Of a stretch of DNA of 64,000 nt, positions 1 through 64,000 are shown piece after piece. Under the pieces are notes generated by a model that saw only the letters and a program-made list of their open reading frames with translations, searched no databases and was not told the origin of the DNA. This DNA comes from Deltaproteobacteria bacterium (GTDB lineage Bacteria > Desulfobacterota > Binatia > UTPRO1): assembly GCA_020848745.1 (NCBI GenBank), contig JADLHM010000110.1, forward strand, positions 138,688 through 202,687, read 5' to 3'. The translations under genes were made by a program, and so were the position numbers. Within the stretch, counting starts at the first letter, position 1; each line of letters starts with the position of its first letter.

Positions 1-690
1 CACCATGTACTCGGTGCCGGCGAACTCGAGGAGGCGTCCGCCGACCTCGTTGTTGCCCTTGCGGACGGCGTCGACGAGCTTGGTGAGCGGGATGCCGTAG
101 GCGAGCAGCAGGTTCGGGTCGGCGTTCACCTGGTACTGCTTCACGAAGCCGCCGACCGCCGCGACTTCGGCGACGCCTGGCACCGCCTGCAAGTGATAGC
201 GGAGGTACCAATCCTGCAGGCTCCTGAGCTCGGCGAGCGAGTGCTTCCCGCTGCGGTCGACGAGCGCGTACTGGTAGATCCAGCCGACGCTCGTGGCGTC
301 CGGGCCCATCTCGGTGCGCACGCCCTCGGGCAGGCGCGGCAGGATCTTGCTCAGGTACTCGAGCACGCGCGAGCGCGCCCAGTAGAGGTCGGTGCCGTCC
401 TCGAAGATGACGTAGACGTACGAGTAGCCGAAGTCGGAGAAGCCGCGGACGGCCTTGATCTTCGGCGCGCCGAGGAGCGCGGTCGCGATCGGGTAGGTGA
501 CCTGGTCCTCGAGGATGTCCGGGCTCCGGTCCCAGCGCGAGTAGACGATCACCTGCGTGTCGGAGAGATCGGGGATCGCGTCGAGCGGGATGTGCCGCGT
601 CGTCCAGACGGCGACGAACACCGCGACGCCCGTCAGGAGCAGGACGAGCACCCGGTTGCGGGCGCTGAACTCGATGACGCGCTCGATCAT
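1..690 (-). CDS. cusA: CusA/CzcA-type heavy-metal RND efflux pump, N-terminal part (cut by window edge)
   Basis: This is the inner-membrane proton/metal antiporter of a tripartite CusCBA-like pump. The 230 visible residues begin [13 protein letters not shown], then the first membrane helix (about 10-30), then the family segment [17 protein letters not shown] and a region containing [12 protein letters not shown] and [20 protein letters not shown], all typical of the CusA porter-domain start. The frame is open to base 1, so roughly 800 further residues should lie outside the window. It starts 13 bases after the stop of the membrane-fusion gene and is the third gene of the operon reading leftward. 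Family assignment is strong; copper/silver versus zinc/cobalt specificity is not decided by the visible part. Confidence 0.93.
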
Positions 691-703
691 GCGCGGGCCA
701 GGC

Positions 704-1933
704 TCAGTGCGCGGGGGCCGCCGGCTTGAACGCCGCCAGCGCCGCGCGGAAGCGCGACTCGGAGTCGATCAGGAAGTTCGCCGAGGTCACGACCTCGTCG
801 CCGTCGGCGAGGCCGGCGAGCACCTCGTAGTAGCCCTGGGCCGAGCGTCCGAGCTTCACCGAGCGGGGCTCGAACCGCCCTTCGCCGCGCACCACGAAGA
901 CGATCTGGTGATCGCCGGTGTCGAGCACGGCCTCGGTCGGGACGGCGAGCTTGTCGCCGAGCGGGACGGCGATCCGTACCTGCACGAAGCTCTCGGGGCG
1001 GAGCTCCTTGGCGGGCGTCGGCACGAGGCCGCGCACGCGCACCGTGCGCGTCGCCGGGTCGAGGATCGCGTCGACCGCGGCGACCTTGGCGTGGAACTCG
1101 CGTCCGGGCTGCGACGGCACCGTCACCGTCATCTCCTGACCCGGCTGCACGAGCGGCACCTCGTACTCGTAGACCTGCGCGTAGACCCAGACGCTGTCGC
1201 TCGGGAGGAGGAGCTCGATCGGGTCGCGGTCGGCGCGCGTGAGGGCGTGGATCTGCGCTTCCGAGAGACCCTGCTGCAGGAGGCGCAGATAGGCGCCGCG
1301 GACGAGCGCGTTGCCGCCGGTCTTCGCTTCCTCGCGCGCGTTCGCGCCGAACGAGGCCCGCGAGCGCACCGCCTCGCGATACTCGACGATCGCGCGATAG
1401 AGCGTCGGGTCGTACGCGATGCGCCCGACCGCGCGCACCTCGACCGTGAGCGGACGCACTGCGACGCGGCCGCGGGTGACGCCGATCAGCTGCTGGCGCT
1501 CGCGCGAGATCGTGAACGACGCGTGGCCGGGCACGCCGGCGTCGGCCGCGGCCGCGCCGCCCTCCTCGTAGACCGGGAGGTAGTCCATTCCCATCTCGTC
1601 CTTCGCGGGATGGTCGGAGACGATCTCGGGGCGCATGGGATGGCGGTAGTACTTGATCGCGCGCTCCGGCGCCGCGGGCGGAGCCGCGGAGGCGTCGGGG
1701 GCCGGCGCGTGCGCGTGCTCCGAGAGGTCGACGGGCTGGAGCGCCATGCCGCAGATCGGGCAGTCGCCGGGATGATCCTGGATGATCTGCGGGTGCATCG
1801 AGCACTGATAGACCGTTTTCGCTTCGGCGCCGGCGTCGGAAAGGCGCGGCGTGCCCCGTGTCGTCCCGAGCCAGTAGGCGCCGCCGACGGCGACGAGGAG
1901 CGCCAGCACCATGGGGAGGACGCGCTTACTCAC
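704..1933 (-). CDS. cusB: CusB-type periplasmic adaptor with two heavy-metal-binding domains
   Basis: Membrane-fusion protein of 409 residues linking the RND pump to the outer-membrane channel. A membrane anchor (about 5-23) is followed by a metal-binding segment [20 protein letters not shown] with GMALQPV (about 42-69) and a second, partly degenerate copy, [15 protein letters not shown] then [13 protein letters not shown] (about 95-125), which keeps Met and His but lacks the cysteines. The rest is the hairpin, lipoyl and beta-barrel adaptor body ([11 protein letters not shown]-like start, later [12 protein letters not shown]). The start overlaps the end of the upstream channel gene by 8 bases, so the genes are probably translationally coupled. 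The Cys/Met/His-rich N-terminus favours copper or silver. Confidence 0.93.
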
Positions 1934-3218
1934 GGTGGCCCTCGTGCTTCGCCGCGCGCGGCAGCGCGGTTCCGACCGCCTGCTCGAGCTCGGCGAACGC
2001 CTTCTCGAACTCGCCTTGTGCCGCCAGGTGCTCGAGATGCACCGACTGGACCTCGCGCAGGGTGTCGATCAGCTCGTCGAAGCTGCCGTCGCCGGTCTCG
2101 TAGGCGCCTTCGGTCACGCGCAGCGCCTGCTCGGCGTGCGGCACGTGCGTCGCGGAGAACAGATCGTGCTGCAGGAGCGCGGTCCGGGTCGCGAGGAAGG
2201 CCCGCTCGACCTCGCGGCGGACGGCGTCTTCGACGCGCCGCTTCTCGGATCGGGTCGCGGCGAGCCGCGCGTTCGCCTCGCCGATCGCCGCGTCGTATTT
2301 CGCGCGGTTGAAGATCGGCAGCGAGACCGCGGCCGTCGCACCGAAGCCGTCGGGCATGCCGTCGTTCACGAAGCGGCTCACCGACACCTCGAAGTCGGGG
2401 AGCCTGTTCCTGCGTGCGAGCTCGACGGCCGTGGTGTCGCGCGCGATGGCCTCGTCTTCACCGCGGACGTCCGGACGGTTGGCGAGCGCGGTGGCGACGA
2501 GATCCTCGAGCGACGGGCCGAGGCGCGGCGGCGTCGGGGTGACGGGCGCGCCGCGGACCTCGCTCGACGGCCGGCTCACGAGGGCGGCGAGGTCGGCGCG
2601 GGCGCGGTCGATCACGAGGCGCTGGGTCTCGATCTGGTTCGCCATGTGGGTCAGCTCGACTTGCAGGCGGAGGGCGTCGGCCTGGCTCGCCTCGCCGGTC
2701 CCGTACTTGCGCTCGACGGCGCGGGTGAGCCGGGTGACGAGGTCGCGGTCGCGCTCGAGGAGCGCGAGCTTCGCGTGGGACTCCCAGAGCGCGTAGTAGG
2801 CCGTCTTCACGGCGGCCACGAGCGCGAGCTCGACGCTCGCCGCCTCGTAGGCCCCACGCGCGGCGTCGTAGGCCGCGACCTCGCCGGCGAGCCGGCGCTT
2901 GCCGGGGAACGGGATCTTCTGCGAGACCTTGAAGATGTTGTTGTCGGCCCGGTCGATGCGGAAGGAGTTCGGGGTGTTCCACGCCTCCCAGCTGAGCGTC
3001 GGATCGTCCCAGGCCGCGGCTTGCCGGGGCATCTGCCGCATGGCGGCCGCCCGCTCGCGGACCGCCGCGAGCTCGGGATTGCGGGCCCGCGCTTCTGCCA
3101 GGATCGCGTCGAGGGCGAGGGGAGGGTCGGCCGCCGCGGCGCGGGCCGCCGCGCCGCCGACGACGAGGCACATCCACGCCGCCAGGACGACCCGGGTCCT
3201 ACCGTTCCGTATCCGCAT
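1926..3218 (-). CDS. TolC/CusC-family outer-membrane efflux channel
   Basis: Outer-membrane factor of 430 residues, first gene of the leftward metal-efflux operon. A signal peptide with a hydrophobic stretch VVLAAWMCLVVGGAAARAAAA (about 10-30, cleavage expected near residue 30) precedes two long helical repeats of the OEP family. The N-terminal repeat begins LDAILAEARARNPEL, and the second contains RPDVRGEDEAIARDTTAVELA, both classic TolC-family patterns. There is no lipobox cysteine of the kind many CusC proteins carry. It overlaps the adaptor gene by 8 bases. The divergent neighbour is an ECF sigma factor. Whether that sigma controls this operon cannot be read from the sequence. Confidence 0.9.
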   Translation of the reverse strand: MRIRNGRTRVVLAAWMCLVVGGAAARAAAADPPLALDAILAEARARNPELAAVRERAAAMRQMPRQAAAWDDPTLSWEAWNTPNSFRIDRADNNIFKVSQKIPFPGKRRLAGEVAAYDAARGAYEAASVELALVAAVKTAYYALWESHAKLALLERDRDLVTRLTRAVERKYGTGEASQADALRLQVELTHMANQIETQRLVIDRARADLAALVSRPSSEVRGAPVTPTPPRLGPSLEDLVATALANRPDVRGEDEAIARDTTAVELARRNRLPDFEVSVSRFVNDGMPDGFGATAAVSLPIFNRAKYDAAIGEANARLAATRSEKRRVEDAVRREVERAFLATRTALLQHDLFSATHVPHAEQALRVTEGAYETGDGSFDELIDTLREVQSVHLEHLAAQGEFEKAFAELEQAVGTALPRAAKHEGHRE

Positions 3219-3331
3219 GCACCCGGAGTACGTGCGCCCTCCGATCCGGTAACATGGGCGCCTGGTCTGTGCGGGAGGCGGGCTCCCGCGTTACGTTCGC
3301 GTCGACCCGACGTAGACGGAAGGGACGAGGA
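3219..3331. promoter_or_regulatory. Divergent promoter region between the metal-efflux operon and the ECF sigma gene
   Basis: The 113 bases between the two divergent starts must hold promoters for both directions. A good ribosome-binding site, AGGGACGAGG, lies just before GTG 3332 and decides that start. No convincing CueR/CopY-type dyad was seen. Confidence 0.45.
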
Positions 3332-3898
3332 GTGAGCGGCGAGGAAACCTCGGACGAGATCCTGATGGCGGCATACCAGGCCGGAAACGAAGCGGCGTTC
3401 AGCGAGCTCTTCGCGCGCCACTCGGGGAGCGTCTACGGCTTCCTCGTGCGGCGGGTGGGCGATCGCGCGCTCGCCGACGATCTCTATCAGGAGGCGTTCC
3501 TCAGGCTGCACCGCGCCCGCGCCACCTACGACTCGCGGCGCCCCTTCCGGGCCTGGCTCTTCGGCATCGTCCACAACCTCGTGACCGACGCGTACCGGAG
3601 CCGCGTCCGCGCGCCCGAGATGGTCGCCGACGACGCCGACGAGCGTCGCACCGACATCCCGTCGCCCGAGCGCGTCGCCGCCGCCCGCGAGACCGCCGCG
3701 AGCCTCCAAGAGGCGCTCGCGGGGCTGGCGCCCGACGAGGCGACCGCCCTCATCCTCGCGCGGGTCGAGGGCCTCGACTACGACGAGATCGGCGGCGTGC
3801 TCGGTCGCTCGGCCGCGGCGGCCAAGCAGCTCGCGTATCGCGCCTTGAAGCGCGTGCGCGCGGCGATGGCGAACCGTGGTCACGAGGAGGAGCCGTGA
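3332..3898 (+). CDS. ECF-type RNA polymerase sigma factor
   Basis: A 188-residue group IV sigma factor. Region 2 is clear (ADDLYQEAFLRLHRAR, then RRPFRAWLFGIVHNLVTDAYR) and region 4 follows after an acidic linker (LAPDEATALILARVEGLDYDEIG and the recognition helix region SAAAAKQLAYRALKRVR). The GTG start at 3332 is preferred to an in-frame ATG at 3254 because an AGGGACGAGG ribosome site sits just before it and the extra 26 residues are Arg-rich and family-atypical. The stop overlaps the start of the next gene as GTGA, the usual arrangement of an ECF sigma with its anti-sigma factor. The regulon is unknown. Confidence 0.92.
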   Translation: MSGEETSDEILMAAYQAGNEAAFSELFARHSGSVYGFLVRRVGDRALADDLYQEAFLRLHRARATYDSRRPFRAWLFGIVHNLVTDAYRSRVRAPEMVADDADERRTDIPSPERVAAARETAASLQEALAGLAPDEATALILARVEGLDYDEIGGVLGRSAAAAKQLAYRALKRVRAAMANRGHEEEP

Positions 3899-4818
3899 GG
3901 CAGTCGATGCCGTGTGCCGTGTACGGCGCATGGGTGATGGACGTCCTCGCCGGCGTCGCCGATCCCCTCGATCCCGCGGCGCTCGAGCACGCCGCCGCGT
4001 GCGGCGAATGCCGCCGCGGCACGGAGGTCACGAAGATCGGCTGGGATCTCTTCGCGGACGTGGCGCCGATCGCGCCGCCGCCGGCGCTGGCGGCGCGGAC
4101 GCGCGACGCCGTGCTCCGCATGATGGCCGAGGAGCGCTCGACGGCGACCCGGCCGCGCCGCGCCGCGCCGGCGTTCGGTCGCGCGGCGGCGGAGGCGGGA
4201 TGGCGCGAGACGCTCCAGGTGCCGCTCGCGGTCACGTCGGCGGCGCTCGTCACCGCGGCGACGCTCTTGCTCCTGAGCGGGCTCGTGTTCGCGAGCGCCC
4301 TGCCGCGCGGGCATCTCTTCTTCTGCGCGGCGATGTACACGGGGCTCCTCGTCGGGGCCTTCTCGTGGATCTACAGCGCGACCACGGTCCACGGCGTGCA
4401 CCTCGACGTCGCGGCGCGGGTCGGCATCCTGGCGCTCGCGATCACGCTCGCCGCGTCGACGGCGTGTCCGGAGCTGCACGTGCTGGCCTGGTGGGATCGC
4501 TCGGCGTTCGGCGCCTTCTGCACCGATCACCTCGGACGCGGCGGGAGCTCCCTGGTCTTCGGGTTCGTGTACGGCCTCTTTCCGGGATTCCTCGCCGCGC
4601 TCTTCGGCGGTCGGCTGCTCGCCGAGCGTCCGGTCGCGAACGGGCTCGTCGCCGTCGCCGTCGTGTTCCTGCTCGCGACGCCCGTGATCTACCTGCAGTC
4701 GGCGCCGTTCACCTCTGGCGTGATCGCGATCTGGCTCGCCGGCACCGCCGTCGGCACGATGTGCGGCGTATTCGGCGCGCTCCGCGTGCGCCGTCGCGTA
4801 GGCTTCGCCGCGGCATAG
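3895..4818 (+). CDS. Putative anti-sigma factor: zinc-type HxxxCxxC motif plus about six membrane helices
   Basis: A 307-residue protein translationally coupled (GTGA) to the ECF sigma gene. The cytoplasmic N-terminus carries H32-x3-C36-x2-C39, the zinc anti-sigma (ZAS) motif, within EHAAACGECRRG. After a linker, about six hydrophobic helices follow (roughly 105-130, 142-165, 174-192, 222-243, 250-270 and 277-298). Most ZAS anti-sigmas have one membrane helix, and polytopic anti-sigmas such as the NrsF type usually lack ZAS, so this combination is uncommon. Its expected role is to hold the sigma factor at the membrane until a signal releases it. The signal is unknown. The assignment rests on the motif and gene order. 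Confidence 0.72.
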   Translation: MRQSMPCAVYGAWVMDVLAGVADPLDPAALEHAAACGECRRGTEVTKIGWDLFADVAPIAPPPALAARTRDAVLRMMAEERSTATRPRRAAPAFGRAAAEAGWRETLQVPLAVTSAALVTAATLLLLSGLVFASALPRGHLFFCAAMYTGLLVGAFSWIYSATTVHGVHLDVAARVGILALAITLAASTACPELHVLAWWDRSAFGAFCTDHLGRGGSSLVFGFVYGLFPGFLAALFGGRLLAERPVANGLVAVAVVFLLATPVIYLQSAPFTSGVIAIWLAGTAVGTMCGVFGALRVRRRVGFAAA

Positions 4819-4936
4819 GCCCACCCGGAGGCGGGTGCCGGCGATGCCTCGCGGGCGCTGCGTCCTTCGACGTCGTGTGTGATGCGGCGTCCGCGCCTCG
4901 ACTCGAGCCGCGGCGGACGCATGCCGATATCGGAGC

Positions 4937-5203
4937 ATGAGCGGGCCGTCCGCGATCACGACCTCGGGCCTCGCGCTGATCGAGCGCGCCGACCGGCGCC
5001 TCGCGGAGAGCGTCCGCACCTTCACGCGCGCCGCCGGCGCGGCGGCGCTGGAGGCGGCGCCGACGGGCGGTGCAGCCACCGGCGAGGGTCTCGCCGCCGC
5101 CGCCGTCGGCGTCGTCTACGGACGCGCGTCGGGCGCGATCGGCGTGAAGCTCCTCGAGGTCGGACGCGACGTCGAGAAGGCGCTGATCGACGTGCTCGCG
5201 TAG
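4937..5203 (+). CDS. Small hypothetical protein (88 aa)
   Basis: An 88-residue, Ala/Gly-rich, mostly helical protein with no signal peptide. It begins MSGPSAITTSGLALIERADRR and ends GVKLLEVGRDVEKALIDVLA. A GGAG sits very close to the ATG, so initiation may be weak. The segment AITTSGLA and the terminal amphipathic helix recall short flagellar-rod-like proteins, but nothing diagnostic is present and no flagellar genes are nearby. It lies between the sigma/anti-sigma pair and the biosynthetic cluster and belongs clearly to neither. Function unknown; coding status is supported by codon pattern and frame only. Confidence 0.5.
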   Translation: MSGPSAITTSGLALIERADRRLAESVRTFTRAAGAAALEAAPTGGAATGEGLAAAAVGVVYGRASGAIGVKLLEVGRDVEKALIDVLA

Positions 5204-5562
5204 CCGCCGCGGGGGAAGGGGCGTCCGCCCCTCGGCGGCCCGAGCGCGACGGCCGCCGACCACCGGAGCGGCGACCTCTCCGGCGGAGGGCCGGCGGCCC
5301 GTGACGGGGTGTCACTGACGTCAAGCGACGCCCTTCCGCGCCGCGTCCGAGGGGCCGCCGAAAGCGCGAGCGAAATCGCGGCTCGGGACCGCGCGCTCGG
5401 TCCGCGTCCGGTGGCCCCCGCGTTGCTCACCCGCTGCCTCATGCGGACGCGAAGGGCGCACGGTCGAGGGGTGGGGGCGCGGCTGGCGAGCGCGCCGGTT
5501 CCCGCGAGGCGGCGCGCGAACGCGGCGCCCGGGCGGGCGCGGACAGCAATGCGAGGCGCGCG
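5204..5562. other. Intergenic region upstream of the biosynthetic cluster
   Basis: About 360 bases with no convincing gene, lying directly upstream of the ABC-NRPS cluster, so this is where its promoter would be expected. It contains the dyad pair listed separately at 5301-5323 and otherwise GC-rich low-complexity sequence. No recognisable sigma-70 boxes or regulator gene was seen. Confidence 0.5.
5301..5323. promoter_or_regulatory. Adjacent perfect dyads, candidate operator of the cluster
   Basis: GTGAC-N5-GTCAC at 5301-5315 is a perfect 5-bp inverted repeat. It is followed without a gap by the 8-bp palindrome TGACGTCA at 5316-5323. They lie about 240 bases upstream of the first cluster gene. 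Such short dyads can occur by chance, so this is a candidate operator only. Confidence 0.3.
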
Positions 5563-6282
5563 GTGAGGGAAGCGGGGCGGGTGGCGCTCGAAGCCGTCGA
5601 CCTCGTCCGCCGTCATCGCCAGGGCGACGTGGTCGTGCCCGCGCTGCGCGGCGTGTCGCTCACGGTCGCCCGCGGCGAGCTCGTCGCCGTCGTCGGTCCG
5701 AGCGGCTCGGGGAAGTCGACGCTCCTGCACCTGCTCGCGGGGGTCGACGTGCCCGACGCCGGGCGGATCGTGGTCGCGGGCACCGCGCTACACGCCATGT
5801 CGGAGGACGCGCGCGCCGTGCTCCGGCGCCGCGTGATCGGCCTCGTCTTCCAGGCGTTCAACCTGGTACCGCTCCTGAGCGCGCTCGAGAACGTCGCGCT
5901 GCCGCTCCTGCTCGACGGGGAGCCGCCGCGTCGCGCGCGCGCCCGTGCGCTCGACGCGCTCGCCGGCGTCGGTCTCGCGGAGCGCGCGGCGGAGACGCCG
6001 GACCGGTTGTCGGGCGGCGAGGCGCAGCGCGTGGCGGTGGCGCGCGCGCTCGTCGCGGAGCCGCGCCTCGTGCTCGCGGACGAGCCGACCGGCAACCTCG
6101 ACGCCAAGAGCGCCGACGTGGTGCTGGCGCTTCTTCGAGGCGCGGCCGCCGGAGGAACGGCGATCGTGCTCGTCACCCACGATGCGCGCGCGGCCGCATG
6201 CGGAGATCGCGTGGTCCGTCTCGTCGAGGGCAGGATCGCGTCCGAGGTCGAGGAGCGCGGATGCGCGCGCGCCGCGTCGTGA
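5563..6282 (+). CDS. ABC transporter ATP-binding protein, LolD/MacB type (cluster exporter ATPase)
   Basis: A 239-residue ATPase of the family that powers FtsX-type permeases. Walker [10 protein letters not shown] is near residue 45, the Q-loop is VFQAFNLVP, the signature LSGGEAQRVAVARAL is near 149, Walker [13 protein letters not shown] is near 168 and the H-loop is VTHD. The GTG start at 5563 puts the protein in register with family N-termini. It overlaps the permease start by 22 bases. As the first gene of the cluster it probably drives export of the NRPS product or extraction of a lipidated intermediate from the inner membrane. The family alone does not fix the substrate. Confidence 0.93.
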   Translation: MREAGRVALEAVDLVRRHRQGDVVVPALRGVSLTVARGELVAVVGPSGSGKSTLLHLLAGVDVPDAGRIVVAGTALHAMSEDARAVLRRRVIGLVFQAFNLVPLLSALENVALPLLLDGEPPRRARARALDALAGVGLAERAAETPDRLSGGEAQRVAVARALVAEPRLVLADEPTGNLDAKSADVVLALLRGAAAGGTAIVLVTHDARAAACGDRVVRLVEGRIASEVEERGCARAAS

Positions 6283-8852
6283 GCGGCGTGCTCGCTTCCT
6301 TGGCGCTCCGACACCTGGCGCGTCACCGCGTGCTCGTGGCGGTGACGATCGCCGGCCTCGCCTGCGGCGTCGCGTCGACGAGCGCGACGCAACTGCTCCA
6401 TGCCGCGGTCGTCCGCGCGTACGAGGCGACGACGCTGCGCTTCGCGGGACGCGCCGCGCTCCTGGTGAGCAATGGCGAGAGCGGCGTGCCCGAGGAGCTC
6501 GGCGAGGAGCTGCGCGCGGTCGCGGGCGTTCGCGCCGTCGTCGCGTCGGTCGAAGGCTTCGTCGCGGCGCCCGATCTCGGCGGAGAGCGGCTGTATCTCT
6601 TCGGCGTCGACCTCGTCGCGGACCAGCGGGTTCGCGACTACGGCGCGGGCGCCGGAGCCGTCGTGAGCGACCCGATGGCGTTCCTGGCGGCGCCGGACTC
6701 GGTCGCGCTCCCCCGTGCCTTCATGCGCGCCCATGGCCTCCGGATGCACGACCGCCTGTCCATCCGGACGCCGTCGGGTACCGCCACGCTCGTCGTGCGC
6801 GCCGTCCTCGGCGCGCCGGAGGGTCCCGCGTCGGCGCTCGACGGCCGCCTCGCGATCGTCGATCTCTCGGTCGCGCAGGATCTGCTGCGGTTCGACGGCC
6901 GGGTTTCGCAGCTCGCGATCGACATGGCCGAGGGGGCGGACGCCGAGGAAGTCGCGCGCCGGCTCGCGGTCGAGGTGGGAGCCCGCGGCACGGTCGAGCC
7001 GCCGCGTGGGCGTGCCGCGGTCTTCGCGCAGCTCCTCGCGAGCCATCGAAACGGCCTCGCGCTTGCGGCCGCCGTCGCGATGGCGGTCGCAGCGTGCTTC
7101 GTCGCCAATGTCGCCGCCGTCGCGTGCGAGGAGCGCCGCCGCGAGATGGCGCTCTTGCGCCTCCTCGGCGCGTCCGGGCGCGCGGTCGGGATGCTCGTGA
7201 TCACGGAGATGCTCGTCGTCGCGCTCGCCGCGACCGGGATCGGCGTACCGCTCGGCATCCTGCTCGCGCGTCTCTTGCAGGCGCGGTTCGGTGCCGGCAT
7301 CGCGGCGCTCTACGCTGACGTCGGTGACGCGCCGCTCGTCCTCGATGCGACGGGTGTCGGGGTGAGCGTCGTGCTCGGTCTCGTGCTGCCGCTGGCGGCT
7401 GTCACCGGCGCCCTCCGGCGGGTGCGCGCCGTGCGTCCGCTCGACGCGCTGCGTCCGTGCGTCTCCCGCGGGCACGGACGTGTGGGGTGGAGCGGCGCGT
7501 GGATCGGCGCGTCCGTCGTCGTCGCGGGGCTCACGGTGTGGGCGGCACGGGCGCGGCTGCCGATCGACGCCGAGGCCGCGGGTATGGCGGCGATGCTCGG
7601 CGTGCTCGCGGGCCTCGCGAGCGCGCTCCCGGGACTCGTACGCCGGCTCGCGGCCATCGCAGACGCGTCGGCGCGGCGCGTCGGTCGCGCGCTGCCGATC
7701 CTCGCGGCGCGCGCGGTCGCGGAGGAGGAGCGGCGGATCGGGGTCACGTGCACGGCCTTGCTGATCGGCATCGGCGGTGCGATCGGCGTCGCGACCTGGA
7801 CCGCGAGCCTCGATGCGACGCTGCACGACGCGTTCGATGCCGTGTTCGGGGGCGTGGACCTCGTGGTGAGCGGAGGCGCGGAGCCCTTCGCGCGTGGAGC
7901 CGTCCGGATGCCGGGGGGCGTCGTGGAGGATCTGGCGCGCATGCCGGAGGTCTCCGCCGTCGACGCGCTCCGCGTCGACACGGTGGCGTTCGAAGGGTCG
8001 CGCGCCGCGATCGTCGCGCGCGACGCCGCGGCGTACGCCGCCGGGCGCCGGCGACTCTACATGGTCGAAGGCGATGCGACGGAGGCGGTCCGTGCCCTCG
8101 CGGACGGTACGGGCGTCGTCGTGAATCGCGCGTTCGCGCGCCGGTTCGGGCGGCGCCCGGGCGACGAGATCCAGCTCGCGACGCCCGAGGGGCGGTTGCG
8201 TCTGCGGATCGCCGGCATCCACCTCGAGCTCACGCCCGGCGATCTCGGCGCCGTGCAGCTCGATCGCCGCCTCTATCGACGATGGTGGCGCGACGACTCG
8301 GTGACGCTCGTGGAAGTGGCGGTCCGCCGCCCGAGCGATCGCGCGCGCGTCGCGGCCGCGATCCGCGCGCGATGGGGGGACGGCCATGGGGTGATCGTGC
8401 TGACGACCGAGCAGCTGCGCGCCGCCTACCGGGGGATGCTCGACCGGCTGACGGCGCTGGTCCGGCCGCTCCTCGCGGTCGCGCTCGCGAGCGCGACGGT
8501 CGGCGTGCTGAGCGCGGGGGCGGCGGCGATGCTCGCGCGGGGGCGGACCTACGCCCTCCTGCGCGCCGTCGGGCTGACCCGTTCCCAGCTCGCGCGCACG
8601 GCGAGCCTCGAACTCGTGACGATCGGGGTGATCGCCGTCAGCGCGGCGACGCTGGTCGGATGGGGCCTCGGCCGCCTGCAAGTGGAGGTGTTGCTGCGCG
8701 GGATGCTCGGGATGTCGGTCCTCTACGCGTTTCCGCACCGCGTAGCGGGGAGCGCGGCCGCGACCGTGCTCGTGCTGACGGCGCTCGGCGGGTGGTGGCT
8801 CGGACGTCGCGCCGCCCGCGTCCCGCTCGCCGAAGCCCTGCGGTGGGAATGA
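6261..8852 (+). CDS. ABC transporter permease with two FtsX/MacB domains (cluster exporter)
   Basis: An 863-residue permease. The ATG at 6261 (MRARRVVSGVLASLALRHL) lies inside the ATPase gene end and places a first membrane helix right after the start. The protein contains two FtsX-like units: a periplasmic domain then AMAVAACFVANVAAV with EERRREMALLRLLGAS (about 270-310), and a repeat in the second half ending in ALASATVGVLSAGAAAML, RTYALLRAVGLTRSQLA and a last helix pair. The conserved coupling helix 'EMALLR.LGA' appears in both halves. With the ATPase it forms a mechanotransmission-type exporter similar in design to MacB or LolCDE. The stop is 25 bases before the acyl ligase gene, which suggests co-transcription. 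Confidence 0.88.
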   Translation: MRARRVVSGVLASLALRHLARHRVLVAVTIAGLACGVASTSATQLLHAAVVRAYEATTLRFAGRAALLVSNGESGVPEELGEELRAVAGVRAVVASVEGFVAAPDLGGERLYLFGVDLVADQRVRDYGAGAGAVVSDPMAFLAAPDSVALPRAFMRAHGLRMHDRLSIRTPSGTATLVVRAVLGAPEGPASALDGRLAIVDLSVAQDLLRFDGRVSQLAIDMAEGADAEEVARRLAVEVGARGTVEPPRGRAAVFAQLLASHRNGLALAAAVAMAVAACFVANVAAVACEERRREMALLRLLGASGRAVGMLVITEMLVVALAATGIGVPLGILLARLLQARFGAGIAALYADVGDAPLVLDATGVGVSVVLGLVLPLAAVTGALRRVRAVRPLDALRPCVSRGHGRVGWSGAWIGASVVVAGLTVWAARARLPIDAEAAGMAAMLGVLAGLASALPGLVRRLAAIADASARRVGRALPILAARAVAEEERRIGVTCTALLIGIGGAIGVATWTASLDATLHDAFDAVFGGVDLVVSGGAEPFARGAVRMPGGVVEDLARMPEVSAVDALRVDTVAFEGSRAAIVARDAAAYAAGRRRLYMVEGDATEAVRALADGTGVVVNRAFARRFGRRPGDEIQLATPEGRLRLRIAGIHLELTPGDLGAVQLDRRLYRRWWRDDSVTLVEVAVRRPSDRARVAAAIRARWGDGHGVIVLTTEQLRAAYRGMLDRLTALVRPLLAVALASATVGVLSAGAAAMLARGRTYALLRAVGLTRSQLARTASLELVTIGVIAVSAATLVGWGLGRLQVEVLLRGMLGMSVLYAFPHRVAGSAAATVLVLTALGGWWLGRRAARVPLAEALRWE

Positions 8853-8877
8853 CGACGACCGAGCGAAAGGAGAGGCC

Positions 8878-10893
8878 ATGAGGAGCATGCGGAGGAGCGA
8901 CGCGCCGGACGCGCGTCCTGGAGACGCGACGTTGGTCGACGTGCTGTGTCGGCGAGCCGCCGACGAAGCCGAGCGACCGGCCTGCACGTTCTTGCACGAC
9001 GGCGAGATCGACGAGGAAACGATCACGTACGGCGGCCTCGATGCCCGCGCGCGCCGCATCGCGGTGGCGCTCGGGTGCGACGCCTCGCGCGCGCCCGTGC
9101 TGCTGCTGTTCGAGCCGGGATTGGATTTCGTGGCGGCGTTCCTCGGGTGCCTCTACGCGGGCGTCGTCGCGGTGCCGGTGTATCCACCCGAAGGTCGCGA
9201 TCCCGAGGGCGGTGCGGCGCGCATCCGGCGCGTCGCGGCGGACGCCGGGGCGCGGCGCGTGGTGACGACGCGCGCGCTCGACCGCGCCCTCGCGCGCTCG
9301 ATCCGGTCGGAGCTCGACGAGGCGCGGTCGCGCATCCTCGTGGACGAGCTCTCGATCGGAACGGAGGCGGCCTGGCGTCCTCCGGGGATCGGCGGCGGGG
9401 ACGTCGCGTTCCTGCAGTACACGTCGGGGTCGACCGCCACGCCGCGCGGCGTGATGGTGACGCACGCGAACCTGATGGCCCACGGGTCGCGAGTGGCCGA
9501 CGTGCTCGGGCTCGACGCCGAAGCCGTCGCGGTCAGCTGGTTGCCCGTGTACCACGACATGGGGCTCGTCGGGACGCTCCTGATCCCGCTGCAGATCGGC
9601 TTCCGCTCCGTGCAGATGGCGCCGCGCGCGTTCCTCGAGCGGCCCGGGCGATGGCTCCGCGCGATCACGCGTCATCGCGGCACGCTGAGCCCGGCTCCCA
9701 ATTTCGCGTACGACCTGGCCGTTCGGAGGACCACGCCGGAGGAGCGCCGCGAGCTCGATCTCGGCACGTGGCGGGCGGCCATGAACGGGGCCGAGCCGAT
9801 ACGGGCCGAAACGGTCGAGCGCTTCGTCGCCGCCTTCGCGCCGTGCGGGTTCCGGCGCGAGGCGCTCGTTCCCTGCTACGGCCTCGCGGAGGCGACGCTG
9901 ATGGTCGCCGGCGGGCCGGCGGGGGAGGGCCCCGTGCGGCTCGCGGTCGATGGAGCGGCGCTCGACGACGCCCGGGTGGTCGTCGTTCCCGCGGAGGAAC
10001 GCGGCGCCCGCGTGCTGGTGGGGTCGGGTCGCGTCATGCCCGACGTCGCGCTGCGGATCGTCCATGCCGCAAGCGGCTCCCCGACGCGGGCCGACGAGAT
10101 CGGAGAGATCCGTGTCGCGGGGCCGACGATCGCGGTCGGCTACTGGCGCCGGCCGGCGGAAACGGCGGCCGCCTTCGAGAATCCCCCCTGCGGGCCGCGC
10201 CGTCTGCGCACCGGCGACCTCGGGTTCGTCCACGACGGCGTGCTGTTCGTGACCGGGCGGTGCAAGGATCTGATCGTCGTCCGCGGACGCAACCACCATC
10301 CCCACGACTTGGAGGACGTGGCGGCGGGTGCGCATCCCGCGCTTCGTCCCGGCGGCGGCGCGGCGTTCGCGTGCGACGGCGCCGACGGCGAGGCGGTCGT
10401 GGTCGTGCACGAGGTCGAGGCCGACGACGCCGCGACGTTGCGCGCCGTGGCGGCGGCGATCCGGGAGGCGATCGCGCGCGTCCACGGGCTCGTCGTGGCG
10501 CGCCTGGTGCTGATCGCACCGCGCACGCTCCCGAAGACGACGAGCGGCAAGGTGCGCCGGAGCGCGTGTCGCGCGGCGCTCGCGGCGGGACGGCTCGTCG
10601 TCCGCTACGACACGTCGGAGCACGCGGCGCCCGCCGGAGAGAGGCGGGACACGACCGATGTCGCGGCGATCGAGGCCTGCCTGCGTGCGCTCGTCGCCGG
10701 CGTGCGCGGCCTTCCGCCCGAGGCGGTGCATCGCGACGCGGCACTCGCCGCCCTCGGCGTCGATTCCGCCGAAGCCGCGCATGTCGCCGCGGCGCTCGAG
10801 GCGCGGCTCGGCCGGCGCGTTCCGCTCGCGTTGCTGCTCGAGCAGCCGACGATCGGCGCCGTCGCGGCGGCGCTCGGGGAGGTGCGGGCATGA
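8878..10893 (+). CDS. Fatty acyl-AMP ligase (FAAL) fused to a carrier domain; lipo-initiation enzyme
   Basis: A 671-residue protein that should activate a fatty acid as acyl-AMP and load it on its own carrier domain to start a lipopeptide. The adenylation part has FAAL-typical motifs LQYTSGSTATPRGVMVTHAN (about 180-200), SWLPVYHDMGLVGTLL, APNFAYDL, NGAEP, YGLAEATL, RTGDLGF and KDLIVVRGRNHHPHDLE, with the Lys of TSGKVRR near the C-terminal subdomain end. The carrier domain ends the protein, with Ser630 in LGVDSAEA as the expected phosphopantetheine site. AAAGGAG stands before the ATG. Its stop overlaps the NRPS start as ATGA. Chain length of the fatty acid cannot be read from the sequence. Confidence 0.93.
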   Translation: MRSMRRSDAPDARPGDATLVDVLCRRAADEAERPACTFLHDGEIDEETITYGGLDARARRIAVALGCDASRAPVLLLFEPGLDFVAAFLGCLYAGVVAVPVYPPEGRDPEGGAARIRRVAADAGARRVVTTRALDRALARSIRSELDEARSRILVDELSIGTEAAWRPPGIGGGDVAFLQYTSGSTATPRGVMVTHANLMAHGSRVADVLGLDAEAVAVSWLPVYHDMGLVGTLLIPLQIGFRSVQMAPRAFLERPGRWLRAITRHRGTLSPAPNFAYDLAVRRTTPEERRELDLGTWRAAMNGAEPIRAETVERFVAAFAPCGFRREALVPCYGLAEATLMVAGGPAGEGPVRLAVDGAALDDARVVVVPAEERGARVLVGSGRVMPDVALRIVHAASGSPTRADEIGEIRVAGPTIAVGYWRRPAETAAAFENPPCGPRRLRTGDLGFVHDGVLFVTGRCKDLIVVRGRNHHPHDLEDVAAGAHPALRPGGGAAFACDGADGEAVVVVHEVEADDAATLRAVAAAIREAIARVHGLVVARLVLIAPRTLPKTTSGKVRRSACRAALAAGRLVVRYDTSEHAAPAGERRDTTDVAAIEACLRALVAGVRGLPPEAVHRDAALAALGVDSAEAAHVAAALEARLGRRVPLALLLEQPTIGAVAAALGEVRA

Positions 10894-13800
10894 CGGCCGC
10901 CGCCGATGCCTGGTACGACGCGCTCGCCGATCGCGGCGGGCTCACGCGCCGCCAGCTGCTCGTGTGGACGGGAGACCGCGTCGCCGGCGACGCACCCGTC
11001 TTCGTCGAGGCCGCGCGATGGCATCTCGATGGCACGCTCGATGCCGGAGGGCTGGCGCGCGCGTTCGCCGTGACGGTCGCGAGCGCCGATGCCCTGCGGA
11101 CGACGATCGGCGAGATCGAAGGCTGGCCCGTGTCCCGGACGTCCTCAGAGGACCGACCGGCGCTCGAGATCGTGGACCTCGCCGGGCACGCGGCGCCGCA
11201 GCGGGCGCTCGACGACCTCGCGCAGGCGAGCATCGCCGCCTGTGCCGTCGGGAAGGTCCTGGTGGTTCCCGTCCTGGCGCGGCTCGCGTGGGATCGCCAC
11301 GTCCTCCTACTGGCGCAGCACCAGATGGTGTCCGATGCCTGGTCGTTCGGACTCCTGCATCGGCGCCTGGAGGATGCATACGGGCGCCGCGCGCAGGCGC
11401 CGGACCCCGGTTCGGCGAACGGCTGGCCGCAGTTCGCCGAGTACGTGGCGTTCGAGCGCGCGTATCGGAGGTCGGCCGCGGTCGCCGAGGCGCGCCGCTA
11501 CTGGGAGAGCGTCCGTGCGGGCGGGCGGCCGACGGGCGAGTCGGCGTCGCTCGGGCGGGACGCGACCCGCGTGCGGCGGATCGTCGTTCCGCTCGGCACG
11601 ATGCGATCGGCCGCGGTGCGGCGCGTCGCGACCGAGCAGGCGTCCGCGGACGTCGGGCTCTTCGTGTTCTTCGCCGCGGTCGTGGCGGCTCACCTCCACC
11701 GCACGCTCGGCGGCGGCGACGTCGTGCTCGACGTGCCGTTCGCCAATCGGCCGTCGGCGCGGTTCAAGGAGACGCTCGGCACGTTCATGAACGTCTGCCC
11801 GGTGCGCGTGGAGGTCGCGGCGCGCGACCGGTTCCGCGACCTGCGCGCGCGGCTCGCGGCGGCGACCTGGGAAGCCGCGCGTCACCAGACGTTCACGGGG
11901 TGCGGAGGCGGCGTGCCGCAAGCGTACGACGTGCTCGTGAACGTCCACCGTCCGGCGGTCGCGGCGGGGTGCTTCGGCGGTTGCGCGATGCGCGTCGAGT
12001 GGCTTCCTCCGACGCACCGCTTCGGGGCTGCCGCGGTGGCGGTCCACGATTTCGGCGCGACGGGGGAGCTCACCCTCGTCGTCGATCTGAACGAGGGCGC
12101 CTTCTCGGCGGGCAGCCGCGCGGCGTTCGCGGCATCGCTCTTGCGGCTCGTCGACGAGCAGCTTGCCGGCGTGGACTGCCGCCTGGCCGACGCCGATCGC
12201 CGGGGAGGATCGGCGAGGACGTCGGCGGCGGCGAAGGTCGGCGCGCCCGCGTCGCGGGACGCGACCGTGTGGTCGGGCTTCGTCGCGCGGGCGCATTCGG
12301 CCCCGGATGCGGTTGCGGTGCGCTCGGGCGATGCGACGGTGACCTACGGGGATCTCTTGCGTCAGGCGGCGGCCGCGGCGAGTCGCCTCACGGCGGCCGG
12401 GGCCGGGCGCGACACGGTGGTCGCGGTCTGGGGGGCGCGGGGGCCGCATTGGCTCCGCACGCTCCTCGGCGTTCTTGCCTCCGGCGCCGTCTATCTGCCG
12501 CTCGATCCGAGCTGGCCCCTGGCGCGCGTCGCCGAGGTGCTGCGGCGGAGCGGAGCGCGGCTGCTCGTCGTCGACGGGGCGCCGTCCGACGTGCCGTGGC
12601 GCCTGGCGGGGGCGAGCGCCGCCTGGACGACGGTCGCGATCGACGCGCCGGCCGACGTGTCATCGGCGGCGGTGCCGCCGGGACCGGCGGCGGGCGACGT
12701 CGCCTACGTGCTCTACACCTCGGGGTCGACGGGCGCGCCCAAGGGGGCGCTCGTGGAGCACGCCGGACTCCGCAACCACCTCGACGCCAAGATCGCGCTC
12801 CTCGGGCTCGCGCGCGGTGACCGCGTCGCGCAGAGCGCGAGCGCCGGCTTCGACGTGTCCCTCTGGCAATGCCTCGCACCGCTCGTCGCCGGCGCGGAGG
12901 TCGACATCCTGGCCGACGACGTCGCGCGCGCGCCGGCGACGCTCGCGCGCGTGGCGACGGCGCGGCGGGTCACCGTGCTGGAGGTCGTGCCGACCGTGCT
13001 CCGGGTCCTGCTCGACGCGGAGGAGGACGGGGCCGGCGGCGCGGGCGAATCGTCGCTCGCGTGCCTGCGGTTCCTCGTCGTGACCGGCGAGGCGCTGGCA
13101 CCGGAGCTCTGCCGCCGGTGGTTCGCGCGACGTCCGTCGGTTCCGCTCGTGAACGCCTACGGGCCGACCGAGTGCGCCGACGACGTCACGCATCACGTGC
13201 TGCGCGCGGCGCCGCCGCCCGACGCGATCTCGGTCCCGATCGGCCGCCCGATTCCCGGGATGTCGGTCTACGTGCTCGATACGGCGTTGCGACCGGTGCC
13301 GGACGGAGAACCGGGAGAGCTCTGCGTCGCCGGGGTCGGCGTGGCGCGCGGCTATCTCGGCGACGCGGCGCGGAGCGCGGCGGCGTTCGTGACCCGTCCG
13401 CTCGGTCCCGCCGGGGAAGACGTCCGCGTGTATCGCACGGGCGACCGCGGCCGGCGCCTCCCCGACGGGACGTTCGCCTGGCTCGGGCGGCTCGACGCGC
13501 AGGTGAAGATCCGCGGCATGCGCGTCGAGCCGGCGGAGGTCGAGGCGACGCTCGGGGTGCATCCGGACGTCCGGCAAGCGGTGGTTCTCGCGCGCGGGGA
13601 CGAGGCGGCACGGAGACTCGTGGCCTACGTCGTCCTGGCGAACGCGGGCGGGAAGGACGAGGGCGCGCCCCGCGCCGCCGCCGCCGAGCTGGCGCGCGTC
13701 CGCGAGTGGGGGCGACTCTGGGACGATACCTATGCGCGCGAATCACCGGGGGCGGACGACGCGGCGTTCGATGCCGCCGGCTGGCGCAGCCGCTACACGC

Positions 13801-15449
13801 GTCGGCCGATCCCCGCGGCGGAGATGCGCGAGTGGCTCGACGGCACCGTGGACCGCGTGCGGGCGCTCGCGCCCCGGAGCGTGCTCGAGATCGGCTGCGG
13901 CTCCGGCATGGTCCTCGCGCGTCTCGCGCCCGCGTGCGCGCGCTGGCTCGGGGTCGATCTCTCGGCGGCGGCCGTGGACGCGGTGCGCCGCCGCCACCTC
14001 ACGGGCGGCCGCCTGCCGCACGTCGCCGTCACGCGCGCGGCGGCGCACGAGATCGTGATTCCTCCCGGCTTTCGTCCCGACGTGGTGCTCCTGAACTCGG
14101 TGGTGCAGTACTTTCCGAGCCTCGCGTATCTGCATGCCGTGCTCGCCGCCGCCTGGACGATGCTCGACGAAGACGGCACGATCTTCGTCGGCGACGTGCG
14201 TTCGCTGCCGCTCGCCCGGACGCTCCACACGAGCGTCGAGCTCGCACGCGCCGGCGCCGCATGCACGGCCGGCGAGGTGCGCGCGCGGATCGAGCGCAGC
14301 CTCGGACGCGAGCCCGAGCTCCTGATCGACCCCGCGTTCTTCGCGGCGCTCGCGCGCGCCCATGGCGGGGCGGTGGACGTGCAACTGAAGCGCGGACGAG
14401 CGCACAACGAGCTGACCCGCTTCCGTTACGACGTGACGTGGCGCCGCGGGCGGAGCGCGGCCGGGGCCGGATCGGAGGACGTGGTGGCGTGGTCCGGCGC
14501 TGGTCCGACGCTCGCCGAGCTGCGGCAGCGGCTCGCCGCGGCTCCCGACGCCACGATCGTTCTCCACGGGGTACCGAATCCCCGGCTGCAACGCGAGCTG
14601 CTCGCGGTCGGGCTGCTCGCCGCGGCGAGCGACGCGACCACGATCGGGGAGCTACGGGACGAAGTCGCGGCGCGTCCGCTCGCGCCGGGTCTCGATCCCG
14701 AGGCGCTCTGGACGTCGGCCATCGGGGCGAGCCACGATCTCGCGATCGGCTGGTCGCCGGCGGGGCTGGATCGGTACGACGCGCGTGTGCGGCCGCGGTG
14801 GTGCGGCGCGCGGCGCGATGGCGATCGGCCGGACGGGTGTGTCGGCGGCTCCACGGTCGCCGCGTCGGCGTCCGTGCCCGACGATGGGGCGGCACACGCC
14901 AACGATCCCGCCCGCGTGGCGACCAGTGCGGCGCGGGTCGAGGCGCTGCGCGCATTCCTGCGCGCGCGGCTCCCGGACGCGATGATGCCGGCGGCGTTCG
15001 TCGTCGTGCCGGAGGTCCCCCTCACGGCGAACGGCAAGGTCGATCATGCGGCGCTCGCGGCGCACGGAGAGGGCGGTGCGCTCGGGGCGGACGATGCGGC
15101 GCCGCTGACGCCGCTCGAGCGGACGGTCGCCGCGATCTGGGCGCGCCTCCTCGGCGTCTCCGAGGTCGGGCGCGACGACGACTTCTTCGCGCTCGGCGGG
15201 GATTCGCTCCTGGTGTACCGCGTGCTCCGGGCGCTGCGCGCCGAGGTCGGCATCGAGCTCGACCTGGAGCGCTTCCTCGTGCGGCCGACGGTGGCCGGTG
15301 CCGCGTCGGCGATCGCGGCCGCCGCCTTCGATGGCCTCGATGCCGCAGAGGCCGACGCGCTCCTCGCCGACGTCGAGGCGCTGCCGGAGGACCAGGCGGC
15401 CGCACCGCGAGCAGGCGGCGATGCGGCCGGGGAGGGCGCCGATGCGTGA
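10890..15449 (+). CDS. NRPS module C-A-nMT-T (predicted N-methyl-diaminopropionate module)
   Basis: A 1519-residue NRPS. The condensation domain (about 20-430) has HQMVSDA at 144-150 where HHxxxDG is expected, so the second, catalytic His is Gln145. The A domain (about 450-1385) has TSGSTGAPKG near 610, FDVSLWQ with D655 and W659, NAYGPTECADD, RTGDR and the A10 Lys1383 in LTANGKVD. A methyltransferase is inserted before A10: VLEIGCGSGMV at 998-1008, SVVQYFPSLAYL, IFVGDVRSLPL and ELTRFRYDVTW, all standard for NRPS N-methyltransferases. The carrier site is Ser1439 in LGGDSLL. By manual alignment the ten-residue pocket reads D-V-W-E-V-T-A-D-D-K. No thioesterase. ATG 10890 overlaps the acyl-ligase stop. 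Confidence 0.93.
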   Translation: MTAAADAWYDALADRGGLTRRQLLVWTGDRVAGDAPVFVEAARWHLDGTLDAGGLARAFAVTVASADALRTTIGEIEGWPVSRTSSEDRPALEIVDLAGHAAPQRALDDLAQASIAACAVGKVLVVPVLARLAWDRHVLLLAQHQMVSDAWSFGLLHRRLEDAYGRRAQAPDPGSANGWPQFAEYVAFERAYRRSAAVAEARRYWESVRAGGRPTGESASLGRDATRVRRIVVPLGTMRSAAVRRVATEQASADVGLFVFFAAVVAAHLHRTLGGGDVVLDVPFANRPSARFKETLGTFMNVCPVRVEVAARDRFRDLRARLAAATWEAARHQTFTGCGGGVPQAYDVLVNVHRPAVAAGCFGGCAMRVEWLPPTHRFGAAAVAVHDFGATGELTLVVDLNEGAFSAGSRAAFAASLLRLVDEQLAGVDCRLADADRRGGSARTSAAAKVGAPASRDATVWSGFVARAHSAPDAVAVRSGDATVTYGDLLRQAAAAASRLTAAGAGRDTVVAVWGARGPHWLRTLLGVLASGAVYLPLDPSWPLARVAEVLRRSGARLLVVDGAPSDVPWRLAGASAAWTTVAIDAPADVSSAAVPPGPAAGDVAYVLYTSGSTGAPKGALVEHAGLRNHLDAKIALLGLARGDRVAQSASAGFDVSLWQCLAPLVAGAEVDILADDVARAPATLARVATARRVTVLEVVPTVLRVLLDAEEDGAGGAGESSLACLRFLVVTGEALAPELCRRWFARRPSVPLVNAYGPTECADDVTHHVLRAAPPPDAISVPIGRPIPGMSVYVLDTALRPVPDGEPGELCVAGVGVARGYLGDAARSAAAFVTRPLGPAGEDVRVYRTGDRGRRLPDGTFAWLGRLDAQVKIRGMRVEPAEVEATLGVHPDVRQAVVLARGDEAARRLVAYVVLANAGGKDEGAPRAAAAELARVREWGRLWDDTYARESPGADDAAFDAAGWRSRYTRRPIPAAEMREWLDGTVDRVRALAPRSVLEIGCGSGMVLARLAPACARWLGVDLSAAAVDAVRRRHLTGGRLPHVAVTRAAAHEIVIPPGFRPDVVLLNSVVQYFPSLAYLHAVLAAAWTMLDEDGTIFVGDVRSLPLARTLHTSVELARAGAACTAGEVRARIERSLGREPELLIDPAFFAALARAHGGAVDVQLKRGRAHNELTRFRYDVTWRRGRSAAGAGSEDVVAWSGAGPTLAELRQRLAAAPDATIVLHGVPNPRLQRELLAVGLLAAASDATTIGELRDEVAARPLAPGLDPEALWTSAIGASHDLAIGWSPAGLDRYDARVRPRWCGARRDGDRPDGCVGGSTVAASASVPDDGAAHANDPARVATSAARVEALRAFLRARLPDAMMPAAFVVVPEVPLTANGKVDHAALAAHGEGGALGADDAAPLTPLERTVAAIWARLLGVSEVGRDDDFFALGGDSLLVYRVLRALRAEVGIELDLERFLVRPTVAGAASAIAAAAFDGLDAAEADALLADVEALPEDQAAAPRAGGDAAGEGADA

Positions 15450-18400
15450 CCGGGGTGCGCGGCTCGGGGCGCTGTCCACGGAAAAACAGGCGCTCCTCCT
15501 CCGCCGGCTCACCGCGCAGGCGGCCGGGGTGTCGGCTCTCGCGCCCGTGCCTCGCGGCGCGGGGGTCAACGTCTTCCGGGCGTCGTTCGCGCAGGAGCGG
15601 CTCTGGTTCCTGGAGCAGGTGGCGGCAGGGAGCGCCGCGTACAACGTGGCCGGCGCCTTCGACGCGCACGGCCGCCTCGACCTCGGCGCCCTACGGACGA
15701 GCCTCGCGGCGGTGATCGCGCGCCACGAGAGCTTCCGTACGACCTTCGTGACCATGGACGCCCGGCCGATGCAGGTCATCTCGCCGGTGGCGCCGGTCGC
15801 GCTGGCGGTGCGCGATGTGCGCGGCGTGAGCGAGCCGGGATCGGCGCTCCGGGTGGAGGTCCAGCGCGAGGTCGAGCGTCCATTCGATCCGAGCCGTGGA
15901 CCGCTGCTGCGCCTGCTGGTGCTCGCGCTCGGGACCGAACGACACGTCGTCGTGCTCACGATGCACCATCTGATCGCCGACGCGTGGTCGGTCGGCATCC
16001 TCGTGCGGGAGCTCTCGGCGCTCTATCGCGCCGCCGTGCGGGGTGAAGGCCTCGCGCTCGACGCTCCCGCGCTGCAGTACGCCGACTACGCCGAATGGCA
16101 GCGCCGCGATGCCGGGAAGCGATGGGGTGCCTCCGCGACCTACTGGCGGCGGCAGCTCGAAGGCGCGCCGTACCCCGTCGTCGCCGCCGGGGACCGGCTC
16201 GCCTTCCGGGGGGCGGCGGTCGGCTGCGATCTCGGAGCCGGAGTGACCGAGGGCCTCCGGTCGCTCGCGCGCACGTCGGGCGTGACGGCCTTCGCCGTCG
16301 CGCTCGCGGCGTGGAAGGTCGTCGTGGCGCGGGCGGCGGCGCTCGACGACGTCACCGTCCTCTCGCCGGTCGCCAATCGCGAGCGCTCCGAGTTCGCGGC
16401 GATCATCGGCTTCTTCGTGAACCTGGTCGCGCTCCGCACGCGGCTCGATGACGATCCGTCGGTCGCGGAGCTCGTACGGCGCGTGGGGGGCGTCGTGCGC
16501 GACGCCCTCCGCCACCAAGCGCTACCGTTCGAGCTGGTGCTCGGCGAGCTCGGCGTCGACCGCACGCTCGCGCGGCCGCCGCTCAGTCCGTTCGCGTTCG
16601 CGTTGGAGCGTCCGGTCGACGATGCGATCGACCTCCCCGACGTCCGGCTCACCGGATGGCCACTCGAGACCCGTACGAGCCGGACGGACCTGGCGCTGAT
16701 CCTGGTCGAGCGGGAGGCTCCGGCGCAGTGGAGCGCGCGCCTCGAGTACGACCGTGGGCTCCACGATGCCGAGGGGGCGCGCGGGCTGCTCGCCGACTTT
16801 CGGACCTGCCTTGCCGGGTTCGGGGCGGATCCGACGCGCCGGATCTCGGAGCTGCTCGCGCGGGGGGCGCTCCCGCCGCCGACGGTCGCGGATCCGGCGA
16901 CGGTCTGGGGACGTTTCCTCGTGCAAGCGGCGACGAGCCCCCATGCCGTCGCGGTGCGCGCGGCCGCGCGTGTCGTCACCTACGAGGGGTTGCGGGAGCG
17001 GGCGCTCGCGCTCGCGGCGCGGCTCGGCGGTGCCGGCATCGATCGCGGTGACGTGGTGGCCTTCGCAGGCGCGCGCGGTCCGGCATGGGTCGGCGCGCTG
17101 CTCGGCATCTGGGGTGCCGGTGGGGTGTATCTGCCGCTCGATCCGCGATGGCCGACGGCGCGCGTGCGCGACGTGCTCGAGCGGAGCGGCGCGCGGGCGG
17201 TGCTTTGCGACGGTGCGATCCCGGAACCGTCCCTGGACGGCTCCGGTCGGAAGCTGATCCGCCTCGACGCGGTGGCGGCGCGCGACCCGGACGCGTCGGG
17301 CGGGGCGGTGCCCGGTCCACGTCGGGGCGACGTCGCCTACGTGCTCTACACCTCGGGCTCCACCGGCGTGCCGAAGGGGGCCCTCATCGAGCACGCCGGG
17401 CTCGTGAATCACCTCGACGCGAAGGTCGCGCTCCTCGGACTCGCCGCCGGGGACCGGGTCGCGCAGACCGCGCCGACGACCTTCGACGTGTCGCTCTGGC
17501 AGTGCCTCGCGCCGCTGCTCGTGGGGGCCGAGGTCGTGGTGCTCGACGACGCCGCGGCCACGGATCCCGCCGCACTGCCGGCCGTGGTCGCGCGCTACGA
17601 CATCACGGTGCTCGAGCTCGTGCCGAGCGTCCTGCAGCTCGTGATCGGGGCGGTCGAGGCCGGGGAGACGCCGCTCGCCGGTCTTCGCTGGCTGCTCGTC
17701 ACCGGGGAGGCGTTGTCGCCGGCGCTGTGCCGCCGATGGCTCGCCCGCCATCCGGCGATTCCGCTCGTGAACGCGTACGGACCGACGGAATGCGCCGACG
17801 ACGTCACGCACCACGTCGTCCGGACGGCGCCTCCGGCGGACGCGGCGCGTGTTCCGATCGGCGCGCCGATCCCGGGGATGTCCGTGTTCATCCTCGACGA
17901 GCGGCTGGTGCCGGTCGCACCCGGGGACGTCGGTGAGATCTGCGTCAGCGGCATCGGAGTGGGGCGGGGGTATTACGACGACCCCGCGCGTACGGCGGCG
18001 GCGTTCGTCGAGCCGACGGGACCGGCCGCCGTGGCGTTGCCGCGGTTCTATCGCACCGGCGACCTCGGCCGGCGTCTTTCCGACGGAACGTTCGAGTGGC
18101 TCGGGCGGCTCGATGCCCAGGTGAAGCTCGGCGGGGTGCGGGTCGAGCCCGAGGAAGTGGAGGCGGTGCTCACGATGCATCCGGCGGTGCGGCGCGCCGC
18201 CGTGGTGGCGATGCCGGCCGACGCGCCGTCGCGCCTCGTGGCGCACGTCGAGGCCGATGCGGGTCCGGAAGATGCGCTCGCGGCCCGCCTCCGCGACTGG
18301 GCGGCCGAGCGCCTGCCCGCGGCCATGGTGCCGGCCGTCGTCGCCGTGCGCGCCGCGCTGCCGCTGACGGCGCACGGCAAGGTCGACCGGCGCGCGCTCG

Positions 18401-20043
18401 CCCGCGAGACGCCGAACGCGACGAGTCCACGCGCGGATGCGCCCGCCCTTCCACCGGCCGCGCCGGAGACGCCGACCGAGCGACTGCTCGCCGACCTCTG
18501 GAGGCAGATTCTCGGCGTCGAGGTGCGGGCCGCGAGCGACGGGTTCTTCGCCCTCGGCGGCGACTCGCTCGCCGCCCTCCGGCTGGTCGCAGCGGCCCGG
18601 CGCCACGGGCTCGTCCTGACGCCGCACCAGGTCTTCGAGAACCCGACGCTCGCCGCGCTCGCAGGCGTCGCGGTCTCCGCCCCCCCGCCGGCGGAGCAGG
18701 GCATCGTCGTGGGCGACGTCGAGCCGACGCCGATCCAGCGGATGTTCCTTGCCGCCGATCTCCCGCGTCCCGATCACTACAACATGGCGATGCTGCTCGA
18801 GATCGACGGCGGCCTCGAGCCGACGTCGCTGGCGATCGCCGTCGAGCACCTCGTGCGCCACCACGATGCGCTGCGCTTGCGCCTGCGCCGCGACGGGGGG
18901 CGGCCGCGGCTCCTGATCGCCGGCCTCGAAGGGCCGGTGCCGTATGCGCATGTCGATCTCGCCGAGAGCGACCCGCGCGCGGCGGCGGCGGCGATCGAAG
19001 CCGCGGCCCCGAAGGCGCAGGCGAGCTTGGACCTCGAGCGCGGGCCGATCCTGCGCGTGCTGTCCTTCGATCTCGGGCCGGACCGATCCGGCCGGCTGCT
19101 CGTCGTCGTCCATCACCTCGCCTGCGACGCGGCGTCGTGGCCCATCCTGCTCGAGGATCTCGCCGCCGTGTATGCGCAGGTCGAGGAGGGCGCGCCGATC
19201 GTTCTCCCCGCCAAGACGACGTCCTACCGCGCCTGGGCGGCGCGCCTCGCGGCGCGCGCGCGGAGCGAGGCGCCGCGCGACGAGGCGGCCTTCTGGGCCG
19301 ATCAGCGCGTCGCCGCGGGCGCACGTCTGCCCCGGGTGCGCGCGGTCGCGCATCCGGCCGTGGCCGACGTCGCGGTGCACACCGTCGTGCTCGAGGCACC
19401 CGCGAGCGGATGCCTCGCCGCCGTGCTCGCGCGCTCGGGCGCCACCATGGAGACGGCGCTCGTGACCGCGGTTGCGATGGTGGTCGCGGCGGCCGGCGGC
19501 GACGACCGCGTGCCGCTCTACCTGGAACGCCACGGACGGGAGGACGCGATCGGCGAGGTCGACGTCTCGCGGACGGTCGGTTGGTTCACGGCCGTCTTTC
19601 CGCTGTGCGTGCGCGTCGCCGCGAGCCGGTGTCCGGCGGACACGCTCGAGGCGGTCGCGCGCCGGCTCCGGGCGGTGCCCGCCGGCGGCATCGGCTGGGG
19701 GCTCGCCGTGTTCGGCCCCGCCGCCGGCGACGATGCGGCCCGCGACCTCGGCGGTGCGCGCCCGGAGGTCAGCTGCAACTACCTCGGGCGGATCGATCCG
19801 CCGCGGAGCCTCGGCTGGCGCATCGCGCCGGAGTCCACCGGTCCGGAGGTCGGTCCGGGTGGCACACGTCCGACGGCGCTCGACGTGGTCGCCCACGTCG
19901 CGGCGGATCGGTTGCACGTCGCGTGGCACTATGACGCGGTGGCGTACGAGGGCGCCGCGATCGCGGCGCTCGCGGCACGGGCGCTCGACGTGCTCCGTGC
20001 GCTCGCGAGCGGCGCGATCGGAATGGACGGGGAGCCCGTATGA
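15442..20043 (+). CDS. NRPS module C-A-T-E (predicted D-diaminopropionate module)
   Basis: A 1533-residue NRPS starting at ATG 15442 inside the previous gene (8-base overlap). The C domain has an intact HHLIADA (H175, H176, D180). The A domain has TSGSTGVPKG near 640, FDVSLWQ with D682 and W686, NAYGPTECADD, RTGDLGR and Lys980 in LTAHGKVD. Its pocket by manual alignment is D-V-W-E-L-T-A-D-D-K. The carrier site is Ser1042 in LGGDSLA, the form common before E domains. The last domain is an epimerase rather than another C domain: HHLACDA (1224-1230), ERHGRE, VSRTVGWFTAVFP and EVSCNYLGR. No release domain follows, so the D-residue chain needs another enzyme or module for release. Confidence 0.92.
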   Translation: MRDRGARLGALSTEKQALLLRRLTAQAAGVSALAPVPRGAGVNVFRASFAQERLWFLEQVAAGSAAYNVAGAFDAHGRLDLGALRTSLAAVIARHESFRTTFVTMDARPMQVISPVAPVALAVRDVRGVSEPGSALRVEVQREVERPFDPSRGPLLRLLVLALGTERHVVVLTMHHLIADAWSVGILVRELSALYRAAVRGEGLALDAPALQYADYAEWQRRDAGKRWGASATYWRRQLEGAPYPVVAAGDRLAFRGAAVGCDLGAGVTEGLRSLARTSGVTAFAVALAAWKVVVARAAALDDVTVLSPVANRERSEFAAIIGFFVNLVALRTRLDDDPSVAELVRRVGGVVRDALRHQALPFELVLGELGVDRTLARPPLSPFAFALERPVDDAIDLPDVRLTGWPLETRTSRTDLALILVEREAPAQWSARLEYDRGLHDAEGARGLLADFRTCLAGFGADPTRRISELLARGALPPPTVADPATVWGRFLVQAATSPHAVAVRAAARVVTYEGLRERALALAARLGGAGIDRGDVVAFAGARGPAWVGALLGIWGAGGVYLPLDPRWPTARVRDVLERSGARAVLCDGAIPEPSLDGSGRKLIRLDAVAARDPDASGGAVPGPRRGDVAYVLYTSGSTGVPKGALIEHAGLVNHLDAKVALLGLAAGDRVAQTAPTTFDVSLWQCLAPLLVGAEVVVLDDAAATDPAALPAVVARYDITVLELVPSVLQLVIGAVEAGETPLAGLRWLLVTGEALSPALCRRWLARHPAIPLVNAYGPTECADDVTHHVVRTAPPADAARVPIGAPIPGMSVFILDERLVPVAPGDVGEICVSGIGVGRGYYDDPARTAAAFVEPTGPAAVALPRFYRTGDLGRRLSDGTFEWLGRLDAQVKLGGVRVEPEEVEAVLTMHPAVRRAAVVAMPADAPSRLVAHVEADAGPEDALAARLRDWAAERLPAAMVPAVVAVRAALPLTAHGKVDRRALARETPNATSPRADAPALPPAAPETPTERLLADLWRQILGVEVRAASDGFFALGGDSLAALRLVAAARRHGLVLTPHQVFENPTLAALAGVAVSAPPPAEQGIVVGDVEPTPIQRMFLAADLPRPDHYNMAMLLEIDGGLEPTSLAIAVEHLVRHHDALRLRLRRDGGRPRLLIAGLEGPVPYAHVDLAESDPRAAAAAIEAAAPKAQASLDLERGPILRVLSFDLGPDRSGRLLVVVHHLACDAASWPILLEDLAAVYAQVEEGAPIVLPAKTTSYRAWAARLAARARSEAPRDEAAFWADQRVAAGARLPRVRAVAHPAVADVAVHTVVLEAPASGCLAAVLARSGATMETALVTAVAMVVAAAGGDDRVPLYLERHGREDAIGEVDVSRTVGWFTAVFPLCVRVAASRCPADTLEAVARRLRAVPAGGIGWGLAVFGPAAGDDAARDLGGARPEVSCNYLGRIDPPRSLGWRIAPESTGPEVGPGGTRPTALDVVAHVAADRLHVAWHYDAVAYEGAAIAALAARALDVLRALASGAIGMDGEPV

Positions 20044-21146
20044 CGGAAGGCATTCTCGCGGCGATCGGCCGCACCCCGCTCGTCGCGCTGCGCCGGCTCG
20101 TCTCCGAGGCGCCGTTCCGGATCTTCGCGAAGCTCGAGGCCTGCAACCCCGGCGGCAGCATCAAGGATCGCGCGGCGCTCGGGCTCCTCGAGGGGGCGCG
20201 GCGCGCCGGGCGCATCCGCCCCGGAACCGTCGTGGTCGAGTCGAGCTCCGGCAACATGGGGATCGGTCTCGCGCAGGCGTGCGCGGTGCTCGGGCTCCGC
20301 TTCGTCTGCGTCGTGGACGTGCGCACGACGGCGCAGAACATCGCGATCATGCGTGCCTACGGCGCGGAGATCGAGGTCGTGGATACGCCGGACCCGAACG
20401 GCGGCGGCTTCCTGCGCGCGCGGATCGCACGCGTCCGGGCGCTCGTCGACCGCCTGCCCGACGCGTTCTGGCCCGACCAGTACGGCAACGTGGACAACGC
20501 CCTCGCGCATCGTCGGACGATGCACGAGATCGTGACCGCGCTCGACGGCAGGCTCGACGTGCTCTTCTGTCCGACCAGCACGTGCGGGACGATCCGCGGC
20601 TGCGCGGAGTACGCGCGCGAGCACGGCCTCGCGACGACCATCGTCGCGGTCGACGCGGTCGGCAGCGTGATCTTCGGCCCCGCGGGCGCGAGCCCCGACA
20701 TGGCGGCGCCCGTACGCTTGATCCCTGGTCATGGCGCGGCCCTGCGGCCGGCGCTCTTCCGCGACGACGTCGCCGACGCGTGCGTGCACGTCTCCGACCT
20801 GGAGTGTGTGACGGGGTGTCGCCGGCTCGTCGCCCGGGAGGGGATTCTCGCGGGCGGCTCGTCCGGCGCCGCGGTGATGGCGATCGAGCGCCTTCGCGAT
20901 CGCATCGCGGGCGACGCGACGGTCGTGGCGATCTTCCCGGACCGCGGTGAGCGGTACCTCGACACCATCTATTGCGACGCGTGGGTCGAGCGGCACTTCG
21001 GTGTGCTGCCGGCGTCCGAGGCAGGAGCGCTCGGGGATCCCATGGCGGCGCATGCGGCGGCGCCGACCGGACGACGACGCCCCGTGGCGCTGCGCCCGCC
21101 CGAGCGTGCGGCGGCCGGGATCCGGGCTGCGGCGGGAACGACGTGA
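20040..21146 (+). CDS. sbnA: SbnA-like PLP enzyme for 2,3-diaminopropionate biosynthesis
   Basis: A 368-residue fold-type II PLP enzyme of the cysteine-synthase superfamily. Schiff-base Lys42 lies in NPGGSIKDRAAL, the substrate loop is ESSSGNMGIGL and the phosphate loop is PTSTCGTIRG. The SbnA group condenses O-phospho-L-serine with L-glutamate to give N-(1-amino-1-carboxyethyl)glutamate, the precursor of L-2,3-diaminopropionate. Ordinary cysteine synthases instead show TSGNTG in the loop. The assignment is strengthened by the SbnB-like gene coupled directly downstream (GTGA overlap) and the NRPS coupled directly upstream (ATGA overlap). The C-terminal ~30 residues are Ala/Arg-rich and probably disordered. 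Confidence 0.9.
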   Translation: MTEGILAAIGRTPLVALRRLVSEAPFRIFAKLEACNPGGSIKDRAALGLLEGARRAGRIRPGTVVVESSSGNMGIGLAQACAVLGLRFVCVVDVRTTAQNIAIMRAYGAEIEVVDTPDPNGGGFLRARIARVRALVDRLPDAFWPDQYGNVDNALAHRRTMHEIVTALDGRLDVLFCPTSTCGTIRGCAEYAREHGLATTIVAVDAVGSVIFGPAGASPDMAAPVRLIPGHGAALRPALFRDDVADACVHVSDLECVTGCRRLVAREGILAGGSSGAAVMAIERLRDRIAGDATVVAIFPDRGERYLDTIYCDAWVERHFGVLPASEAGALGDPMAAHAAAPTGRRRPVALRPPERAAAGIRAAAGTT

Positions 21147-22150
21147 GCACGGGGGGCGACATCCTGATCGTGCCGGCCGCCGACGTCGCCGGGATCCTCG
21201 AGGGTGAGGCTGCGACCCTCATGGCGATCGTCGCCGCGGCGTATGCGGCCCATCGCCGCGGCGAGACCGTCGTGCCGCGCTCGTGCTTCCTCCGATTCCC
21301 CGGTGGACGCAATCGCGCGATCGCGCTGCCGGCGTATCTCGGCGGCGAGGTCGGGGTTGCGGGGATCAAATGGATCGCATCGTTCCCCGCAAACCTCGCG
21401 TGGGGGCAGGCGCGCGCCTCGGGGCTCGTCGTGCTCAACTCGCCCGCCACCGGCCGGCCGTACGCGGTGATCGAGGGCGCGCTCGTGAGCGCACAGCGCA
21501 CGGCGGCGAGCGCCGCCCTGGCCGCGCAGGCGCTGCACGCGGGCCTTCCGCCCGTGCGGGTTGGGCTCCTCGGGTGCGGCGCGATCAACTTCGAGACGCT
21601 GCGCTTTCTCCTCGCGGTGTGGCCGGGCATCACGCAGGTCCTCCTGACCGACCTGAGCGCGGCGCGCGCGGCGGCGTTCGCGGCGCGTGCGCGCGCGCGC
21701 TTTCCGCGGGTCACGTGCGAGATCGCGAGCGATTGGCGCATGCTGCTCGCCGACTGCCCGCTCGTCTCGATCGCGACGACCGCGACGACGCCCTACATCG
21801 ACGCGTTGCCGCGGGGCGCGTTGCGTACGATCGTGCATCTCTCGCTCCGCGACCTCGCGGCGGAGGTGGTGCTGGCCGCCGACAACGTCGTCGACGACGC
21901 GGATCACGTCTGTCGTGCGGAAACGTCGCTGCATCTCGCCGCGCGCGCGACCCGCGGGCGCGCGTTCATTCGCTGTACGCTCGCCGACGTGCTCGCGGGA
22001 ATCGCCGCGCCGAAACGGACCGATGACTCGTGCACCGTCTTCAGCCCGTTCGGGCTCGGGATCCTCGACATCGCGGTCGCGAATTTCGTATGGGAGCGCG
22101 CAGAGGCGTGCGGCAAAGGGACGCGACTCCCCTTCGCGAGCCCCGCATGA
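21143..22150 (+). CDS. sbnB: SbnB-like dehydrogenase (ornithine cyclodeaminase family) releasing 2,3-diaminopropionate
   Basis: A 335-residue member of the ornithine cyclodeaminase/mu-crystallin family. The SbnB branch oxidatively splits the SbnA product with NAD to yield L-2,3-diaminopropionate and 2-oxoglutarate. Seen here: the N-terminal substrate region with GIKWIASFPANLAWG, the central SAQRTAASAALAA and the Rossmann loop VGLLGCGAINFETL (about 135-150). The GTG start at 21143 overlaps the SbnA stop and is preferred over in-frame starts further upstream, which would extend far into SbnA. The next gene starts in its stop codon (ATGA). Supply of Dap to the two NRPS A domains is the obvious role. 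Confidence 0.9.
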   Translation: MSTGGDILIVPAADVAGILEGEAATLMAIVAAAYAAHRRGETVVPRSCFLRFPGGRNRAIALPAYLGGEVGVAGIKWIASFPANLAWGQARASGLVVLNSPATGRPYAVIEGALVSAQRTAASAALAAQALHAGLPPVRVGLLGCGAINFETLRFLLAVWPGITQVLLTDLSAARAAAFAARARARFPRVTCEIASDWRMLLADCPLVSIATTATTPYIDALPRGALRTIVHLSLRDLAAEVVLAADNVVDDADHVCRAETSLHLAARATRGRAFIRCTLADVLAGIAAPKRTDDSCTVFSPFGLGILDIAVANFVWERAEACGKGTRLPFASPA

Positions 22151-23880
22151 GCACGCCGCTCGACGGAGGGTGCATGCCGCGCAGTGTGGAGCCGTTGGCC
22201 GTGGCGACGGTCGGTGTGTTGCTGTGGCTGGTCGCGGCGACCGGGCCGGCGACGGCGGTCGCTGCGGGCGACACCGTCGACCGCCGGCCGCGGCGCGAGG
22301 ACCACGGCGCGCTCGTGGTGCTCGACGTCTACGGGACCTACGAGGAGATGGGACGGCAGCAGGTCGCGCTCCTCGGCGACGAGGCGCGCGCCGTGCGCGA
22401 CCTCTACGCCGACCGATGGAGCGGGCTGGTGCGGTCGCAGGGCGTGCTCGGCCGCTTCGTCGACGCCATCGTGTTCCCGGTGTGGACCGGGTTCGGGCGG
22501 TGGCGTGAAGACAGCGGGTTCTACGACGAAGCGGCGGGGATGGCGCGCGCGCTCGGCGCCGCGGGTGCGGCGGACGGCATGCGGCTCCTCTACGGCGGGG
22601 TCTTCGGCGGCGGGTCGACGGTGTTCGCGGCGACGCGCGGCGCGACCGTCGACGGCCGCGCCCTCATCGGCCGGAACGTCGACTGGTCGGACGACGGCGG
22701 CCGCCGCCGGCCCGTCGTCACGCGCTACCACCCCGTGAACGGTGATCTGCCGCACCTCACCGCCTCGTGGCCGCTCGTGATCGTGCCGATCGTCGGCGTC
22801 AACGCGGCGGGGCTCGCGATCTCGATCAACTTCTTCGACGCCGACGTCATGATGGGGCTTGGCTTCCCCCGGCTTCTCTATCGGCGCGTGCTGCAGCGCG
22901 CACGCACGGTGGAGGAAGCGCTCGCGCTCCTCGCCGACGACGGCAATCGCGGCGGCGCCGGCATGCTGGTGCTCGCCGACGCCGAGGGGGCGCTGGCGCT
23001 CGCGGAGTGCACGGCGAAGCACTGCGCAGCGCTGCGGCCGGGCGAGGACTGGCTCGCCCACAGCAACCACGCGCGCACGCCCGAGATGCGCGCGCACGAC
23101 GAGGGGCGGACGGCCGACTCCGACCGACGGCTCGCCGCGATGGAGGCCGCGGTGCGGGGGCGGCTCGGAGCGATCGATCCCGGGGCGGCGGCGGCGATCC
23201 TGCGCGACCGCTCGAACACGGCGTTCATCAACGATTCCACGGTGGCGAACCTGCGCGTCCTGAACGCCGTCGTCGTCGATCCGCGGGCGCGGCTCGTGTG
23301 GCACGGTACGACCCAGCAGCCGTTGGCGCCGTTCGGCGCGTTCCTGCCGCTCGCGGTCGACGGGGACGCGCCCGGGGCGGCGGCGCCGATCGCCGCCGAT
23401 CCGCGGCTCGCCGGTCCGGTGCTCGCGCGCGAGCGCGAGGTGGTGGCCGGGATGCGGCAGGCGCTCCGGCTCTTCGAGGGCGGGCGCGTCGGCGACGCGG
23501 GCGCGATCTGGGACCGCTTCGCCGGCGAGCCGGCGACGGGCCTCGAGCCGCATCGACTCGCCTGGGCGCGGGCGCGTGTGCGCTGGGCGACGGGGCGGCT
23601 CGCCGATGCCGACACGCTCCTCGCCACGGCCGACGACGACGGCGCCCCGTTCGAGGTGCGAGCGTACGCGCGGGTCGCACGCGGGCTCGTCGCCGATCGG
23701 CGCGGCGCGCGCGCGGACGCGCTGCGGTGGTACCGGGCGGCGGACGCGTATCTCGCGGCGCATCCCGCGTACGACGCGCCGCTCCTGATCGAGCCGTTGC
23801 GGCGCGCGATCCGGACGGGGCTCGCCGCGCCCGCGACCGCCATGCCGGCGATGCCCGATCTGCAGAACATTCCACGATGA
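22147..23880 (+). CDS. Exported C45/Ntn-hydrolase-like protein with C-terminal helical repeats
   Basis: A 577-residue protein coupled (ATGA) to sbnB. A signal sequence or membrane anchor (about 15-42, ending ATAVAAG) sends it across the inner membrane. Residues about 60-430 resemble the C45 autoproteolytic acyltransferase/hydrolase family: an N-terminal YEEMGRQQ region, then a block with GGGSTVFAAT, TVDGRALIGRNVDW and VGVNAAGLAISINFF. In the family the nucleophile is a Cys in a GCSS-like turn; here the turn is GGST (155-158), so Cys is absent and Ser157 or Thr158 would have to serve. The last ~150 residues look like TPR-type helices. Possible roles: trimming the acyl chain of the exported product, as PvdQ does for pyoverdine, or self-protection. 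Confidence 0.72.
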   Translation: MSTPLDGGCMPRSVEPLAVATVGVLLWLVAATGPATAVAAGDTVDRRPRREDHGALVVLDVYGTYEEMGRQQVALLGDEARAVRDLYADRWSGLVRSQGVLGRFVDAIVFPVWTGFGRWREDSGFYDEAAGMARALGAAGAADGMRLLYGGVFGGGSTVFAATRGATVDGRALIGRNVDWSDDGGRRRPVVTRYHPVNGDLPHLTASWPLVIVPIVGVNAAGLAISINFFDADVMMGLGFPRLLYRRVLQRARTVEEALALLADDGNRGGAGMLVLADAEGALALAECTAKHCAALRPGEDWLAHSNHARTPEMRAHDEGRTADSDRRLAAMEAAVRGRLGAIDPGAAAAILRDRSNTAFINDSTVANLRVLNAVVVDPRARLVWHGTTQQPLAPFGAFLPLAVDGDAPGAAAPIAADPRLAGPVLAREREVVAGMRQALRLFEGGRVGDAGAIWDRFAGEPATGLEPHRLAWARARVRWATGRLADADTLLATADDDGAPFEVRAYARVARGLVADRRGARADALRWYRAADAYLAAHPAYDAPLLIEPLRRAIRTGLAAPATAMPAMPDLQNIPR

Positions 23881-23896
23881 GGGAGGCGTCTGGCCG

Positions 23897-24718
23897 ATGA
23901 AGCGTTGGGTGCGAGCGATGGGAGGGGCGGCCGCGGCGGCGGCGATGGCGATCGACGCGTGGGCGGCGCTCGACCCGCGCATACCGATCGATCCCGCAGC
24001 GATCCTCGACGCGCGCCGCCGGCTCTACGCGAGCACGTACACGTGGTCCGACCAGCACCAGATCCTGCGGGTCACCACCTGGGATGCGGCGGCGCGAAGC
24101 CACCAGCGGACCGTCGAGCTCTTCGAGCGTCGCTACGCCGACGGCGCGCGCAAGGTTCTGCTCGGCTTCCTCGCGCCGGACGAGGTGAAGGGGATGGCCG
24201 TGCTCTCGCAGGAGCGCGCCGGCGGGACGCCGGAGCGCTGGCTCTATCTGCCACGGCAGCGCCGGGCCCGGCGGTTCGCCGGCCAGATGCGGGACGAGGG
24301 CATGCTCGGCACCGACCTCACCGCGGCGGAGCTGGATCTCCTGCGCGACTCGCTCGGGTGGAGCGGCGCGGCGGTGCGTCCGACCCTCCACGGCGCGGAG
24401 CGCCTCGGCGACGTCGAGGCGTACGCGCTCGACGTCGTACGGGTCGGGGGATACGAGCGGGTGCGCGTGTGGATCGGCGCCGCCGATCTCGTCCTCCGCC
24501 AACTCGAGCTCTACGGCACGGAGCCGGCCGCGTTGAAACGCATCCGACAGAGCGACGTGCGCTTCGTCGGCCGCGTGCCGATGCCGGGTCGCGTCGAGGT
24601 CGAGAACCCGCGCGCCGGCACCCGATCGCTCTTCGAGCTCGTCGAGGCCGAGGTCGACGCCGGCTTCTCCGACGACGTCTTCAGCCTGCCGCTGCTCGCG
24701 ATGCCGAAGAAGGAATGA
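23897..24718 (+). CDS. LolA-like outer-membrane lipoprotein-sorting family protein
   Basis: A 273-residue periplasmic protein with a signal peptide (about 1-23, ending IDAWA). The body matches the LolA-like fold family often annotated 'outer membrane lipoprotein-sorting protein': YTWSDQHQILRVTTWDA, VLLGFLAPDEVKGMAVL, RWLYLPRQRRARRFAG, an acidic DLTAAELD segment and the C-terminal EVDAGFSDDVFSLPLL. These proteins bind lipid or lipidated cargo in a hydrophobic barrel and often accompany MacB/LolCDE-like or RND exporters. Its place 16 bases after the hydrolase and before the carrier-activating enzyme makes it a candidate periplasmic chaperone for the acylated product. Specific cargo is inferred. 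Confidence 0.8.
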   Translation: MKRWVRAMGGAAAAAAMAIDAWAALDPRIPIDPAAILDARRRLYASTYTWSDQHQILRVTTWDAAARSHQRTVELFERRYADGARKVLLGFLAPDEVKGMAVLSQERAGGTPERWLYLPRQRRARRFAGQMRDEGMLGTDLTAAELDLLRDSLGWSGAAVRPTLHGAERLGDVEAYALDVVRVGGYERVRVWIGAADLVLRQLELYGTEPAALKRIRQSDVRFVGRVPMPGRVEVENPRAGTRSLFELVEAEVDAGFSDDVFSLPLLAMPKKE

Positions 24719-24722
24719 CCGG

Positions 24723-25448
24723 ATGCCCGGCCCGCTGCCCTCCTGGTGCGCGATCGTTCCGACGCCGTTTCCCGACGTCCGCGTTCACCGCCTCGACGTC
24801 GCCGCCGCGCGCGGGGACTACGCGCGCCTCGCGCCGGTCCTCACGAGGCCCGAGCGGGAGCGCGCCGCGCTCTTTCGGGTGAGCGACGACCGCATCCGCT
24901 TCGTCGTGACGCGCGCCGCGCTGCGCCTGCTGCTCGCGGAGGCCGGGCTCGGCCCTCCGGAGGCGCTCGCGATCGTCGCCGACGCGAACGGCAAGCCGGC
25001 GCTCCGGCGCTCGTCGCCGCTCCGCTTCAACGTCGCGCACTCGGGCGAGGTGGCGCTGATCGCGCTTGCCGACGGTCGCGACGTGGGCGTCGACGTCGAG
25101 GTGGTCCGCGCGCGCGACGATCTCCACGGCGTCGCCGCACGCTTCTTCGCGGTCTCGGAGATCGAGGCGCTCGGGCGCCTCGCGGGCGCGGCGTACGCGG
25201 CGGCGTTCCATCGCTGCTGGGCGCGGAAGGAGGCGTGCGTGAAGGCCGCGGGCGCCGGGCTCCGCGCGCCGCTCGCGGCGGTGGTGGTGGGCATCGAGCC
25301 GCGTCCGGGCAGGTGGGCGGCGACGGTGGCGCGCGGCGGAGCGCCACGCGCGTTCGAGCTCGCCGACGTCGCGGCGCGGCCCGGATACGCCGCGGCGGTG
25401 GCGGTCGAGGCGCCGGCCGCACGGGTGGACTCCCCCCAGCGTCCGTAG
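24723..25448 (+). CDS. Sfp-type 4'-phosphopantetheinyl transferase
   Basis: A 241-residue enzyme that would convert the three carrier domains of the cluster (Ser630, Ser1439 and Ser1042 of their proteins) from apo to holo form with coenzyme A. It has the family's motifs: FNVAHSGEVALIALA (about 102-116), GVDVEVV with the Mg-binding Asp and Glu (about 121-127) and the signature CWARKEACVKAAGAGL (about 163-180). It begins 4 bases after the preceding stop and is the last gene of the run, followed by a strong hairpin. Ending the operon with its own PPTase makes the cluster self-sufficient for carrier activation. Confidence 0.93.
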   Translation: MPGPLPSWCAIVPTPFPDVRVHRLDVAAARGDYARLAPVLTRPERERAALFRVSDDRIRFVVTRAALRLLLAEAGLGPPEALAIVADANGKPALRRSSPLRFNVAHSGEVALIALADGRDVGVDVEVVRARDDLHGVAARFFAVSEIEALGRLAGAAYAAAFHRCWARKEACVKAAGAGLRAPLAAVVVGIEPRPGRWAATVARGGAPRAFELADVAARPGYAAAVAVEAPAARVDSPQRP

Positions 25449-25451
25449 ATC

Positions 25452-25470
25452 TCCGGCGCCCGGCGCCGGA
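25452..25470 (+). terminator. GC-rich hairpin after the cluster
   Basis: TCCGGCGCCCGGCGCCGGA is a 9-bp perfect inverted repeat around one central base, beginning 3 bases after the PPTase stop. There is no following T-run, so it would be a weak or factor-assisted terminator. It marks a natural 3' limit of the cluster. Confidence 0.45.
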
Positions 25471-25558
25471 AACGAGCGCCGCCGCTGTCGGGCGTACCGA
25501 ACGCGCCGGCGCAGCGATACCCGTGCGCGGCGACGCGTGACCGTGCTAGTGGGGAAGC

Positions 25559-26848
25559 GTGACGAAGGGACGCCGCCTGCCGCTCGCCGACGCCGCCGCG
25601 CTCGTTCGCCCGCGCGACACGCTCGCCTGCGGCCTCGTCGCCGGCCAGCCCGCCGGCTTCCTCGACGCGCTCGGCGCGCGCCGCGACCTCGAGGACGTCG
25701 TCCTCTACACCGGCCTCCTCCTCCAGCCCTACGCGCTCCTCCAGACGCCGGGCGTCCGCATCGTGAGCGGCTTCTTCGGGCCGATCGAGCGGATGGCGCG
25801 CGCGATGGGCGAGCACGTCACCTACATCCCGCGCGACTTCAACGGCCTCGAGCGCCTGGCGATGGACGTGGCGCCGCGCGTGATGCTCGCCGTCACGAGC
25901 CCGCCCGACGCCGACGGGTATCTGAGCTTCGGGGTTCATGCCGGGGCGACCTTCCGGCCCTTCCTCGCCGCCGCGCGCGATCCGGCGCGCCTCACGATCG
26001 CCGAGGTCAACCGGCGCATGCCGCGCGTCCTCGGGCTCCCGGAGCTCGGCGGCAACCGCGTCCACGTCTCCGAGGTCGACGTGCTGGTCGAGCACGACGC
26101 CGACATCGTGACGATCGCCGACGCGCCGCCGTCCGCGGCCGACCTCGCGATCGCCGGCCAGGTGTGCGAGCGCATCCCGCCGGGCGCGATCCTCCAGTTC
26201 GGGATCGGCGCGATCCCGAACGCGATCGCGGGCATCCTCGCCGCGGGCGATCGGGCGGGATTCGGCGTCCACACCGAGATGATCTCGGACGGCATCATGC
26301 GCCTGCACCAGGCGGGAAAGATCACGAACCGGAAGCCGCTCTATGACGGCGTCACGGTCGCGACCTTCGCGCTCGGGAGCCGCGCGCTCTACGATTGGCT
26401 CGACGGCAACCCCGACGTCCGCATCCTCCCCGTGACGGCGGTGAACGGCCCCGGCGTGCTCGCGGAGCTTCCCGAGCTCACCAGCGTGAACGGCGCGATC
26501 GCCGTCGACCTGGCGGGGCAGGTCGCGGCCGACACGATCGGCGACCGCCAGTACTCGGGGACGGGCGGGCACGAGGCCTTCGTGAGCGGCGCGGGGAGCG
26601 CTCCCGGCGGCCGGAGCTTTCTCTGCACGCGCTCGACCGCGACCGTGAACGGCGCGTCCATCTCGACGATCGTCGCCGCGTTCCCGCCCGGGACGCGGGT
26701 CACGACGCCGCGCCACCACGTGCAATGGGTCGTGACGGAGCACGGCGCCGTCGACCTCTCCGTGCTCGACGACGTCGAGCGTCCGCGCGCCCTCGTCGAG
26801 CTCGCCGACCCGCGGTTCCGCGACGCGCTCCGCGCCACGTTGCGCTGA
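25559..26848 (+). CDS. Acetyl-CoA hydrolase/transferase family protein
   Basis: A 429-residue single-chain class I CoA-transferase (4-hydroxybutyrate CoA-transferase/acetyl-CoA hydrolase family). The N-terminal half has GLVAGQPAGFLDAL and FFGPIERMAR. The C-terminal half carries the CoA-binding Gly-rich GIGAIPNAIAGIL, then FGVHTEMISDG (about 236-250; the Glu of HTEM is the likely catalytic residue) and DRQYSGTGGHEAFVSGA. GTG at 25559 is the natural start. It lies about 90 bases after the cluster hairpin and is probably a separate unit. The acyl substrate is not determinable; exchange of CoA between short-chain acids is the family role. Confidence 0.88.
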   Translation: MTKGRRLPLADAAALVRPRDTLACGLVAGQPAGFLDALGARRDLEDVVLYTGLLLQPYALLQTPGVRIVSGFFGPIERMARAMGEHVTYIPRDFNGLERLAMDVAPRVMLAVTSPPDADGYLSFGVHAGATFRPFLAAARDPARLTIAEVNRRMPRVLGLPELGGNRVHVSEVDVLVEHDADIVTIADAPPSAADLAIAGQVCERIPPGAILQFGIGAIPNAIAGILAAGDRAGFGVHTEMISDGIMRLHQAGKITNRKPLYDGVTVATFALGSRALYDWLDGNPDVRILPVTAVNGPGVLAELPELTSVNGAIAVDLAGQVAADTIGDRQYSGTGGHEAFVSGAGSAPGGRSFLCTRSTATVNGASISTIVAAFPPGTRVTTPRHHVQWVVTEHGAVDLSVLDDVERPRALVELADPRFRDALRATLR

Positions 26849-26919
26849 CCGGCGCCGGTCCGCGCGGCGTCCCGGCGTGCGCACGCGCGTCGGGCGCGTG
26901 TGCCGTCGGGACGCTCCGT

Positions 26920-27273
26920 CTATCCGGGCGGGGTCGCGGGGAGGCCGCCGAAGGTGCCGTCCTCGCACGTGACGGTCTGGTCGCTCGGCGCGCAGCGGAG
27001 CCACGCGCCCGTGCAGCCGCCGACGCAGGCGCCGCAGACGAGATCCCGCCGGCATTCGTCGCACTGCGCGGCGCAGCGGGTGTCGCAATCGGGATCGCCC
27101 GCGCGGCAGAGATCGCGGCACTCGTCGTAGCACTCGCGGTCGACGCCCGCGTCACAGCTCCGGCAGACCTTGGAGTCGCGGTCGTGGCCGCCGCCGCCGC
27201 AGGCCGAGAGCGCGGCGACGCCGATCGCGAACGCCGCCGCCGCCCCGAGCCCGATGTTCCGCCATCCGGTCAT
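26920..27273 (-). CDS. Cysteine-rich lipoprotein, unknown function
   Basis: A 117-residue secreted protein. A type II signal peptide ends in the lipobox ALSAC (Cys25). The mature part is packed with about 14 cysteines, spaced CRSC, REC, DEC, DLC and so on, in a pattern of repeated short C-x2/x3-C units, followed by a shorter tail ending GGLPATPPG. Such domains are usually stabilised by disulfides. The gene starts 19 bases after the stop of an Omp85-family barrel gene on the same strand, so the two may be co-transcribed. No family name can be given. Confidence 0.72.
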   Translation of the reverse strand: MTGWRNIGLGAAAAFAIGVAALSACGGGGHDRDSKVCRSCDAGVDRECYDECRDLCRAGDPDCDTRCAAQCDECRRDLVCGACVGGCTGAWLRCAPSDQTVTCEDGTFGGLPATPPG

Positions 27274-27292
27274 GTCGTCGCTCCCCTCGTGA

Positions 27293-28570
27293 CTAGAACG
27301 TGTGCCCGAACGTCAGGTAGACGAGCCCGGTCTGCTCGGGGCTGAAGCCGGCGTCGATCCGCGCGACCAGCCCCGACGAGAGTCCGATGCGGAGGCCGCC
27401 GCCGTAGCTGTAGCGGACGTCGTCGAAGGTGTGGTGGGTGAAGTCGTGGCCGTCCTCGAAGACGCGCCCGAGGTCGCCGAACGCGACGCCGTCGATGGTC
27501 ACGTCCCAGAGCTTGCGGAAATTGAAGTCGACGAGCTTCAGCCGGTACTCGGCGTTGAGCAGCATGCTGCCCTTGCCGAGGAAGCGCTGCGGGAAGTAGC
27601 CGCGCATGGTGTCGTCGCCCCCGAGCGAGCTCAGCTCGAAGAAGGGGATGTGGTCCTGGTCGCCGAAGACGACCTCGGTGTTGGCGTGCAGCGCGATCAC
27701 CTGGCGCCGCCAGACGAGCGGCTGGATGAAGCTCACGTCGAAGATGAGCTTCTGGTAGTCGGTGTCGCGGTTGAAGAGGGCGTGATCGGCGTTCAGATAC
27801 TTCACGAGCACTTCCCAGCCCTCGGTCGGCCGCACGAGGTCGTCGCGCGAGTTGTAGACGAGCGCCGCCGACAGGTAGTTCGACTGCGCTCCGTGGACCC
27901 CGTAGAGCCCGGGGGCGAAGCGCTGGATCGACGGCGTGTCGTCGTCGGTGCCGTTCTTGACGTTGGTGTCGCGATAGAATCCCGCCAGCACGATCGCGAG
28001 CTTCTGCAGGAGGCGGTAGCCGACGGTGAGCCCGAGGCGCGCCCGGCGCGCCTCGTAGTTGGCGACCGGGTCGGGCCCGAGCTCGTTGTTGCCGAGGCCG
28101 AAGAACTCGACGGCCGGGTCGGTGTACCAGGCCAACGTGCCGAACAGCAGGAACGGCCCGAGGTCGGTGTGCCCGAGGTTGACGGTCGCCTTCTGCTGAC
28201 GCTTCAGCGCGATCAGGAGGTTCACGTCGCCGACCAGGGCGCCGCCGAAGAGGTCGCGGCCTTCGAACTTGACGCCCACCTTCGGGCCGGTCTCCGGGCC
28301 GTAGCCGGCTTGCGGCAGGATCGCGAAGGGCAGGCGCCGTCCGGCGTCCTCGTCGACCGTGGACCGCGACGGCAGCGAGTCGGAGACGAGGTTCTCGGGG
28401 CCGAGGTCGTTCTCGGGCGTCGCGTGGGCCGTCGGCGTCGTCCCCGCGAGCCCGGCGAGGGCGACGACGGCGGCGCACGCGACGGCTCGCACGCGGCGGC
28501 CGGTCGCGCGCGAGCCGTCTCCGGCGCGTCGGCCGTCCGGATCCGTGACCTGGTCCGCGTGGAGCACCAT
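27293..28570 (-). CDS. Omp85/BamA-family outer-membrane beta-barrel without POTRA domains
   Basis: A 425-residue protein: signal peptide (hydrophobic AVACAAVVALAGLAG, about 29-45), then a 16-stranded-type barrel of the surface-antigen D15 family. The Omp85 lid-loop motif appears as DDTMRGYFPQRF (about 317-328). The chain ends in strand GLVYLTFGHTF with terminal Phe, the usual barrel-assembly signal. There are no POTRA repeats between the signal peptide and the barrel, so it resembles the short 'BamA/TamA family' barrels rather than BamA itself. Function is unknown; roles in lipid or protein translocation are possible. The neighbouring Cys-rich lipoprotein may be a partner. Confidence 0.85.
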   Translation of the reverse strand: MVLHADQVTDPDGRRAGDGSRATGRRVRAVACAAVVALAGLAGTTPTAHATPENDLGPENLVSDSLPSRSTVDEDAGRRLPFAILPQAGYGPETGPKVGVKFEGRDLFGGALVGDVNLLIALKRQQKATVNLGHTDLGPFLLFGTLAWYTDPAVEFFGLGNNELGPDPVANYEARRARLGLTVGYRLLQKLAIVLAGFYRDTNVKNGTDDDTPSIQRFAPGLYGVHGAQSNYLSAALVYNSRDDLVRPTEGWEVLVKYLNADHALFNRDTDYQKLIFDVSFIQPLVWRRQVIALHANTEVVFGDQDHIPFFELSSLGGDDTMRGYFPQRFLGKGSMLLNAEYRLKLVDFNFRKLWDVTIDGVAFGDLGRVFEDGHDFTHHTFDDVRYSYGGGLRIGLSSGLVARIDAGFSPEQTGLVYLTFGHTF

Positions 28571-28680
28571 GTCGGTTCTACTCGATCCGCCGGGGTGCGG
28601 TCAGCTCGGATTGCGCGGGCTCCGCTCGCGAGCTCGCGCCTGGCTCGCCGGGTGCGTTACAAGAGTCGGAAGACACGCCG

Positions 28681-29271
28681 ATGCCGAGTGCGCTCATCGT
28701 AGACGACGCGCTGGAGTTCCAGGCCACCCTGGCCGCGCTGCTCCGTGCCGCAGGGTACGACGTCGCGACCGCCCGATCACTTGCCGAGGCGCGCGCCGTC
28801 CTCGCGGCCCGGAGCCCGACCGTCGTACTGGCCGCGCTGACCTTGCCCGATGGCCCCGGGATCGAGCTGCTGTCCGCGGCTCCGGGGCCCGGCGCGCCCG
28901 CGTTCATCGTCATCGCGGGCCACGCCGCGGTCGGCGACGCGATCACGGCGCTCGGCCGGGGCGCGTTCGACTACGTGACGACGCCGATCGATCTCCCGCG
29001 CTGGCACGCGACCCTCGCGAATCTCGCGCGCTGGCGCGACCTGTGCGAGGAGATCGACCGCGTGCGTCGATCGCAGCCCGCCGACGGCGCCGCGATCGTG
29101 CCGGTGGCGATCGGGACCTCGATCGCCGATGCCGAGCAGCGTCTCATCCTCGCCACCCTCGATGCATGCGGGGGAGACAAGGCGCGGGCGGCGAAGATCC
29201 TCGGGATCAGCCTGAAGACGCTCTACAACCGGCTGAATCGCTACAAGAGCATCCCGACCTCCGCGGCGTGA
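28681..29271 (+). CDS. Receiver-like protein with Fis-type HTH; phospho-acceptor Asp missing
   Basis: A 196-residue regulator shaped like PrrA/ActR: receiver domain (1-120) and a C-terminal Fis-family helix-turn-helix (about 150-190, ILATLDACGGDKARAAKILGIS then LKTLYNRLNRYK). The acidic pair D8-D9 is present, but the phosphorylation site, normally Asp in LLDL-x-LPDG, reads VLAALTLPDG with Ala52, and the conserved Lys reads Thr101 in VTTPID. Phosphorylation-dependent control is therefore unlikely, and this is probably a pseudo-receiver regulated by protein level or another ligand. No histidine kinase is adjacent. It is divergent from the Omp85 gene, with about 110 bases between them. Confidence 0.85.
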   Translation: MPSALIVDDALEFQATLAALLRAAGYDVATARSLAEARAVLAARSPTVVLAALTLPDGPGIELLSAAPGPGAPAFIVIAGHAAVGDAITALGRGAFDYVTTPIDLPRWHATLANLARWRDLCEEIDRVRRSQPADGAAIVPVAIGTSIADAEQRLILATLDACGGDKARAAKILGISLKTLYNRLNRYKSIPTSAA

Positions 29272-29362
29272 ACGCCCGGCGCCGCGGCGCGCCTCGGAAT
29301 CGCTGCTCCGGATCGACAGCCCGCCATCGGCGACATACGGTCGCGGCAGGGAGGGGGATCGC

Positions 29363-31048
<1,686 letters not shown>

Positions 31049-31057
31049 CGACCGCCG

Positions 31058-31636
31058 CTACGACGGCTTCCACTGCCGCGCCGCCGCGAGCCCCGCGTCG
31101 ATAATCGCGCGGGCGGCGGTGGCCTCCGCGCTCGCGGCCTTCGTCGGCACGGCGCGCAGCATCGCGATCCAGTCGTCGGGAAGCCCGTGGTGGCGGGCGC
31201 CCTCGACGAGCAGGTCCATGTAGTAAGCGGACGGTCGCAGCTCGGGCGCGTGCTTCTCGGAGGCGAGCGTGAAGGCCCGCGATGGCCAGTCGTCCGCCGG
31301 AGTGACCGCCGCGGCGCGCGCCGCCTCGCGCGCGAGCGGCGTCACGGCGATCTCGATGCGCGCGTAGTTGTCGATCAGCACCCCCTCGGTGAGCTCGACG
31401 TGCGCGAGATCCTCCACGGTGATCTCGTAGGCGACCCCGTAGACCTCCGCGTCGGCGGCGGAGACGAGGTTCGCGAAGGACTCGCCGATCGGCACGAGCG
31501 GCGGCTTGTCGAGGACGAGCCGCCACCCGGGCGCCCGCGCCGCGAGCGCGCGCGACGGCGTGATACCGCGCCGCCCGGCGAAGGTCGCCGGCTGCATGTT
31601 GGAGCCGTAGGCGAAGTACCAGACGCGGTCGCTCAT
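31058..31636 (-). CDS. Gamma-glutamylcyclotransferase-like protein
   Basis: A 192-residue GGCT-fold protein. The fold's signature YFAYGSNMQPATF (about 7-19) is at the N-terminus, followed by GWRLVLDKPPLVPIGESFANLV and the active-site-bearing VYGVAYEIT and DLAHVELTEGV (Glu near 85). Family members release 5-oxoproline from gamma-glutamyl compounds, but many bacterial relatives have untested activity. It is transcribed towards the acyl-CoA dehydrogenase and has no evident operon partner. Confidence 0.85.
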   Translation of the reverse strand: MSDRVWYFAYGSNMQPATFAGRRGITPSRALAARAPGWRLVLDKPPLVPIGESFANLVSAADAEVYGVAYEITVEDLAHVELTEGVLIDNYARIEIAVTPLAREAARAAAVTPADDWPSRAFTLASEKHAPELRPSAYYMDLLVEGARHHGLPDDWIAMLRAVPTKAASAEATAARAIIDAGLAAARQWKPS

Positions 31637-31859
31637 CCGCGCCGGGTTCCGTCGCGGCCGGGCCGGGTCGCGGCGCCGTCCGCGTCCGCCGCGATCCAGC
31701 CGGCGCGGCGTCTACGGGATACGGGGGCGCGCCGCATGCCGCCCGTCCTGCCCGAGCCCCGCCACCCTGTCCATGCCGCCGCGCCGCGTGGGCGCCGCGC
31801 GGCCGGCGGCGCCGGCGCGCGCTGCGAGCGCTCCCCATGCCGGGGATGCCGGTCGGCTC
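31637..31859. other. Intergenic spacer
   Basis: About 220 bases between two leftward genes. It should carry the promoter of the GGCT-like gene. No hairpin with a T-run and no credible small gene was seen. Confidence 0.3.
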
Positions 31860-33827
31860 CTAGAATACGTTCGGGTCCCAGCCGTAGGCCCAGGTCGTGA
31901 GCATCCGCCGCATGTCGGCGACGCGCAGTGCGAGCTCGTTCTTGGTGCGCTGCACGCCTTCCGGGTCGACGGTGCGCGCGACGAGCGCGGCCTCGATGCG
32001 CGCGACCGCGAGCCGGGCCTGCGCGAGGGCGAGCGATTCGCCCTCGCGGGCGGCGAGCGCCGCGAGGCGTTCGCGCTCGGTCGCGAGGTACTCGCGCGTC
32101 GCCTGCGACGACTTGTCCGCCATCGCGACGTCGCCGAGCACGGCGTAGGCGAGCGCGACCGGCCCCGCCGCGACGGCCGCCTTCGCCGCGTCGCGTATCT
32201 TCTCGACGTCGGCGCCCGTGTGCGGTGAGGCGAGGTACATCATGCGGCTCGTGGCGGCGATCGCCGGCGTCGGGTAGCGGAGCGTGCCGGCCTCGAGCGC
32301 CGCGATCGTCGGCGCGAGCTCGGCGCGGCTCGTGTCGGCGAGCACCACGTGGCGGCCGTCGGAGTAGATGAACGCCCACGGTGAGCCTTCCGCGTACACG
32401 AGCCCGCCGAGCGGGAGGGCGTACGGCGCCGTCATCGGCAGGATCGCGAGCCCGACGTCGTACCCGCCGAGCGCGTCACGCGCCGGCGCGACGCCGGTGC
32501 GGAGGTCCTTGTGCAGTTGCAGGGTCGTCTCGTCGTAGACCTGCTGCGCCCGCCCGCCGATCAGCACCGTGACCGGGGTGTCGGTCCAGCGCAGGAACCC
32601 CTCGGCTTCCCACGCCGCGTAGGCGCGGCCGTGTAGTCCGTTGGCGCGCACGAACGCCGCGGCGTCGCGCGGGAACGTCGGCGCATCCACCATGCGCTCG
32701 AAGGTCGAGAGGCCGGCGAACACGGGATTGGCGGCGGCATAGCGCCGGGCGACGGGCGGGAGCGCGGCCGCGGCCGCGAGCGCGAGCCCGACGGCGAGGG
32801 CGCGGAGCGGCCAGGGACCGCCGAGCCGGCGACGCCACCAGGCGAGCTCGGCCGCGAGCGGTCCGGCGAGGACGACGAGCGCGAGCGGCACGAAGCGCCG
32901 GGCGCGCACCGTCATGACGGCGACCGCGATCAGGACGACGGCGTCGAAGAGCGCGCGGGCGCGGCGCTCGTCGTCGGGGGCGAGCGCCGGGGCGCCGCGG
33001 CCGACGGCGAGCCGGGCCCCCAGGAGCGCGACGAAGACCCCCGCGAGCGTGCAGATCTCCCAACGGCTTCCGAAGGCCGTGACGTCGGCCGCGAAGAGCG
33101 GCACCCACTCGGCCACCGTTCGCCAGGCCGGGCTCGCGCCGACGACGAGCGCGTGCGCCAGGTTCTCGCTGCCGAAGGGATTGGCGAAGGCGGCGAGCGC
33201 GACGGCGGCGGCGCACGCGCCGAGCGCGGCGGGCAGCATGCGCGGCACGCAGGCGCCGACCGCGAGGGTCCAGGCGCCGAGGAGGCCGAGCCCGAAGACG
33301 AAGCTCCCGTGGGCGTTCGCCCAGAGCGCGAGGATCACGACCACCGCCGCGAGCCAGATCGGCCGCGCGGTCGCGCGGACCAGGGCCGCGAGGCAGGCGC
33401 ACGCGAGCACGAGCCCGACGAGGGCGGGGCGGAGATCGACGTAGCTCCGGCCCGCCGCGAGAGCGACGCCGGCGACGAGCCACGCCTCGGGTGCGCCGGC
33501 GCCGCGCGCGAGCGCGGTGGCGGCGAGGAGTGCCGCCGCCGCGACGAGGAGCACGCCCTTCAGCGCGAGGAGGCCGTCCGGTCCGGTCGCGGCGTCGGTC
33601 GCGTAGAAGAGGACGTCGCTTCCCCAGTTCTGGTTCAGCCAGACGCGCCCTCCGGTCGTGTACGACCAGTCGTCGGGCGTCCCGAGCCTGCCGGCGAGCG
33701 CGTCCCGGCCTCCCGCGAGCGCGATGAAGAGGTCGTCCGCCGGACGCGGCTCTGCCCACGGGAGCAGCAGGAGGAGGGCGCAGGCTACGAGACAGAGCGC
33801 GAGGTCGCGGCGATTGGACGGGGGCAT
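31860..33827 (-). CDS. Polytopic membrane protein, possible GT-C-like enzyme, unknown function
   Basis: A 655-residue protein. The N-terminal ~390 residues contain about ten hydrophobic helices, with an early lumenal-type loop (PADDLFIALAGGRD, DDWSYTTGGRVWLNQNWG) like that of GT-C glycosyltransferases. The remaining ~265 residues are soluble, with TPR-like alpha-helical character near the end (LAYAVLGDVAMADKSSQATREYLATERERL). It starts 9 bases after the stop of a clear GT-C-like gene and is the last member of a three-gene leftward operon. A sugar-transfer role on a lipid carrier is suggested by the loop and the neighbour only. Confidence 0.7.
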   Translation of the reverse strand: MPPSNRRDLALCLVACALLLLLPWAEPRPADDLFIALAGGRDALAGRLGTPDDWSYTTGGRVWLNQNWGSDVLFYATDAATGPDGLLALKGVLLVAAAALLAATALARGAGAPEAWLVAGVALAAGRSYVDLRPALVGLVLACACLAALVRATARPIWLAAVVVILALWANAHGSFVFGLGLLGAWTLAVGACVPRMLPAALGACAAAVALAAFANPFGSENLAHALVVGASPAWRTVAEWVPLFAADVTAFGSRWEICTLAGVFVALLGARLAVGRGAPALAPDDERRARALFDAVVLIAVAVMTVRARRFVPLALVVLAGPLAAELAWWRRRLGGPWPLRALAVGLALAAAAALPPVARRYAAANPVFAGLSTFERMVDAPTFPRDAAAFVRANGLHGRAYAAWEAEGFLRWTDTPVTVLIGGRAQQVYDETTLQLHKDLRTGVAPARDALGGYDVGLAILPMTAPYALPLGGLVYAEGSPWAFIYSDGRHVVLADTSRAELAPTIAALEAGTLRYPTPAIAATSRMMYLASPHTGADVEKIRDAAKAAVAAGPVALAYAVLGDVAMADKSSQATREYLATERERLAALAAREGESLALAQARLAVARIEAALVARTVDPEGVQRTKNELALRVADMRRMLTTWAYGWDPNVF

Positions 33828-33836
33828 GGGCGACGG

Positions 33837-35351
33837 TCAGGCGGACGCTAGCACATCATCCGCGGGCGCGTCAGCGCGCGAACGCTCCGAGGCGACGACG
33901 AGCGCCGCGCCGTACGATGCGAGCGAGAGGAGCGTGAGCGTCCATTCGAGCCAGAGGGTCCGGCCGCGCTCGGCGCGATGACGCGTGAACGCCAGCCGCA
34001 GCGACTCCTCGGGCTTCGGGCCGGCCTTGGCGCTCTCGATGGTGACCGGGCGGCCCTGCCAGTAGTCCTGGAAGCGCGCCTCGTGGAAGCGCTCGACCGC
34101 GCGACGGTCGAAGGTCCCGACCGCGGGCCCGGTGCGCCAGAGCGGCCACGCGTGCTCCATCGTCGCGAGCACCAGCACGGCCGCGACGACGGGGCGTAGA
34201 CGCGGCAGCGCGGCGGCCGCGGCGATCACGAACGGTACGCAGTAGAGTAGGTAGCGCTCGTGGACCCGCGTCGGCCAGAGGAACACGCTCCAGAGCCAGA
34301 GGCTCGCGAAGACGACGATCGCGAGCGCGGGCCGCCGGCGGTGGCGCGTCCACGCGAGCGCCGCGACCGCTGCGAGCGCGAGGCCGAGCAGGACGCGTCC
34401 CCACGCGTCGCGCGTGAGCCCCGCGACGGTCACCGTCGACGTCAGCACGTCGTACACGGGATGGCGCTCCGCCAGCAGCGCCGCCAGGTACCAGACGTTG
34501 TAGGCTTCGAGCGTCGTGTAGGAGAGCACCTCGAAGAAGTTCATCCGGTAACAGCGCTCGAGCCACGCGGCGCCGTCGGCGAGCAGCCAGGGCGCGCTGC
34601 CGAGCGCGACCGTCGCGAGGGCGACGCCGCCGAGGCGGGCGAGCCGTCCGAGGCACGGCAGGAGGCCCGCCGGCGTGGCGACGAGCGCCGCGAACCCGGC
34701 GATTGGCAGCACGAGCAGTCCCTGCGGCTTCGCGAGGAGCGCGACGCCGGTCGCGGCGCCGGCGGCGATCCAGCGTCCGCGCGCCATGGCCGCGACGGCG
34801 AGGACGGCGGGCGCCAGCGCGAGCGCGTCGTACTGTCCGAAGACGGCCGTGTTCATCATGAGGGGCGGCGCCAACCAGGTGAGCGCCGCGGCGCCGGCCG
34901 CCGTCCTCGTCCGCGCCGTGAGCGCGTGTACGAGCAGGCCGACGCCGAGCGCGGTCGTGAGCTCGAAGAGCCAGGGCACGACCGACGTGACGAGGCGCGT
35001 GTAGGGCGTGTTCGCGAGGAAGTCGGGGGCGCCGACGCCGAGCCAGCGGCTCTGCGCCCAGAAGACGGCCGTCGCGAGCGGCGGGTAGTTCGGCGGGTAG
35101 ACCCCGCGCCGCGGCAGCACCACCGGCACGCCGTTCTGCACGAACCAGCCGCGCAGCGTCGGCAGCGCGTCCGGCGGCGCCGAGTAGGCGTGGACGAGCC
35201 CGCGCGCGGCGGCCACCTCGCCCATGCCCAGCACCTCGAAGTGATCGAGGGCGTAGCCCCAGCGCGGCGCGAGCGCGACCAGCGCGAGCCGCATCGCCGT
35301 CCCGGCGACGAGCGCCAGCGCGAGCCAGCCACGGGAGGAGGACGCCGGCAC
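33837..35351 (-). CDS. GT-C-type membrane glycosyltransferase (ALG6/ALG8-like)
   Basis: A 504-residue integral membrane protein with about ten helices. The first loop has WGYALDHFEVLGMGEVAAARG with acidic residues in the GT-C position, and RGVYPPNYPPLATAVFWAQS resembles the YPPL segment of the ALG6/ALG8 and related family. Later motifs are NTAVFGQYDALALAP and LLAKPQGLLVLP, also common in these enzymes, which use a polyprenyl-phosphate sugar donor. It lies 6 bases after the stop of the upstream aminopeptidase gene and 9 bases before the following membrane protein. The acceptor is unknown. Confidence 0.8.
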   Translation of the reverse strand: MPASSSRGWLALALVAGTAMRLALVALAPRWGYALDHFEVLGMGEVAAARGLVHAYSAPPDALPTLRGWFVQNGVPVVLPRRGVYPPNYPPLATAVFWAQSRWLGVGAPDFLANTPYTRLVTSVVPWLFELTTALGVGLLVHALTARTRTAAGAAALTWLAPPLMMNTAVFGQYDALALAPAVLAVAAMARGRWIAAGAATGVALLAKPQGLLVLPIAGFAALVATPAGLLPCLGRLARLGGVALATVALGSAPWLLADGAAWLERCYRMNFFEVLSYTTLEAYNVWYLAALLAERHPVYDVLTSTVTVAGLTRDAWGRVLLGLALAAVAALAWTRHRRRPALAIVVFASLWLWSVFLWPTRVHERYLLYCVPFVIAAAAALPRLRPVVAAVLVLATMEHAWPLWRTGPAVGTFDRRAVERFHEARFQDYWQGRPVTIESAKAGPKPEESLRLAFTRHRAERGRTLWLEWTLTLLSLASYGAALVVASERSRADAPADDVLASA

Positions 35352-35357
35352 GGACGC

Positions 35358-37949
35358 TCAGGCGGCGCGCAGCGCGGCGGCGAGCTCGGGGCCGAGCCGG
35401 AGCACGGCGGCGGCGTCGATGCGGAGCTGCTCGCAGGCCTGCGCCGTCGTTTCGCGCGTGTCGTCGGTAACGTGCGCGGCGAGGAAGTCGCCGACCGCGC
35501 CGGCGATCTCGGGCGGCGTCAGCATCGACATGCCGCGGATCACGTACTGACGCAGCATGGGATCCATGGGGAGGATCCGCGCCTCCCAGCCGTCGCGGAC
35601 GAACCGCCAGGCGGCGTGGCGCGAGGCCCGTCCGCCGAGGAGGCGCGACAGCACGAAGGCGCGGTCCTGTGGCCGCACGTCGTCGGTGAAGGTGAGCGCG
35701 AGCGTGCGCGCGACGAGCGCGGGATCCTCGAAGCCCGCGAGCGCGAGCAGGAAGCGCTCCTCCTCCTCGGGGTCGTCGGCGGCGCTTGCGCGCTTGCGGT
35801 CGAGGAAGCGCTCGTAGAGCGCGGCGTCGCCGTCGTGCGCGACGAGGTTCGCGACGATCGGCACGAGGTTCGGCTCGAGCGCGGCGCGGTCGGCGAGGTA
35901 GCGCTCGAGCCGGGCTCGCGCCTCGGCGAGGACCGCCGGGTCGCGCGCCAGATTGCCGAGCGCGCCGGTCACGACCGCGCGCTTCACGCGCACGTCGACG
36001 GGCTCGCCGGGACGGGGATCCCACCCGAGCGCGGCGAGCTCGGGGCCGAAGATCGTCTGGACGAGCGCGGTGAAGCTCGGCCGGTCGGCGTCGGCGAGCA
36101 CGTTGGTGTCGAGCCAGGCGAGCCGCTGCGAGATGGCCTCCAGCACCGCGCGGTCCTGCTCGCCGGCGAAGCCGCGGACGAGCGTCACGAAGCCCGCGAC
36201 CGTGCCGATGCCGGCCTTGACGAGCGTCCACTGGTTGCCGACGAGGCTCAGGCGTTCCTCGGGGGCGAGCCCCGTCGCGACCGCGCCGGCGAGGCGCGCG
36301 ATCGCGGCGTCGTCGAGCGCGAAGCGGTAGAAGCCGGCGCCGCCGCCGTTCGGGAAGACCCAGCGCGCGCCGGCGAGCGCCACCTCGGTCTCGTCGCCGG
36401 CGAGCAGCACGCGCTCCTCGCGGATGCCGGTCGCGCCGCCAATCTTGAGCACGAGCGGCACCGGCCAGCGCTGCGCCGGCGCGACGCCGCTCATCTCGGG
36501 GTCGGAGAAGAAGCGGCGCTGCCGGAGACGGAGCGTCGCGCCCGTGGCGTCGAAGCGGCTCGCGATCTCGACGACCGGGTGGCCCGGCTCGCGGATCCAG
36601 GCGTTCGCGATCGCGGTCACATCGCGGCCCGACGCCTGGTCGAGCTCGCGCCAGAAGTCGTCGGCGGTCGCGTTCTTCTCGGCGTAGCGCCGGAGATAGC
36701 TCCGCACGCCGGCCCGGAACGCGTCGGCGCCGAGGAAGCGCTCGATCATGCGGACGACGCCCGCGCCCTTCCAGTAGGTGATGACGTCGAAGCGCTCGGC
36801 CGCCTGGCGGGCGTTCTCGACCTGGAAGGAGATGGGGTGCGTCGACACGAGCGCATCGAGGAGGAAGGGCCGGGAGAGGGTCGCGACGAAGTCGCGCCAC
36901 ATGCCCCACCCGGGGTTGAGCTCGGCGGTCGCCTTCCAGCCGACGAAGGTGGCGAACGACTCGTTCAGCCAGAGGTCGTTCCACCACGCCATCGTGACGA
37001 GATCGCCCCACCACATGTGCGTGAGCTCGTGCGCGGCGGTGTAGAAGATGTCCTTCAGCGTGTCGGTCGAGGCCTCGGCCGGATCGGCCGCGATCGCGGT
37101 CAGCCGATAGGTGATCGCGCCCGGGTTCTCCATGGCGCCGGCCTCGAAGTCGGCGAGCCCGATCGCGTCGATCTTGCCGTAGGGGTGGGGGATGCCGGTG
37201 TAGTCGGCGAGCCACTCGACGGCCTGGCGATGCGCGTCGCGCGCGTAGAGACCCTTGTCGGCGAGGCCGCGCGGCAGCCAGACGCGCACGGGCGTGCCGG
37301 CCGCCGCCTCGACGGGCGGGGTCGCCTCGAAGGGGCCGACGAGGAACGCCACGAGATACGACGAGATCGGCGGCGTCTCGGCGAAGCGCACGACCTTCCG
37401 GCCGGGCGCGCGCGGCTCTTCGGCGAGGACGGCGCCGTTCGCGATCGCCGCCGCGTCGGCGGGAACGTCGAGGGTGAGCGCGAAGCGCGCCTTGTACTCG
37501 GGCTCGTCGAAGCACGGGAACGCGCGGCGCGCGTCGGCGGCCTCGAACTGCGTCGCGGCATAGCGCTCGCCGTCCTTCACCGAGCGATAGAGCCCGCGGA
37601 GCTTCTCGACGATCTCGCCGGTGAAGGCGAGTCGGAGCGTCGCCGCGCCGGGTTCCACGGGGGCGGGGAAGCAGAGGCTCACCGCCTCCGCCTTCGGGTG
37701 GACGACGACCCGCGCCTCGGTCGGCAGGCCGGGCGCCCGGCCTTCGAGGCGGGCCGACGTCACGTCGAGATCGAGCGCGTGGAGGGTCACGACCGACGTC
37801 GCCGTCCGCACGTCGAGCTCGATCGCCACCGATCCGCGCTGGCGCCAATGCTCGAGGTCGAGCACCAGCCGCACGTCGTACCGGCGCGGCCAGACCTCGC
37901 GCGACAGCCGGAAGTTCACCCCCGGATCCGCGGGCACGCTCGTCGTCAT
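35358..37949 (-). CDS. M1-family zinc aminopeptidase
   Basis: An 863-residue metallopeptidase. The exopeptidase motif GAMENPGAITYR (about 270-281) and the zinc site HELTHMWWGDLV with the downstream third ligand in WLNESFATF (about 305-335) are intact. The N-terminal beta domain and the long C-terminal ERAP1-like helical domain are both present, so the length matches the ERAP/PSA branch. No signal peptide is visible, so it is probably cytoplasmic. It removes N-terminal residues from peptides. It is the first gene of the leftward three-gene set with two membrane proteins, an association with no obvious functional link. Confidence 0.93.
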   Translation of the reverse strand: MTTSVPADPGVNFRLSREVWPRRYDVRLVLDLEHWRQRGSVAIELDVRTATSVVTLHALDLDVTSARLEGRAPGLPTEARVVVHPKAEAVSLCFPAPVEPGAATLRLAFTGEIVEKLRGLYRSVKDGERYAATQFEAADARRAFPCFDEPEYKARFALTLDVPADAAAIANGAVLAEEPRAPGRKVVRFAETPPISSYLVAFLVGPFEATPPVEAAAGTPVRVWLPRGLADKGLYARDAHRQAVEWLADYTGIPHPYGKIDAIGLADFEAGAMENPGAITYRLTAIAADPAEASTDTLKDIFYTAAHELTHMWWGDLVTMAWWNDLWLNESFATFVGWKATAELNPGWGMWRDFVATLSRPFLLDALVSTHPISFQVENARQAAERFDVITYWKGAGVVRMIERFLGADAFRAGVRSYLRRYAEKNATADDFWRELDQASGRDVTAIANAWIREPGHPVVEIASRFDATGATLRLRQRRFFSDPEMSGVAPAQRWPVPLVLKIGGATGIREERVLLAGDETEVALAGARWVFPNGGGAGFYRFALDDAAIARLAGAVATGLAPEERLSLVGNQWTLVKAGIGTVAGFVTLVRGFAGEQDRAVLEAISQRLAWLDTNVLADADRPSFTALVQTIFGPELAALGWDPRPGEPVDVRVKRAVVTGALGNLARDPAVLAEARARLERYLADRAALEPNLVPIVANLVAHDGDAALYERFLDRKRASAADDPEEEERFLLALAGFEDPALVARTLALTFTDDVRPQDRAFVLSRLLGGRASRHAAWRFVRDGWEARILPMDPMLRQYVIRGMSMLTPPEIAGAVGDFLAAHVTDDTRETTAQACEQLRIDAAAVLRLGPELAAALRAA

Positions 37950-38182
37950 GGCGGGGCACTGTTCCTGACGCTACGGCGCGCTGCAAGCGCGGCCCGCCCT
38001 GATACGGGTAGTCGCCGAGGATGGCCTGCCCGCTCTTCGGGACCGTGTGGTTTTCCGATCCGCGCACGATCCGCTGGGAACGGAGCGGCCACGTCGTCCA
38101 ATACGCGGGCGGACGACGCCCGAACCCAGCGGCATGCGAAGACCAGCGACAGCGCGCTTCGGGCCTTGGCGATCTCCGAGAC
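37950..38182. other. Intergenic region upstream of the aminopeptidase operon
   Basis: About 230 bases between the toxin gene stop and the aminopeptidase start. It must hold the aminopeptidase promoter. No recognised gene or repeat was found. Base composition starts to fall here towards the accessory patch on the right. Confidence 0.3.
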
Positions 38183-38593
38183 TCACTCCTCGACGGGCGG
38201 AAACATCCGTACGAAGTCGGCAAGGCGGCTCATCGGAATACCCTGGAACCGGCGCAGGCGGAGTAGATGGCGGTCACCGCTCACCACCACGTCGGCCTCG
38301 CCTTGGAGCGCACATTCGAGAATGCGGTTGTCCGGCTCATCGGTGAGGGCCGTCACCCGCATCTTCGGTTTGACGATCTCGGCGACACGGCTGACGAGCT
38401 TGAGCGCGCTGCGCACGTCGACTTCGGACTGGCCGAACTTCCCATGCAACTTCCGGGCGGTCTCGGTGAGGATCGCCAGCGAGGTGACGAGCTGGAAGTG
38501 CCGGCGACACGCCAGGCGGAGCGCATACTCGCCCTGGCTCGCGGGGACCACGAACGCCGAGATGAAGACGTTCGTGTCGAACACGACCCGCAT
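38183..38593 (-). CDS. PIN-domain toxin (VapC-like)
   Basis: A 136-residue PIN-domain ribonuclease of the 'putative toxin, PIN family' type. The acidic triad is recognisable: Asp in MRVVFDTNVFISAF, Glu in AILTETARKL and Asp in VVSGDRHLLRL, with DEPDNRILECA in between. ATG at 38593 overlaps the antitoxin stop by one base (TGATG), so a TTG one codon earlier is not needed. As a toxin it should cleave an RNA target unless bound by the antitoxin encoded immediately upstream. It lies at the edge of a lower-GC patch, in line with horizontal origin. Confidence 0.85.
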   Translation of the reverse strand: MRVVFDTNVFISAFVVPASQGEYALRLACRRHFQLVTSLAILTETARKLHGKFGQSEVDVRSALKLVSRVAEIVKPKMRVTALTDEPDNRILECALQGEADVVVSGDRHLLRLRRFQGIPMSRLADFVRMFPPVEE

Positions 38594-38838
38594 CAACGGT
38601 CTTTGAAGACGATGCGCTCCACGTCCCGCTCGGTGAGCACGCGCAGCTTGCGTGCCTTGCGGCTCATCCGCGCTTGGAGGCGGAGCAGCTCGTCCTCGTC
38701 GAGCTTCGCTTTGTATGTCTCGACCATCTCGCGAAACAGCTCGCTCTTACTCTTGCGCTGGCGTGCCGCGAGCCGCTCGTACGCCACCGCGATCGACGGT
38801 GCCACCGAAAAGCCCAGGATGCGGGTCTTGCGCGCCAT
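38593..38838 (-). CDS. Antitoxin, ribbon-helix-helix type, partner of the PIN toxin
   Basis: An 81-residue protein starting at ATG 38838 (MARKTRILGFSVAPSIA), with an AGAGGGG ribosome site upstream. A longer form starting 22 codons earlier is less likely. The N-terminal strand and two helices (TRILGFSV, then VAYERLAARQRKSKSELFREMVETY) fit an RHH DNA-binding fold, and the basic helical tail would wrap the toxin. It is translationally coupled to the toxin (TGATG). RHH antitoxins usually repress their own operon, so autoregulation is expected. Confidence 0.8.
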   Translation of the reverse strand: MARKTRILGFSVAPSIAVAYERLAARQRKSKSELFREMVETYKAKLDEDELLRLQARMSRKARKLRVLTERDVERIVFKDR

Positions 38839-38963
38839 AGTACCCCTCTTGTGGTTTAACTGTGTTGAACCGTACGCGACTCTCGCCTCGCCCTCAAGGG
38901 CCAATAAGGACCTCGATGCGGACCCGGAGAAGCCGCGCAGAAACAGAGTCGAAAATTATCGCT

Positions 38964-40691
38964 CTACAGCTGCCGCGCCGGCACGCAGATCGTCTCCTGC
39001 TTCAGGCTGTCGAGCTGCTCGGTCCCGAAACGATTGGCGATCTCGATCTGATCCACGATCTTGGCATGCTTCGCCCCGCCCTTGGCGACCTTGATCTGGT
39101 AGCACATCATCATCGCAACGGGGTTGACGAAGGGCTCGGCCGGTATTCGTGCCGATGCCGCGAAGCAAATGCGCGTCGGCTTCTTCACGTCGTAGAGCCG
39201 AGCGGTCTCGAACTGGTCGGTGACCGTCACCTGAACCCCTTTGGGAAACGGCGTCGTCTTGCTGATTTTCGCCTTGTAGCAATCGAACATGTCGGCGGTG
39301 GCCGCCGGCGGCGCCGACGGCGTGCCGCTCAGGCTCTTGTTGCTCGGCACCAGCAGACGCTCGAGCTTCAGCCCCGTTACGGTCAACGACCCGAAGCGAT
39401 CGACGACGCCGAAGGTGCCACGCCCAGCCACCGCGGGCGCCTTCACCTGATACGCTTCGTGATGCGTCAGCGAGTCGACGGTCCCATCGCCCGCGTCGCC
39501 TGGAAGGCAAAGCGTCTTCGTCTTCAGCACGTCGGCGCTCAGCTCGAACGTCTCACGCAACGCGAACCCTAAAACCGGCGAGAACTTGGCGGCGCCGGAC
39601 GATGCCTTCATCTGGTAACAGAGAAAGTCGTCGAGGCAAGCATGCGGATCGTTGGAGCCTCCCGGGCACGCGGAGGGCGCTGCGCATGGGCACACGCCGG
39701 CGCAGAGGGATCCCGCAATGCGCGCGCACTGCTCGGTCCAGACGGTGCAACACGCGGGATCGAAGCCGCAAGCACAAAAGCCGCAATCGAGCTCGTTGAG
39801 GGGACACCCGGAGCTGGCGCTGCAGCAATCGTAGGTGGGCGGGGTGGCCGTGGGGGTCGGTGCCGTGGACGTCGGCGTGGGTGTTGGGGTTGGGTCGGGC
39901 GCGACTTCATAGCGCACTACCGCGAAGTCACTCCGGCTCCCGCCGACGGAAGAGCCGGCCACCACCAATTTGTCATCGCTCTGCACGACAATGGCGAGGG
40001 CGATATCGCCCACCAAGACGTTCCTTAGCGTCGTGGTGACCTTACCTCCGGTCCCAAACGTGCCGTCCAGCGTCCCGTCGCTATTGTAGCGTACGACGGC
40101 GAAGCGGGGGTTGCTGCCGTCGGCAGAATAACCCGCCGCTACCAGCTTGCCGTCGTTCTGGGCCATGAGAGCATGAGCACGGTCGTAGTTGCTCCCCACA
40201 GGCGTCGTGACGATGCCCCCGGTCCCGAACGTGCCGTCGAGCGTCCCGTCGGTGTTGTAACGCACTAACGCGAGATCATCGTTACTTCCGTTGTAGGAAG
40301 CTCCGGCCACGACCAACTTGCCGTCGCCTTGCACCACAAGGGCGGCGGAATCAGCGGTCACGCTCGCCCCAACGGGTGTCGTGACGATGCCTCCGCTCCC
40401 GAACGTGCCGTCGAGCGTCCCGTCGCTGTTATAGCGCACGACTGCGAAGGCCAAGCTGCTCCCGGTCGACGAATAGCCAGCCGCCACTAGCTTGCCATCA
40501 CTTTGTACGACCAGGGCAGAAGCGCTGTCGTCCAAGGTACCCACCGGGGTTGTGACCTGGCCCCCGCTTCCGAACGTGCCGTCCAGGGTCCCATCGCTGT
40601 TGTAGCGCACCACGGCGAAGTCGTTGTTGCTGCCGTTGTAGAAATAGCCGGCGCGGTGCGTCCGCCGTTGCCTGAGCCGGAGCGTACTCAT
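38964..40691 (-). pseudogene. 5'-truncated delta-60-repeat secreted protein with Cys-rich and repeated C-terminal domains
   Basis: The frame encodes 575 residues, but the N-terminus MSTLRLRQRRTHR enters abruptly in the middle of a delta-60 repeat (AGYFYNGSNNDFAVVRYN) and there is no signal peptide, so the true 5' part is missing. About five delta-60 repeats follow, each with the core DGTLDGTFGSGG and DGKLV(A/V)AG, then a Pro/Thr linker, a Cys-rich segment (about 290-345, CCSASSGC, CGFCACGFDPAC) and a C-terminal region with two or three related ~90-residue units ending in ICVPARQL. Intact relatives are large exported proteins. Local GC is lower than in flanking genes. It is probably a decayed remnant. 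Confidence 0.75.
40042..40620 (-). repeat. Direct repeats (~171 bp) encoding delta-60 units
   Basis: The block containing AACGTGCCGTC recurs at about 40057, 40228, 40402 and 40573, spaced 171, 174 and 171 bases, that is 57-58 codons. The spacing is a multiple of three and the copies are coding, which explains the repeats without any CRISPR or mobile element. Confidence 0.85.
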
Positions 40692-40694
40692 CGG

Positions 40695-40712
40695 CTGAGT
40701 AAATTTACTCAG
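40695..40712. promoter_or_regulatory. 18-bp perfect palindrome at the truncation junction
   Basis: CTGAGTAAATTTACTCAG is a perfect palindrome, strikingly AT-rich for this genome, followed at once by a half-copy TTGAGTAAT (40717-40725). It lies 4 bases from the truncated repeat gene and about 45 bases upstream of the DUF4143 ATPase remnant, whose operator or promoter it could be. Confidence 0.6.
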
Positions 40713-40756
40713 TCATTGAGTAATCTTGGCCGGTCGCCCCTGCCACCGCGACGCTG

Positions 40757-41389
40757 GTGGTCATGGCCTTCACCCGCGTACTGGTCGACGAGCTGGCCGC
40801 GGCGTGCCGGCGGCGTACACCTCTGCTGCAGGTGATCGTGGGGCCGCGCACAGTCGGCAAGACCACCGCGGCGGAGCAGCGCGGCAGCAGTCCGAAGCTC
40901 GTGCTCTGGAACAATGCGCTCGTGAATGCGCTGTCGCTGCGCTCGTTTTCCCAGGCGATCGGCGACGGCGGCTGGTGGGGCCGGCTGGTCGAGAACGCGG
41001 TCGGCGCGCATCTGCTGAACGGTCTGCCGGGGCCGGATTGGAGCGTGACGTACTGGCGCGACGGCGACGCCGAGGTCGACTTCGTCGTGGCCCATGGCAC
41101 GCGCGTGTGGGCGCTGGAGGTCAAGAGCGGCCGCCCGGGCAAGGTCAGCGGCCTGCAGGCCTTCCGGAAGCGCTATCCCAAGGCGACCGTCTGGCTGATC
41201 GGCGCGGGCGGTCTCGGGCTCGAAGACTTCTTCGGCCAGCCGGCCACGCATTGGTTTCGCCGCCTCGTTTTTCGCGCTGACATCCCGGGTCGCGTGGCGC
41301 TTGTTGGCGGACGCGAAAGGGCGCGGAAATTTCGACGCGGTGCGCTCGGCCGTCGTGAGTTGCTAGCCTTCGGGCCCGGGCCGCGCTAA
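40757..41389 (+). pseudogene. Internally deleted DUF4143-family AAA ATPase
   Basis: The 210-residue frame joins both ends of a normally ~380-400-residue ATPase. The start has LLQVIVGPRTVGKTTAAEQ (Walker A, about 22-40). The text then jumps directly to the C-terminal DUF4143 region, PKLVLWNNALVNALSLRSF, WWGRLVENAVGAHLLNGL, VTYWRDGDAEVDFVV, VWALEVKSGRPGK and a VWLIGAGG end. Walker B and the middle of the AAA domain are absent, about 170-190 residues. The last ~40 residues (after GQPATHWFRR) are basic and unlike the family, so the 3' end is probably read-through. The reading frame survives the deletion. It is non-functional as an ATPase. Confidence 0.8.
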
Positions 41390-41401
41390 CTTCCGCGACC
41401 T

Positions 41402-42994
41402 ATGAAAACTTTCCAGAAGACGTTCCTTTCCGCCGTGCTGATCGTCTCCGTGGCCGCCTGCCAGAACCAAGCGGGCGGCGACAAAGCCGCCGGCGACGGC
41501 CAGACCGCCAAGACCGAGGCCAAAGGCGCCGCACCCACGCTCGAGATGTACGTGATGTCCCAGTGCCCGTACGGGGTGCAGGTGGTGAACGCGGTCGCGC
41601 CCGTGAAGCAGCAGCTCGGCGACGGTCTGAACCTCAAGATCGGCTACATCGGCAACGGCGCCGCCGGAAACTTCCAGTCGCTGCACGGTCCGGCCGAGGT
41701 GAAGGGCGACATCGCGCAGCTCTGCGCCGCCAAGCAGGCGCCGAAGAAGTACCTCGACCTGATCGTCTGCCAGAACAAGAACCCGCGCGCCGTCGACACC
41801 AACTGGAAGGATTGCGCGGGCCAGGCGGGCATCGACGCGGCGGCGCTCGAGACCTGCGTGAACGGCGACGAGGGGCAGCAGCTCCTCGCGGCGTCGTTCG
41901 CCGAGGCGCAGCAGAAGGGCGCGCAGGGCTCGCCCACCATGGTCCTCGACGGCAAGCCCTACGACGGCGGCCGCAAGACCCGCGACTTCCTGAAGGCGGC
42001 GTGCAACGCGACCACCGGAGATCAGCCCGAGGCTTGCAAGAACATCCCCGTGCCGCCCGCCGTGCACGCGATCTTCTTCTCGGACAGGCGCTGTGCCGAG
42101 TGCAACATCGCGCCGCTCGAGCCGCGCATCAAGAACGAGCTCGGCGGCCTCCAGGTCCAGCACGTCGACTACATGAGCGAGGACGGCAAGAAGCTCTACC
42201 AGGAGCTTCGCGGCCTCGACCCGAACTTCAAGGTGCTGCCCGCGATCCTCGTCGATGCCGACGAGGTCGTGAAGGATGCCGAGGGCTACACGGCGCTCCA
42301 GGGCTATATGCAGCCGCTCGGCAAGTGGCGGACGCTCCGCCTCGACGCCAAGTTCGATCCGACCGCCGAGATCTGCGACAACGGCGGCCTCGACGACGAC
42401 GGCGACGGCAAGGCCGACTGCGCCGACGACCAGTGCACGGATGCCAAGGCGTGTCGCCAGGCGAAGCCGCGCACGCTCGACCTGTTCGTGATGTCGCAGT
42501 GTCCGTACGGCGCGCAGGCGATGGTCGCGGCGAACGACGTCGTACAGCACTTCGGCAAGGACATCACCTTGAACGTGCACTTCATCGGTCAGATGGAGGG
42601 CGACAAGCTCACGTCGATGCACGGGCAGGCCGAGGTCGACGAGGATCTCCGCGAGATCTGCGCCGCGGCGAAGTACCCGAAGGACCACCAGTTCGCGAAG
42701 TACCTGGCGTGCCGCAGCAAGGACTACCGCAATCCGGGCTGGCAGCCGTGCGCGAAGGAAGCCGGCATGGACGAGAAGGTCATCCAGAAGTGCTTCGAGG
42801 GCGAAGGCAAGGACCTCCTGAAGAAGTCCTTCCAGTTCGCCGAGAGCCTGAAGATCGGCGCGAGCCCGACCTTCCTCTCGAACAACCGCCGGGAGTTCAA
42901 CGCGGTCGACGCGGCGAGCCTGCAGAAGCAGTTCTGCGCCGACAATCCCGACGTGAAGGGCTGCGCGCAGCCGATCGGCGCGAAGCAGGGCTGA
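41402..42994 (+). CDS. Lipoprotein with two GILT/thioredoxin-like domains joined by a Ca-binding-like linker
   Basis: A 530-residue exported lipoprotein (lipobox SVAAC, Cys20) made of an internal duplication. Each half begins with a strand and MSQCPYG (Cys55 and Cys367), followed by a matching set of landmarks: IG, S-x-HG-x-x-EV, CAA, PK, W-x-x-CA-x-x-AG, C, and SPT before a late strand. This is the GILT-like thioredoxin-fold pattern, but with CPYG rather than a CxxC pair. A third thioredoxin-like stretch (residues about 220-310, DRRCAEC) lies between them, and an aspartate-rich DDDGDGKADCADDQC linker (about 330-345) looks like a single Ca-binding loop. Roles in periplasmic thiol chemistry are plausible. 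Confidence 0.78.
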   Translation: MKTFQKTFLSAVLIVSVAACQNQAGGDKAAGDGQTAKTEAKGAAPTLEMYVMSQCPYGVQVVNAVAPVKQQLGDGLNLKIGYIGNGAAGNFQSLHGPAEVKGDIAQLCAAKQAPKKYLDLIVCQNKNPRAVDTNWKDCAGQAGIDAAALETCVNGDEGQQLLAASFAEAQQKGAQGSPTMVLDGKPYDGGRKTRDFLKAACNATTGDQPEACKNIPVPPAVHAIFFSDRRCAECNIAPLEPRIKNELGGLQVQHVDYMSEDGKKLYQELRGLDPNFKVLPAILVDADEVVKDAEGYTALQGYMQPLGKWRTLRLDAKFDPTAEICDNGGLDDDGDGKADCADDQCTDAKACRQAKPRTLDLFVMSQCPYGAQAMVAANDVVQHFGKDITLNVHFIGQMEGDKLTSMHGQAEVDEDLREICAAAKYPKDHQFAKYLACRSKDYRNPGWQPCAKEAGMDEKVIQKCFEGEGKDLLKKSFQFAESLKIGASPTFLSNNRREFNAVDAASLQKQFCADNPDVKGCAQPIGAKQG

Positions 42995-43004
42995 CCCGGA
43001 GCGC

Positions 43005-43033
43005 GAGGACCGCGGATCGATGCCGCGGTCCTC
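43005..43033. terminator. Bidirectional terminator hairpin between convergent genes
   Basis: Perfect 11-bp arms (GAGGACCGCGG and its complement CCGCGGTCCTC) around a 7-base loop, placed exactly between the stop of the lipoprotein gene and the stop of the convergent CoA-transferase. There is no U-tract on either side. Confidence 0.7.
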
Positions 43034-44455
43034 TCACGAGGCGAAATCCATCTCCCGAACGTCGCTCGCCACGCGCAGCGGCGCGGCGGTGGCGCGCTTC
43101 ACGTCGTCGACGCTGATGCCCGGCGCGATCTCGCGCAGCAGGAAGCCGTCGGCGTCGACGTCGATGTAGGCGAGGTCGGTGACGATGGCCTGCACGCACC
43201 CGAGCGCCGTCGCGGGATACGCGAGCCGCTCGACGAGCTTGGAGCGTCCCCCGCGCTCGCAGTGGTAGCAGATGGCGATGACGCGGGCGCCGCCCGCGGC
43301 GAGATCCATCGCCCCGCCGATGCCGCCGCTGCTGCCCTCGCCGGTCGTCCAGTTGGCGAGGTCGCCGTTCTGCGCCACCTCGAAGGCGCCGAGCACGACG
43401 GTGGTGACGCGGCCGGTGCGCGCCATGGCGAACGACACGTTGGAATCGAAGTACGCGGCGCCCGGGAGCTGCGTGATGAACTGGCCGCTCGCGTTGTAGA
43501 GGTCGAGGTCTTCCTCGCCCTCGGCGGGGAACGGTCCGTAGCCGAGGATGCCGTTCTCGGAGTGCAGGGTCACGTCGCGGCCGGCGATGAAGTTCGACAC
43601 CATCGTCGGGAGGCCGATCCCCAGGTTCACGTACTCACCGTCGCGCAGCAGCGTGGCGGCCTTCAACGCCATGAGCTCGGGCGGGAGGCCGGTGGCTTCG
43701 CCGTCGCGGAGCGCGCGGCCCTCGGTCGCGACCGTGCGTCCCGCGCCCATCAGGATCTGGCGGAGCACGCCGATGTCGAGCTGAAGCGTCGTCTTCACGA
43801 TGCGGTCGACGAAGACTCCCGGCGTCACCACCGCTTCCGGATCGAGCCCGCCGACGCCCACGATCTCCTTCACTTCGGCGATGGTGGTCGCGGCCGCGGT
43901 GGCCATCGCCGGCGCGAAGTTCCGCATGCCGCGGCGATAGGTGAGGTTGCCCGCGCCGTCCGCTCGATGCGCCTGCAAGAGCGCGAAGTCGCCGCGGATG
44001 GCGCGCTCGAAGAGGTAGCGGCGCCCGTCGATTTCGCGCTCCTCTTTGCCGTGCGCTGCGACGGTGCCGACGCCGGTCGGCGTGTAGAAGCCCGCCAGAC
44101 CCGCCCCGCCAGCGCGAATGCGCTCGATCAGGGTGCCCTGCGGCACCATCTCGAGCTCGATCTCCCCCCCGCGCACCTGCTCCGCGATCGCCGTGGGGAT
44201 GGCGGGCGAGGCGAGGTAGCTGCACACCAGCCGGCGGATCTGCTTCTTGTCGGCCAGCACGTTGAGCGACGTCGGTCCCCCGGCCGGCGTGTTGCAGACG
44301 ACCGTCAAGTCCCGCACGCCGCGCTCGGCGAGCGCCAGCAGGCAGTCGGTCGGCCAGGCCTGCGGCGGGCCGAAGCTGTGCACCAGGAGCGTCGCGCCGT
44401 CCGTGATGTCCGCCACCGCCGCGTGGGCGCTTTCGCAGATCCGTGTCGTGGGCAT
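43034..44455 (-). CDS. 3-oxoacid CoA-transferase-type enzyme, A and B subunits fused
   Basis: A 473-residue class I CoA-transferase. The A-type half (1-~240) has DGATLLVHSFG, a VCNTPAGGPTSLNVLADKKQ segment and the turn GAGLAGFYTPTGVGT. The B-type half (~255-473) has LRDGEYVNLGIGLPTMV and the catalytic Glu in LHSENGILGYGP, then VVLGAFEVAQNGDLANW. Fused A-B chains occur in eukaryotic SCOT and some bacteria, although many bacterial relatives have two subunits. Substrate could be acetoacetate or a related 3-oxoacid. It is unrelated in family to the other CoA-transferase at 25559. It is followed 8 bases upstream (on its strand) by a toxin gene. Confidence 0.9.
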   Translation of the reverse strand: MPTTRICESAHAAVADITDGATLLVHSFGPPQAWPTDCLLALAERGVRDLTVVCNTPAGGPTSLNVLADKKQIRRLVCSYLASPAIPTAIAEQVRGGEIELEMVPQGTLIERIRAGGAGLAGFYTPTGVGTVAAHGKEEREIDGRRYLFERAIRGDFALLQAHRADGAGNLTYRRGMRNFAPAMATAAATTIAEVKEIVGVGGLDPEAVVTPGVFVDRIVKTTLQLDIGVLRQILMGAGRTVATEGRALRDGEATGLPPELMALKAATLLRDGEYVNLGIGLPTMVSNFIAGRDVTLHSENGILGYGPFPAEGEEDLDLYNASGQFITQLPGAAYFDSNVSFAMARTGRVTTVVLGAFEVAQNGDLANWTTGEGSSGGIGGAMDLAAGGARVIAICYHCERGGRSKLVERLAYPATALGCVQAIVTDLAYIDVDADGFLLREIAPGISVDDVKRATAAPLRVASDVREMDFAS

Positions 44456-44463
44456 GCCTACCT

Positions 44464-44823
44464 CTACGGCTTGGGGATGAGGCGCGATCGCTTGAGCACG
44501 CGATCGCGGGTGACGAGCGGGACCCGGTGGACGATGCTGGTGGCCCCGATGATCTCATCGGCCGGATCGCTGCGCACGTCGAGCCGCGTGCTCGTCCGGG
44601 CGATCTCGCGGGTGAGCGGCCACACGTGCACGCGGGCGAGGGCCCGCACGACATCCGCGTCATCGAGGTCGACCTCGATGCGTCCGAGCTGAGCGAGCTT
44701 GGCGATCTCCCAGAACACGATCGCGGAGACACTCCACTGATCGTTTCGCAGCAGACGCGTCTCCGCCGTCGAAAGCCGGCCGGCAACGGCATGCAGCAGG
44801 ACGTGGGTGTCAAGATTCAGCAT
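44464..44823 (-). CDS. PIN-domain toxin, VapC family
   Basis: A 119-residue PIN-domain protein beginning MLNLDTHVLLHAVAG at ATG 44823, with the acidic residues Asp5, Glu in FWEIAKL, Asp in DPADEIIGAT and Asp in VTRDRVL. A longer form from ATG 44853 is possible but adds family-atypical residues. It overlaps the antitoxin frame by 14 bases. It is a VapC-type RNase expected to be inhibited by the partner upstream. Confidence 0.82.
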   Translation of the reverse strand: MLNLDTHVLLHAVAGRLSTAETRLLRNDQWSVSAIVFWEIAKLAQLGRIEVDLDDADVVRALARVHVWPLTREIARTSTRLDVRSDPADEIIGATSIVHRVPLVTRDRVLKRSRLIPKP

Positions 44824-45034
44824 GCCAGCGGATACCGGTCGACATGATGTCACCTTTGATCTTGAGCTTCCCCCGCAATGCCCCGATCAAGCTGGCGGAA
44901 TCGGCGGTGAGTGGAACGAGCTTCGCCACCGGCTTCCCTCGCTTGGTGATCACGATTCCCTCCGGACCGACCTCTTCCAGCAAGGCGAGGCACTGCTCCT
45001 TGAACTTGGCGGCCGCGATGTGGCGCATGGTCAC
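44810..45034 (-). CDS. Phd/YefM-type antitoxin
   Basis: A 74-residue antitoxin of the Phd/YefM family: RHIAAAKFKEQCLALLEEV (helical start) then the family strand GIVITKRGKPVAKLVPL. The C-terminal part (LIGALRGKLKIKG) would bind the toxin. It is translationally coupled to the PIN toxin by overlap. Such antitoxins normally bind their own promoter. The pair is a conventional type II toxin-antitoxin module. Confidence 0.85.
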   Translation of the reverse strand: MTMRHIAAAKFKEQCLALLEEVGPEGIVITKRGKPVAKLVPLTADSASLIGALRGKLKIKGDIMSTGIRWHAES

Positions 45035-45119
45035 GTTCTATAGCTGGTCATCTGAGATGTCCAGATGGCGTGCGGTGGCCGGCGGCGGCCTCGATGGGGG
45101 GCGAAGGTCGGGTCGCGGC

Positions 45120-45668
45120 TCAGAGCCCGGAGAGGACGTCGCCGGCGTGGGTCGCGGGCGTCACGTCCCCGAAGACCTTGCGGACCTTGCCGTCCGGGCC
45201 GACGAGGTACGAGATGCGGCTCGGGACCGGCTGCAGGCTCACCCAGACCGCGCCGACCTGCGTCGCGAGCGTCTTGTCCGTGTCGGACAGCAGCCGGAAC
45301 GGGAAGCCCTCCGCCTTCACGAACGCGGCGTTCGCCTCGGGGTCGTCGAACGAGACGCCGAGGATCTCGATGCCGCGCGCCCGGAAATCCTCGAAGCGGT
45401 CACGGAGCCCGCGGCCTTCGGTGGTGCACCCGGGGGTCTGCGCCTTCGGGTAGAACCACAGCAAGTAGGTTTTCCCGGCGAGCGACTGCGACGTGACGAC
45501 GGCGCCGGTGTGGTCGCGGAGCGACCACACCGGGAACGGATCCCCCGGCTCGAGGAGCGGGCTCGCGAGGGGCGAGGCGGGAATGCCGAGCGTGACGGCG
45601 AGCGCGACGACGGCGGCGAGGAGCGCGGGCACGAGGCTCTCATGGCCGCGCTCCCGTGCGCGGTCCAT
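45120..45668 (-). CDS. Membrane-anchored or secreted peroxiredoxin (AhpC/TSA, Bcp-like)
   Basis: A 182-residue protein with an N-terminal hydrophobic segment (about 13-35) that is a signal peptide or anchor, so it is probably periplasmic. The thioredoxin-fold body has LEPGDPFPVWSLRDHTG, and the peroxidatic Cys81 in FYPKAQTPGCTTEGRGL, followed by ILGVSFDDPEANAAFV and a downstream strand. Bcp-type proteins often have a second cysteine five residues later; here it is Gly, so it is probably of the 1-Cys type. ATG 45668 is chosen because it gives the shortest form with an intact signal; it lies 29 bases after the next upstream gene's stop. It reduces peroxides with a thiol donor. Confidence 0.82.
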   Translation of the reverse strand: MDRARERGHESLVPALLAAVVALAVTLGIPASPLASPLLEPGDPFPVWSLRDHTGAVVTSQSLAGKTYLLWFYPKAQTPGCTTEGRGLRDRFEDFRARGIEILGVSFDDPEANAAFVKAEGFPFRLLSDTDKTLATQVGAVWVSLQPVPSRISYLVGPDGKVRKVFGDVTPATHAGDVLSGL

Positions 45669-45697
45669 CTCGTCGAGGTCGTGGGCGACGGTTGGGC

Positions 45698-47908
45698 TCA
45701 ATTCGCCTTGTCCTTGAACTGCCCGGTGTCGCTGCGAGCCGCCGGGGCGCCGTAGCCCTGGGTCCAGCACGCGCCCGTCGACGCGTGCAGCTGCACGACC
45801 ACCGCCGGATCCTGCGCCAGGGGCAAGGCGGGAACGGCGAGATGGATGCCGCGCGCCTTCAGCTGGATCTGCGGCTTGCCGGCGACGCCGGATCGGACCG
45901 TCATCTGGGTCACGCCGTCGGGCGTGGCATCCTTGTCGGCGTACTTGAACGTGCCGCCGCCGCCGCTCGTCTTCCAGCATGCCTTGCCGCGGCACGTGCC
46001 GCCGCCCGGGACGCGCAGGTGCGCCGCGAGCGACGAGACGCCGCTCGTCTGCGCGTACACGCAGAGGTCGTAGCGGGCCGTGCTGGCGAGCGGGTTCCCG
46101 ACCTCCGCGGCCGTCGTCGCGTCCCCCTTCTTCCACTGCCAGGCGAGCTGATTGCCGGCGTCGGGCGCCCCGGCGAGCGTGCGGTCCTTGATCTGGAGCT
46201 GCCCGCCGAGCGCGCTCGTGCAGTCGGACGCCGGTTCGGTGGCGCCGCCGCAGGCACCGGTCGTGCAGGCGTCGCCGGTCGTGCAGGGGTTCGCGTCGTC
46301 ACAGGGCAAGCCGTTCGCCTCGAGCTGGCAGGCCGCGTCGCAGCAATCGCCGCCGCTCGTGCCGCCGTCGTCGCATTGCTCGCCGGCCGTCGTGATGCCG
46401 TTGCCGCAGCCGGTCGGCGTGCAATTCGAGTCGCAGCCGTCGCCGTCGACGAGATTCGCGTCGTCGCAGAGCTCGGGCGGCTCCGTCGAGCCGTTGCCGC
46501 AGGTCGTCGCCTCGTCGGCGCCGCAGTCGACGCGGGGTCCGTTCTTGCGCGCGGCGCCGTCGAGATCGGTCTCGCCGACGGCGGGCACGTACGACGGATC
46601 GCCGGCGTCGATCGCCGGAGATCCCGCGCCGAGGTGGAAGTCGCCGCTCGCGGGCGCCGCGAGGAGCGGGTCCGCGAAGAGCGAGCCCGCGTCCTGACCG
46701 GTTCCCGCCCGGTACGCGGCGAAGCCGACGTACTCGGTCGCGTTCCACGAGAAGCGTGCGGCGGCCGGACCCGCGTCGGTCCACCAGACGTTGTCGTCGA
46801 GGACCGTGTTCACGTTGCCGTACTCGGAGACCACGAGCTTGTTCTGGCCGGTCGCGTAGACGACGTTGCTCCGCACGACGTTGTCCTCGGCGTACTGGAT
46901 CCAGAGCTCGCCGAAGCCCGCGCCGAGCGTGTCGTTCTTGTAGAGCGTGTTGCCGGTGAAGCGGCAGTCGGCGACGCGGCCCGTGTATGCGGCGTAGCCG
47001 CCGAAGCCGAGGCCCGCCTTGTCGTTGCCGTGGATGACGTTGTTGCGAACGACGATGCCCGAGGTCACGGTGCCGCCGTTCTCGGCGCCGATCTCCATGC
47101 CGACGTCGCACTCGGTCACGAGGTTGTTCTCGATCACGACGTCGCGCCCGCCGTCGACGTAGATGCCGGCCGCGAAGCCGCCGCCGTAGCTCGAGCGCGC
47201 CCGCGCCACCCGATTGCCGCGGATGACGCCGTTCCGGCAGACCTTCGCCGGGTCGGGCTGGATGTCGGTCTCGCCGCCGATGCAGTCGATGCCGATGTTG
47301 TCGACGTCGTGGACGAAGTTGTCGCTCACGACGAAGCCGTCGACGTTGCCGTTCAGCGTGAGGGCCTCGCTGGTCGCGGGCTCGCAGTCCCAGATCTCGT
47401 TGCCGTCGATCACGAGGTCCGAGATCGGCGTCGGCTCGGTCGCGTAGACGGTGATGCCCATGGCGTTCTGGCCCCGCATGTCGTGGATGCGGTTGTCACG
47501 GATCTCGAGGTGCGAACCGGAGCCGAGGATGCGGACGCCCGAGCCGTCGGTGACGCCCGGATTGTTCCGGATCTCGAAGCCGACGACCTTCAGGTACGAC
47601 CGCGAGTCGAGGAGGACCATGCTCTGGTCGCCCGCGACGCCGGTCCCGTCGAGGATGGGGGTCTCGTCCGGGGCGGCGGTGAGCGTGATGAAGCCGTCGA
47701 CGGCGTTGCCGCTCCGCGGGAAGACGAGGCGCTCGAAGTAGGGCGTCGGCTTCTCGTGCACGACGACGGTGTCGCCCGCCTGCGCGGCGTCGAGCGCGTC
47801 CTGGATGACGGTGAAGTCTCCGCCCGAGGGCGCGACGGTGTAGATCGCGGCGCCGGCGACGTGGGGGCAGACCAGCGCGAGGACGAGCGGGAGGAGGCCG
47901 GCACGCAT
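45698..47908 (-). CDS. Secreted right-handed beta-helix repeat protein
   Basis: A 736-residue exported protein. Signal peptide MRAGLLPLVLALVCPHVAGA from ATG 47908 (ATGs at 47917 and 47920 are also possible). Residues about 20-400 form a parallel beta-helix (right-handed repeats such as LEIRDNRIHDMRGQ, FVVSDNFVHDVDNIG and VVIENNLVTECDVG). A Cys-rich DDANLVDGDGCDSNC-type repeat region follows (about 470-540), and a C-terminal jelly-roll-like domain ends the chain. It is typical of large secreted polysaccharide-acting or adhesive proteins. No catalytic residues can be named. The downstream peroxiredoxin gene is 29 bases away. Confidence 0.8.
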   Translation of the reverse strand: MRAGLLPLVLALVCPHVAGAAIYTVAPSGGDFTVIQDALDAAQAGDTVVVHEKPTPYFERLVFPRSGNAVDGFITLTAAPDETPILDGTGVAGDQSMVLLDSRSYLKVVGFEIRNNPGVTDGSGVRILGSGSHLEIRDNRIHDMRGQNAMGITVYATEPTPISDLVIDGNEIWDCEPATSEALTLNGNVDGFVVSDNFVHDVDNIGIDCIGGETDIQPDPAKVCRNGVIRGNRVARARSSYGGGFAAGIYVDGGRDVVIENNLVTECDVGMEIGAENGGTVTSGIVVRNNVIHGNDKAGLGFGGYAAYTGRVADCRFTGNTLYKNDTLGAGFGELWIQYAEDNVVRSNVVYATGQNKLVVSEYGNVNTVLDDNVWWTDAGPAAARFSWNATEYVGFAAYRAGTGQDAGSLFADPLLAAPASGDFHLGAGSPAIDAGDPSYVPAVGETDLDGAARKNGPRVDCGADEATTCGNGSTEPPELCDDANLVDGDGCDSNCTPTGCGNGITTAGEQCDDGGTSGGDCCDAACQLEANGLPCDDANPCTTGDACTTGACGGATEPASDCTSALGGQLQIKDRTLAGAPDAGNQLAWQWKKGDATTAAEVGNPLASTARYDLCVYAQTSGVSSLAAHLRVPGGGTCRGKACWKTSGGGGTFKYADKDATPDGVTQMTVRSGVAGKPQIQLKARGIHLAVPALPLAQDPAVVVQLHASTGACWTQGYGAPAARSDTGQFKDKAN

Positions 47909-48035
47909 GAGGACCATCATAGGCCGGCGGCTCGACGCGACGCTACCGGCAACGAGGAGGGCGAGCGCGCCGCCAGAGGGTATGGCGCCGGCCCGGACCC
48001 TGGCGCAACGCCGATTCCCGCAGCACAATGGCCGC

Positions 48036-48842
48036 ATGCCGACGACGATCCCGCGCCTCGGGCTCGGAACGTGGCGCATGGGCGAGGACGCGTTCCAGCG
48101 CGCGCACGAGGTCGCGGCGCTGCGCCTCGGACTCGACCTCGGCCTCGGCCTCATCGACACCGCGGAGATGTACGGCGAGGGCGGCGCGGAGGAGGTGGTC
48201 GGCGAGGCGATCGCCGGCCGGCGCGACGACGTCTACCTCGTGAGCAAGATCTATCCGCAGAACGCCACGCGCCGCGGGACGGCGGCGGCGTGCGAGCGCA
48301 GCTTGAAGCGCCTGCGTACCGACCGGCTCGACCTCTACCTCCTGCACTGGCGTGGCGGCACGCCGCTCGCGGAGGTCGTCGAGCAGCTCGAAGCCCTCGT
48401 GCGGGCCGGAAAGATCGTGCGGTGGGGCGTCAGCAACTTCGACGTCGACGACATGGACGAGCTCCGGGCCGCCGGAGGCACGCGCGCGGGCGCGAATCAG
48501 GTCCTGTACAACCTGGCGCGCCGCGAGGCCGACTGGGGGCTCCTGCCGTGGTGCCGGCGACATCGCATTCCGGTGATGGCGTACACGCCGTTCGGCGGCG
48601 GGGTCCTGAAGCATCGCGTGGTGCGGGCGATCGCCGACGCGCACGGCGCCGCACCCGCGGCCGTCGCGCTCGCGTGGGTGCTCGATCAGCGCGGCGTCGT
48701 CACGATCCCGAAGGCGTCGCGGCCCGCGCACGTGCGCGAGAATCGCGCCGCGCTCGATCTCGCGCTCAGCGCGGCCGATCGCGAGCAACTGGCGCGCGCG
48801 TTTCCCGCTCCGGAGGGGCCGGTCGCGCTCCGGACCGCGTGA
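48036..48842 (+). CDS. Aldo/keto reductase
   Basis: A 268-residue TIM-barrel oxidoreductase starting at ATG 48036 (MPTTIPRLGLGTWRMGE). The family signature GLGLIDTAEMYGEGGAEEVVGEA holds the catalytic Asp and Tyr; the catalytic Lys is in YLVSKIYPQNATRRG, and the His is in LYLLHWRGG. The C-terminal VTIPKASRPAHVRENRAAL supplies NADPH contacts. Family function is NADPH-dependent carbonyl reduction. It is divergent from the beta-helix gene, with about 120 bases between. No operon partner. Confidence 0.92.
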   Translation: MPTTIPRLGLGTWRMGEDAFQRAHEVAALRLGLDLGLGLIDTAEMYGEGGAEEVVGEAIAGRRDDVYLVSKIYPQNATRRGTAAACERSLKRLRTDRLDLYLLHWRGGTPLAEVVEQLEALVRAGKIVRWGVSNFDVDDMDELRAAGGTRAGANQVLYNLARREADWGLLPWCRRHRIPVMAYTPFGGGVLKHRVVRAIADAHGAAPAAVALAWVLDQRGVVTIPKASRPAHVRENRAALDLALSAADREQLARAFPAPEGPVALRTA

Positions 48843-48993
48843 CCCCGTCCGCGGCGCGCCGCGTCGTCGCGACGGGACGCGGAGTTGCGCCTTCGCGCAG
48901 CCGGCCGCGTTGACTCGCGCGCGCACCCTGGACTAACCCGGTGGCTCCCGCCGATGCGCTTCCCCGGCGCTGCCGTGACTCTCCGGGCGGGCG

Positions 48994-49962
48994 ATGCCTT
49001 CGATGCGCTGCCTCCCGGTCGTCACTGCCGTCCTCTCGCTCGCGCTCGCCGCCGCTGCCGGCGACGTCGAGGCGTCGATCCAGGGCAAGGGGCGTTCGCG
49101 CTCCGCGGCGACCGTCGTGCGGCGGACGCCGCCGCCGCGCCCGCCTGCCGTCTTCCCGCGCGTCGTCCGGGAGGACTTCGTGCGGCGGCTCGCGGAGAAG
49201 GTGCCGCCGATCGCGGTGCTCGAGCCGGTCCCCGACTATCGGCCGCAGTGCTGCTTCGCGGGAACGGCCGCGAGCACGTGCCGGAGCGACGACGCGAACG
49301 CGATGTGCTGGCAGGATGCCGGCGACGGCTGCGGCCCGCGCGAGCTCGAGGACGGCCTCGTCGCGTACTGGCCCGAGGAGGCGCCGGTCGCCGGCGCCTC
49401 GCCGCGGTGGGGGGAGGTCACGCGCGAGGACCAACACCGCGCGATCCGCGAGATCCTGCGCGTCCTCGCGGAGCGCCAGCCCGCGAAGCCGGTCGGCCTC
49501 GTCGCCTTCGCCGTCGGCTACGTCGAGTCCGGCTTCAACCCGACCGCCGAGCATCCGAGGACGAAGGCCTGCGGGCTCTATCAGTTCCTGCGCGGGACGT
49601 GGCGCGACTACGCGCGCGCCGACGTCGCCGACGATCCCGACGCGTGCCGCGACCCGCGCGAGAACGCCGCAACGGGTCTTGCGTTCCTGACCCATCTCTA
49701 CGACACGCACCTGGGGACGATCGTCGAGCAGACGCCGTCGTGGGACACGCTGAGCGAATGGGACCGCCTGACCGCGATATTCGTCGGGCTCTACTCGCTG
49801 CACAACTACGGTCCGAACGATCCGCGCTGGCTCGACGAGGAGAACGGCGCGCGCCAGATCGCGCTCGCGCACGTCGGCGTGTTGAAGGAGTTCTACGAGG
49901 GCATCGCGGGCGAGCTCCGGCGCGGCGCCGCGCCGGCGCGCGCGGCGAAGCGCCGGCGTTGA
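48994..49962 (+). CDS. Exported lytic-transglycosylase-like protein
   Basis: A 322-residue secreted protein (signal peptide about 1-27). The central region (about 165-260) has a lysozyme/transglycosylase fold: FAVGYVESGFNPTAEHPR with a candidate catalytic Glu near 177, KACGLYQFLRGTWRDYA and the later ENAATGLAFLTHLYD segment. An N-terminal Pro/Cys-rich part (about 35-135) is unassigned. It could cut peptidoglycan glycan strands during envelope remodelling. ATG 48994 or the near-by 49003 both give the same mature protein. A short basic tail ends AAKRRR. Confidence 0.78.
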   Translation: MPSMRCLPVVTAVLSLALAAAAGDVEASIQGKGRSRSAATVVRRTPPPRPPAVFPRVVREDFVRRLAEKVPPIAVLEPVPDYRPQCCFAGTAASTCRSDDANAMCWQDAGDGCGPRELEDGLVAYWPEEAPVAGASPRWGEVTREDQHRAIREILRVLAERQPAKPVGLVAFAVGYVESGFNPTAEHPRTKACGLYQFLRGTWRDYARADVADDPDACRDPRENAATGLAFLTHLYDTHLGTIVEQTPSWDTLSEWDRLTAIFVGLYSLHNYGPNDPRWLDEENGARQIALAHVGVLKEFYEGIAGELRRGAAPARAAKRRR

Positions 49963-50017
49963 GGACGTTGCGCGTCCGACGGCGGGATGGCGCCGCGGGC
50001 CTGGTGCGACACGCGGG

Positions 50018-51181
50018 TCAGCTGCCGAGCGCGACGCCGACCGCGCCGGCACCTACGATCAGCGCCGGCTCGGAGACGCCCTTCACGCGCACCAGGAGGG
50101 CGAGGGCGACGAGCGCGATCGCCGCCGTCGGGAGGTCGTAGACCGCGCGCCGTCCGAGGACGAACGCCGCCCCCGCGATGGCGCCCGCGGCGGCGGCCGT
50201 CACCCCCTCCACGAAGGCGCGCACGCGTGGGTCGTGCACCGAGCGCCGGAAGTAGCGCGCGGGGATCACGACCATGACGTAGCAGGGGAGGAAGACCCCG
50301 ATGGCGGCCACGGTCGCGCCGAGCGGCCCCGCGACCAGATATCCGATGAAGGCGACCGTGATCACGACCGGCCCCGGGGTGATCATCGCGACCGCCACCG
50401 CGTCGAGGAACTGGCGCTCGGTCAGCCACGAGAGCTCGTGCACGACGGTGCCGTGCAGGAAGGGCACGATCGCGAGCCCGCTGCCGAACACGAAGGCGCC
50501 CGCCTCGGTGAAGCAGTAGGCGATGCGCCAGAGCGTCGACGCGTCGGCCACGCCGTGCAGACCCGTGAAGAGCCACGGCGCCACGACCAGCGCGGCGTGC
50601 GGCGTCTTCGGCAGCGCGCTCTTCGCCACGAGCGCGGCCACCCCGCAGAGCACGAAGAGCCAGAGCAGCTCGGATTCGGTCCATGCCGTCACCCCGGCGC
50701 TCACCGCGAAGATCGCCCACAGCAGGCGATCGCCGGCCAGCGTGCTCTTCGCGAGCTTGTAGGCGCTGCGGCCGATGATCGCGATGACGGCCGCGCCGAT
50801 GCCGTAGAAGGCGCCCTGCATCCACGCGAGGCCTCCGTACGCGACGTAGGCCGCCGAGAGCGCGAGCACCATGAGGAAGGAGGGGAGGACGAACGCGAAG
50901 GCGACCAGCGTGGCGCCTCGCACGCCGTGGCCGAGCCAGCCGAGATAGATCGCGAGCTGCGCGGCGAGGGGACCCGGCGCCAGCTGGGCGAGGGCGAGTC
51001 CCTCCTTGTAGTCGGCGAGCGCGATCCAGCGGCGCGTTTCGACGAGATCGCGCTGCATGTAGCCGACGAGCGCGATCGGCCCGCCGAAGCCGGTCGTGCC
51101 GAGGCGCAGGAAATAGGCGGCGAGGTCGCGGAGCGCGTACGGCGCGAGCGCGGCCGAGCGCTCCGAGGCGGCGGGCGTCAC
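50018..51181 (-). CDS. chrA: Chromate transporter (CHR family)
   Basis: A 387-residue membrane protein with about ten helices in two homologous halves. The first half has FLRLGTTGFGGPIALVGYMQRDLVE and LAQLAPGPLAAQLAIYLG; the second has FTEAGAFVFGSGLAIVPFL and AVAMITPGPVVITVAFIGYLVAGP, the expected duplicated G-x-x-x-FGGP / P-GP motifs. ChrA members export chromate with protons, and many uncharacterised relatives move other oxyanions. It lies 15 bases upstream (in reading order after) of the mutase gene on the same strand, with no other resistance gene beside it. Confidence 0.92.
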   Translation of the reverse strand: MTPAASERSAALAPYALRDLAAYFLRLGTTGFGGPIALVGYMQRDLVETRRWIALADYKEGLALAQLAPGPLAAQLAIYLGWLGHGVRGATLVAFAFVLPSFLMVLALSAAYVAYGGLAWMQGAFYGIGAAVIAIIGRSAYKLAKSTLAGDRLLWAIFAVSAGVTAWTESELLWLFVLCGVAALVAKSALPKTPHAALVVAPWLFTGLHGVADASTLWRIAYCFTEAGAFVFGSGLAIVPFLHGTVVHELSWLTERQFLDAVAVAMITPGPVVITVAFIGYLVAGPLGATVAAIGVFLPCYVMVVIPARYFRRSVHDPRVRAFVEGVTAAAAGAIAGAAFVLGRRAVYDLPTAAIALVALALLVRVKGVSEPALIVGAGAVGVALGS

Positions 51182-51196
51182 GTATGCGACGAGCGG

Positions 51197-53110
51197 CTAC
51201 GCCGCGCGCTCGAGGACGGTGTCGATCATCGCCTGCACGATCGCGCCGACGTCGCCGTTCTTCGGCGTGAAGACGTGCCGGCAGCCGAGCTCGCGGAGCA
51301 ACGGTTGATCGGTCTCCGGGATGATGCCGCCGATCACGATCGGGATGTCGCCGCCGCCGGACTCGCGGAGGCCGCGCTGCACCTCGCGGGCGATCCAGAG
51401 GTGCGAGCCCGAGAGGCTCGAGATGCCGATGAGGTCGACGTCCTCCTGGATCGCCGTCGCGACGATCATGGCGGGCGTCTGCTTCAAGCCCGTGTAGACG
51501 ACCTCCATGCCGGCCTCGCGGCACGCGAAGGCCAGGAGCTTCACGGCGTTCACGTGGCCGTCGAGCCCCGACTTGGCGAGCAGCACGCGCATGCGCTTCG
51601 GCGCGCGCGGGATGCGGAGCGGCGGCGCGTCCTTGATCTCCGAGCCGAGCGGTGCCTGGTAGCGCTGGCCGAGCGCCTCTTCGAGCGCCTGCGTCCACTC
51701 GCCGGTCGTACCGCCCGCCCTGGCGAGCTGGATCGACGGCGGCACCAGGTTCTCGCCGGCGATCGCCGCCTTCTCGAGCTCCGCGAGCGCGCGCGCGACG
51801 GCGCCGGCGTCGCGCGTCTCCTTCCACCGCTTCACGTCGGCGACGCGCTGCGCGATCGTCTCGGGCGTCACGGCGTCTTCGGCGCGCGTGCGGGCGCCGC
51901 CGCGGAGCGCGCCGACCTCGCCGGGGAACGCGTTCACGCCGACGACGAGCTTCTCCTTGCTCTCGATCTGCTGCCGCCACTTCACGAGCGACGACGTGAG
52001 CCGCAGCGCGATCCACGGAATGCAGCCGGCGTAGCCGATCTTCTCCATCTCGGCGATGACCGTGCGGGCCTCGTCCTTGATCTCCCCGGTCGCCTTCTCG
52101 ATCACCTTCGAGCCCTCGAAGATGTCGGGGTAGTCGGCGACGCCGGTCTCGTACATCAGCACCTGCTGCGTGCGGAGCGCCAGGATCTGCTCGCTCGGGT
52201 CGGGGAGGCCGAGCGCCTCGCGAAAGCCGGGGAGCTGGAGCGCGCCGACCCGCGCCGAGGCCGACAGCACGACCGGCAGCGACTGGTAGGCGATGCGGAT
52301 GATGTTCACCTCGGGCTGCTGCTCGGTGAGCGTGAGCGAGCGCACCTGGCAGCCGGCCCGCCACTTGGCCGCGACCCCGTAGCGTTCCCGGCAGATCTCG
52401 GTCCAGAGCTGGCTGTAGGCGCGCACCTTGGCGATCTCGGGCACGAGCTCGATGCCGGAGTTGATGAAGAAGCTGATGCGGTCGACCACGCCGGCGAAGG
52501 CTTCTTTCGAGAGCGCCGGCCGGATCGCCTCGAGGATCAGGATCGCGTTGCCGAGCGCGTAACCGACCTCCTCGGCGGGCGACGCTCCCGACTCCATGTA
52601 GTGGTACCCGCAGCTGTTCATCGGGTTCCAGAGCGGCGACTCGGCGGCCGCGAACTTGATGAGGTCGGTCGAGAGGCGGAGCGAGACCGTCGGGTCGAAC
52701 ACCGAGGTGCCGCGCGCCACGAACTCCTTCAGGAGATCGTTCTGGGTGGTGCCGCGGAGCTGCGCTCGCGGCACGCCGTGCTTGTCGGCGACCGCGACGT
52801 AGAGCGCGTACAGCCAGACGGCCGTCGCGTTGATCGTCATCGAGGTGTTGATGGCGCCGAGGTCGATCTCGCGGAAGAGCGTTTCCATGTCGCCGACGTG
52901 GGAGATCGACACGCCGGTGCCGCCGATCTCGCCCTCGGACATCGGGTGGTCGGCGTCGTAGCCGTTCTGGGTCGGGAGGTCGAAGGCGACCGAGAGGCCG
53001 CGCTGCCCCTGGGCGAGGTTCTCGCGATAGCGGCGGTTCGACTGCTCGGCGTCGCCGAAGCCGGCGTAGGTGCGAATGATCCAGGGGGTGCGCATCTCCG
53101 GCTTGCTCAT
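51197..53110 (-). CDS. Methylmalonyl-CoA-mutase-family enzyme, MeaA/ethylmalonyl-CoA mutase-like
   Basis: A 637-residue adenosylcobalamin mutase on one chain. The N-terminal TIM barrel has PWIIRTYAGFGDAEQSNRRYRENLAQG and FDLPTQNGYDADHPMSEGEIGG, the FDLPTQ form of the MeaA branch rather than FDLATH of the usual methylmalonyl-CoA mutase. The C-terminal B12 domain (about 500-637) has the DxHxxG-type KSGLDGHVNAVKLLA. ATG 53110 has a GGAGG ribosome site. Ethylmalonyl-CoA mutase or a related branched acyl-CoA rearrangement is likely; carboxylase and epimerase partners are not nearby. Confidence 0.9.
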   Translation of the reverse strand: MSKPEMRTPWIIRTYAGFGDAEQSNRRYRENLAQGQRGLSVAFDLPTQNGYDADHPMSEGEIGGTGVSISHVGDMETLFREIDLGAINTSMTINATAVWLYALYVAVADKHGVPRAQLRGTTQNDLLKEFVARGTSVFDPTVSLRLSTDLIKFAAAESPLWNPMNSCGYHYMESGASPAEEVGYALGNAILILEAIRPALSKEAFAGVVDRISFFINSGIELVPEIAKVRAYSQLWTEICRERYGVAAKWRAGCQVRSLTLTEQQPEVNIIRIAYQSLPVVLSASARVGALQLPGFREALGLPDPSEQILALRTQQVLMYETGVADYPDIFEGSKVIEKATGEIKDEARTVIAEMEKIGYAGCIPWIALRLTSSLVKWRQQIESKEKLVVGVNAFPGEVGALRGGARTRAEDAVTPETIAQRVADVKRWKETRDAGAVARALAELEKAAIAGENLVPPSIQLARAGGTTGEWTQALEEALGQRYQAPLGSEIKDAPPLRIPRAPKRMRVLLAKSGLDGHVNAVKLLAFACREAGMEVVYTGLKQTPAMIVATAIQEDVDLIGISSLSGSHLWIAREVQRGLRESGGGDIPIVIGGIIPETDQPLLRELGCRHVFTPKNGDVGAIVQAMIDTVLERAA

Positions 53111-53214
53111 GAGGAAACCTCCGCGGGGCGGGATTCTGGCGCGGGCCCCCGACCCGCGCAAGCGACGGACGACGCGTCCTGCGGCGCGCCGCGTACGCGG
53201 GCGCGCCAGGGCCG

Positions 53215-54747
53215 TCAGTTGCTGCGCGCCGTCCGCGTGAGGATCGCCGCGACGGCGGCGAGGCGGCGCGCCGCCCGGCGCTCGATGCGGGCATCGCCGG
53301 CGCGCCGCGCGTGCGCGAGTGCGGCCCGCGCGTGCGCCTCGGCCGCGCGCGCGTCCGCCGCGACGGCCGAGGCGCCGAGCGCGGCCTCGGCGGCGACCCG
53401 ATGGCCGGCGCGCGCGTAGAGACCGCGGGGTTCGCCGAGGAGCGCCGCGGCCGCGCCGTAGTCCGCCCCAGCGCGGGCGGCGTCGCCGCGCGTCCGGGCC
53501 GCCCGCGCCGACCGCAGCAGCCGGCGCGCCCGCGCGAGCGTCGCGGCGTCGAGGGGCGCGTTCCCGGCGGACGCCGCACCGTCGTCGAGGCCGAGGGCGG
53601 CGCGCTCCGGCGACGGCACGACGCGCGCGTTCTTCGCATCCTCGTAGGTGGCGAGCGCGTCGCGATACGCGGTGTCGATCGCGTCGAAGGGCGGTGCGCC
53701 CGCCGCCGAGAGGACGGCATCGGCCGTCACGACGCCGAGCGGGCTCGCGACGTCGAAGGGCGCCGCCGCGCTCGCGGCGTCCGCGCCTTCGTTCGCGGCG
53801 ACGAAGACGCTCGCGCCGGCCGTGAGGAGCGGCCGCGCGCCCCCGAAGAAGTTGCCGACGACGTTGCCGCGCGCGCCGCCGCGCAACTGCGTGCCGTTCT
53901 CGACGTAGCCGCGCACCACGTTGCCGCGCACGTCGGCGAGCGCGCCGCCGTCGACCGCCGCGCCGTCGATCGACGGATTCCGCCGCAGGTTCTTGTCCCA
54001 GACGTTGCCGTGCGCCGCGAGCCGGGTGACCCCGTACTTCACGAGCGCGCCGCCGCCGCACCACGTCTTGGCGCACGGGCCGCCGTTCGCCGCCAGGTAG
54101 TTCCACGAGAGCGTCACGTCGGTCACGAGCGCGCCGTCGCCGCCGGTCACGTCGATGCCGCCGTCGCCGCTGTTGGTGACCGAGCAGTGGTCGACCACGA
54201 TGCGTCCGAACGCCGCTCCGCGCTTCGCCGCGATCTGGATCCCGTCGTTCACGGCGTTCCGGATGCGGAGCCCGCGCACGACGACGTTGCCCTGATGGAT
54301 CTCGAGGACGCCGCCGCCGGGGCCGAGCCGGTCGCCCCAGAGCGTGATGCCGGGGGCGGGCGCGGTGAGGCCGTCGATCGTCGAGTCGCCCGGCACGCTG
54401 AGCTCGGCGAGGAGCACGATGTCGCCGCCGACGGCGAAGTCGATCCGGCCGCCGCCGAGCCGACCGGCCGCCTCGAGCGCGCTCCTGAGGCTTCCGAGGC
54501 CGCTGTCGGCGAGCGACGTGACCGTGAAGCGCGCCCGGCCTTCGCCGCCCGTCGCCGCGCCGCCGAAGCCGCTGTAGCTCCCGCGGAGCGCCCGCTCCGC
54601 GTCGTCGGCGCCGGGCGTGAAGACATCGACGACGTGGTCCGGGGCGCTGCCGTCGGCGGCGGCGCCGGCGGGCGGTACGGCGCTCACGGCGTACGCGAGC
54701 GCGAGCGCGGCACACGACCGCGCGAGTCTGGCAACGAGCCGCTCCAT
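53215..54747 (-). CDS. Secreted pectate-lyase-like beta-helix protein with helical C-terminal region
   Basis: A 510-residue exported protein. The signal peptide (about 1-30) is followed by a parallel beta-helix (about 55-330) with pectate-lyase family segments: TVTSLADSGLGSLRSAL, GGRIDFAVGGDIVL, VVDHCSVTNSGDGGIDV and VTLSWNYLA. The Ca-binding and catalytic residues of lyases are not all recognisable, so activity is uncertain. From about 380 the chain is Ala/Arg-rich helical (RAARTRGDAARAGADYGAAAALL), perhaps a TPR-like or coiled region. No partner gene. Confidence 0.75.
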   Translation of the reverse strand: MERLVARLARSCAALALAYAVSAVPPAGAAADGSAPDHVVDVFTPGADDAERALRGSYSGFGGAATGGEGRARFTVTSLADSGLGSLRSALEAAGRLGGGRIDFAVGGDIVLLAELSVPGDSTIDGLTAPAPGITLWGDRLGPGGGVLEIHQGNVVVRGLRIRNAVNDGIQIAAKRGAAFGRIVVDHCSVTNSGDGGIDVTGGDGALVTDVTLSWNYLAANGGPCAKTWCGGGALVKYGVTRLAAHGNVWDKNLRRNPSIDGAAVDGGALADVRGNVVRGYVENGTQLRGGARGNVVGNFFGGARPLLTAGASVFVAANEGADAASAAAPFDVASPLGVVTADAVLSAAGAPPFDAIDTAYRDALATYEDAKNARVVPSPERAALGLDDGAASAGNAPLDAATLARARRLLRSARAARTRGDAARAGADYGAAAALLGEPRGLYARAGHRVAAEAALGASAVAADARAAEAHARAALAHARRAGDARIERRAARRLAAVAAILTRTARSN

Positions 54748-54884
54748 CCGGGGAGGCGAGGAGCAACGCAGATGCCAGCCGGCCGCCCGTGCGCGGCCGC
54801 GACCTCAGCGCCGGAGCGCGGTGGAACGTCCGTCGCGGCGCGTGGCGACGACGCGAACGCGCCGCCCACGCGCCACGCGAGATG

Positions 54885-55418
54885 TCATGGCGCGCAGGTC
54901 GACGGAACGCTCGGCATGTCGAGGGCCGTGCGCTTGTAGGACCACTTGCAGGTGCCCGCCTCGGTGTCCGTGAAGGTGCCGGGATCCGAGAAGATCGAGG
55001 CGCCCTTGAAGGTCCCCTTGAGCTCGCCGGGTTTCGCCTTGACGCTCATGCGTCCGAGCTCGTCGAAGTCCGGATCGTCGCCCACGCGGTCGTTGGTCTT
55101 GCAGTAGAGGATCGCGAGCTCGCCCTTCGCGTCGGGCTTCTTGGCGTCGGGGACGAAGGTTCCGATGTAGGCGTTGGTGCCGGTGCCGTAGTCGAGGACG
55201 ATCCCGAGCGCGCTCCCGTTCTGCACGACGCGCATGATCGGCGTCAGGGTGACCTTGCGCTTCACGCCTCCGGCGAGCGACTTGCACTTGACCACGCCGG
55301 TCCAGGTGCCGCTCAGATCCAGCGGAGGGATGCCGCCGGCGTGCGCGCGCCCCGCGGCGAGCCCGATGGCCACGGCGAGCGCGCCGGTGACGAGGACGAG
55401 GCGGTGAAACGGCGTCAT
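54885..55418 (-). CDS. Secreted tandem paralogue 2, unknown family
   Basis: A 177-residue exported protein starting at ATG 55418, with ribosome site GGAGGT upstream and a signal peptide to about residue 27. It shares with its neighbour a fixed pattern: DL(S/N)GTW-G, CK, GVxxKVxLTPxMR, Q-x-G, LD-G-G, Y-G, PDAKKPxxKGE, LGRMS/IGRMS, KPGxxK and GTCKWSxKR. Several cysteines are conserved, which suggests disulfides. The fold may be a beta-sandwich, but no family name can be given. It overlaps the upstream paralogue by 4 bases (ATGA). Confidence 0.72.
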   Translation of the reverse strand: MTPFHRLVLVTGALAVAIGLAAGRAHAGGIPPLDLSGTWTGVVKCKSLAGGVKRKVTLTPIMRVVQNGSALGIVLDYGTGTNAYIGTFVPDAKKPDAKGELAILYCKTNDRVGDDPDFDELGRMSVKAKPGELKGTFKGASIFSDPGTFTDTEAGTCKWSYKRTALDMPSVPSTCAP

Positions 55419-55954
55419 CGGGGACCTCCGGTCTCCATCATTTCGCCGGGGCATTCGGTCGGGAGCCCGGCGTCGTTCGTGTCGATGCGCTTCCAGGACC
55501 ATTTGCAGGTGCCGTGGGTGCCGCCGTCCGAGTAGAAGGAGAGGCCCTTGAGCGAGGCCTTCACCTTGCCGGGCTTGGCGGACGCGCTCATGCGCCCGAT
55601 CTCGTCGGGGGTGGTGATCCCGAGCTGGTTGTCGGTGCCGCAGCGGATGAGCGCGGTCTCGCCTTTCCGCTCGGGCTTCTTCGCGTCGGGGTTGGCGAGG
55701 CCCGCGTACAGGCGGCTGCCGAGGCCGAAGTCCAGCTCGACGCCCATGCTCTGCCCGAACTGGGAGATCCGCATGGTCGGCGTGAGCACGACCTTCTCCT
55801 GTACGCCGGCGACGAATGCCTTGCAGGTGATCTTGCCCGCCCACGTGCCGTTCAGGTCGTAGGCGAGGAAGGCCGCCCGCGCGGGGGCGGGCGAGCCGGC
55901 GAGCACGCCGAGCGTGGCGAATACGATGATGCGGGACGAGCGGACGAAGCGCAC
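55415..55954 (-). CDS. Secreted tandem paralogue 1, unknown family
   Basis: A 179-residue protein beginning at GTG 55954 (VRFVRSSRIIVFATLGVLAG), with AAAGGAG before it and a signal peptide ending PARAAF. An in-frame ATG 18 codons earlier is less likely. It carries the same repeated architecture as the downstream paralogue (see 54885-55418), with YDLNGTWAGKITCK and GTCKWSWKR as the clearest shared pieces. The two genes arose by tandem duplication and are translationally coupled. Function unknown. Confidence 0.72.
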   Translation of the reverse strand: MRFVRSSRIIVFATLGVLAGSPAPARAAFLAYDLNGTWAGKITCKAFVAGVQEKVVLTPTMRISQFGQSMGVELDFGLGSRLYAGLANPDAKKPERKGETALIRCGTDNQLGITTPDEIGRMSASAKPGKVKASLKGLSFYSDGGTHGTCKWSWKRIDTNDAGLPTECPGEMMETGGPR

Positions 55955-56000
55955 GGTGGTCTCCTTTGCCCGGCGCCTTATTGCGCCGACCGGCGGAAGG

Positions 56001-56192
56001 TCAAGCACGCGGCGGGCGCCGTGTCGTCGGGTGTCGTCGCAGCCGGGAGTGGTCCGGCGCCCCGCCGATCGGCGCGCTCGCCTTGCGGTAGCCGAGCACG
56101 CCGACGAGCGCGCGATCGTAGAACGCCTCCGCCGCCGCGAGATCGCGGACGGTCACGTAGACGTGATCGATGCCGAGGACCTCGACGGGCAC
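56001..56192 (-). pseudogene. Glyoxalase/VOC-domain remnant
   Basis: The 63-residue frame has a normal VOC-family start, VEVLGIDHVYVTVRDLAAAEA FYDRAL style (His10 as the usual first metal ligand), but after about residue 40 the sequence becomes Arg/Pro-rich with no second beta-alpha-beta unit. A whole VOC domain needs at least ~110 residues, so this is a broken 5' fragment. It stands beside the DUF4345 gene. Confidence 0.6.
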
Positions 56193-56207
56193 GGCGCGCG
56201 CACGCTC

Positions 56208-56681
56208 CTAGACGACGGGCGCCGTTGCGGTCGGGGTCGTGGGGGGCGGAGGCGGGGGCGTGTAGCTCGAGCGCGTGATCGCGGCGGGCGCCTCCGGCGT
56301 CATCTGCGACACCGCGACCAGCATGCCGCCGACGACCGCCTCGAACGTCGCCAAGAGCCAGCCCCACCAGCCGGGGCTGCCGTCGATCAGGACGCCGTAG
56401 AGGCGGCCGAGGCAGGCGCCGACCCAGAGGAGCCCGATCATGAGGAGCCGGCCGCGGTTCGTCGCCGGGTCCATCGCGCCGAGGATGGTGTAGATGCCGA
56501 GCACCGTGAAGATGCCGCCGTACGTCGCGCGCATCTCGCCGAGGACGAAGTTCGCGGTGAAGTTCTGGGCGACGGCGAAGCCGGTGACCTGGTTCATCAC
56601 CGTCTCGGGGTAGAGGAGCGCGAACGCGCCCATGACCGTGGTGAGCACACCGATGACGATGGTGGTGACGCGAGGGTTCAT
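56208..56681 (-). CDS. DUF4345-type small membrane protein
   Basis: A 157-residue protein with four hydrophobic helices (about 7-25, 45-68, 76-98, 103-125) and the DUF4345-like VLGEMRATYGGIFTVLG segment. The tail is Pro/Thr-rich (YTPPPPPPTTPT). A strong AAGGAAGGAG ribosome site precedes the ATG. Function unknown; the family is common near fatty-acid or redox genes. Its neighbour upstream is a fatty-acid desaturase. Confidence 0.75.
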   Translation of the reverse strand: MNPRVTTIVIGVLTTVMGAFALLYPETVMNQVTGFAVAQNFTANFVLGEMRATYGGIFTVLGIYTILGAMDPATNRGRLLMIGLLWVGACLGRLYGVLIDGSPGWWGWLLATFEAVVGGMLVAVSQMTPEAPAAITRSSYTPPPPPPTTPTATAPVV

Positions 56682-56739
56682 CAGAACGGCTCCTTCCTTC
56701 GTTTGGGCGGTGCGGGGCCCCGTCAGCCGATGTCCCGGC

Positions 56740-57747
56740 TCAGGCAGGCCCCGCGATGGCGGCGAACGAGTCGGTGTAGCGCCGCTCGACGAGCGCGCCG
56801 CCGAAGCGGCCGGTCGCCGCGAGCGCCGCGTGCAGACGCGGCAGGTGGTAGTGGGGCACGCCGGGGTAGAGGTGGTGCTCCAGGTGGTAGCCGACGTGGT
56901 GCGGGTTCAAGAAGAACTGCGCGAGCGGGTTCGGCGAGACGACGGTGCGCGCGTTCTTGAGCGGGTCCGCCTTGTCGGGCACCGCCGCGTGCTCCAGGAC
57001 GCCGCGCGCGCGCAGGATCACCTGGTAGACGACCAGCAGCGGTAGCACCCAGAGCGCCAGGAACGCGGGCCCGTAGCCCGCCCACACGAGCCCGCCGATC
57101 AGCAGCACCGCCGCGGCGCGCGTCGCCACCGTCCGGGCGCTCCAGTACTTCAGGAGGTTCCCGTGGCCCGGCGTGAAGCGCATGCGGCCCGAGATCTTGT
57201 CGACGGTCACGTAGCCGCGCATGGCGAGCGCCGAGACGCCGGTCGCGTCGCGGAGCAGCTTCCGGAGGAAGCTCCGGCGGCCGCACGGGAAGGGCGCCGA
57301 GAGCGCCAGGTCCGGGTCCTCGGCGGTGTGGAGGTGCTTGTGATGGCGGAGATGGACCATGCGGTAGAGGTAGAGGTGGCTCGCGATCGGCTTCGCGCAG
57401 AGCCACTGGCCGGCGAAGTCGTTCAGGCCGCGGTGGTCGAAGAGGCGGTAGTGGGCCGCGTCGTGCATCAGCACCGCGAGCGCGTGCTGGCAGCGTCCGA
57501 CCACGATCGCCGCGGCGATCCAGACCGCCCAGTGCCCCGACCAGAGCGCCGCCGCGATGCTGACGGCGACGAGCCCCCACGTTCCGAGGAGCGCCCGGAG
57601 CGCGCGGACGGTCGAGAGCTTCTGGAGCGGCTTCAGCACCTCGGGGGCGAGCCGGAGGGGCGCGGGAGCCGTCGGCGCCATCGATGTGTCGGCGTCGAGC
57701 ATCGGGTCGCGCGCCGGGAAGGCCGGCTCTGCCGTGCGGCTGATCAT
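56740..57747 (-). CDS. Membrane fatty-acid desaturase
   Basis: A 335-residue di-iron membrane enzyme. Three His boxes are seen: HDAAH (about 95-99), HLRHHKH (about 132-138) and the HHVGYHLEHH group near 280, with helices in between. The first ~30 residues are Ala/Pro-rich and an inner ATG (MLDADTSM) is also possible. It should introduce a double bond in acyl-lipids or acyl-CoA with O2 and an electron donor; regioselectivity is not readable. It could supply unsaturated fatty acids, including perhaps to the acyl ligase cluster, but there is no direct link. Confidence 0.9.
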   Translation of the reverse strand: MISRTAEPAFPARDPMLDADTSMAPTAPAPLRLAPEVLKPLQKLSTVRALRALLGTWGLVAVSIAAALWSGHWAVWIAAAIVVGRCQHALAVLMHDAAHYRLFDHRGLNDFAGQWLCAKPIASHLYLYRMVHLRHHKHLHTAEDPDLALSAPFPCGRRSFLRKLLRDATGVSALAMRGYVTVDKISGRMRFTPGHGNLLKYWSARTVATRAAAVLLIGGLVWAGYGPAFLALWVLPLLVVYQVILRARGVLEHAAVPDKADPLKNARTVVSPNPLAQFFLNPHHVGYHLEHHLYPGVPHYHLPRLHAALAATGRFGGALVERRYTDSFAAIAGPA

Positions 57748-57836
57748 GCCGGCGGCGACTCTAGACCAGGTGCCGAGCGAGCGGAAGCCGCGCGCCGGTC
57801 AGGCGACCGCGCGGAGGCGTTCCGGGCGCGCGGCGC

Positions 57837-57959
57837 TCAGCGCTTGCCGAGCGCCTGGAGGATGATCGCGACGAACGGCGTCGCCACGATCAGCGCCACG
57901 ATCAGGCGGACGAGGAAGGACGTCCAGGTGAGGCGGCGCTCGGGCGCGTCGGCGGCCAT
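57837..57959 (-). CDS. Small single-pass membrane protein (40 aa)
   Basis: A 40-residue frame, MAADAPERRL then hydrophobic WTSFLVRLIVALIVATPFVAIIL, ending QALGKR. One membrane helix with a positively charged tail. It lies between the desaturase and the flavin-type oxidase gene, stopping 89 bases before the desaturase start on the same strand. Small membrane peptides of this kind can assist neighbouring membrane enzymes. Coding status is supported by the clean helix and start/stop only. Confidence 0.5.
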   Translation of the reverse strand: MAADAPERRLTWTSFLVRLIVALIVATPFVAIILQALGKR

Positions 57960-57973
57960 GGCGTGCGCGAGGC

Positions 57974-58447
57974 TCAGCTTCGCGGCGGCGGCGCGCCGGG
58001 CGCCGGCTCGGGCGCGCGCATGGCGTAGGCGCGCGTCAGCTCCACCGCGATCGTCACGACCTTCCGCGGCGTCCCGCTCCGACCCGGCCGCGTCTCGCGG
58101 AGGCTTCCCGGCACCTCGCGCGCCCGGCCGTAGAGGATCGCCACCGCGCCGTCTCTCCAGGTGGTGAACGAGACCCGGGGGTTGGTCCTCAAGTCGTCGC
58201 GGCGGACCGTGTTGTCGTAGATCACGAGGGAAAGCGTCGCCCCTTCGAGGGTCGAGTGCACCGGCGCCGAATGCGGCTGGCCGTGCGGGCCGACCGTCGT
58301 CATCGCCATCACGCGCGCGCCCTTCCAGAACTCGACGAGCTCCGCCGCCGTCATCTGCCGGCCGGGGTAGGCGACCGAGTCGGCGACCGCCGGCGTCGCC
58401 GTGCGGGCGCTGCGATCGAGGAGCGCCTGGAGCGCGGCGAGCGACAT
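57974..58447 (-). CDS. Pyridoxamine 5'-phosphate oxidase-like flavin protein
   Basis: A 157-residue split-barrel protein. The N-terminal helix is followed by WKGARVMAMTTVGPHGQPHSAPVH, a typical flavin/F420-binding strand pair, then SLVIYDNTVRRDDLRTNPRVSFTTW. The C-terminal tail is Pro-rich. Such proteins bind FMN, F420 or haem; the exact cofactor is open. It starts about 70 bases upstream of the ABC operon stop region and is 14 bases from the 40-residue membrane protein. Confidence 0.78.
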   Translation of the reverse strand: MSLAALQALLDRSARTATPAVADSVAYPGRQMTAAELVEFWKGARVMAMTTVGPHGQPHSAPVHSTLEGATLSLVIYDNTVRRDDLRTNPRVSFTTWRDGAVAILYGRAREVPGSLRETRPGRSGTPRKVVTIAVELTRAYAMRAPEPAPGAPPPRS

Positions 58448-58520
58448 GCGGCGCGCACTATGCCGCGAACGGCGGCTGGCGGCCAGCAGCGACCGCCGCC
58501 TGCTCCACGCGACGGATCCG

Positions 58521-59237
58521 TCAAGCGTGGTGGGCGACCTGATGATGCGGTCCCGTCACCTCGTCGATGATGCGGCCGTCGCGGAGCGTGATCATGCGGT
58601 CGCCGTAGGCGGCCGCGCGCAGGTCGTGGGTCACGAGCACCACCGTCACTCCCGTCCGTTCGCTCATGCCCTTCACGAACTCGAGGATGTCCTGGCCCAT
58701 CTTGGAGTCGAGGTTGCCGGTCGGCTCGTCGGCGAGGAGCACGACCGGATCGATCACGAGCGCCCGCGCAATCGCGACCCGCTGCATCTCGCCTCCCGAC
58801 AGCTCGCCGGGCCGATGACGGGCGCGATGTCCCATGCCGACGGAGTCCAGCGCCCGGGCGACCCGCTCCGCGATCTCGGCCCGCGGCCGGCGGTCGGCGC
58901 GGAGCGGCAGCGCGACGTTTTCGGCGGCCGTCAGCGTCGGCAGCAGGTTGAAGAACTGGAAGATGATGCCGAGCCTCCGGCGGCGGAAGATGGTGAGATC
59001 GTCGTCCGTCATCGCCGAGAGGCGCCGGCCGTCGATCGTGATCTCGCCGGCGGTCGGCGTGTCGAGCCCGGCCAGGAGGTTCAGCACCGTGCTCTTCCCC
59101 GACCCGCTCGGTCCCGTCAGCGTGAGAAACTCACCCCGAAGGATCCCGAGATCGAGATGGTCGACCGCGCGCACGGTTCCCGCCCCCGCCTCGAACACCT
59201 TCTCCACGCCATCGAGCCGAATCAGGATCTCGTGCAT
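58521..59237 (-). CDS. ABC transporter ATP-binding protein, LolD/MacB type (second system)
   Basis: A 238-residue ATPase: Walker [10 protein letters not shown] (about 42-50), Q-loop IFQFFNLLP, signature [15 protein letters not shown] (about 144-158), Walker [14 protein letters not shown] and VTHD H-loop. It begins 3 bases after the stop of the paired permease and is the last gene of the leftward PadR operon. It powers an FtsX-type permease in substrate extrusion from the periplasmic face of the membrane. The substrate is unknown. Confidence 0.92.
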
Positions 59238-59240
59238 GCC

Positions 59241-61796
59241 TCACTCCATCTGCAGCCCGGCCAGGATCGTCCCCCGGGTGATCTGTCGCGCCGGAAAGTA
59301 GGCGGCAAGAGCCGCGGCGACGGTGATGGCGATGAGGGTGGTGAGCGCAAGGACCAGGGGGAAGCGGAAGTCGAGGGACCATCCCATGGCTACCGGCATC
59401 GAGTGCTTCACCATGAAATATGAGGCGGGTATTCCGGCAAGGACGCCCAAACCGGCTCCCGTCGCGCCAACCATTCCACCTTCGATCATCACGGATCTCT
59501 GGATTTGCGGAGCGGTCAGTCCGACACTCCGAAGGACGGCGATCTCCCGGCGTCGATCGAGCAGCGCCGCCAACAGGAAATTGACTACCCCGAGGACCGC
59601 GATTGCGCAGGAGAAGACCTGAAGCGAGCCCAGGACTTGAAGCAAGCCGTCGACCCGACCTTCGACCTCTCGTCGGAACTCGGTATTCGTGACGACTGTG
59701 ACGGTCGGGTGGTTTGCGACCACTTCGTTCACCTTGTCACGGAGCGCGTGAATATCGGCGCCGACTTCCGGCCATACATGAGCGTAGGTCAGGCGAGAGT
59801 CACGCCACAGGTCTCGGTAGACCCGGATATCGACCAGAATCGTGCCCACATCCATCGTGTAGTCTCTGGCGATGCCCACGACGCGAAAAAACCGCCGGCC
59901 GGACGGAGTGTCGAGGGGGATCGAGTCGCCCAGATCGACGGCATATCGAAAGGAAAAGCTCTCGCTCACGATGACCGAGAAACCTCTCGCAGTAGCCTCA
60001 TACGGATCCGGTAAGGCGCGAACAAGCAACAGGGGGCTGCGACCTGGTTGACCCTCGCGGTCGAAAGCCGAGATGACCACGGGTTTGCCATCGTAGATGA
60101 ACAACCCTTTGTGATAAGCCTCCACGGACGCTACTCCTGGCAATCCACGTAGCTTGTCAGCCAAGCTAGATTCAAAACTTGCGCTGTTCAAACCAGGGGT
60201 CGTGCCGACACTGATGTCGGCACCGAACGTCAGGTGGAGCCACTGGGAGATAGTTGCGTTTATGCTGTGGACCACCGAGCCCAGCACGACGACGAGGGCG
60301 TAGCCGACCATGATCGCAGAGGCCGCTGCCGCCACGCGACGCGGGCGCCGAACGAAGAAGTCCGTGGCGAGGCTGACGCTGAGGTCGGATCGCGCGCCGA
60401 ACCAGGTCGCTGCGGCCGACGCCAAGCGAACGAACGCAGGCGAAAGGAACGACACCCCGAAGATCAACAATGAATGCCCGAGCATGATCCAGGATGTTTT
60501 CATTTCCGCGCTCTCCAGGCGGAGGTCGCTCGTCAGGGCTACGAGTGCCCCGAGGATGGCTAGGATCCCGATGCGCATTCCACGAACGGACCCCGGTTCG
60601 GTACATGTTCCAGAGGCAGATCGAAGGACCTGAGCCGCGGGCTCACGAGAGGCTGTGATTGCGGGGATCAGGCCGGCAACGATGCAGACCGCAATGCCGA
60701 CGAGCATAGCGATCGACGTTGCTGCGAAGGGCAGCGACACCTCGCCCGGCGCCACCGTGAAGTACATCCCGCTGATACCCGCGACCGCCGTCGTCAGCGA
60801 CAGGCGCGCCAGCATGTAGCCTCCGACCACGCCGCCCGCCGCGCCGAGGAGTCCCAGGATCAACGACTCGAGGATGAACACGCCCGCGATCGAGCCGCGC
60901 GTGAATCCGAGGGAGCGGGTGATGGCAATTTCCCGGCGGCGCTGCTCCACCGAGATCGCGATGGTTTCGTAGATGATGAAGAAGGCCGCGATCATCGTGA
61001 CGAGGCTGGCGAGGGAGAGGGCGACGCGGACGCTGCCGAGCAGGGCGTCCATCTGCTGACCGCGCGCCTCGGTGCGCTCGACGCGGGCGCGATCGCCGAT
61101 GGCGGTACGCAGGCGACCGGCAAGCTCGTCGACATCGGCCGCGGGGTCGTTGTGGATGTAGATCGTCTGGGCGAGTCCGGGGCTCAGGAAAACGGTCTCG
61201 GCGACGGGGAGATCGAGCAGCGCGACGAGGCCTCCGAACAGCTTGGTGGGGCCGACGTCGTCGAGCGTCCCCCGGACGACGTAGTTCCGGATGCCGCTCG
61301 GCGTCGCGAGCCGAACGGTGCCGCCGACCTTGACGCCGAGCCGCTCGAGGAGCGGCGCGCCGAGCGCGATCGAGTCGAGGGAATTCACGAAGCCGAACTC
61401 GTCGGCGATGTGAACGTGCTCGCGCGGAAATTGTGGGCTGCGCGTGCCGACCATGCTCAAGAGGTCGATGCCGAAGGTTCGAATCCGGAGCGAAGGATCA
61501 TCGGCCGAGGTCAGCGAGCCGTCGACGATGGCGACGGCGCTCTGGACGCCGGGAACGCGTAGCGCGTCCTCGGCGAGCGTGTCGGGAATCCCGGTCTCGG
61601 GACCTGCGATCTGAAGGCGGGCGCTGCCGGCGATGGCCTCGAGGCCGGCTTCGAAGCTCTTGATGATGGAATGGTTCAGGGCGCCCATCGCGACCATGCC
61701 CTGGACGCCGATGACGACGCCGAGCAGCGTGAGGAGAATGCGGCCGGCGTGGGCGCGGAGATACGGAAGGCTGACGGTGAAGAGGAGCGCGGTCAC
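59241..61796 (-). CDS. ABC transporter permease, two FtsX/MacB domains (second system)
   Basis: An 851-residue permease. GTG 61796 ([20 protein letters not shown]) is chosen because it overlaps the prenyl synthase stop as GTGA and places the first helix correctly; a longer frame would reach 61952. Two FtsX units are visible: a first periplasmic domain then [28 protein letters not shown], and a second unit with [21 protein letters not shown] near the end. The coding part encoding the C-terminal half (about 59300-60650) is lower in GC than the rest (see findings). It works with the ATPase immediately downstream. Confidence 0.88.
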
Positions 61797-63259
61797 GCCG
61801 TGAGATGCGCCACCGGCTGCCCGTGGGGGCGGCGGAGCTCCGGTGGCTGGTCGCACGGCTCGCGGTCCGCTACGAGCCGCCGGGCTCGCGCCGCCATCTG
61901 GGCGTGCTCCCGCGACGTGGGTGCGATCGACAGGAATCCGATCGCCGCGCAATGGAGCCCATCGACGAGCGCGAGCGTCCGGACGGGATCACGCTCCAAG
62001 CTGTCTTCATCGGCGAGGGCGTGCGCGAGCGCGATTGCCTCTGCCGCGAGCATCGCGTCCGGCGACCATCGTCGTCCGTCACAGAGGTGCTCACGAAGAC
62101 GCATCCGGTGCGCGTCGACCACGCGATCCGCCGCTCGGGAGGCGGCCATTACGGAGAGGCTCGGATGGAGCCAATCCAGGACGTGAACCAACCGGGGCGG
62201 CACCTTGGGCGCGATGTCCGCATCGCGGCGCGTGTGTCGGATCACGAACGATGCCGCGGACGGCTGCCTTCGGGGAGCGTGAGACTCATCCGCGAACCTC
62301 GGCAGGGCAACGCGCAGCCCCCGCATGATGCCAGTCTGTGCGAGCGCGACCAGATGGTCGCAGGCTTCCCGCCCCGGGAGGCTCGCGAGGGCTTCGACGG
62401 CGCGCCCGAGCCACCACTCGGCGACCGCACTCGCGGCGGCGACTCCGCCACCTTGGATCACGAGCGCGGCGCAGCCGGCGACGGCACTCGCATCTCTGGT
62501 GCGCCGGATGCGTTCGAGCAGCGGCGGCAGCCGCCGCTCCGGATCGTTCGTGAGAAGAATGGGCAGCGTGAGAACGCCGTCGCGGAGATCGGCGCCGTTG
62601 GTGCGGCCGAGATCGGCGGGGTCGCCGGTGAGATCGAGGATGTCGTCGGCGATTTGGAATGCGACCCCGAATCGGCGGGCGAAACGCGCGACCGCCGCGC
62701 GGGATGCTCGGTCGGCGCCGACGAGGATGGCGCCGAGATCGGCCGCGAGCTGGAAGAACGCCCCGGTCTTCTCCTGCATGACGGCGAGGCGTGTGCGGGG
62801 GGCGACGGCAACGAACGGCGCGGCGAGTTCGCGGATCTGACCGCGGCACGTTGCGAGGAGCGCTCGACGCACCGCCCGGCGGGCATGGATACCGAGTCCG
62901 GCCGCGAGCTCGTTGGCGAGATGGGCGATCGCGGTGCCGGCGTCCGTCGCCGCGCGCGCTCCGTGTGTGCGATGGAGCGTCGCGACTCCGCGCCGGGTCT
63001 CGGCGCCGTCCACGAGGTCGTCGTGGATCAAGGACCCCAGGTGTGCGAGCTCGATGGCGGAGCCTGCGCGAATCAGCAGCTCGGTGGTGGCGGGGAGCGG
63101 CTCTCGGCAGGCGGCGGCCGCCCACCACACGAGCCGCGCGCGCAGGCGCTTCCCGCCGGCGTCGAGGAGGCGCGAGGCCGGCGCCGTGATCGGCGAGCTC
63201 ACGATCGCGACGCGCATGTGCGCCTCGATCGCGCGAACGAAGTCGTCGACCCCGGTCAT
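61793..63259 (-). CDS. Polyprenyl diphosphate synthase with a long C-terminal extension
   Basis: A 488-residue protein. Residues about 1-315 are a trans-isoprenyl diphosphate synthase: GGKRLR (35-40), the first Asp-rich motif DDLVD (80-84), QEKTGAFFQ, and the second motif QIADDILD (202-209). Both motifs keep the Mg-binding aspartates. The residues just before DDLVD (LAHLGSLIH) that set chain length are small, so a medium or long chain is possible. Residues about 316-488 form an extra helical domain with no recognised family. Gene order is PadR-this-permease-ATPase, with ATGA/GTGA overlaps. Confidence 0.87.
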   Translation of the reverse strand: MTGVDDFVRAIEAHMRVAIVSSPITAPASRLLDAGGKRLRARLVWWAAAACREPLPATTELLIRAGSAIELAHLGSLIHDDLVDGAETRRGVATLHRTHGARAATDAGTAIAHLANELAAGLGIHARRAVRRALLATCRGQIRELAAPFVAVAPRTRLAVMQEKTGAFFQLAADLGAILVGADRASRAAVARFARRFGVAFQIADDILDLTGDPADLGRTNGADLRDGVLTLPILLTNDPERRLPPLLERIRRTRDASAVAGCAALVIQGGGVAAASAVAEWWLGRAVEALASLPGREACDHLVALAQTGIMRGLRVALPRFADESHAPRRQPSAASFVIRHTRRDADIAPKVPPRLVHVLDWLHPSLSVMAASRAADRVVDAHRMRLREHLCDGRRWSPDAMLAAEAIALAHALADEDSLERDPVRTLALVDGLHCAAIGFLSIAPTSREHAQMAARARRLVADREPCDQPPELRRPHGQPVAHLTA

Positions 63260-63861
63260 CGAGGTGCTTTCGACGGGCGTGTCGGCTTCGCCGAGAGCGA
63301 ACCCTTGACCGTTGACGGGTCGTCACTCGGCTGCCAGGCGAGGAGCGTCGCTCGGCAATGCTCGAGCCATTTCAGGTGGGCCTCGGCGTGGAAGAGGGCC
63401 GCGTCGGCGGCGAGCGAGTTGAGCAGACGCTCTTCCGTGTTCACCGGTTCGAGGCTGCGGCGATGGACGGTCAGGTGGGTCAAGTGCTCGCGATAGACGT
63501 GCTCCTGGCGGGCCACCTGATTCAGCGACGCGTCGCGATCCTTGCGGTCGAGCACGAGGAGGCGGATGAAGATCTCGTCGCGGATCGGCTGGGGCTGCTT
63601 CGGGGAGCGCCTGAGCCACGTATCGAGCGAGCGCCGTCCCTTCGCCGTGACGGTATAGACCCAGCGCCCGATGTGGCCGTCACCCTGATCGAAGCGGCCT
63701 TCGACGAGGCCGCGCCGACGCAGGTCCTTCAACGTCTGGTAGATCTGTCCGAAGTTCAACGACCAGGCGGGGCCGATCCGGTCCTCGAAGACGCTTTTGA
63801 TGCGGTAGCCGTGGAGCTCCTGCCCATCCAGGAGGCCGAGGATCGCGTAGCGCAGCAGCAT
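63256..63861 (-). CDS. PadR-family transcriptional regulator
   Basis: A 201-residue repressor. The winged-helix N-terminus (1-90) is typical: YAILGLLDGQELHGYRIKSVFEDR, then FGQIYQTLKDLRRRGLVEGR and an ARG-rich wing around GRWVYTVTAKGRRSLDTWL. The C-terminal helical part (about 95-190) makes the dimer. Members bind small ligands or proteins and often repress an adjacent ABC transporter. It is the first gene of a four-gene leftward operon, overlapping the prenyl synthase start by 4 bases, so it probably autoregulates the operon. Ribosome site AAGGAG precedes the ATG. Confidence 0.9.
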   Translation of the reverse strand: MLLRYAILGLLDGQELHGYRIKSVFEDRIGPAWSLNFGQIYQTLKDLRRRGLVEGRFDQGDGHIGRWVYTVTAKGRRSLDTWLRRSPKQPQPIRDEIFIRLLVLDRKDRDASLNQVARQEHVYREHLTHLTVHRRSLEPVNTEERLLNSLAADAALFHAEAHLKWLEHCRATLLAWQPSDDPSTVKGSLSAKPTRPSKAPR

Positions 63862-64000
63862 GCAAGCTCCTTACTAGGCCGCGGGCGCCTGGCAGTCAGG
63901 GGGCTTTCGAGCGGGCGGATCTTTGGTGGGAGGCCGGCCGCGTGTCAACGAAAAGCGTCCGGAGGAGACTAGATAGAGCGGATATATGGTTCCGGCTCGA
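63862..64000. promoter_or_regulatory. Region upstream of the PadR operon
   Basis: The last 140 bases hold the expected promoter of the leftward operon. They contain an AT-richer stretch (63968-63988, ATAGAGCGGATATATGG on the plus strand) that could be a promoter core or the PadR site, but no clear ATGT-ACAT dyad was identified. Confidence 0.35.

Follow-up and report, generated by a model that had tools for sequence, protein, structure and literature searches.

The window, by which we mean the whole stretch of 64 000 nucleotides that was analysed, carries a lipopeptide operon whose genes all lie on the forward strand. An ABC transporter ATPase (5563–6282) and an FtsX/MacB-like permease (6198–8852) precede the lipopeptide starter, a FAAL-like acyl-AMP ligase with a carrier protein (8878–10893; AMP-binding, DIP2-like C-terminal and PP-binding domains). 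Two NRPS genes follow, the first with the domain order C-A-MT-T (10890–15449) and the second with C-A-T and a further condensation-like domain that was read from its motifs as an epimerization domain (15442–20043); no thioesterase was found in this second NRPS. Two genes for diaminopropionate synthesis come next, SbnA (20040–21146) matching TIGR03945 and SbnB (21143–22150) matching TIGR03944, both over the cut-off, with the SbnB start placed from a GTGA overlap. The gene under study (22147–23880) is followed by a LolA-like periplasmic carrier (23897–24718; PF17131) and a phosphopantetheinyl transferase (PPTase; 24723–25448). An ECF-type sigma factor and an overlapping second gene, possibly an anti-sigma factor, lie just upstream of the operon (3254–4818) and are kept in genome G001.

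The order FAAL-NRPS-NRPS-SbnA-SbnB-C45-LolA-PPTase, in which C45 denotes the gene under study, was conserved in three species of one genus, represented by the window genome, G001 and G002. In all three the start of the C45 gene overlaps the stop of sbnB as ATGA, which bears out the translational coupling described in the initial annotation. Condensation domains were detected in only these three of seven related genomes searched, and in each of the three the operon holds the only ones. A tblastn search with the window protein found no C45 neighbour at the other SbnB-like loci of the phylum (L086, L088 and L089).

Several observations bear on the product of the operon. Since the FAAL and carrier protein start the assembly line, the product probably begins with a removable acyl chain. 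In all three species both adenylation domains (within 10890–20043) have nearly identical motifs at the binding pocket, FDVSLW ... NAYGPTECADD, which suggests that the same amino acid, possibly diaminopropionate, is loaded twice; an adenylation-code string read by hand from the motifs had no match in a literature search. The first NRPS of G002 (L009:9572–13083) is about 1 kb shorter and seemingly lacks the methyltransferase domain, which makes it probable that the species differ in their product. The FtsX/MacB-like ABC exporter genes (5563–8852) and the LolA-like carrier gene bracket the NRPS genes, an arrangement suggesting that a lipidated product is moved in the direction of the outer membrane.

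The ORF at 22147–23880 begins with ATG at 22147, ends with a stop codon at 23878–23880 and encodes 577 aa, its limits agreeing at both ends with the initial annotation. The protein matched the Pfam AAT model (acyl-CoA:6-APA acyltransferase; 62.5 bits against a cut-off of 23.2, 6e-17) and the NCBIfam C45_proenzyme model (NF040521; 133.9 bits against a cut-off of 85, 8e-39). AAT was the sole Pfam match at E ≤0.1, and there was no match to PF01804, the penicillin amidase family to which PvdQ belongs. By its sequence, the protein is a Ser variant within the AAT/C45 homology family, carrying serine where C45, as a cysteine-type MEROPS family, is defined by cysteine. Residues 1–40 (22147–22266) resemble a signal peptide, with a hydrophobic run and then AxA at about residue 40, a pattern that recurs in most orthologues, consistent with the export signal proposed earlier and with an exported, Ser-type member of the family. 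This segment evolves fast (dN/dS >1), and the N-terminal-nucleophile (Ntn) domain, with a dN/dS of 0.17–0.21, is under purifying selection. If the precursor is cut before Ser157, residues 41–156 (22267–22614) would form the alpha chain or propeptide, a boundary predicted from the position of Ser157 and from cleavage of isopenicillin N acyltransferase (IAT) between Gly102 and Cys103 (PMC2692852). Cys288 and Cys293 are invariant in the clade of Ser-bearing orthologues, while other C45 proteins commonly hold another residue there; they possibly form a periplasmic disulfide.

The absence of the catalytic cysteine, reported in the initial annotation from the motif GGST (residues 155–158), held up in an alignment of 38 distinct C45-family proteins, mostly of the same phylum, which comprised the five orthologues and 33 proteins from outside their clade. 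The column of Ser157 (TCG codon at 22615–22617) holds cysteine in 33/33 of the outside proteins and serine in 5/5 orthologues, so the correspondence between GGST and the Cys site is no accident of alignment, and a chance match was rejected. Gly156-Ser157 is kept in all five, serine always following glycine. Thr158, offered earlier as an alternative nucleophile, was rejected because its column is Ser or Thr, adjoining the cysteine, throughout the C45 proteins; Ser157, the other residue proposed, is therefore the positional equivalent of the nucleophile. The catalytic set of IAT consists of Cys103, Asn119, Asp121, Asn246 and Arg268 (PMC13044924). By phmmer alignment, Asn119 and Asp121 correspond to Asn177 and Asp179 (22675–22683) in the GRNVDW landmark (residues 175–180), which is intact as initially claimed, and Asn246 corresponds to Asn307 (23065–23067). 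Arg328 (23128–23130) is the probable equivalent of Arg268, being invariant in 38/38 proteins and lying 21 residues after Asn307 compared with 22 in IAT. All four of these residues are invariant within the Ser clade.

An AlphaFold2 model built from five sequences was used to examine the fold, although its confidence was modest (mean pLDDT 61.5, below 50 around residues 153–166 and low also around 300–372). IAT was the first Foldseek match of this model (2x1d, 1.7e-8), and VIA-align, applied to the same modest-confidence model, aligned 313 residues with IAT 2x1c at Z 23.0 and an rmsd of 3.5, ahead of NAAA (19.6), the 66.3 kDa lysosomal protein (19.2), acid ceramidase (18.9) and cephalosporin acylase (18.1). 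Cephalosporin acylases are Ser-type enzymes. The predicted fold is thus, as had been anticipated, an Ntn (alpha-beta-beta-alpha) fold, with IAT as the closest match, and the non-Ntn fold that the initial annotation had named as a refutation was not borne out. Residues 421–562 (23407–23832) form a helical tail that matched TPR folds at a Z of about 15 in VIA-align, while the Pfam TPR models gave no score on this segment. Many of the Foldseek and VIA matches are TPR proteins that align with the tail alone and are uninformative on function. The initial annotation had considered the tail unusual for the family; this view was not upheld, as several Cys-type C45 proteins (L020, L021, L033, L038 and L039) carry TPR repeats after the AAT domain. 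The tail is a recurrent architecture in the C45 family and is not particular to the gene under study. A TPR-tailed Cys-type C45 protein was also seen in an aryl-polyene-like cluster of two genomes (L054:9387–20000 in G004 and L055:1171–12000 in G005), neighboured by an MMPL exporter, two ketoacyl synthases, a carrier protein, a ketoreductase and an acyl-AMP/CoA ligase-like gene, with a halogenase-like FAD enzyme also present in the L054 cluster.

The five Ser orthologues formed one clade with support of 100/100, on a stem of 1.99 changes per column. The length of this stem, together with the clade-specific loss of other conserved residues, could be taken as the mark of a pseudoenzyme, which without its cysteine no longer undergoes processing and would by now act in binding or as a scaffold by way of its Ntn and TPR parts. 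The lost residues include a glycine at position 210 (Gly in 32/33 other C45 proteins, Leu in the Ser clade) and an arginine at position 331 (Arg in 29/33, Ala in the Ser clade). Moreover, an engineered C103S form of IAT was unprocessed and inactive (PMC2692852), so serine is not freely exchangeable for cysteine in an IAT-type scaffold. Against this, the replacement is always serine, a functional Ntn nucleophile, and never Ala or Gly; it always follows glycine, the remaining catalytic residues are invariant throughout the clade and the Ntn domain is held under purifying selection. Other Ntn enzymes do use a serine nucleophile, as PvdQ does with S268 (PMC10587159). On these grounds we consider a pseudoenzyme unlikely and favour, with good confidence, an active serine enzyme; judged from sequence, the 577-aa protein is probably a working serine variant.

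A search for the class covered 148 genomes, 5 of which carried the Ser clade, so that the clade is rare and patchy there. A search of plasmids for relatives found none, and a scan of a genome collection with short patterns, which would miss many relatives and did miss the one in G486, returned only known relatives and one distant Cys-type protein. The initial annotation had set against its own reading orthologues with cysteine at this site and no relation to NRPS genes. No orthologue with cysteine was found, but two with serine, in G005 (52 %) and in G486 (47 %), a member of another family of the same class, are unrelated to NRPS genes. In both genomes, at 96 and 99 % completeness respectively, condensation domains and homologues of the operon FAAL were absent, and DUF5996 and DUF2332 genes are among the neighbours of these two genes. 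It follows that cysteine did not give way to serine as an adaptation to the NRPS, that the ancestral substrate would have been something else and that the Ser variant has had an NRPS-independent role at some point in its history.

This distribution gives some weight to an active Ser-type enzyme, either an Ntn hydrolase or an acyltransferase, that works on a general periplasmic substrate, such as N-acyl amino acids or lipids; its gene would have been drawn into the NRPS operon, where the enzyme would exchange an acyl group or remove a protecting group other than the starter acyl chain. Two of the five orthologues lie outside an NRPS context, and C45 roles vary, as IAT exchanges acyl groups, AzsT desuccinylates and Tri14 releases its product (PMC10445470). 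However, in 3/3 species of the NRPS genus the gene is a fixed part of the operon, with overlapping start and stop codons, and we regard this alternative as possible but doubtful.

Our preferred role, removal of the starter acyl chain from the FAAL-NRPS product by an exported Ser-type Ntn amidohydrolase in the manner of PvdQ, is put forward tentatively and with somewhat less than even confidence. In this proposal the precursor would cleave its own chain at the Gly156-Ser157 bond. The freed amino group and the hydroxyl of Ser157 would then attack an amide, positioned by Asp179, Asn177 and Arg328, while Asn307 would contribute to the oxyanion hole. Within the genus, the most likely substrate would be the exported FAAL-NRPS product, an N-acylated short peptide containing diaminopropionate, and removal of the starter chain would follow export by the ABC transporter, matching the part that PvdQ plays for pyoverdine. 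An assembly line that opens with a FAAL implies that its product is N-acylated, which makes an exported Ntn amidase an obvious candidate to take off or swap the acyl group, and gene order points to such a role within the operon. The setting resembles that of PvdQ in combining a signal-like N-terminus with an acyl-start NRPS in the same operon. The PvdQ-like acyl removal suggested in the initial annotation is thus plausible by analogy and agrees with the FAAL start and the conserved operon, but the Ser variant is not tied to NRPS chemistry, given G005 and G486. The neighbouring gene for a LolA-like carrier may indicate that the lipid is retained on the product. Alternatively, the enzyme might protect the producer: beyond the cytoplasm it would inactivate, rather than mature, the lipopeptide made by the cell or acylated compounds related to it. 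Exported acylases of the wider Ntn superfamily inactivate acylated antibiotics and signals, MacQ being an example (PMC5566955), but translational coupling to a gene of precursor supply is more usual in biosynthesis, and we think self-protection quite improbable.

In summary, the gene under study encodes a conserved serine variant from an established Ntn family, and the lipopeptide operon around it is likewise conserved. The residue swap itself is solid. The fullest reading, a fixed natural Cys-to-Ser nucleophile switch in the IAT-type (C45) family that yielded an active periplasmic serine enzyme, recruited in one lineage to deacylate an exported diaminopropionate lipopeptide, is offered with low confidence. 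If true, it would represent a PvdQ-like solution arrived at independently from another Ntn family; were the product deacylated, this would be prodrug-style periplasmic maturation of a lipopeptide by a non-PvdQ family in a poorly studied, uncultured lineage. The clade provides a clean natural test of whether an IAT-type nucleophile can go from cysteine to serine and with which companion changes, for example L210 and A331.

Among known systems, IAT (penDE; PDB 2x1c/2x1d) is the nearest by predicted fold, and it shares the glycine before the nucleophile, the equivalents of Asn119, Asp121, Asn246 and Arg268 and action upon an NRPS-derived product. It differs in using Cys103 where the window protein has Ser157, in being peroxisomal, in the inactivity of its C103S form and in lacking the signal peptide and TPR tail. 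The TPR-tailed C45 proteins L020, L021, L033, L038 and L039 share the long C45 architecture with C-terminal TPR repeats, and L020 and L021 also sit in biosynthetic gene clusters, although all five have a Cys nucleophile and fall in clades separate from the Ser clade. By description, AzsT, Tri14 and DobA are likewise C45 proteins of natural-product clusters (azaserine, triacsin and dob), and AzsT and DobA hydrolyse an N-acyl amide, deacylating carrier-bound intermediates (PMC10445470, PMC13061610). Unlike the exported role proposed here, all three work on carrier-bound intermediates, and therefore presumably inside the cell. PvdQ of pyoverdine and GdnD of glidonin, which deacylate NRPS lipopeptides (PMC10587159), are periplasmic Ntn acylases comparable in export, in an acyl-start NRPS product and in the role proposed, and the serine nucleophile of PvdQ parallels the proposed use of Ser157. 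Both are larger proteins (GdnD is 85 kDa) of the penicillin-amidase family, in which the window protein has no Pfam match, and the resemblance to them would be one of analogous function only.
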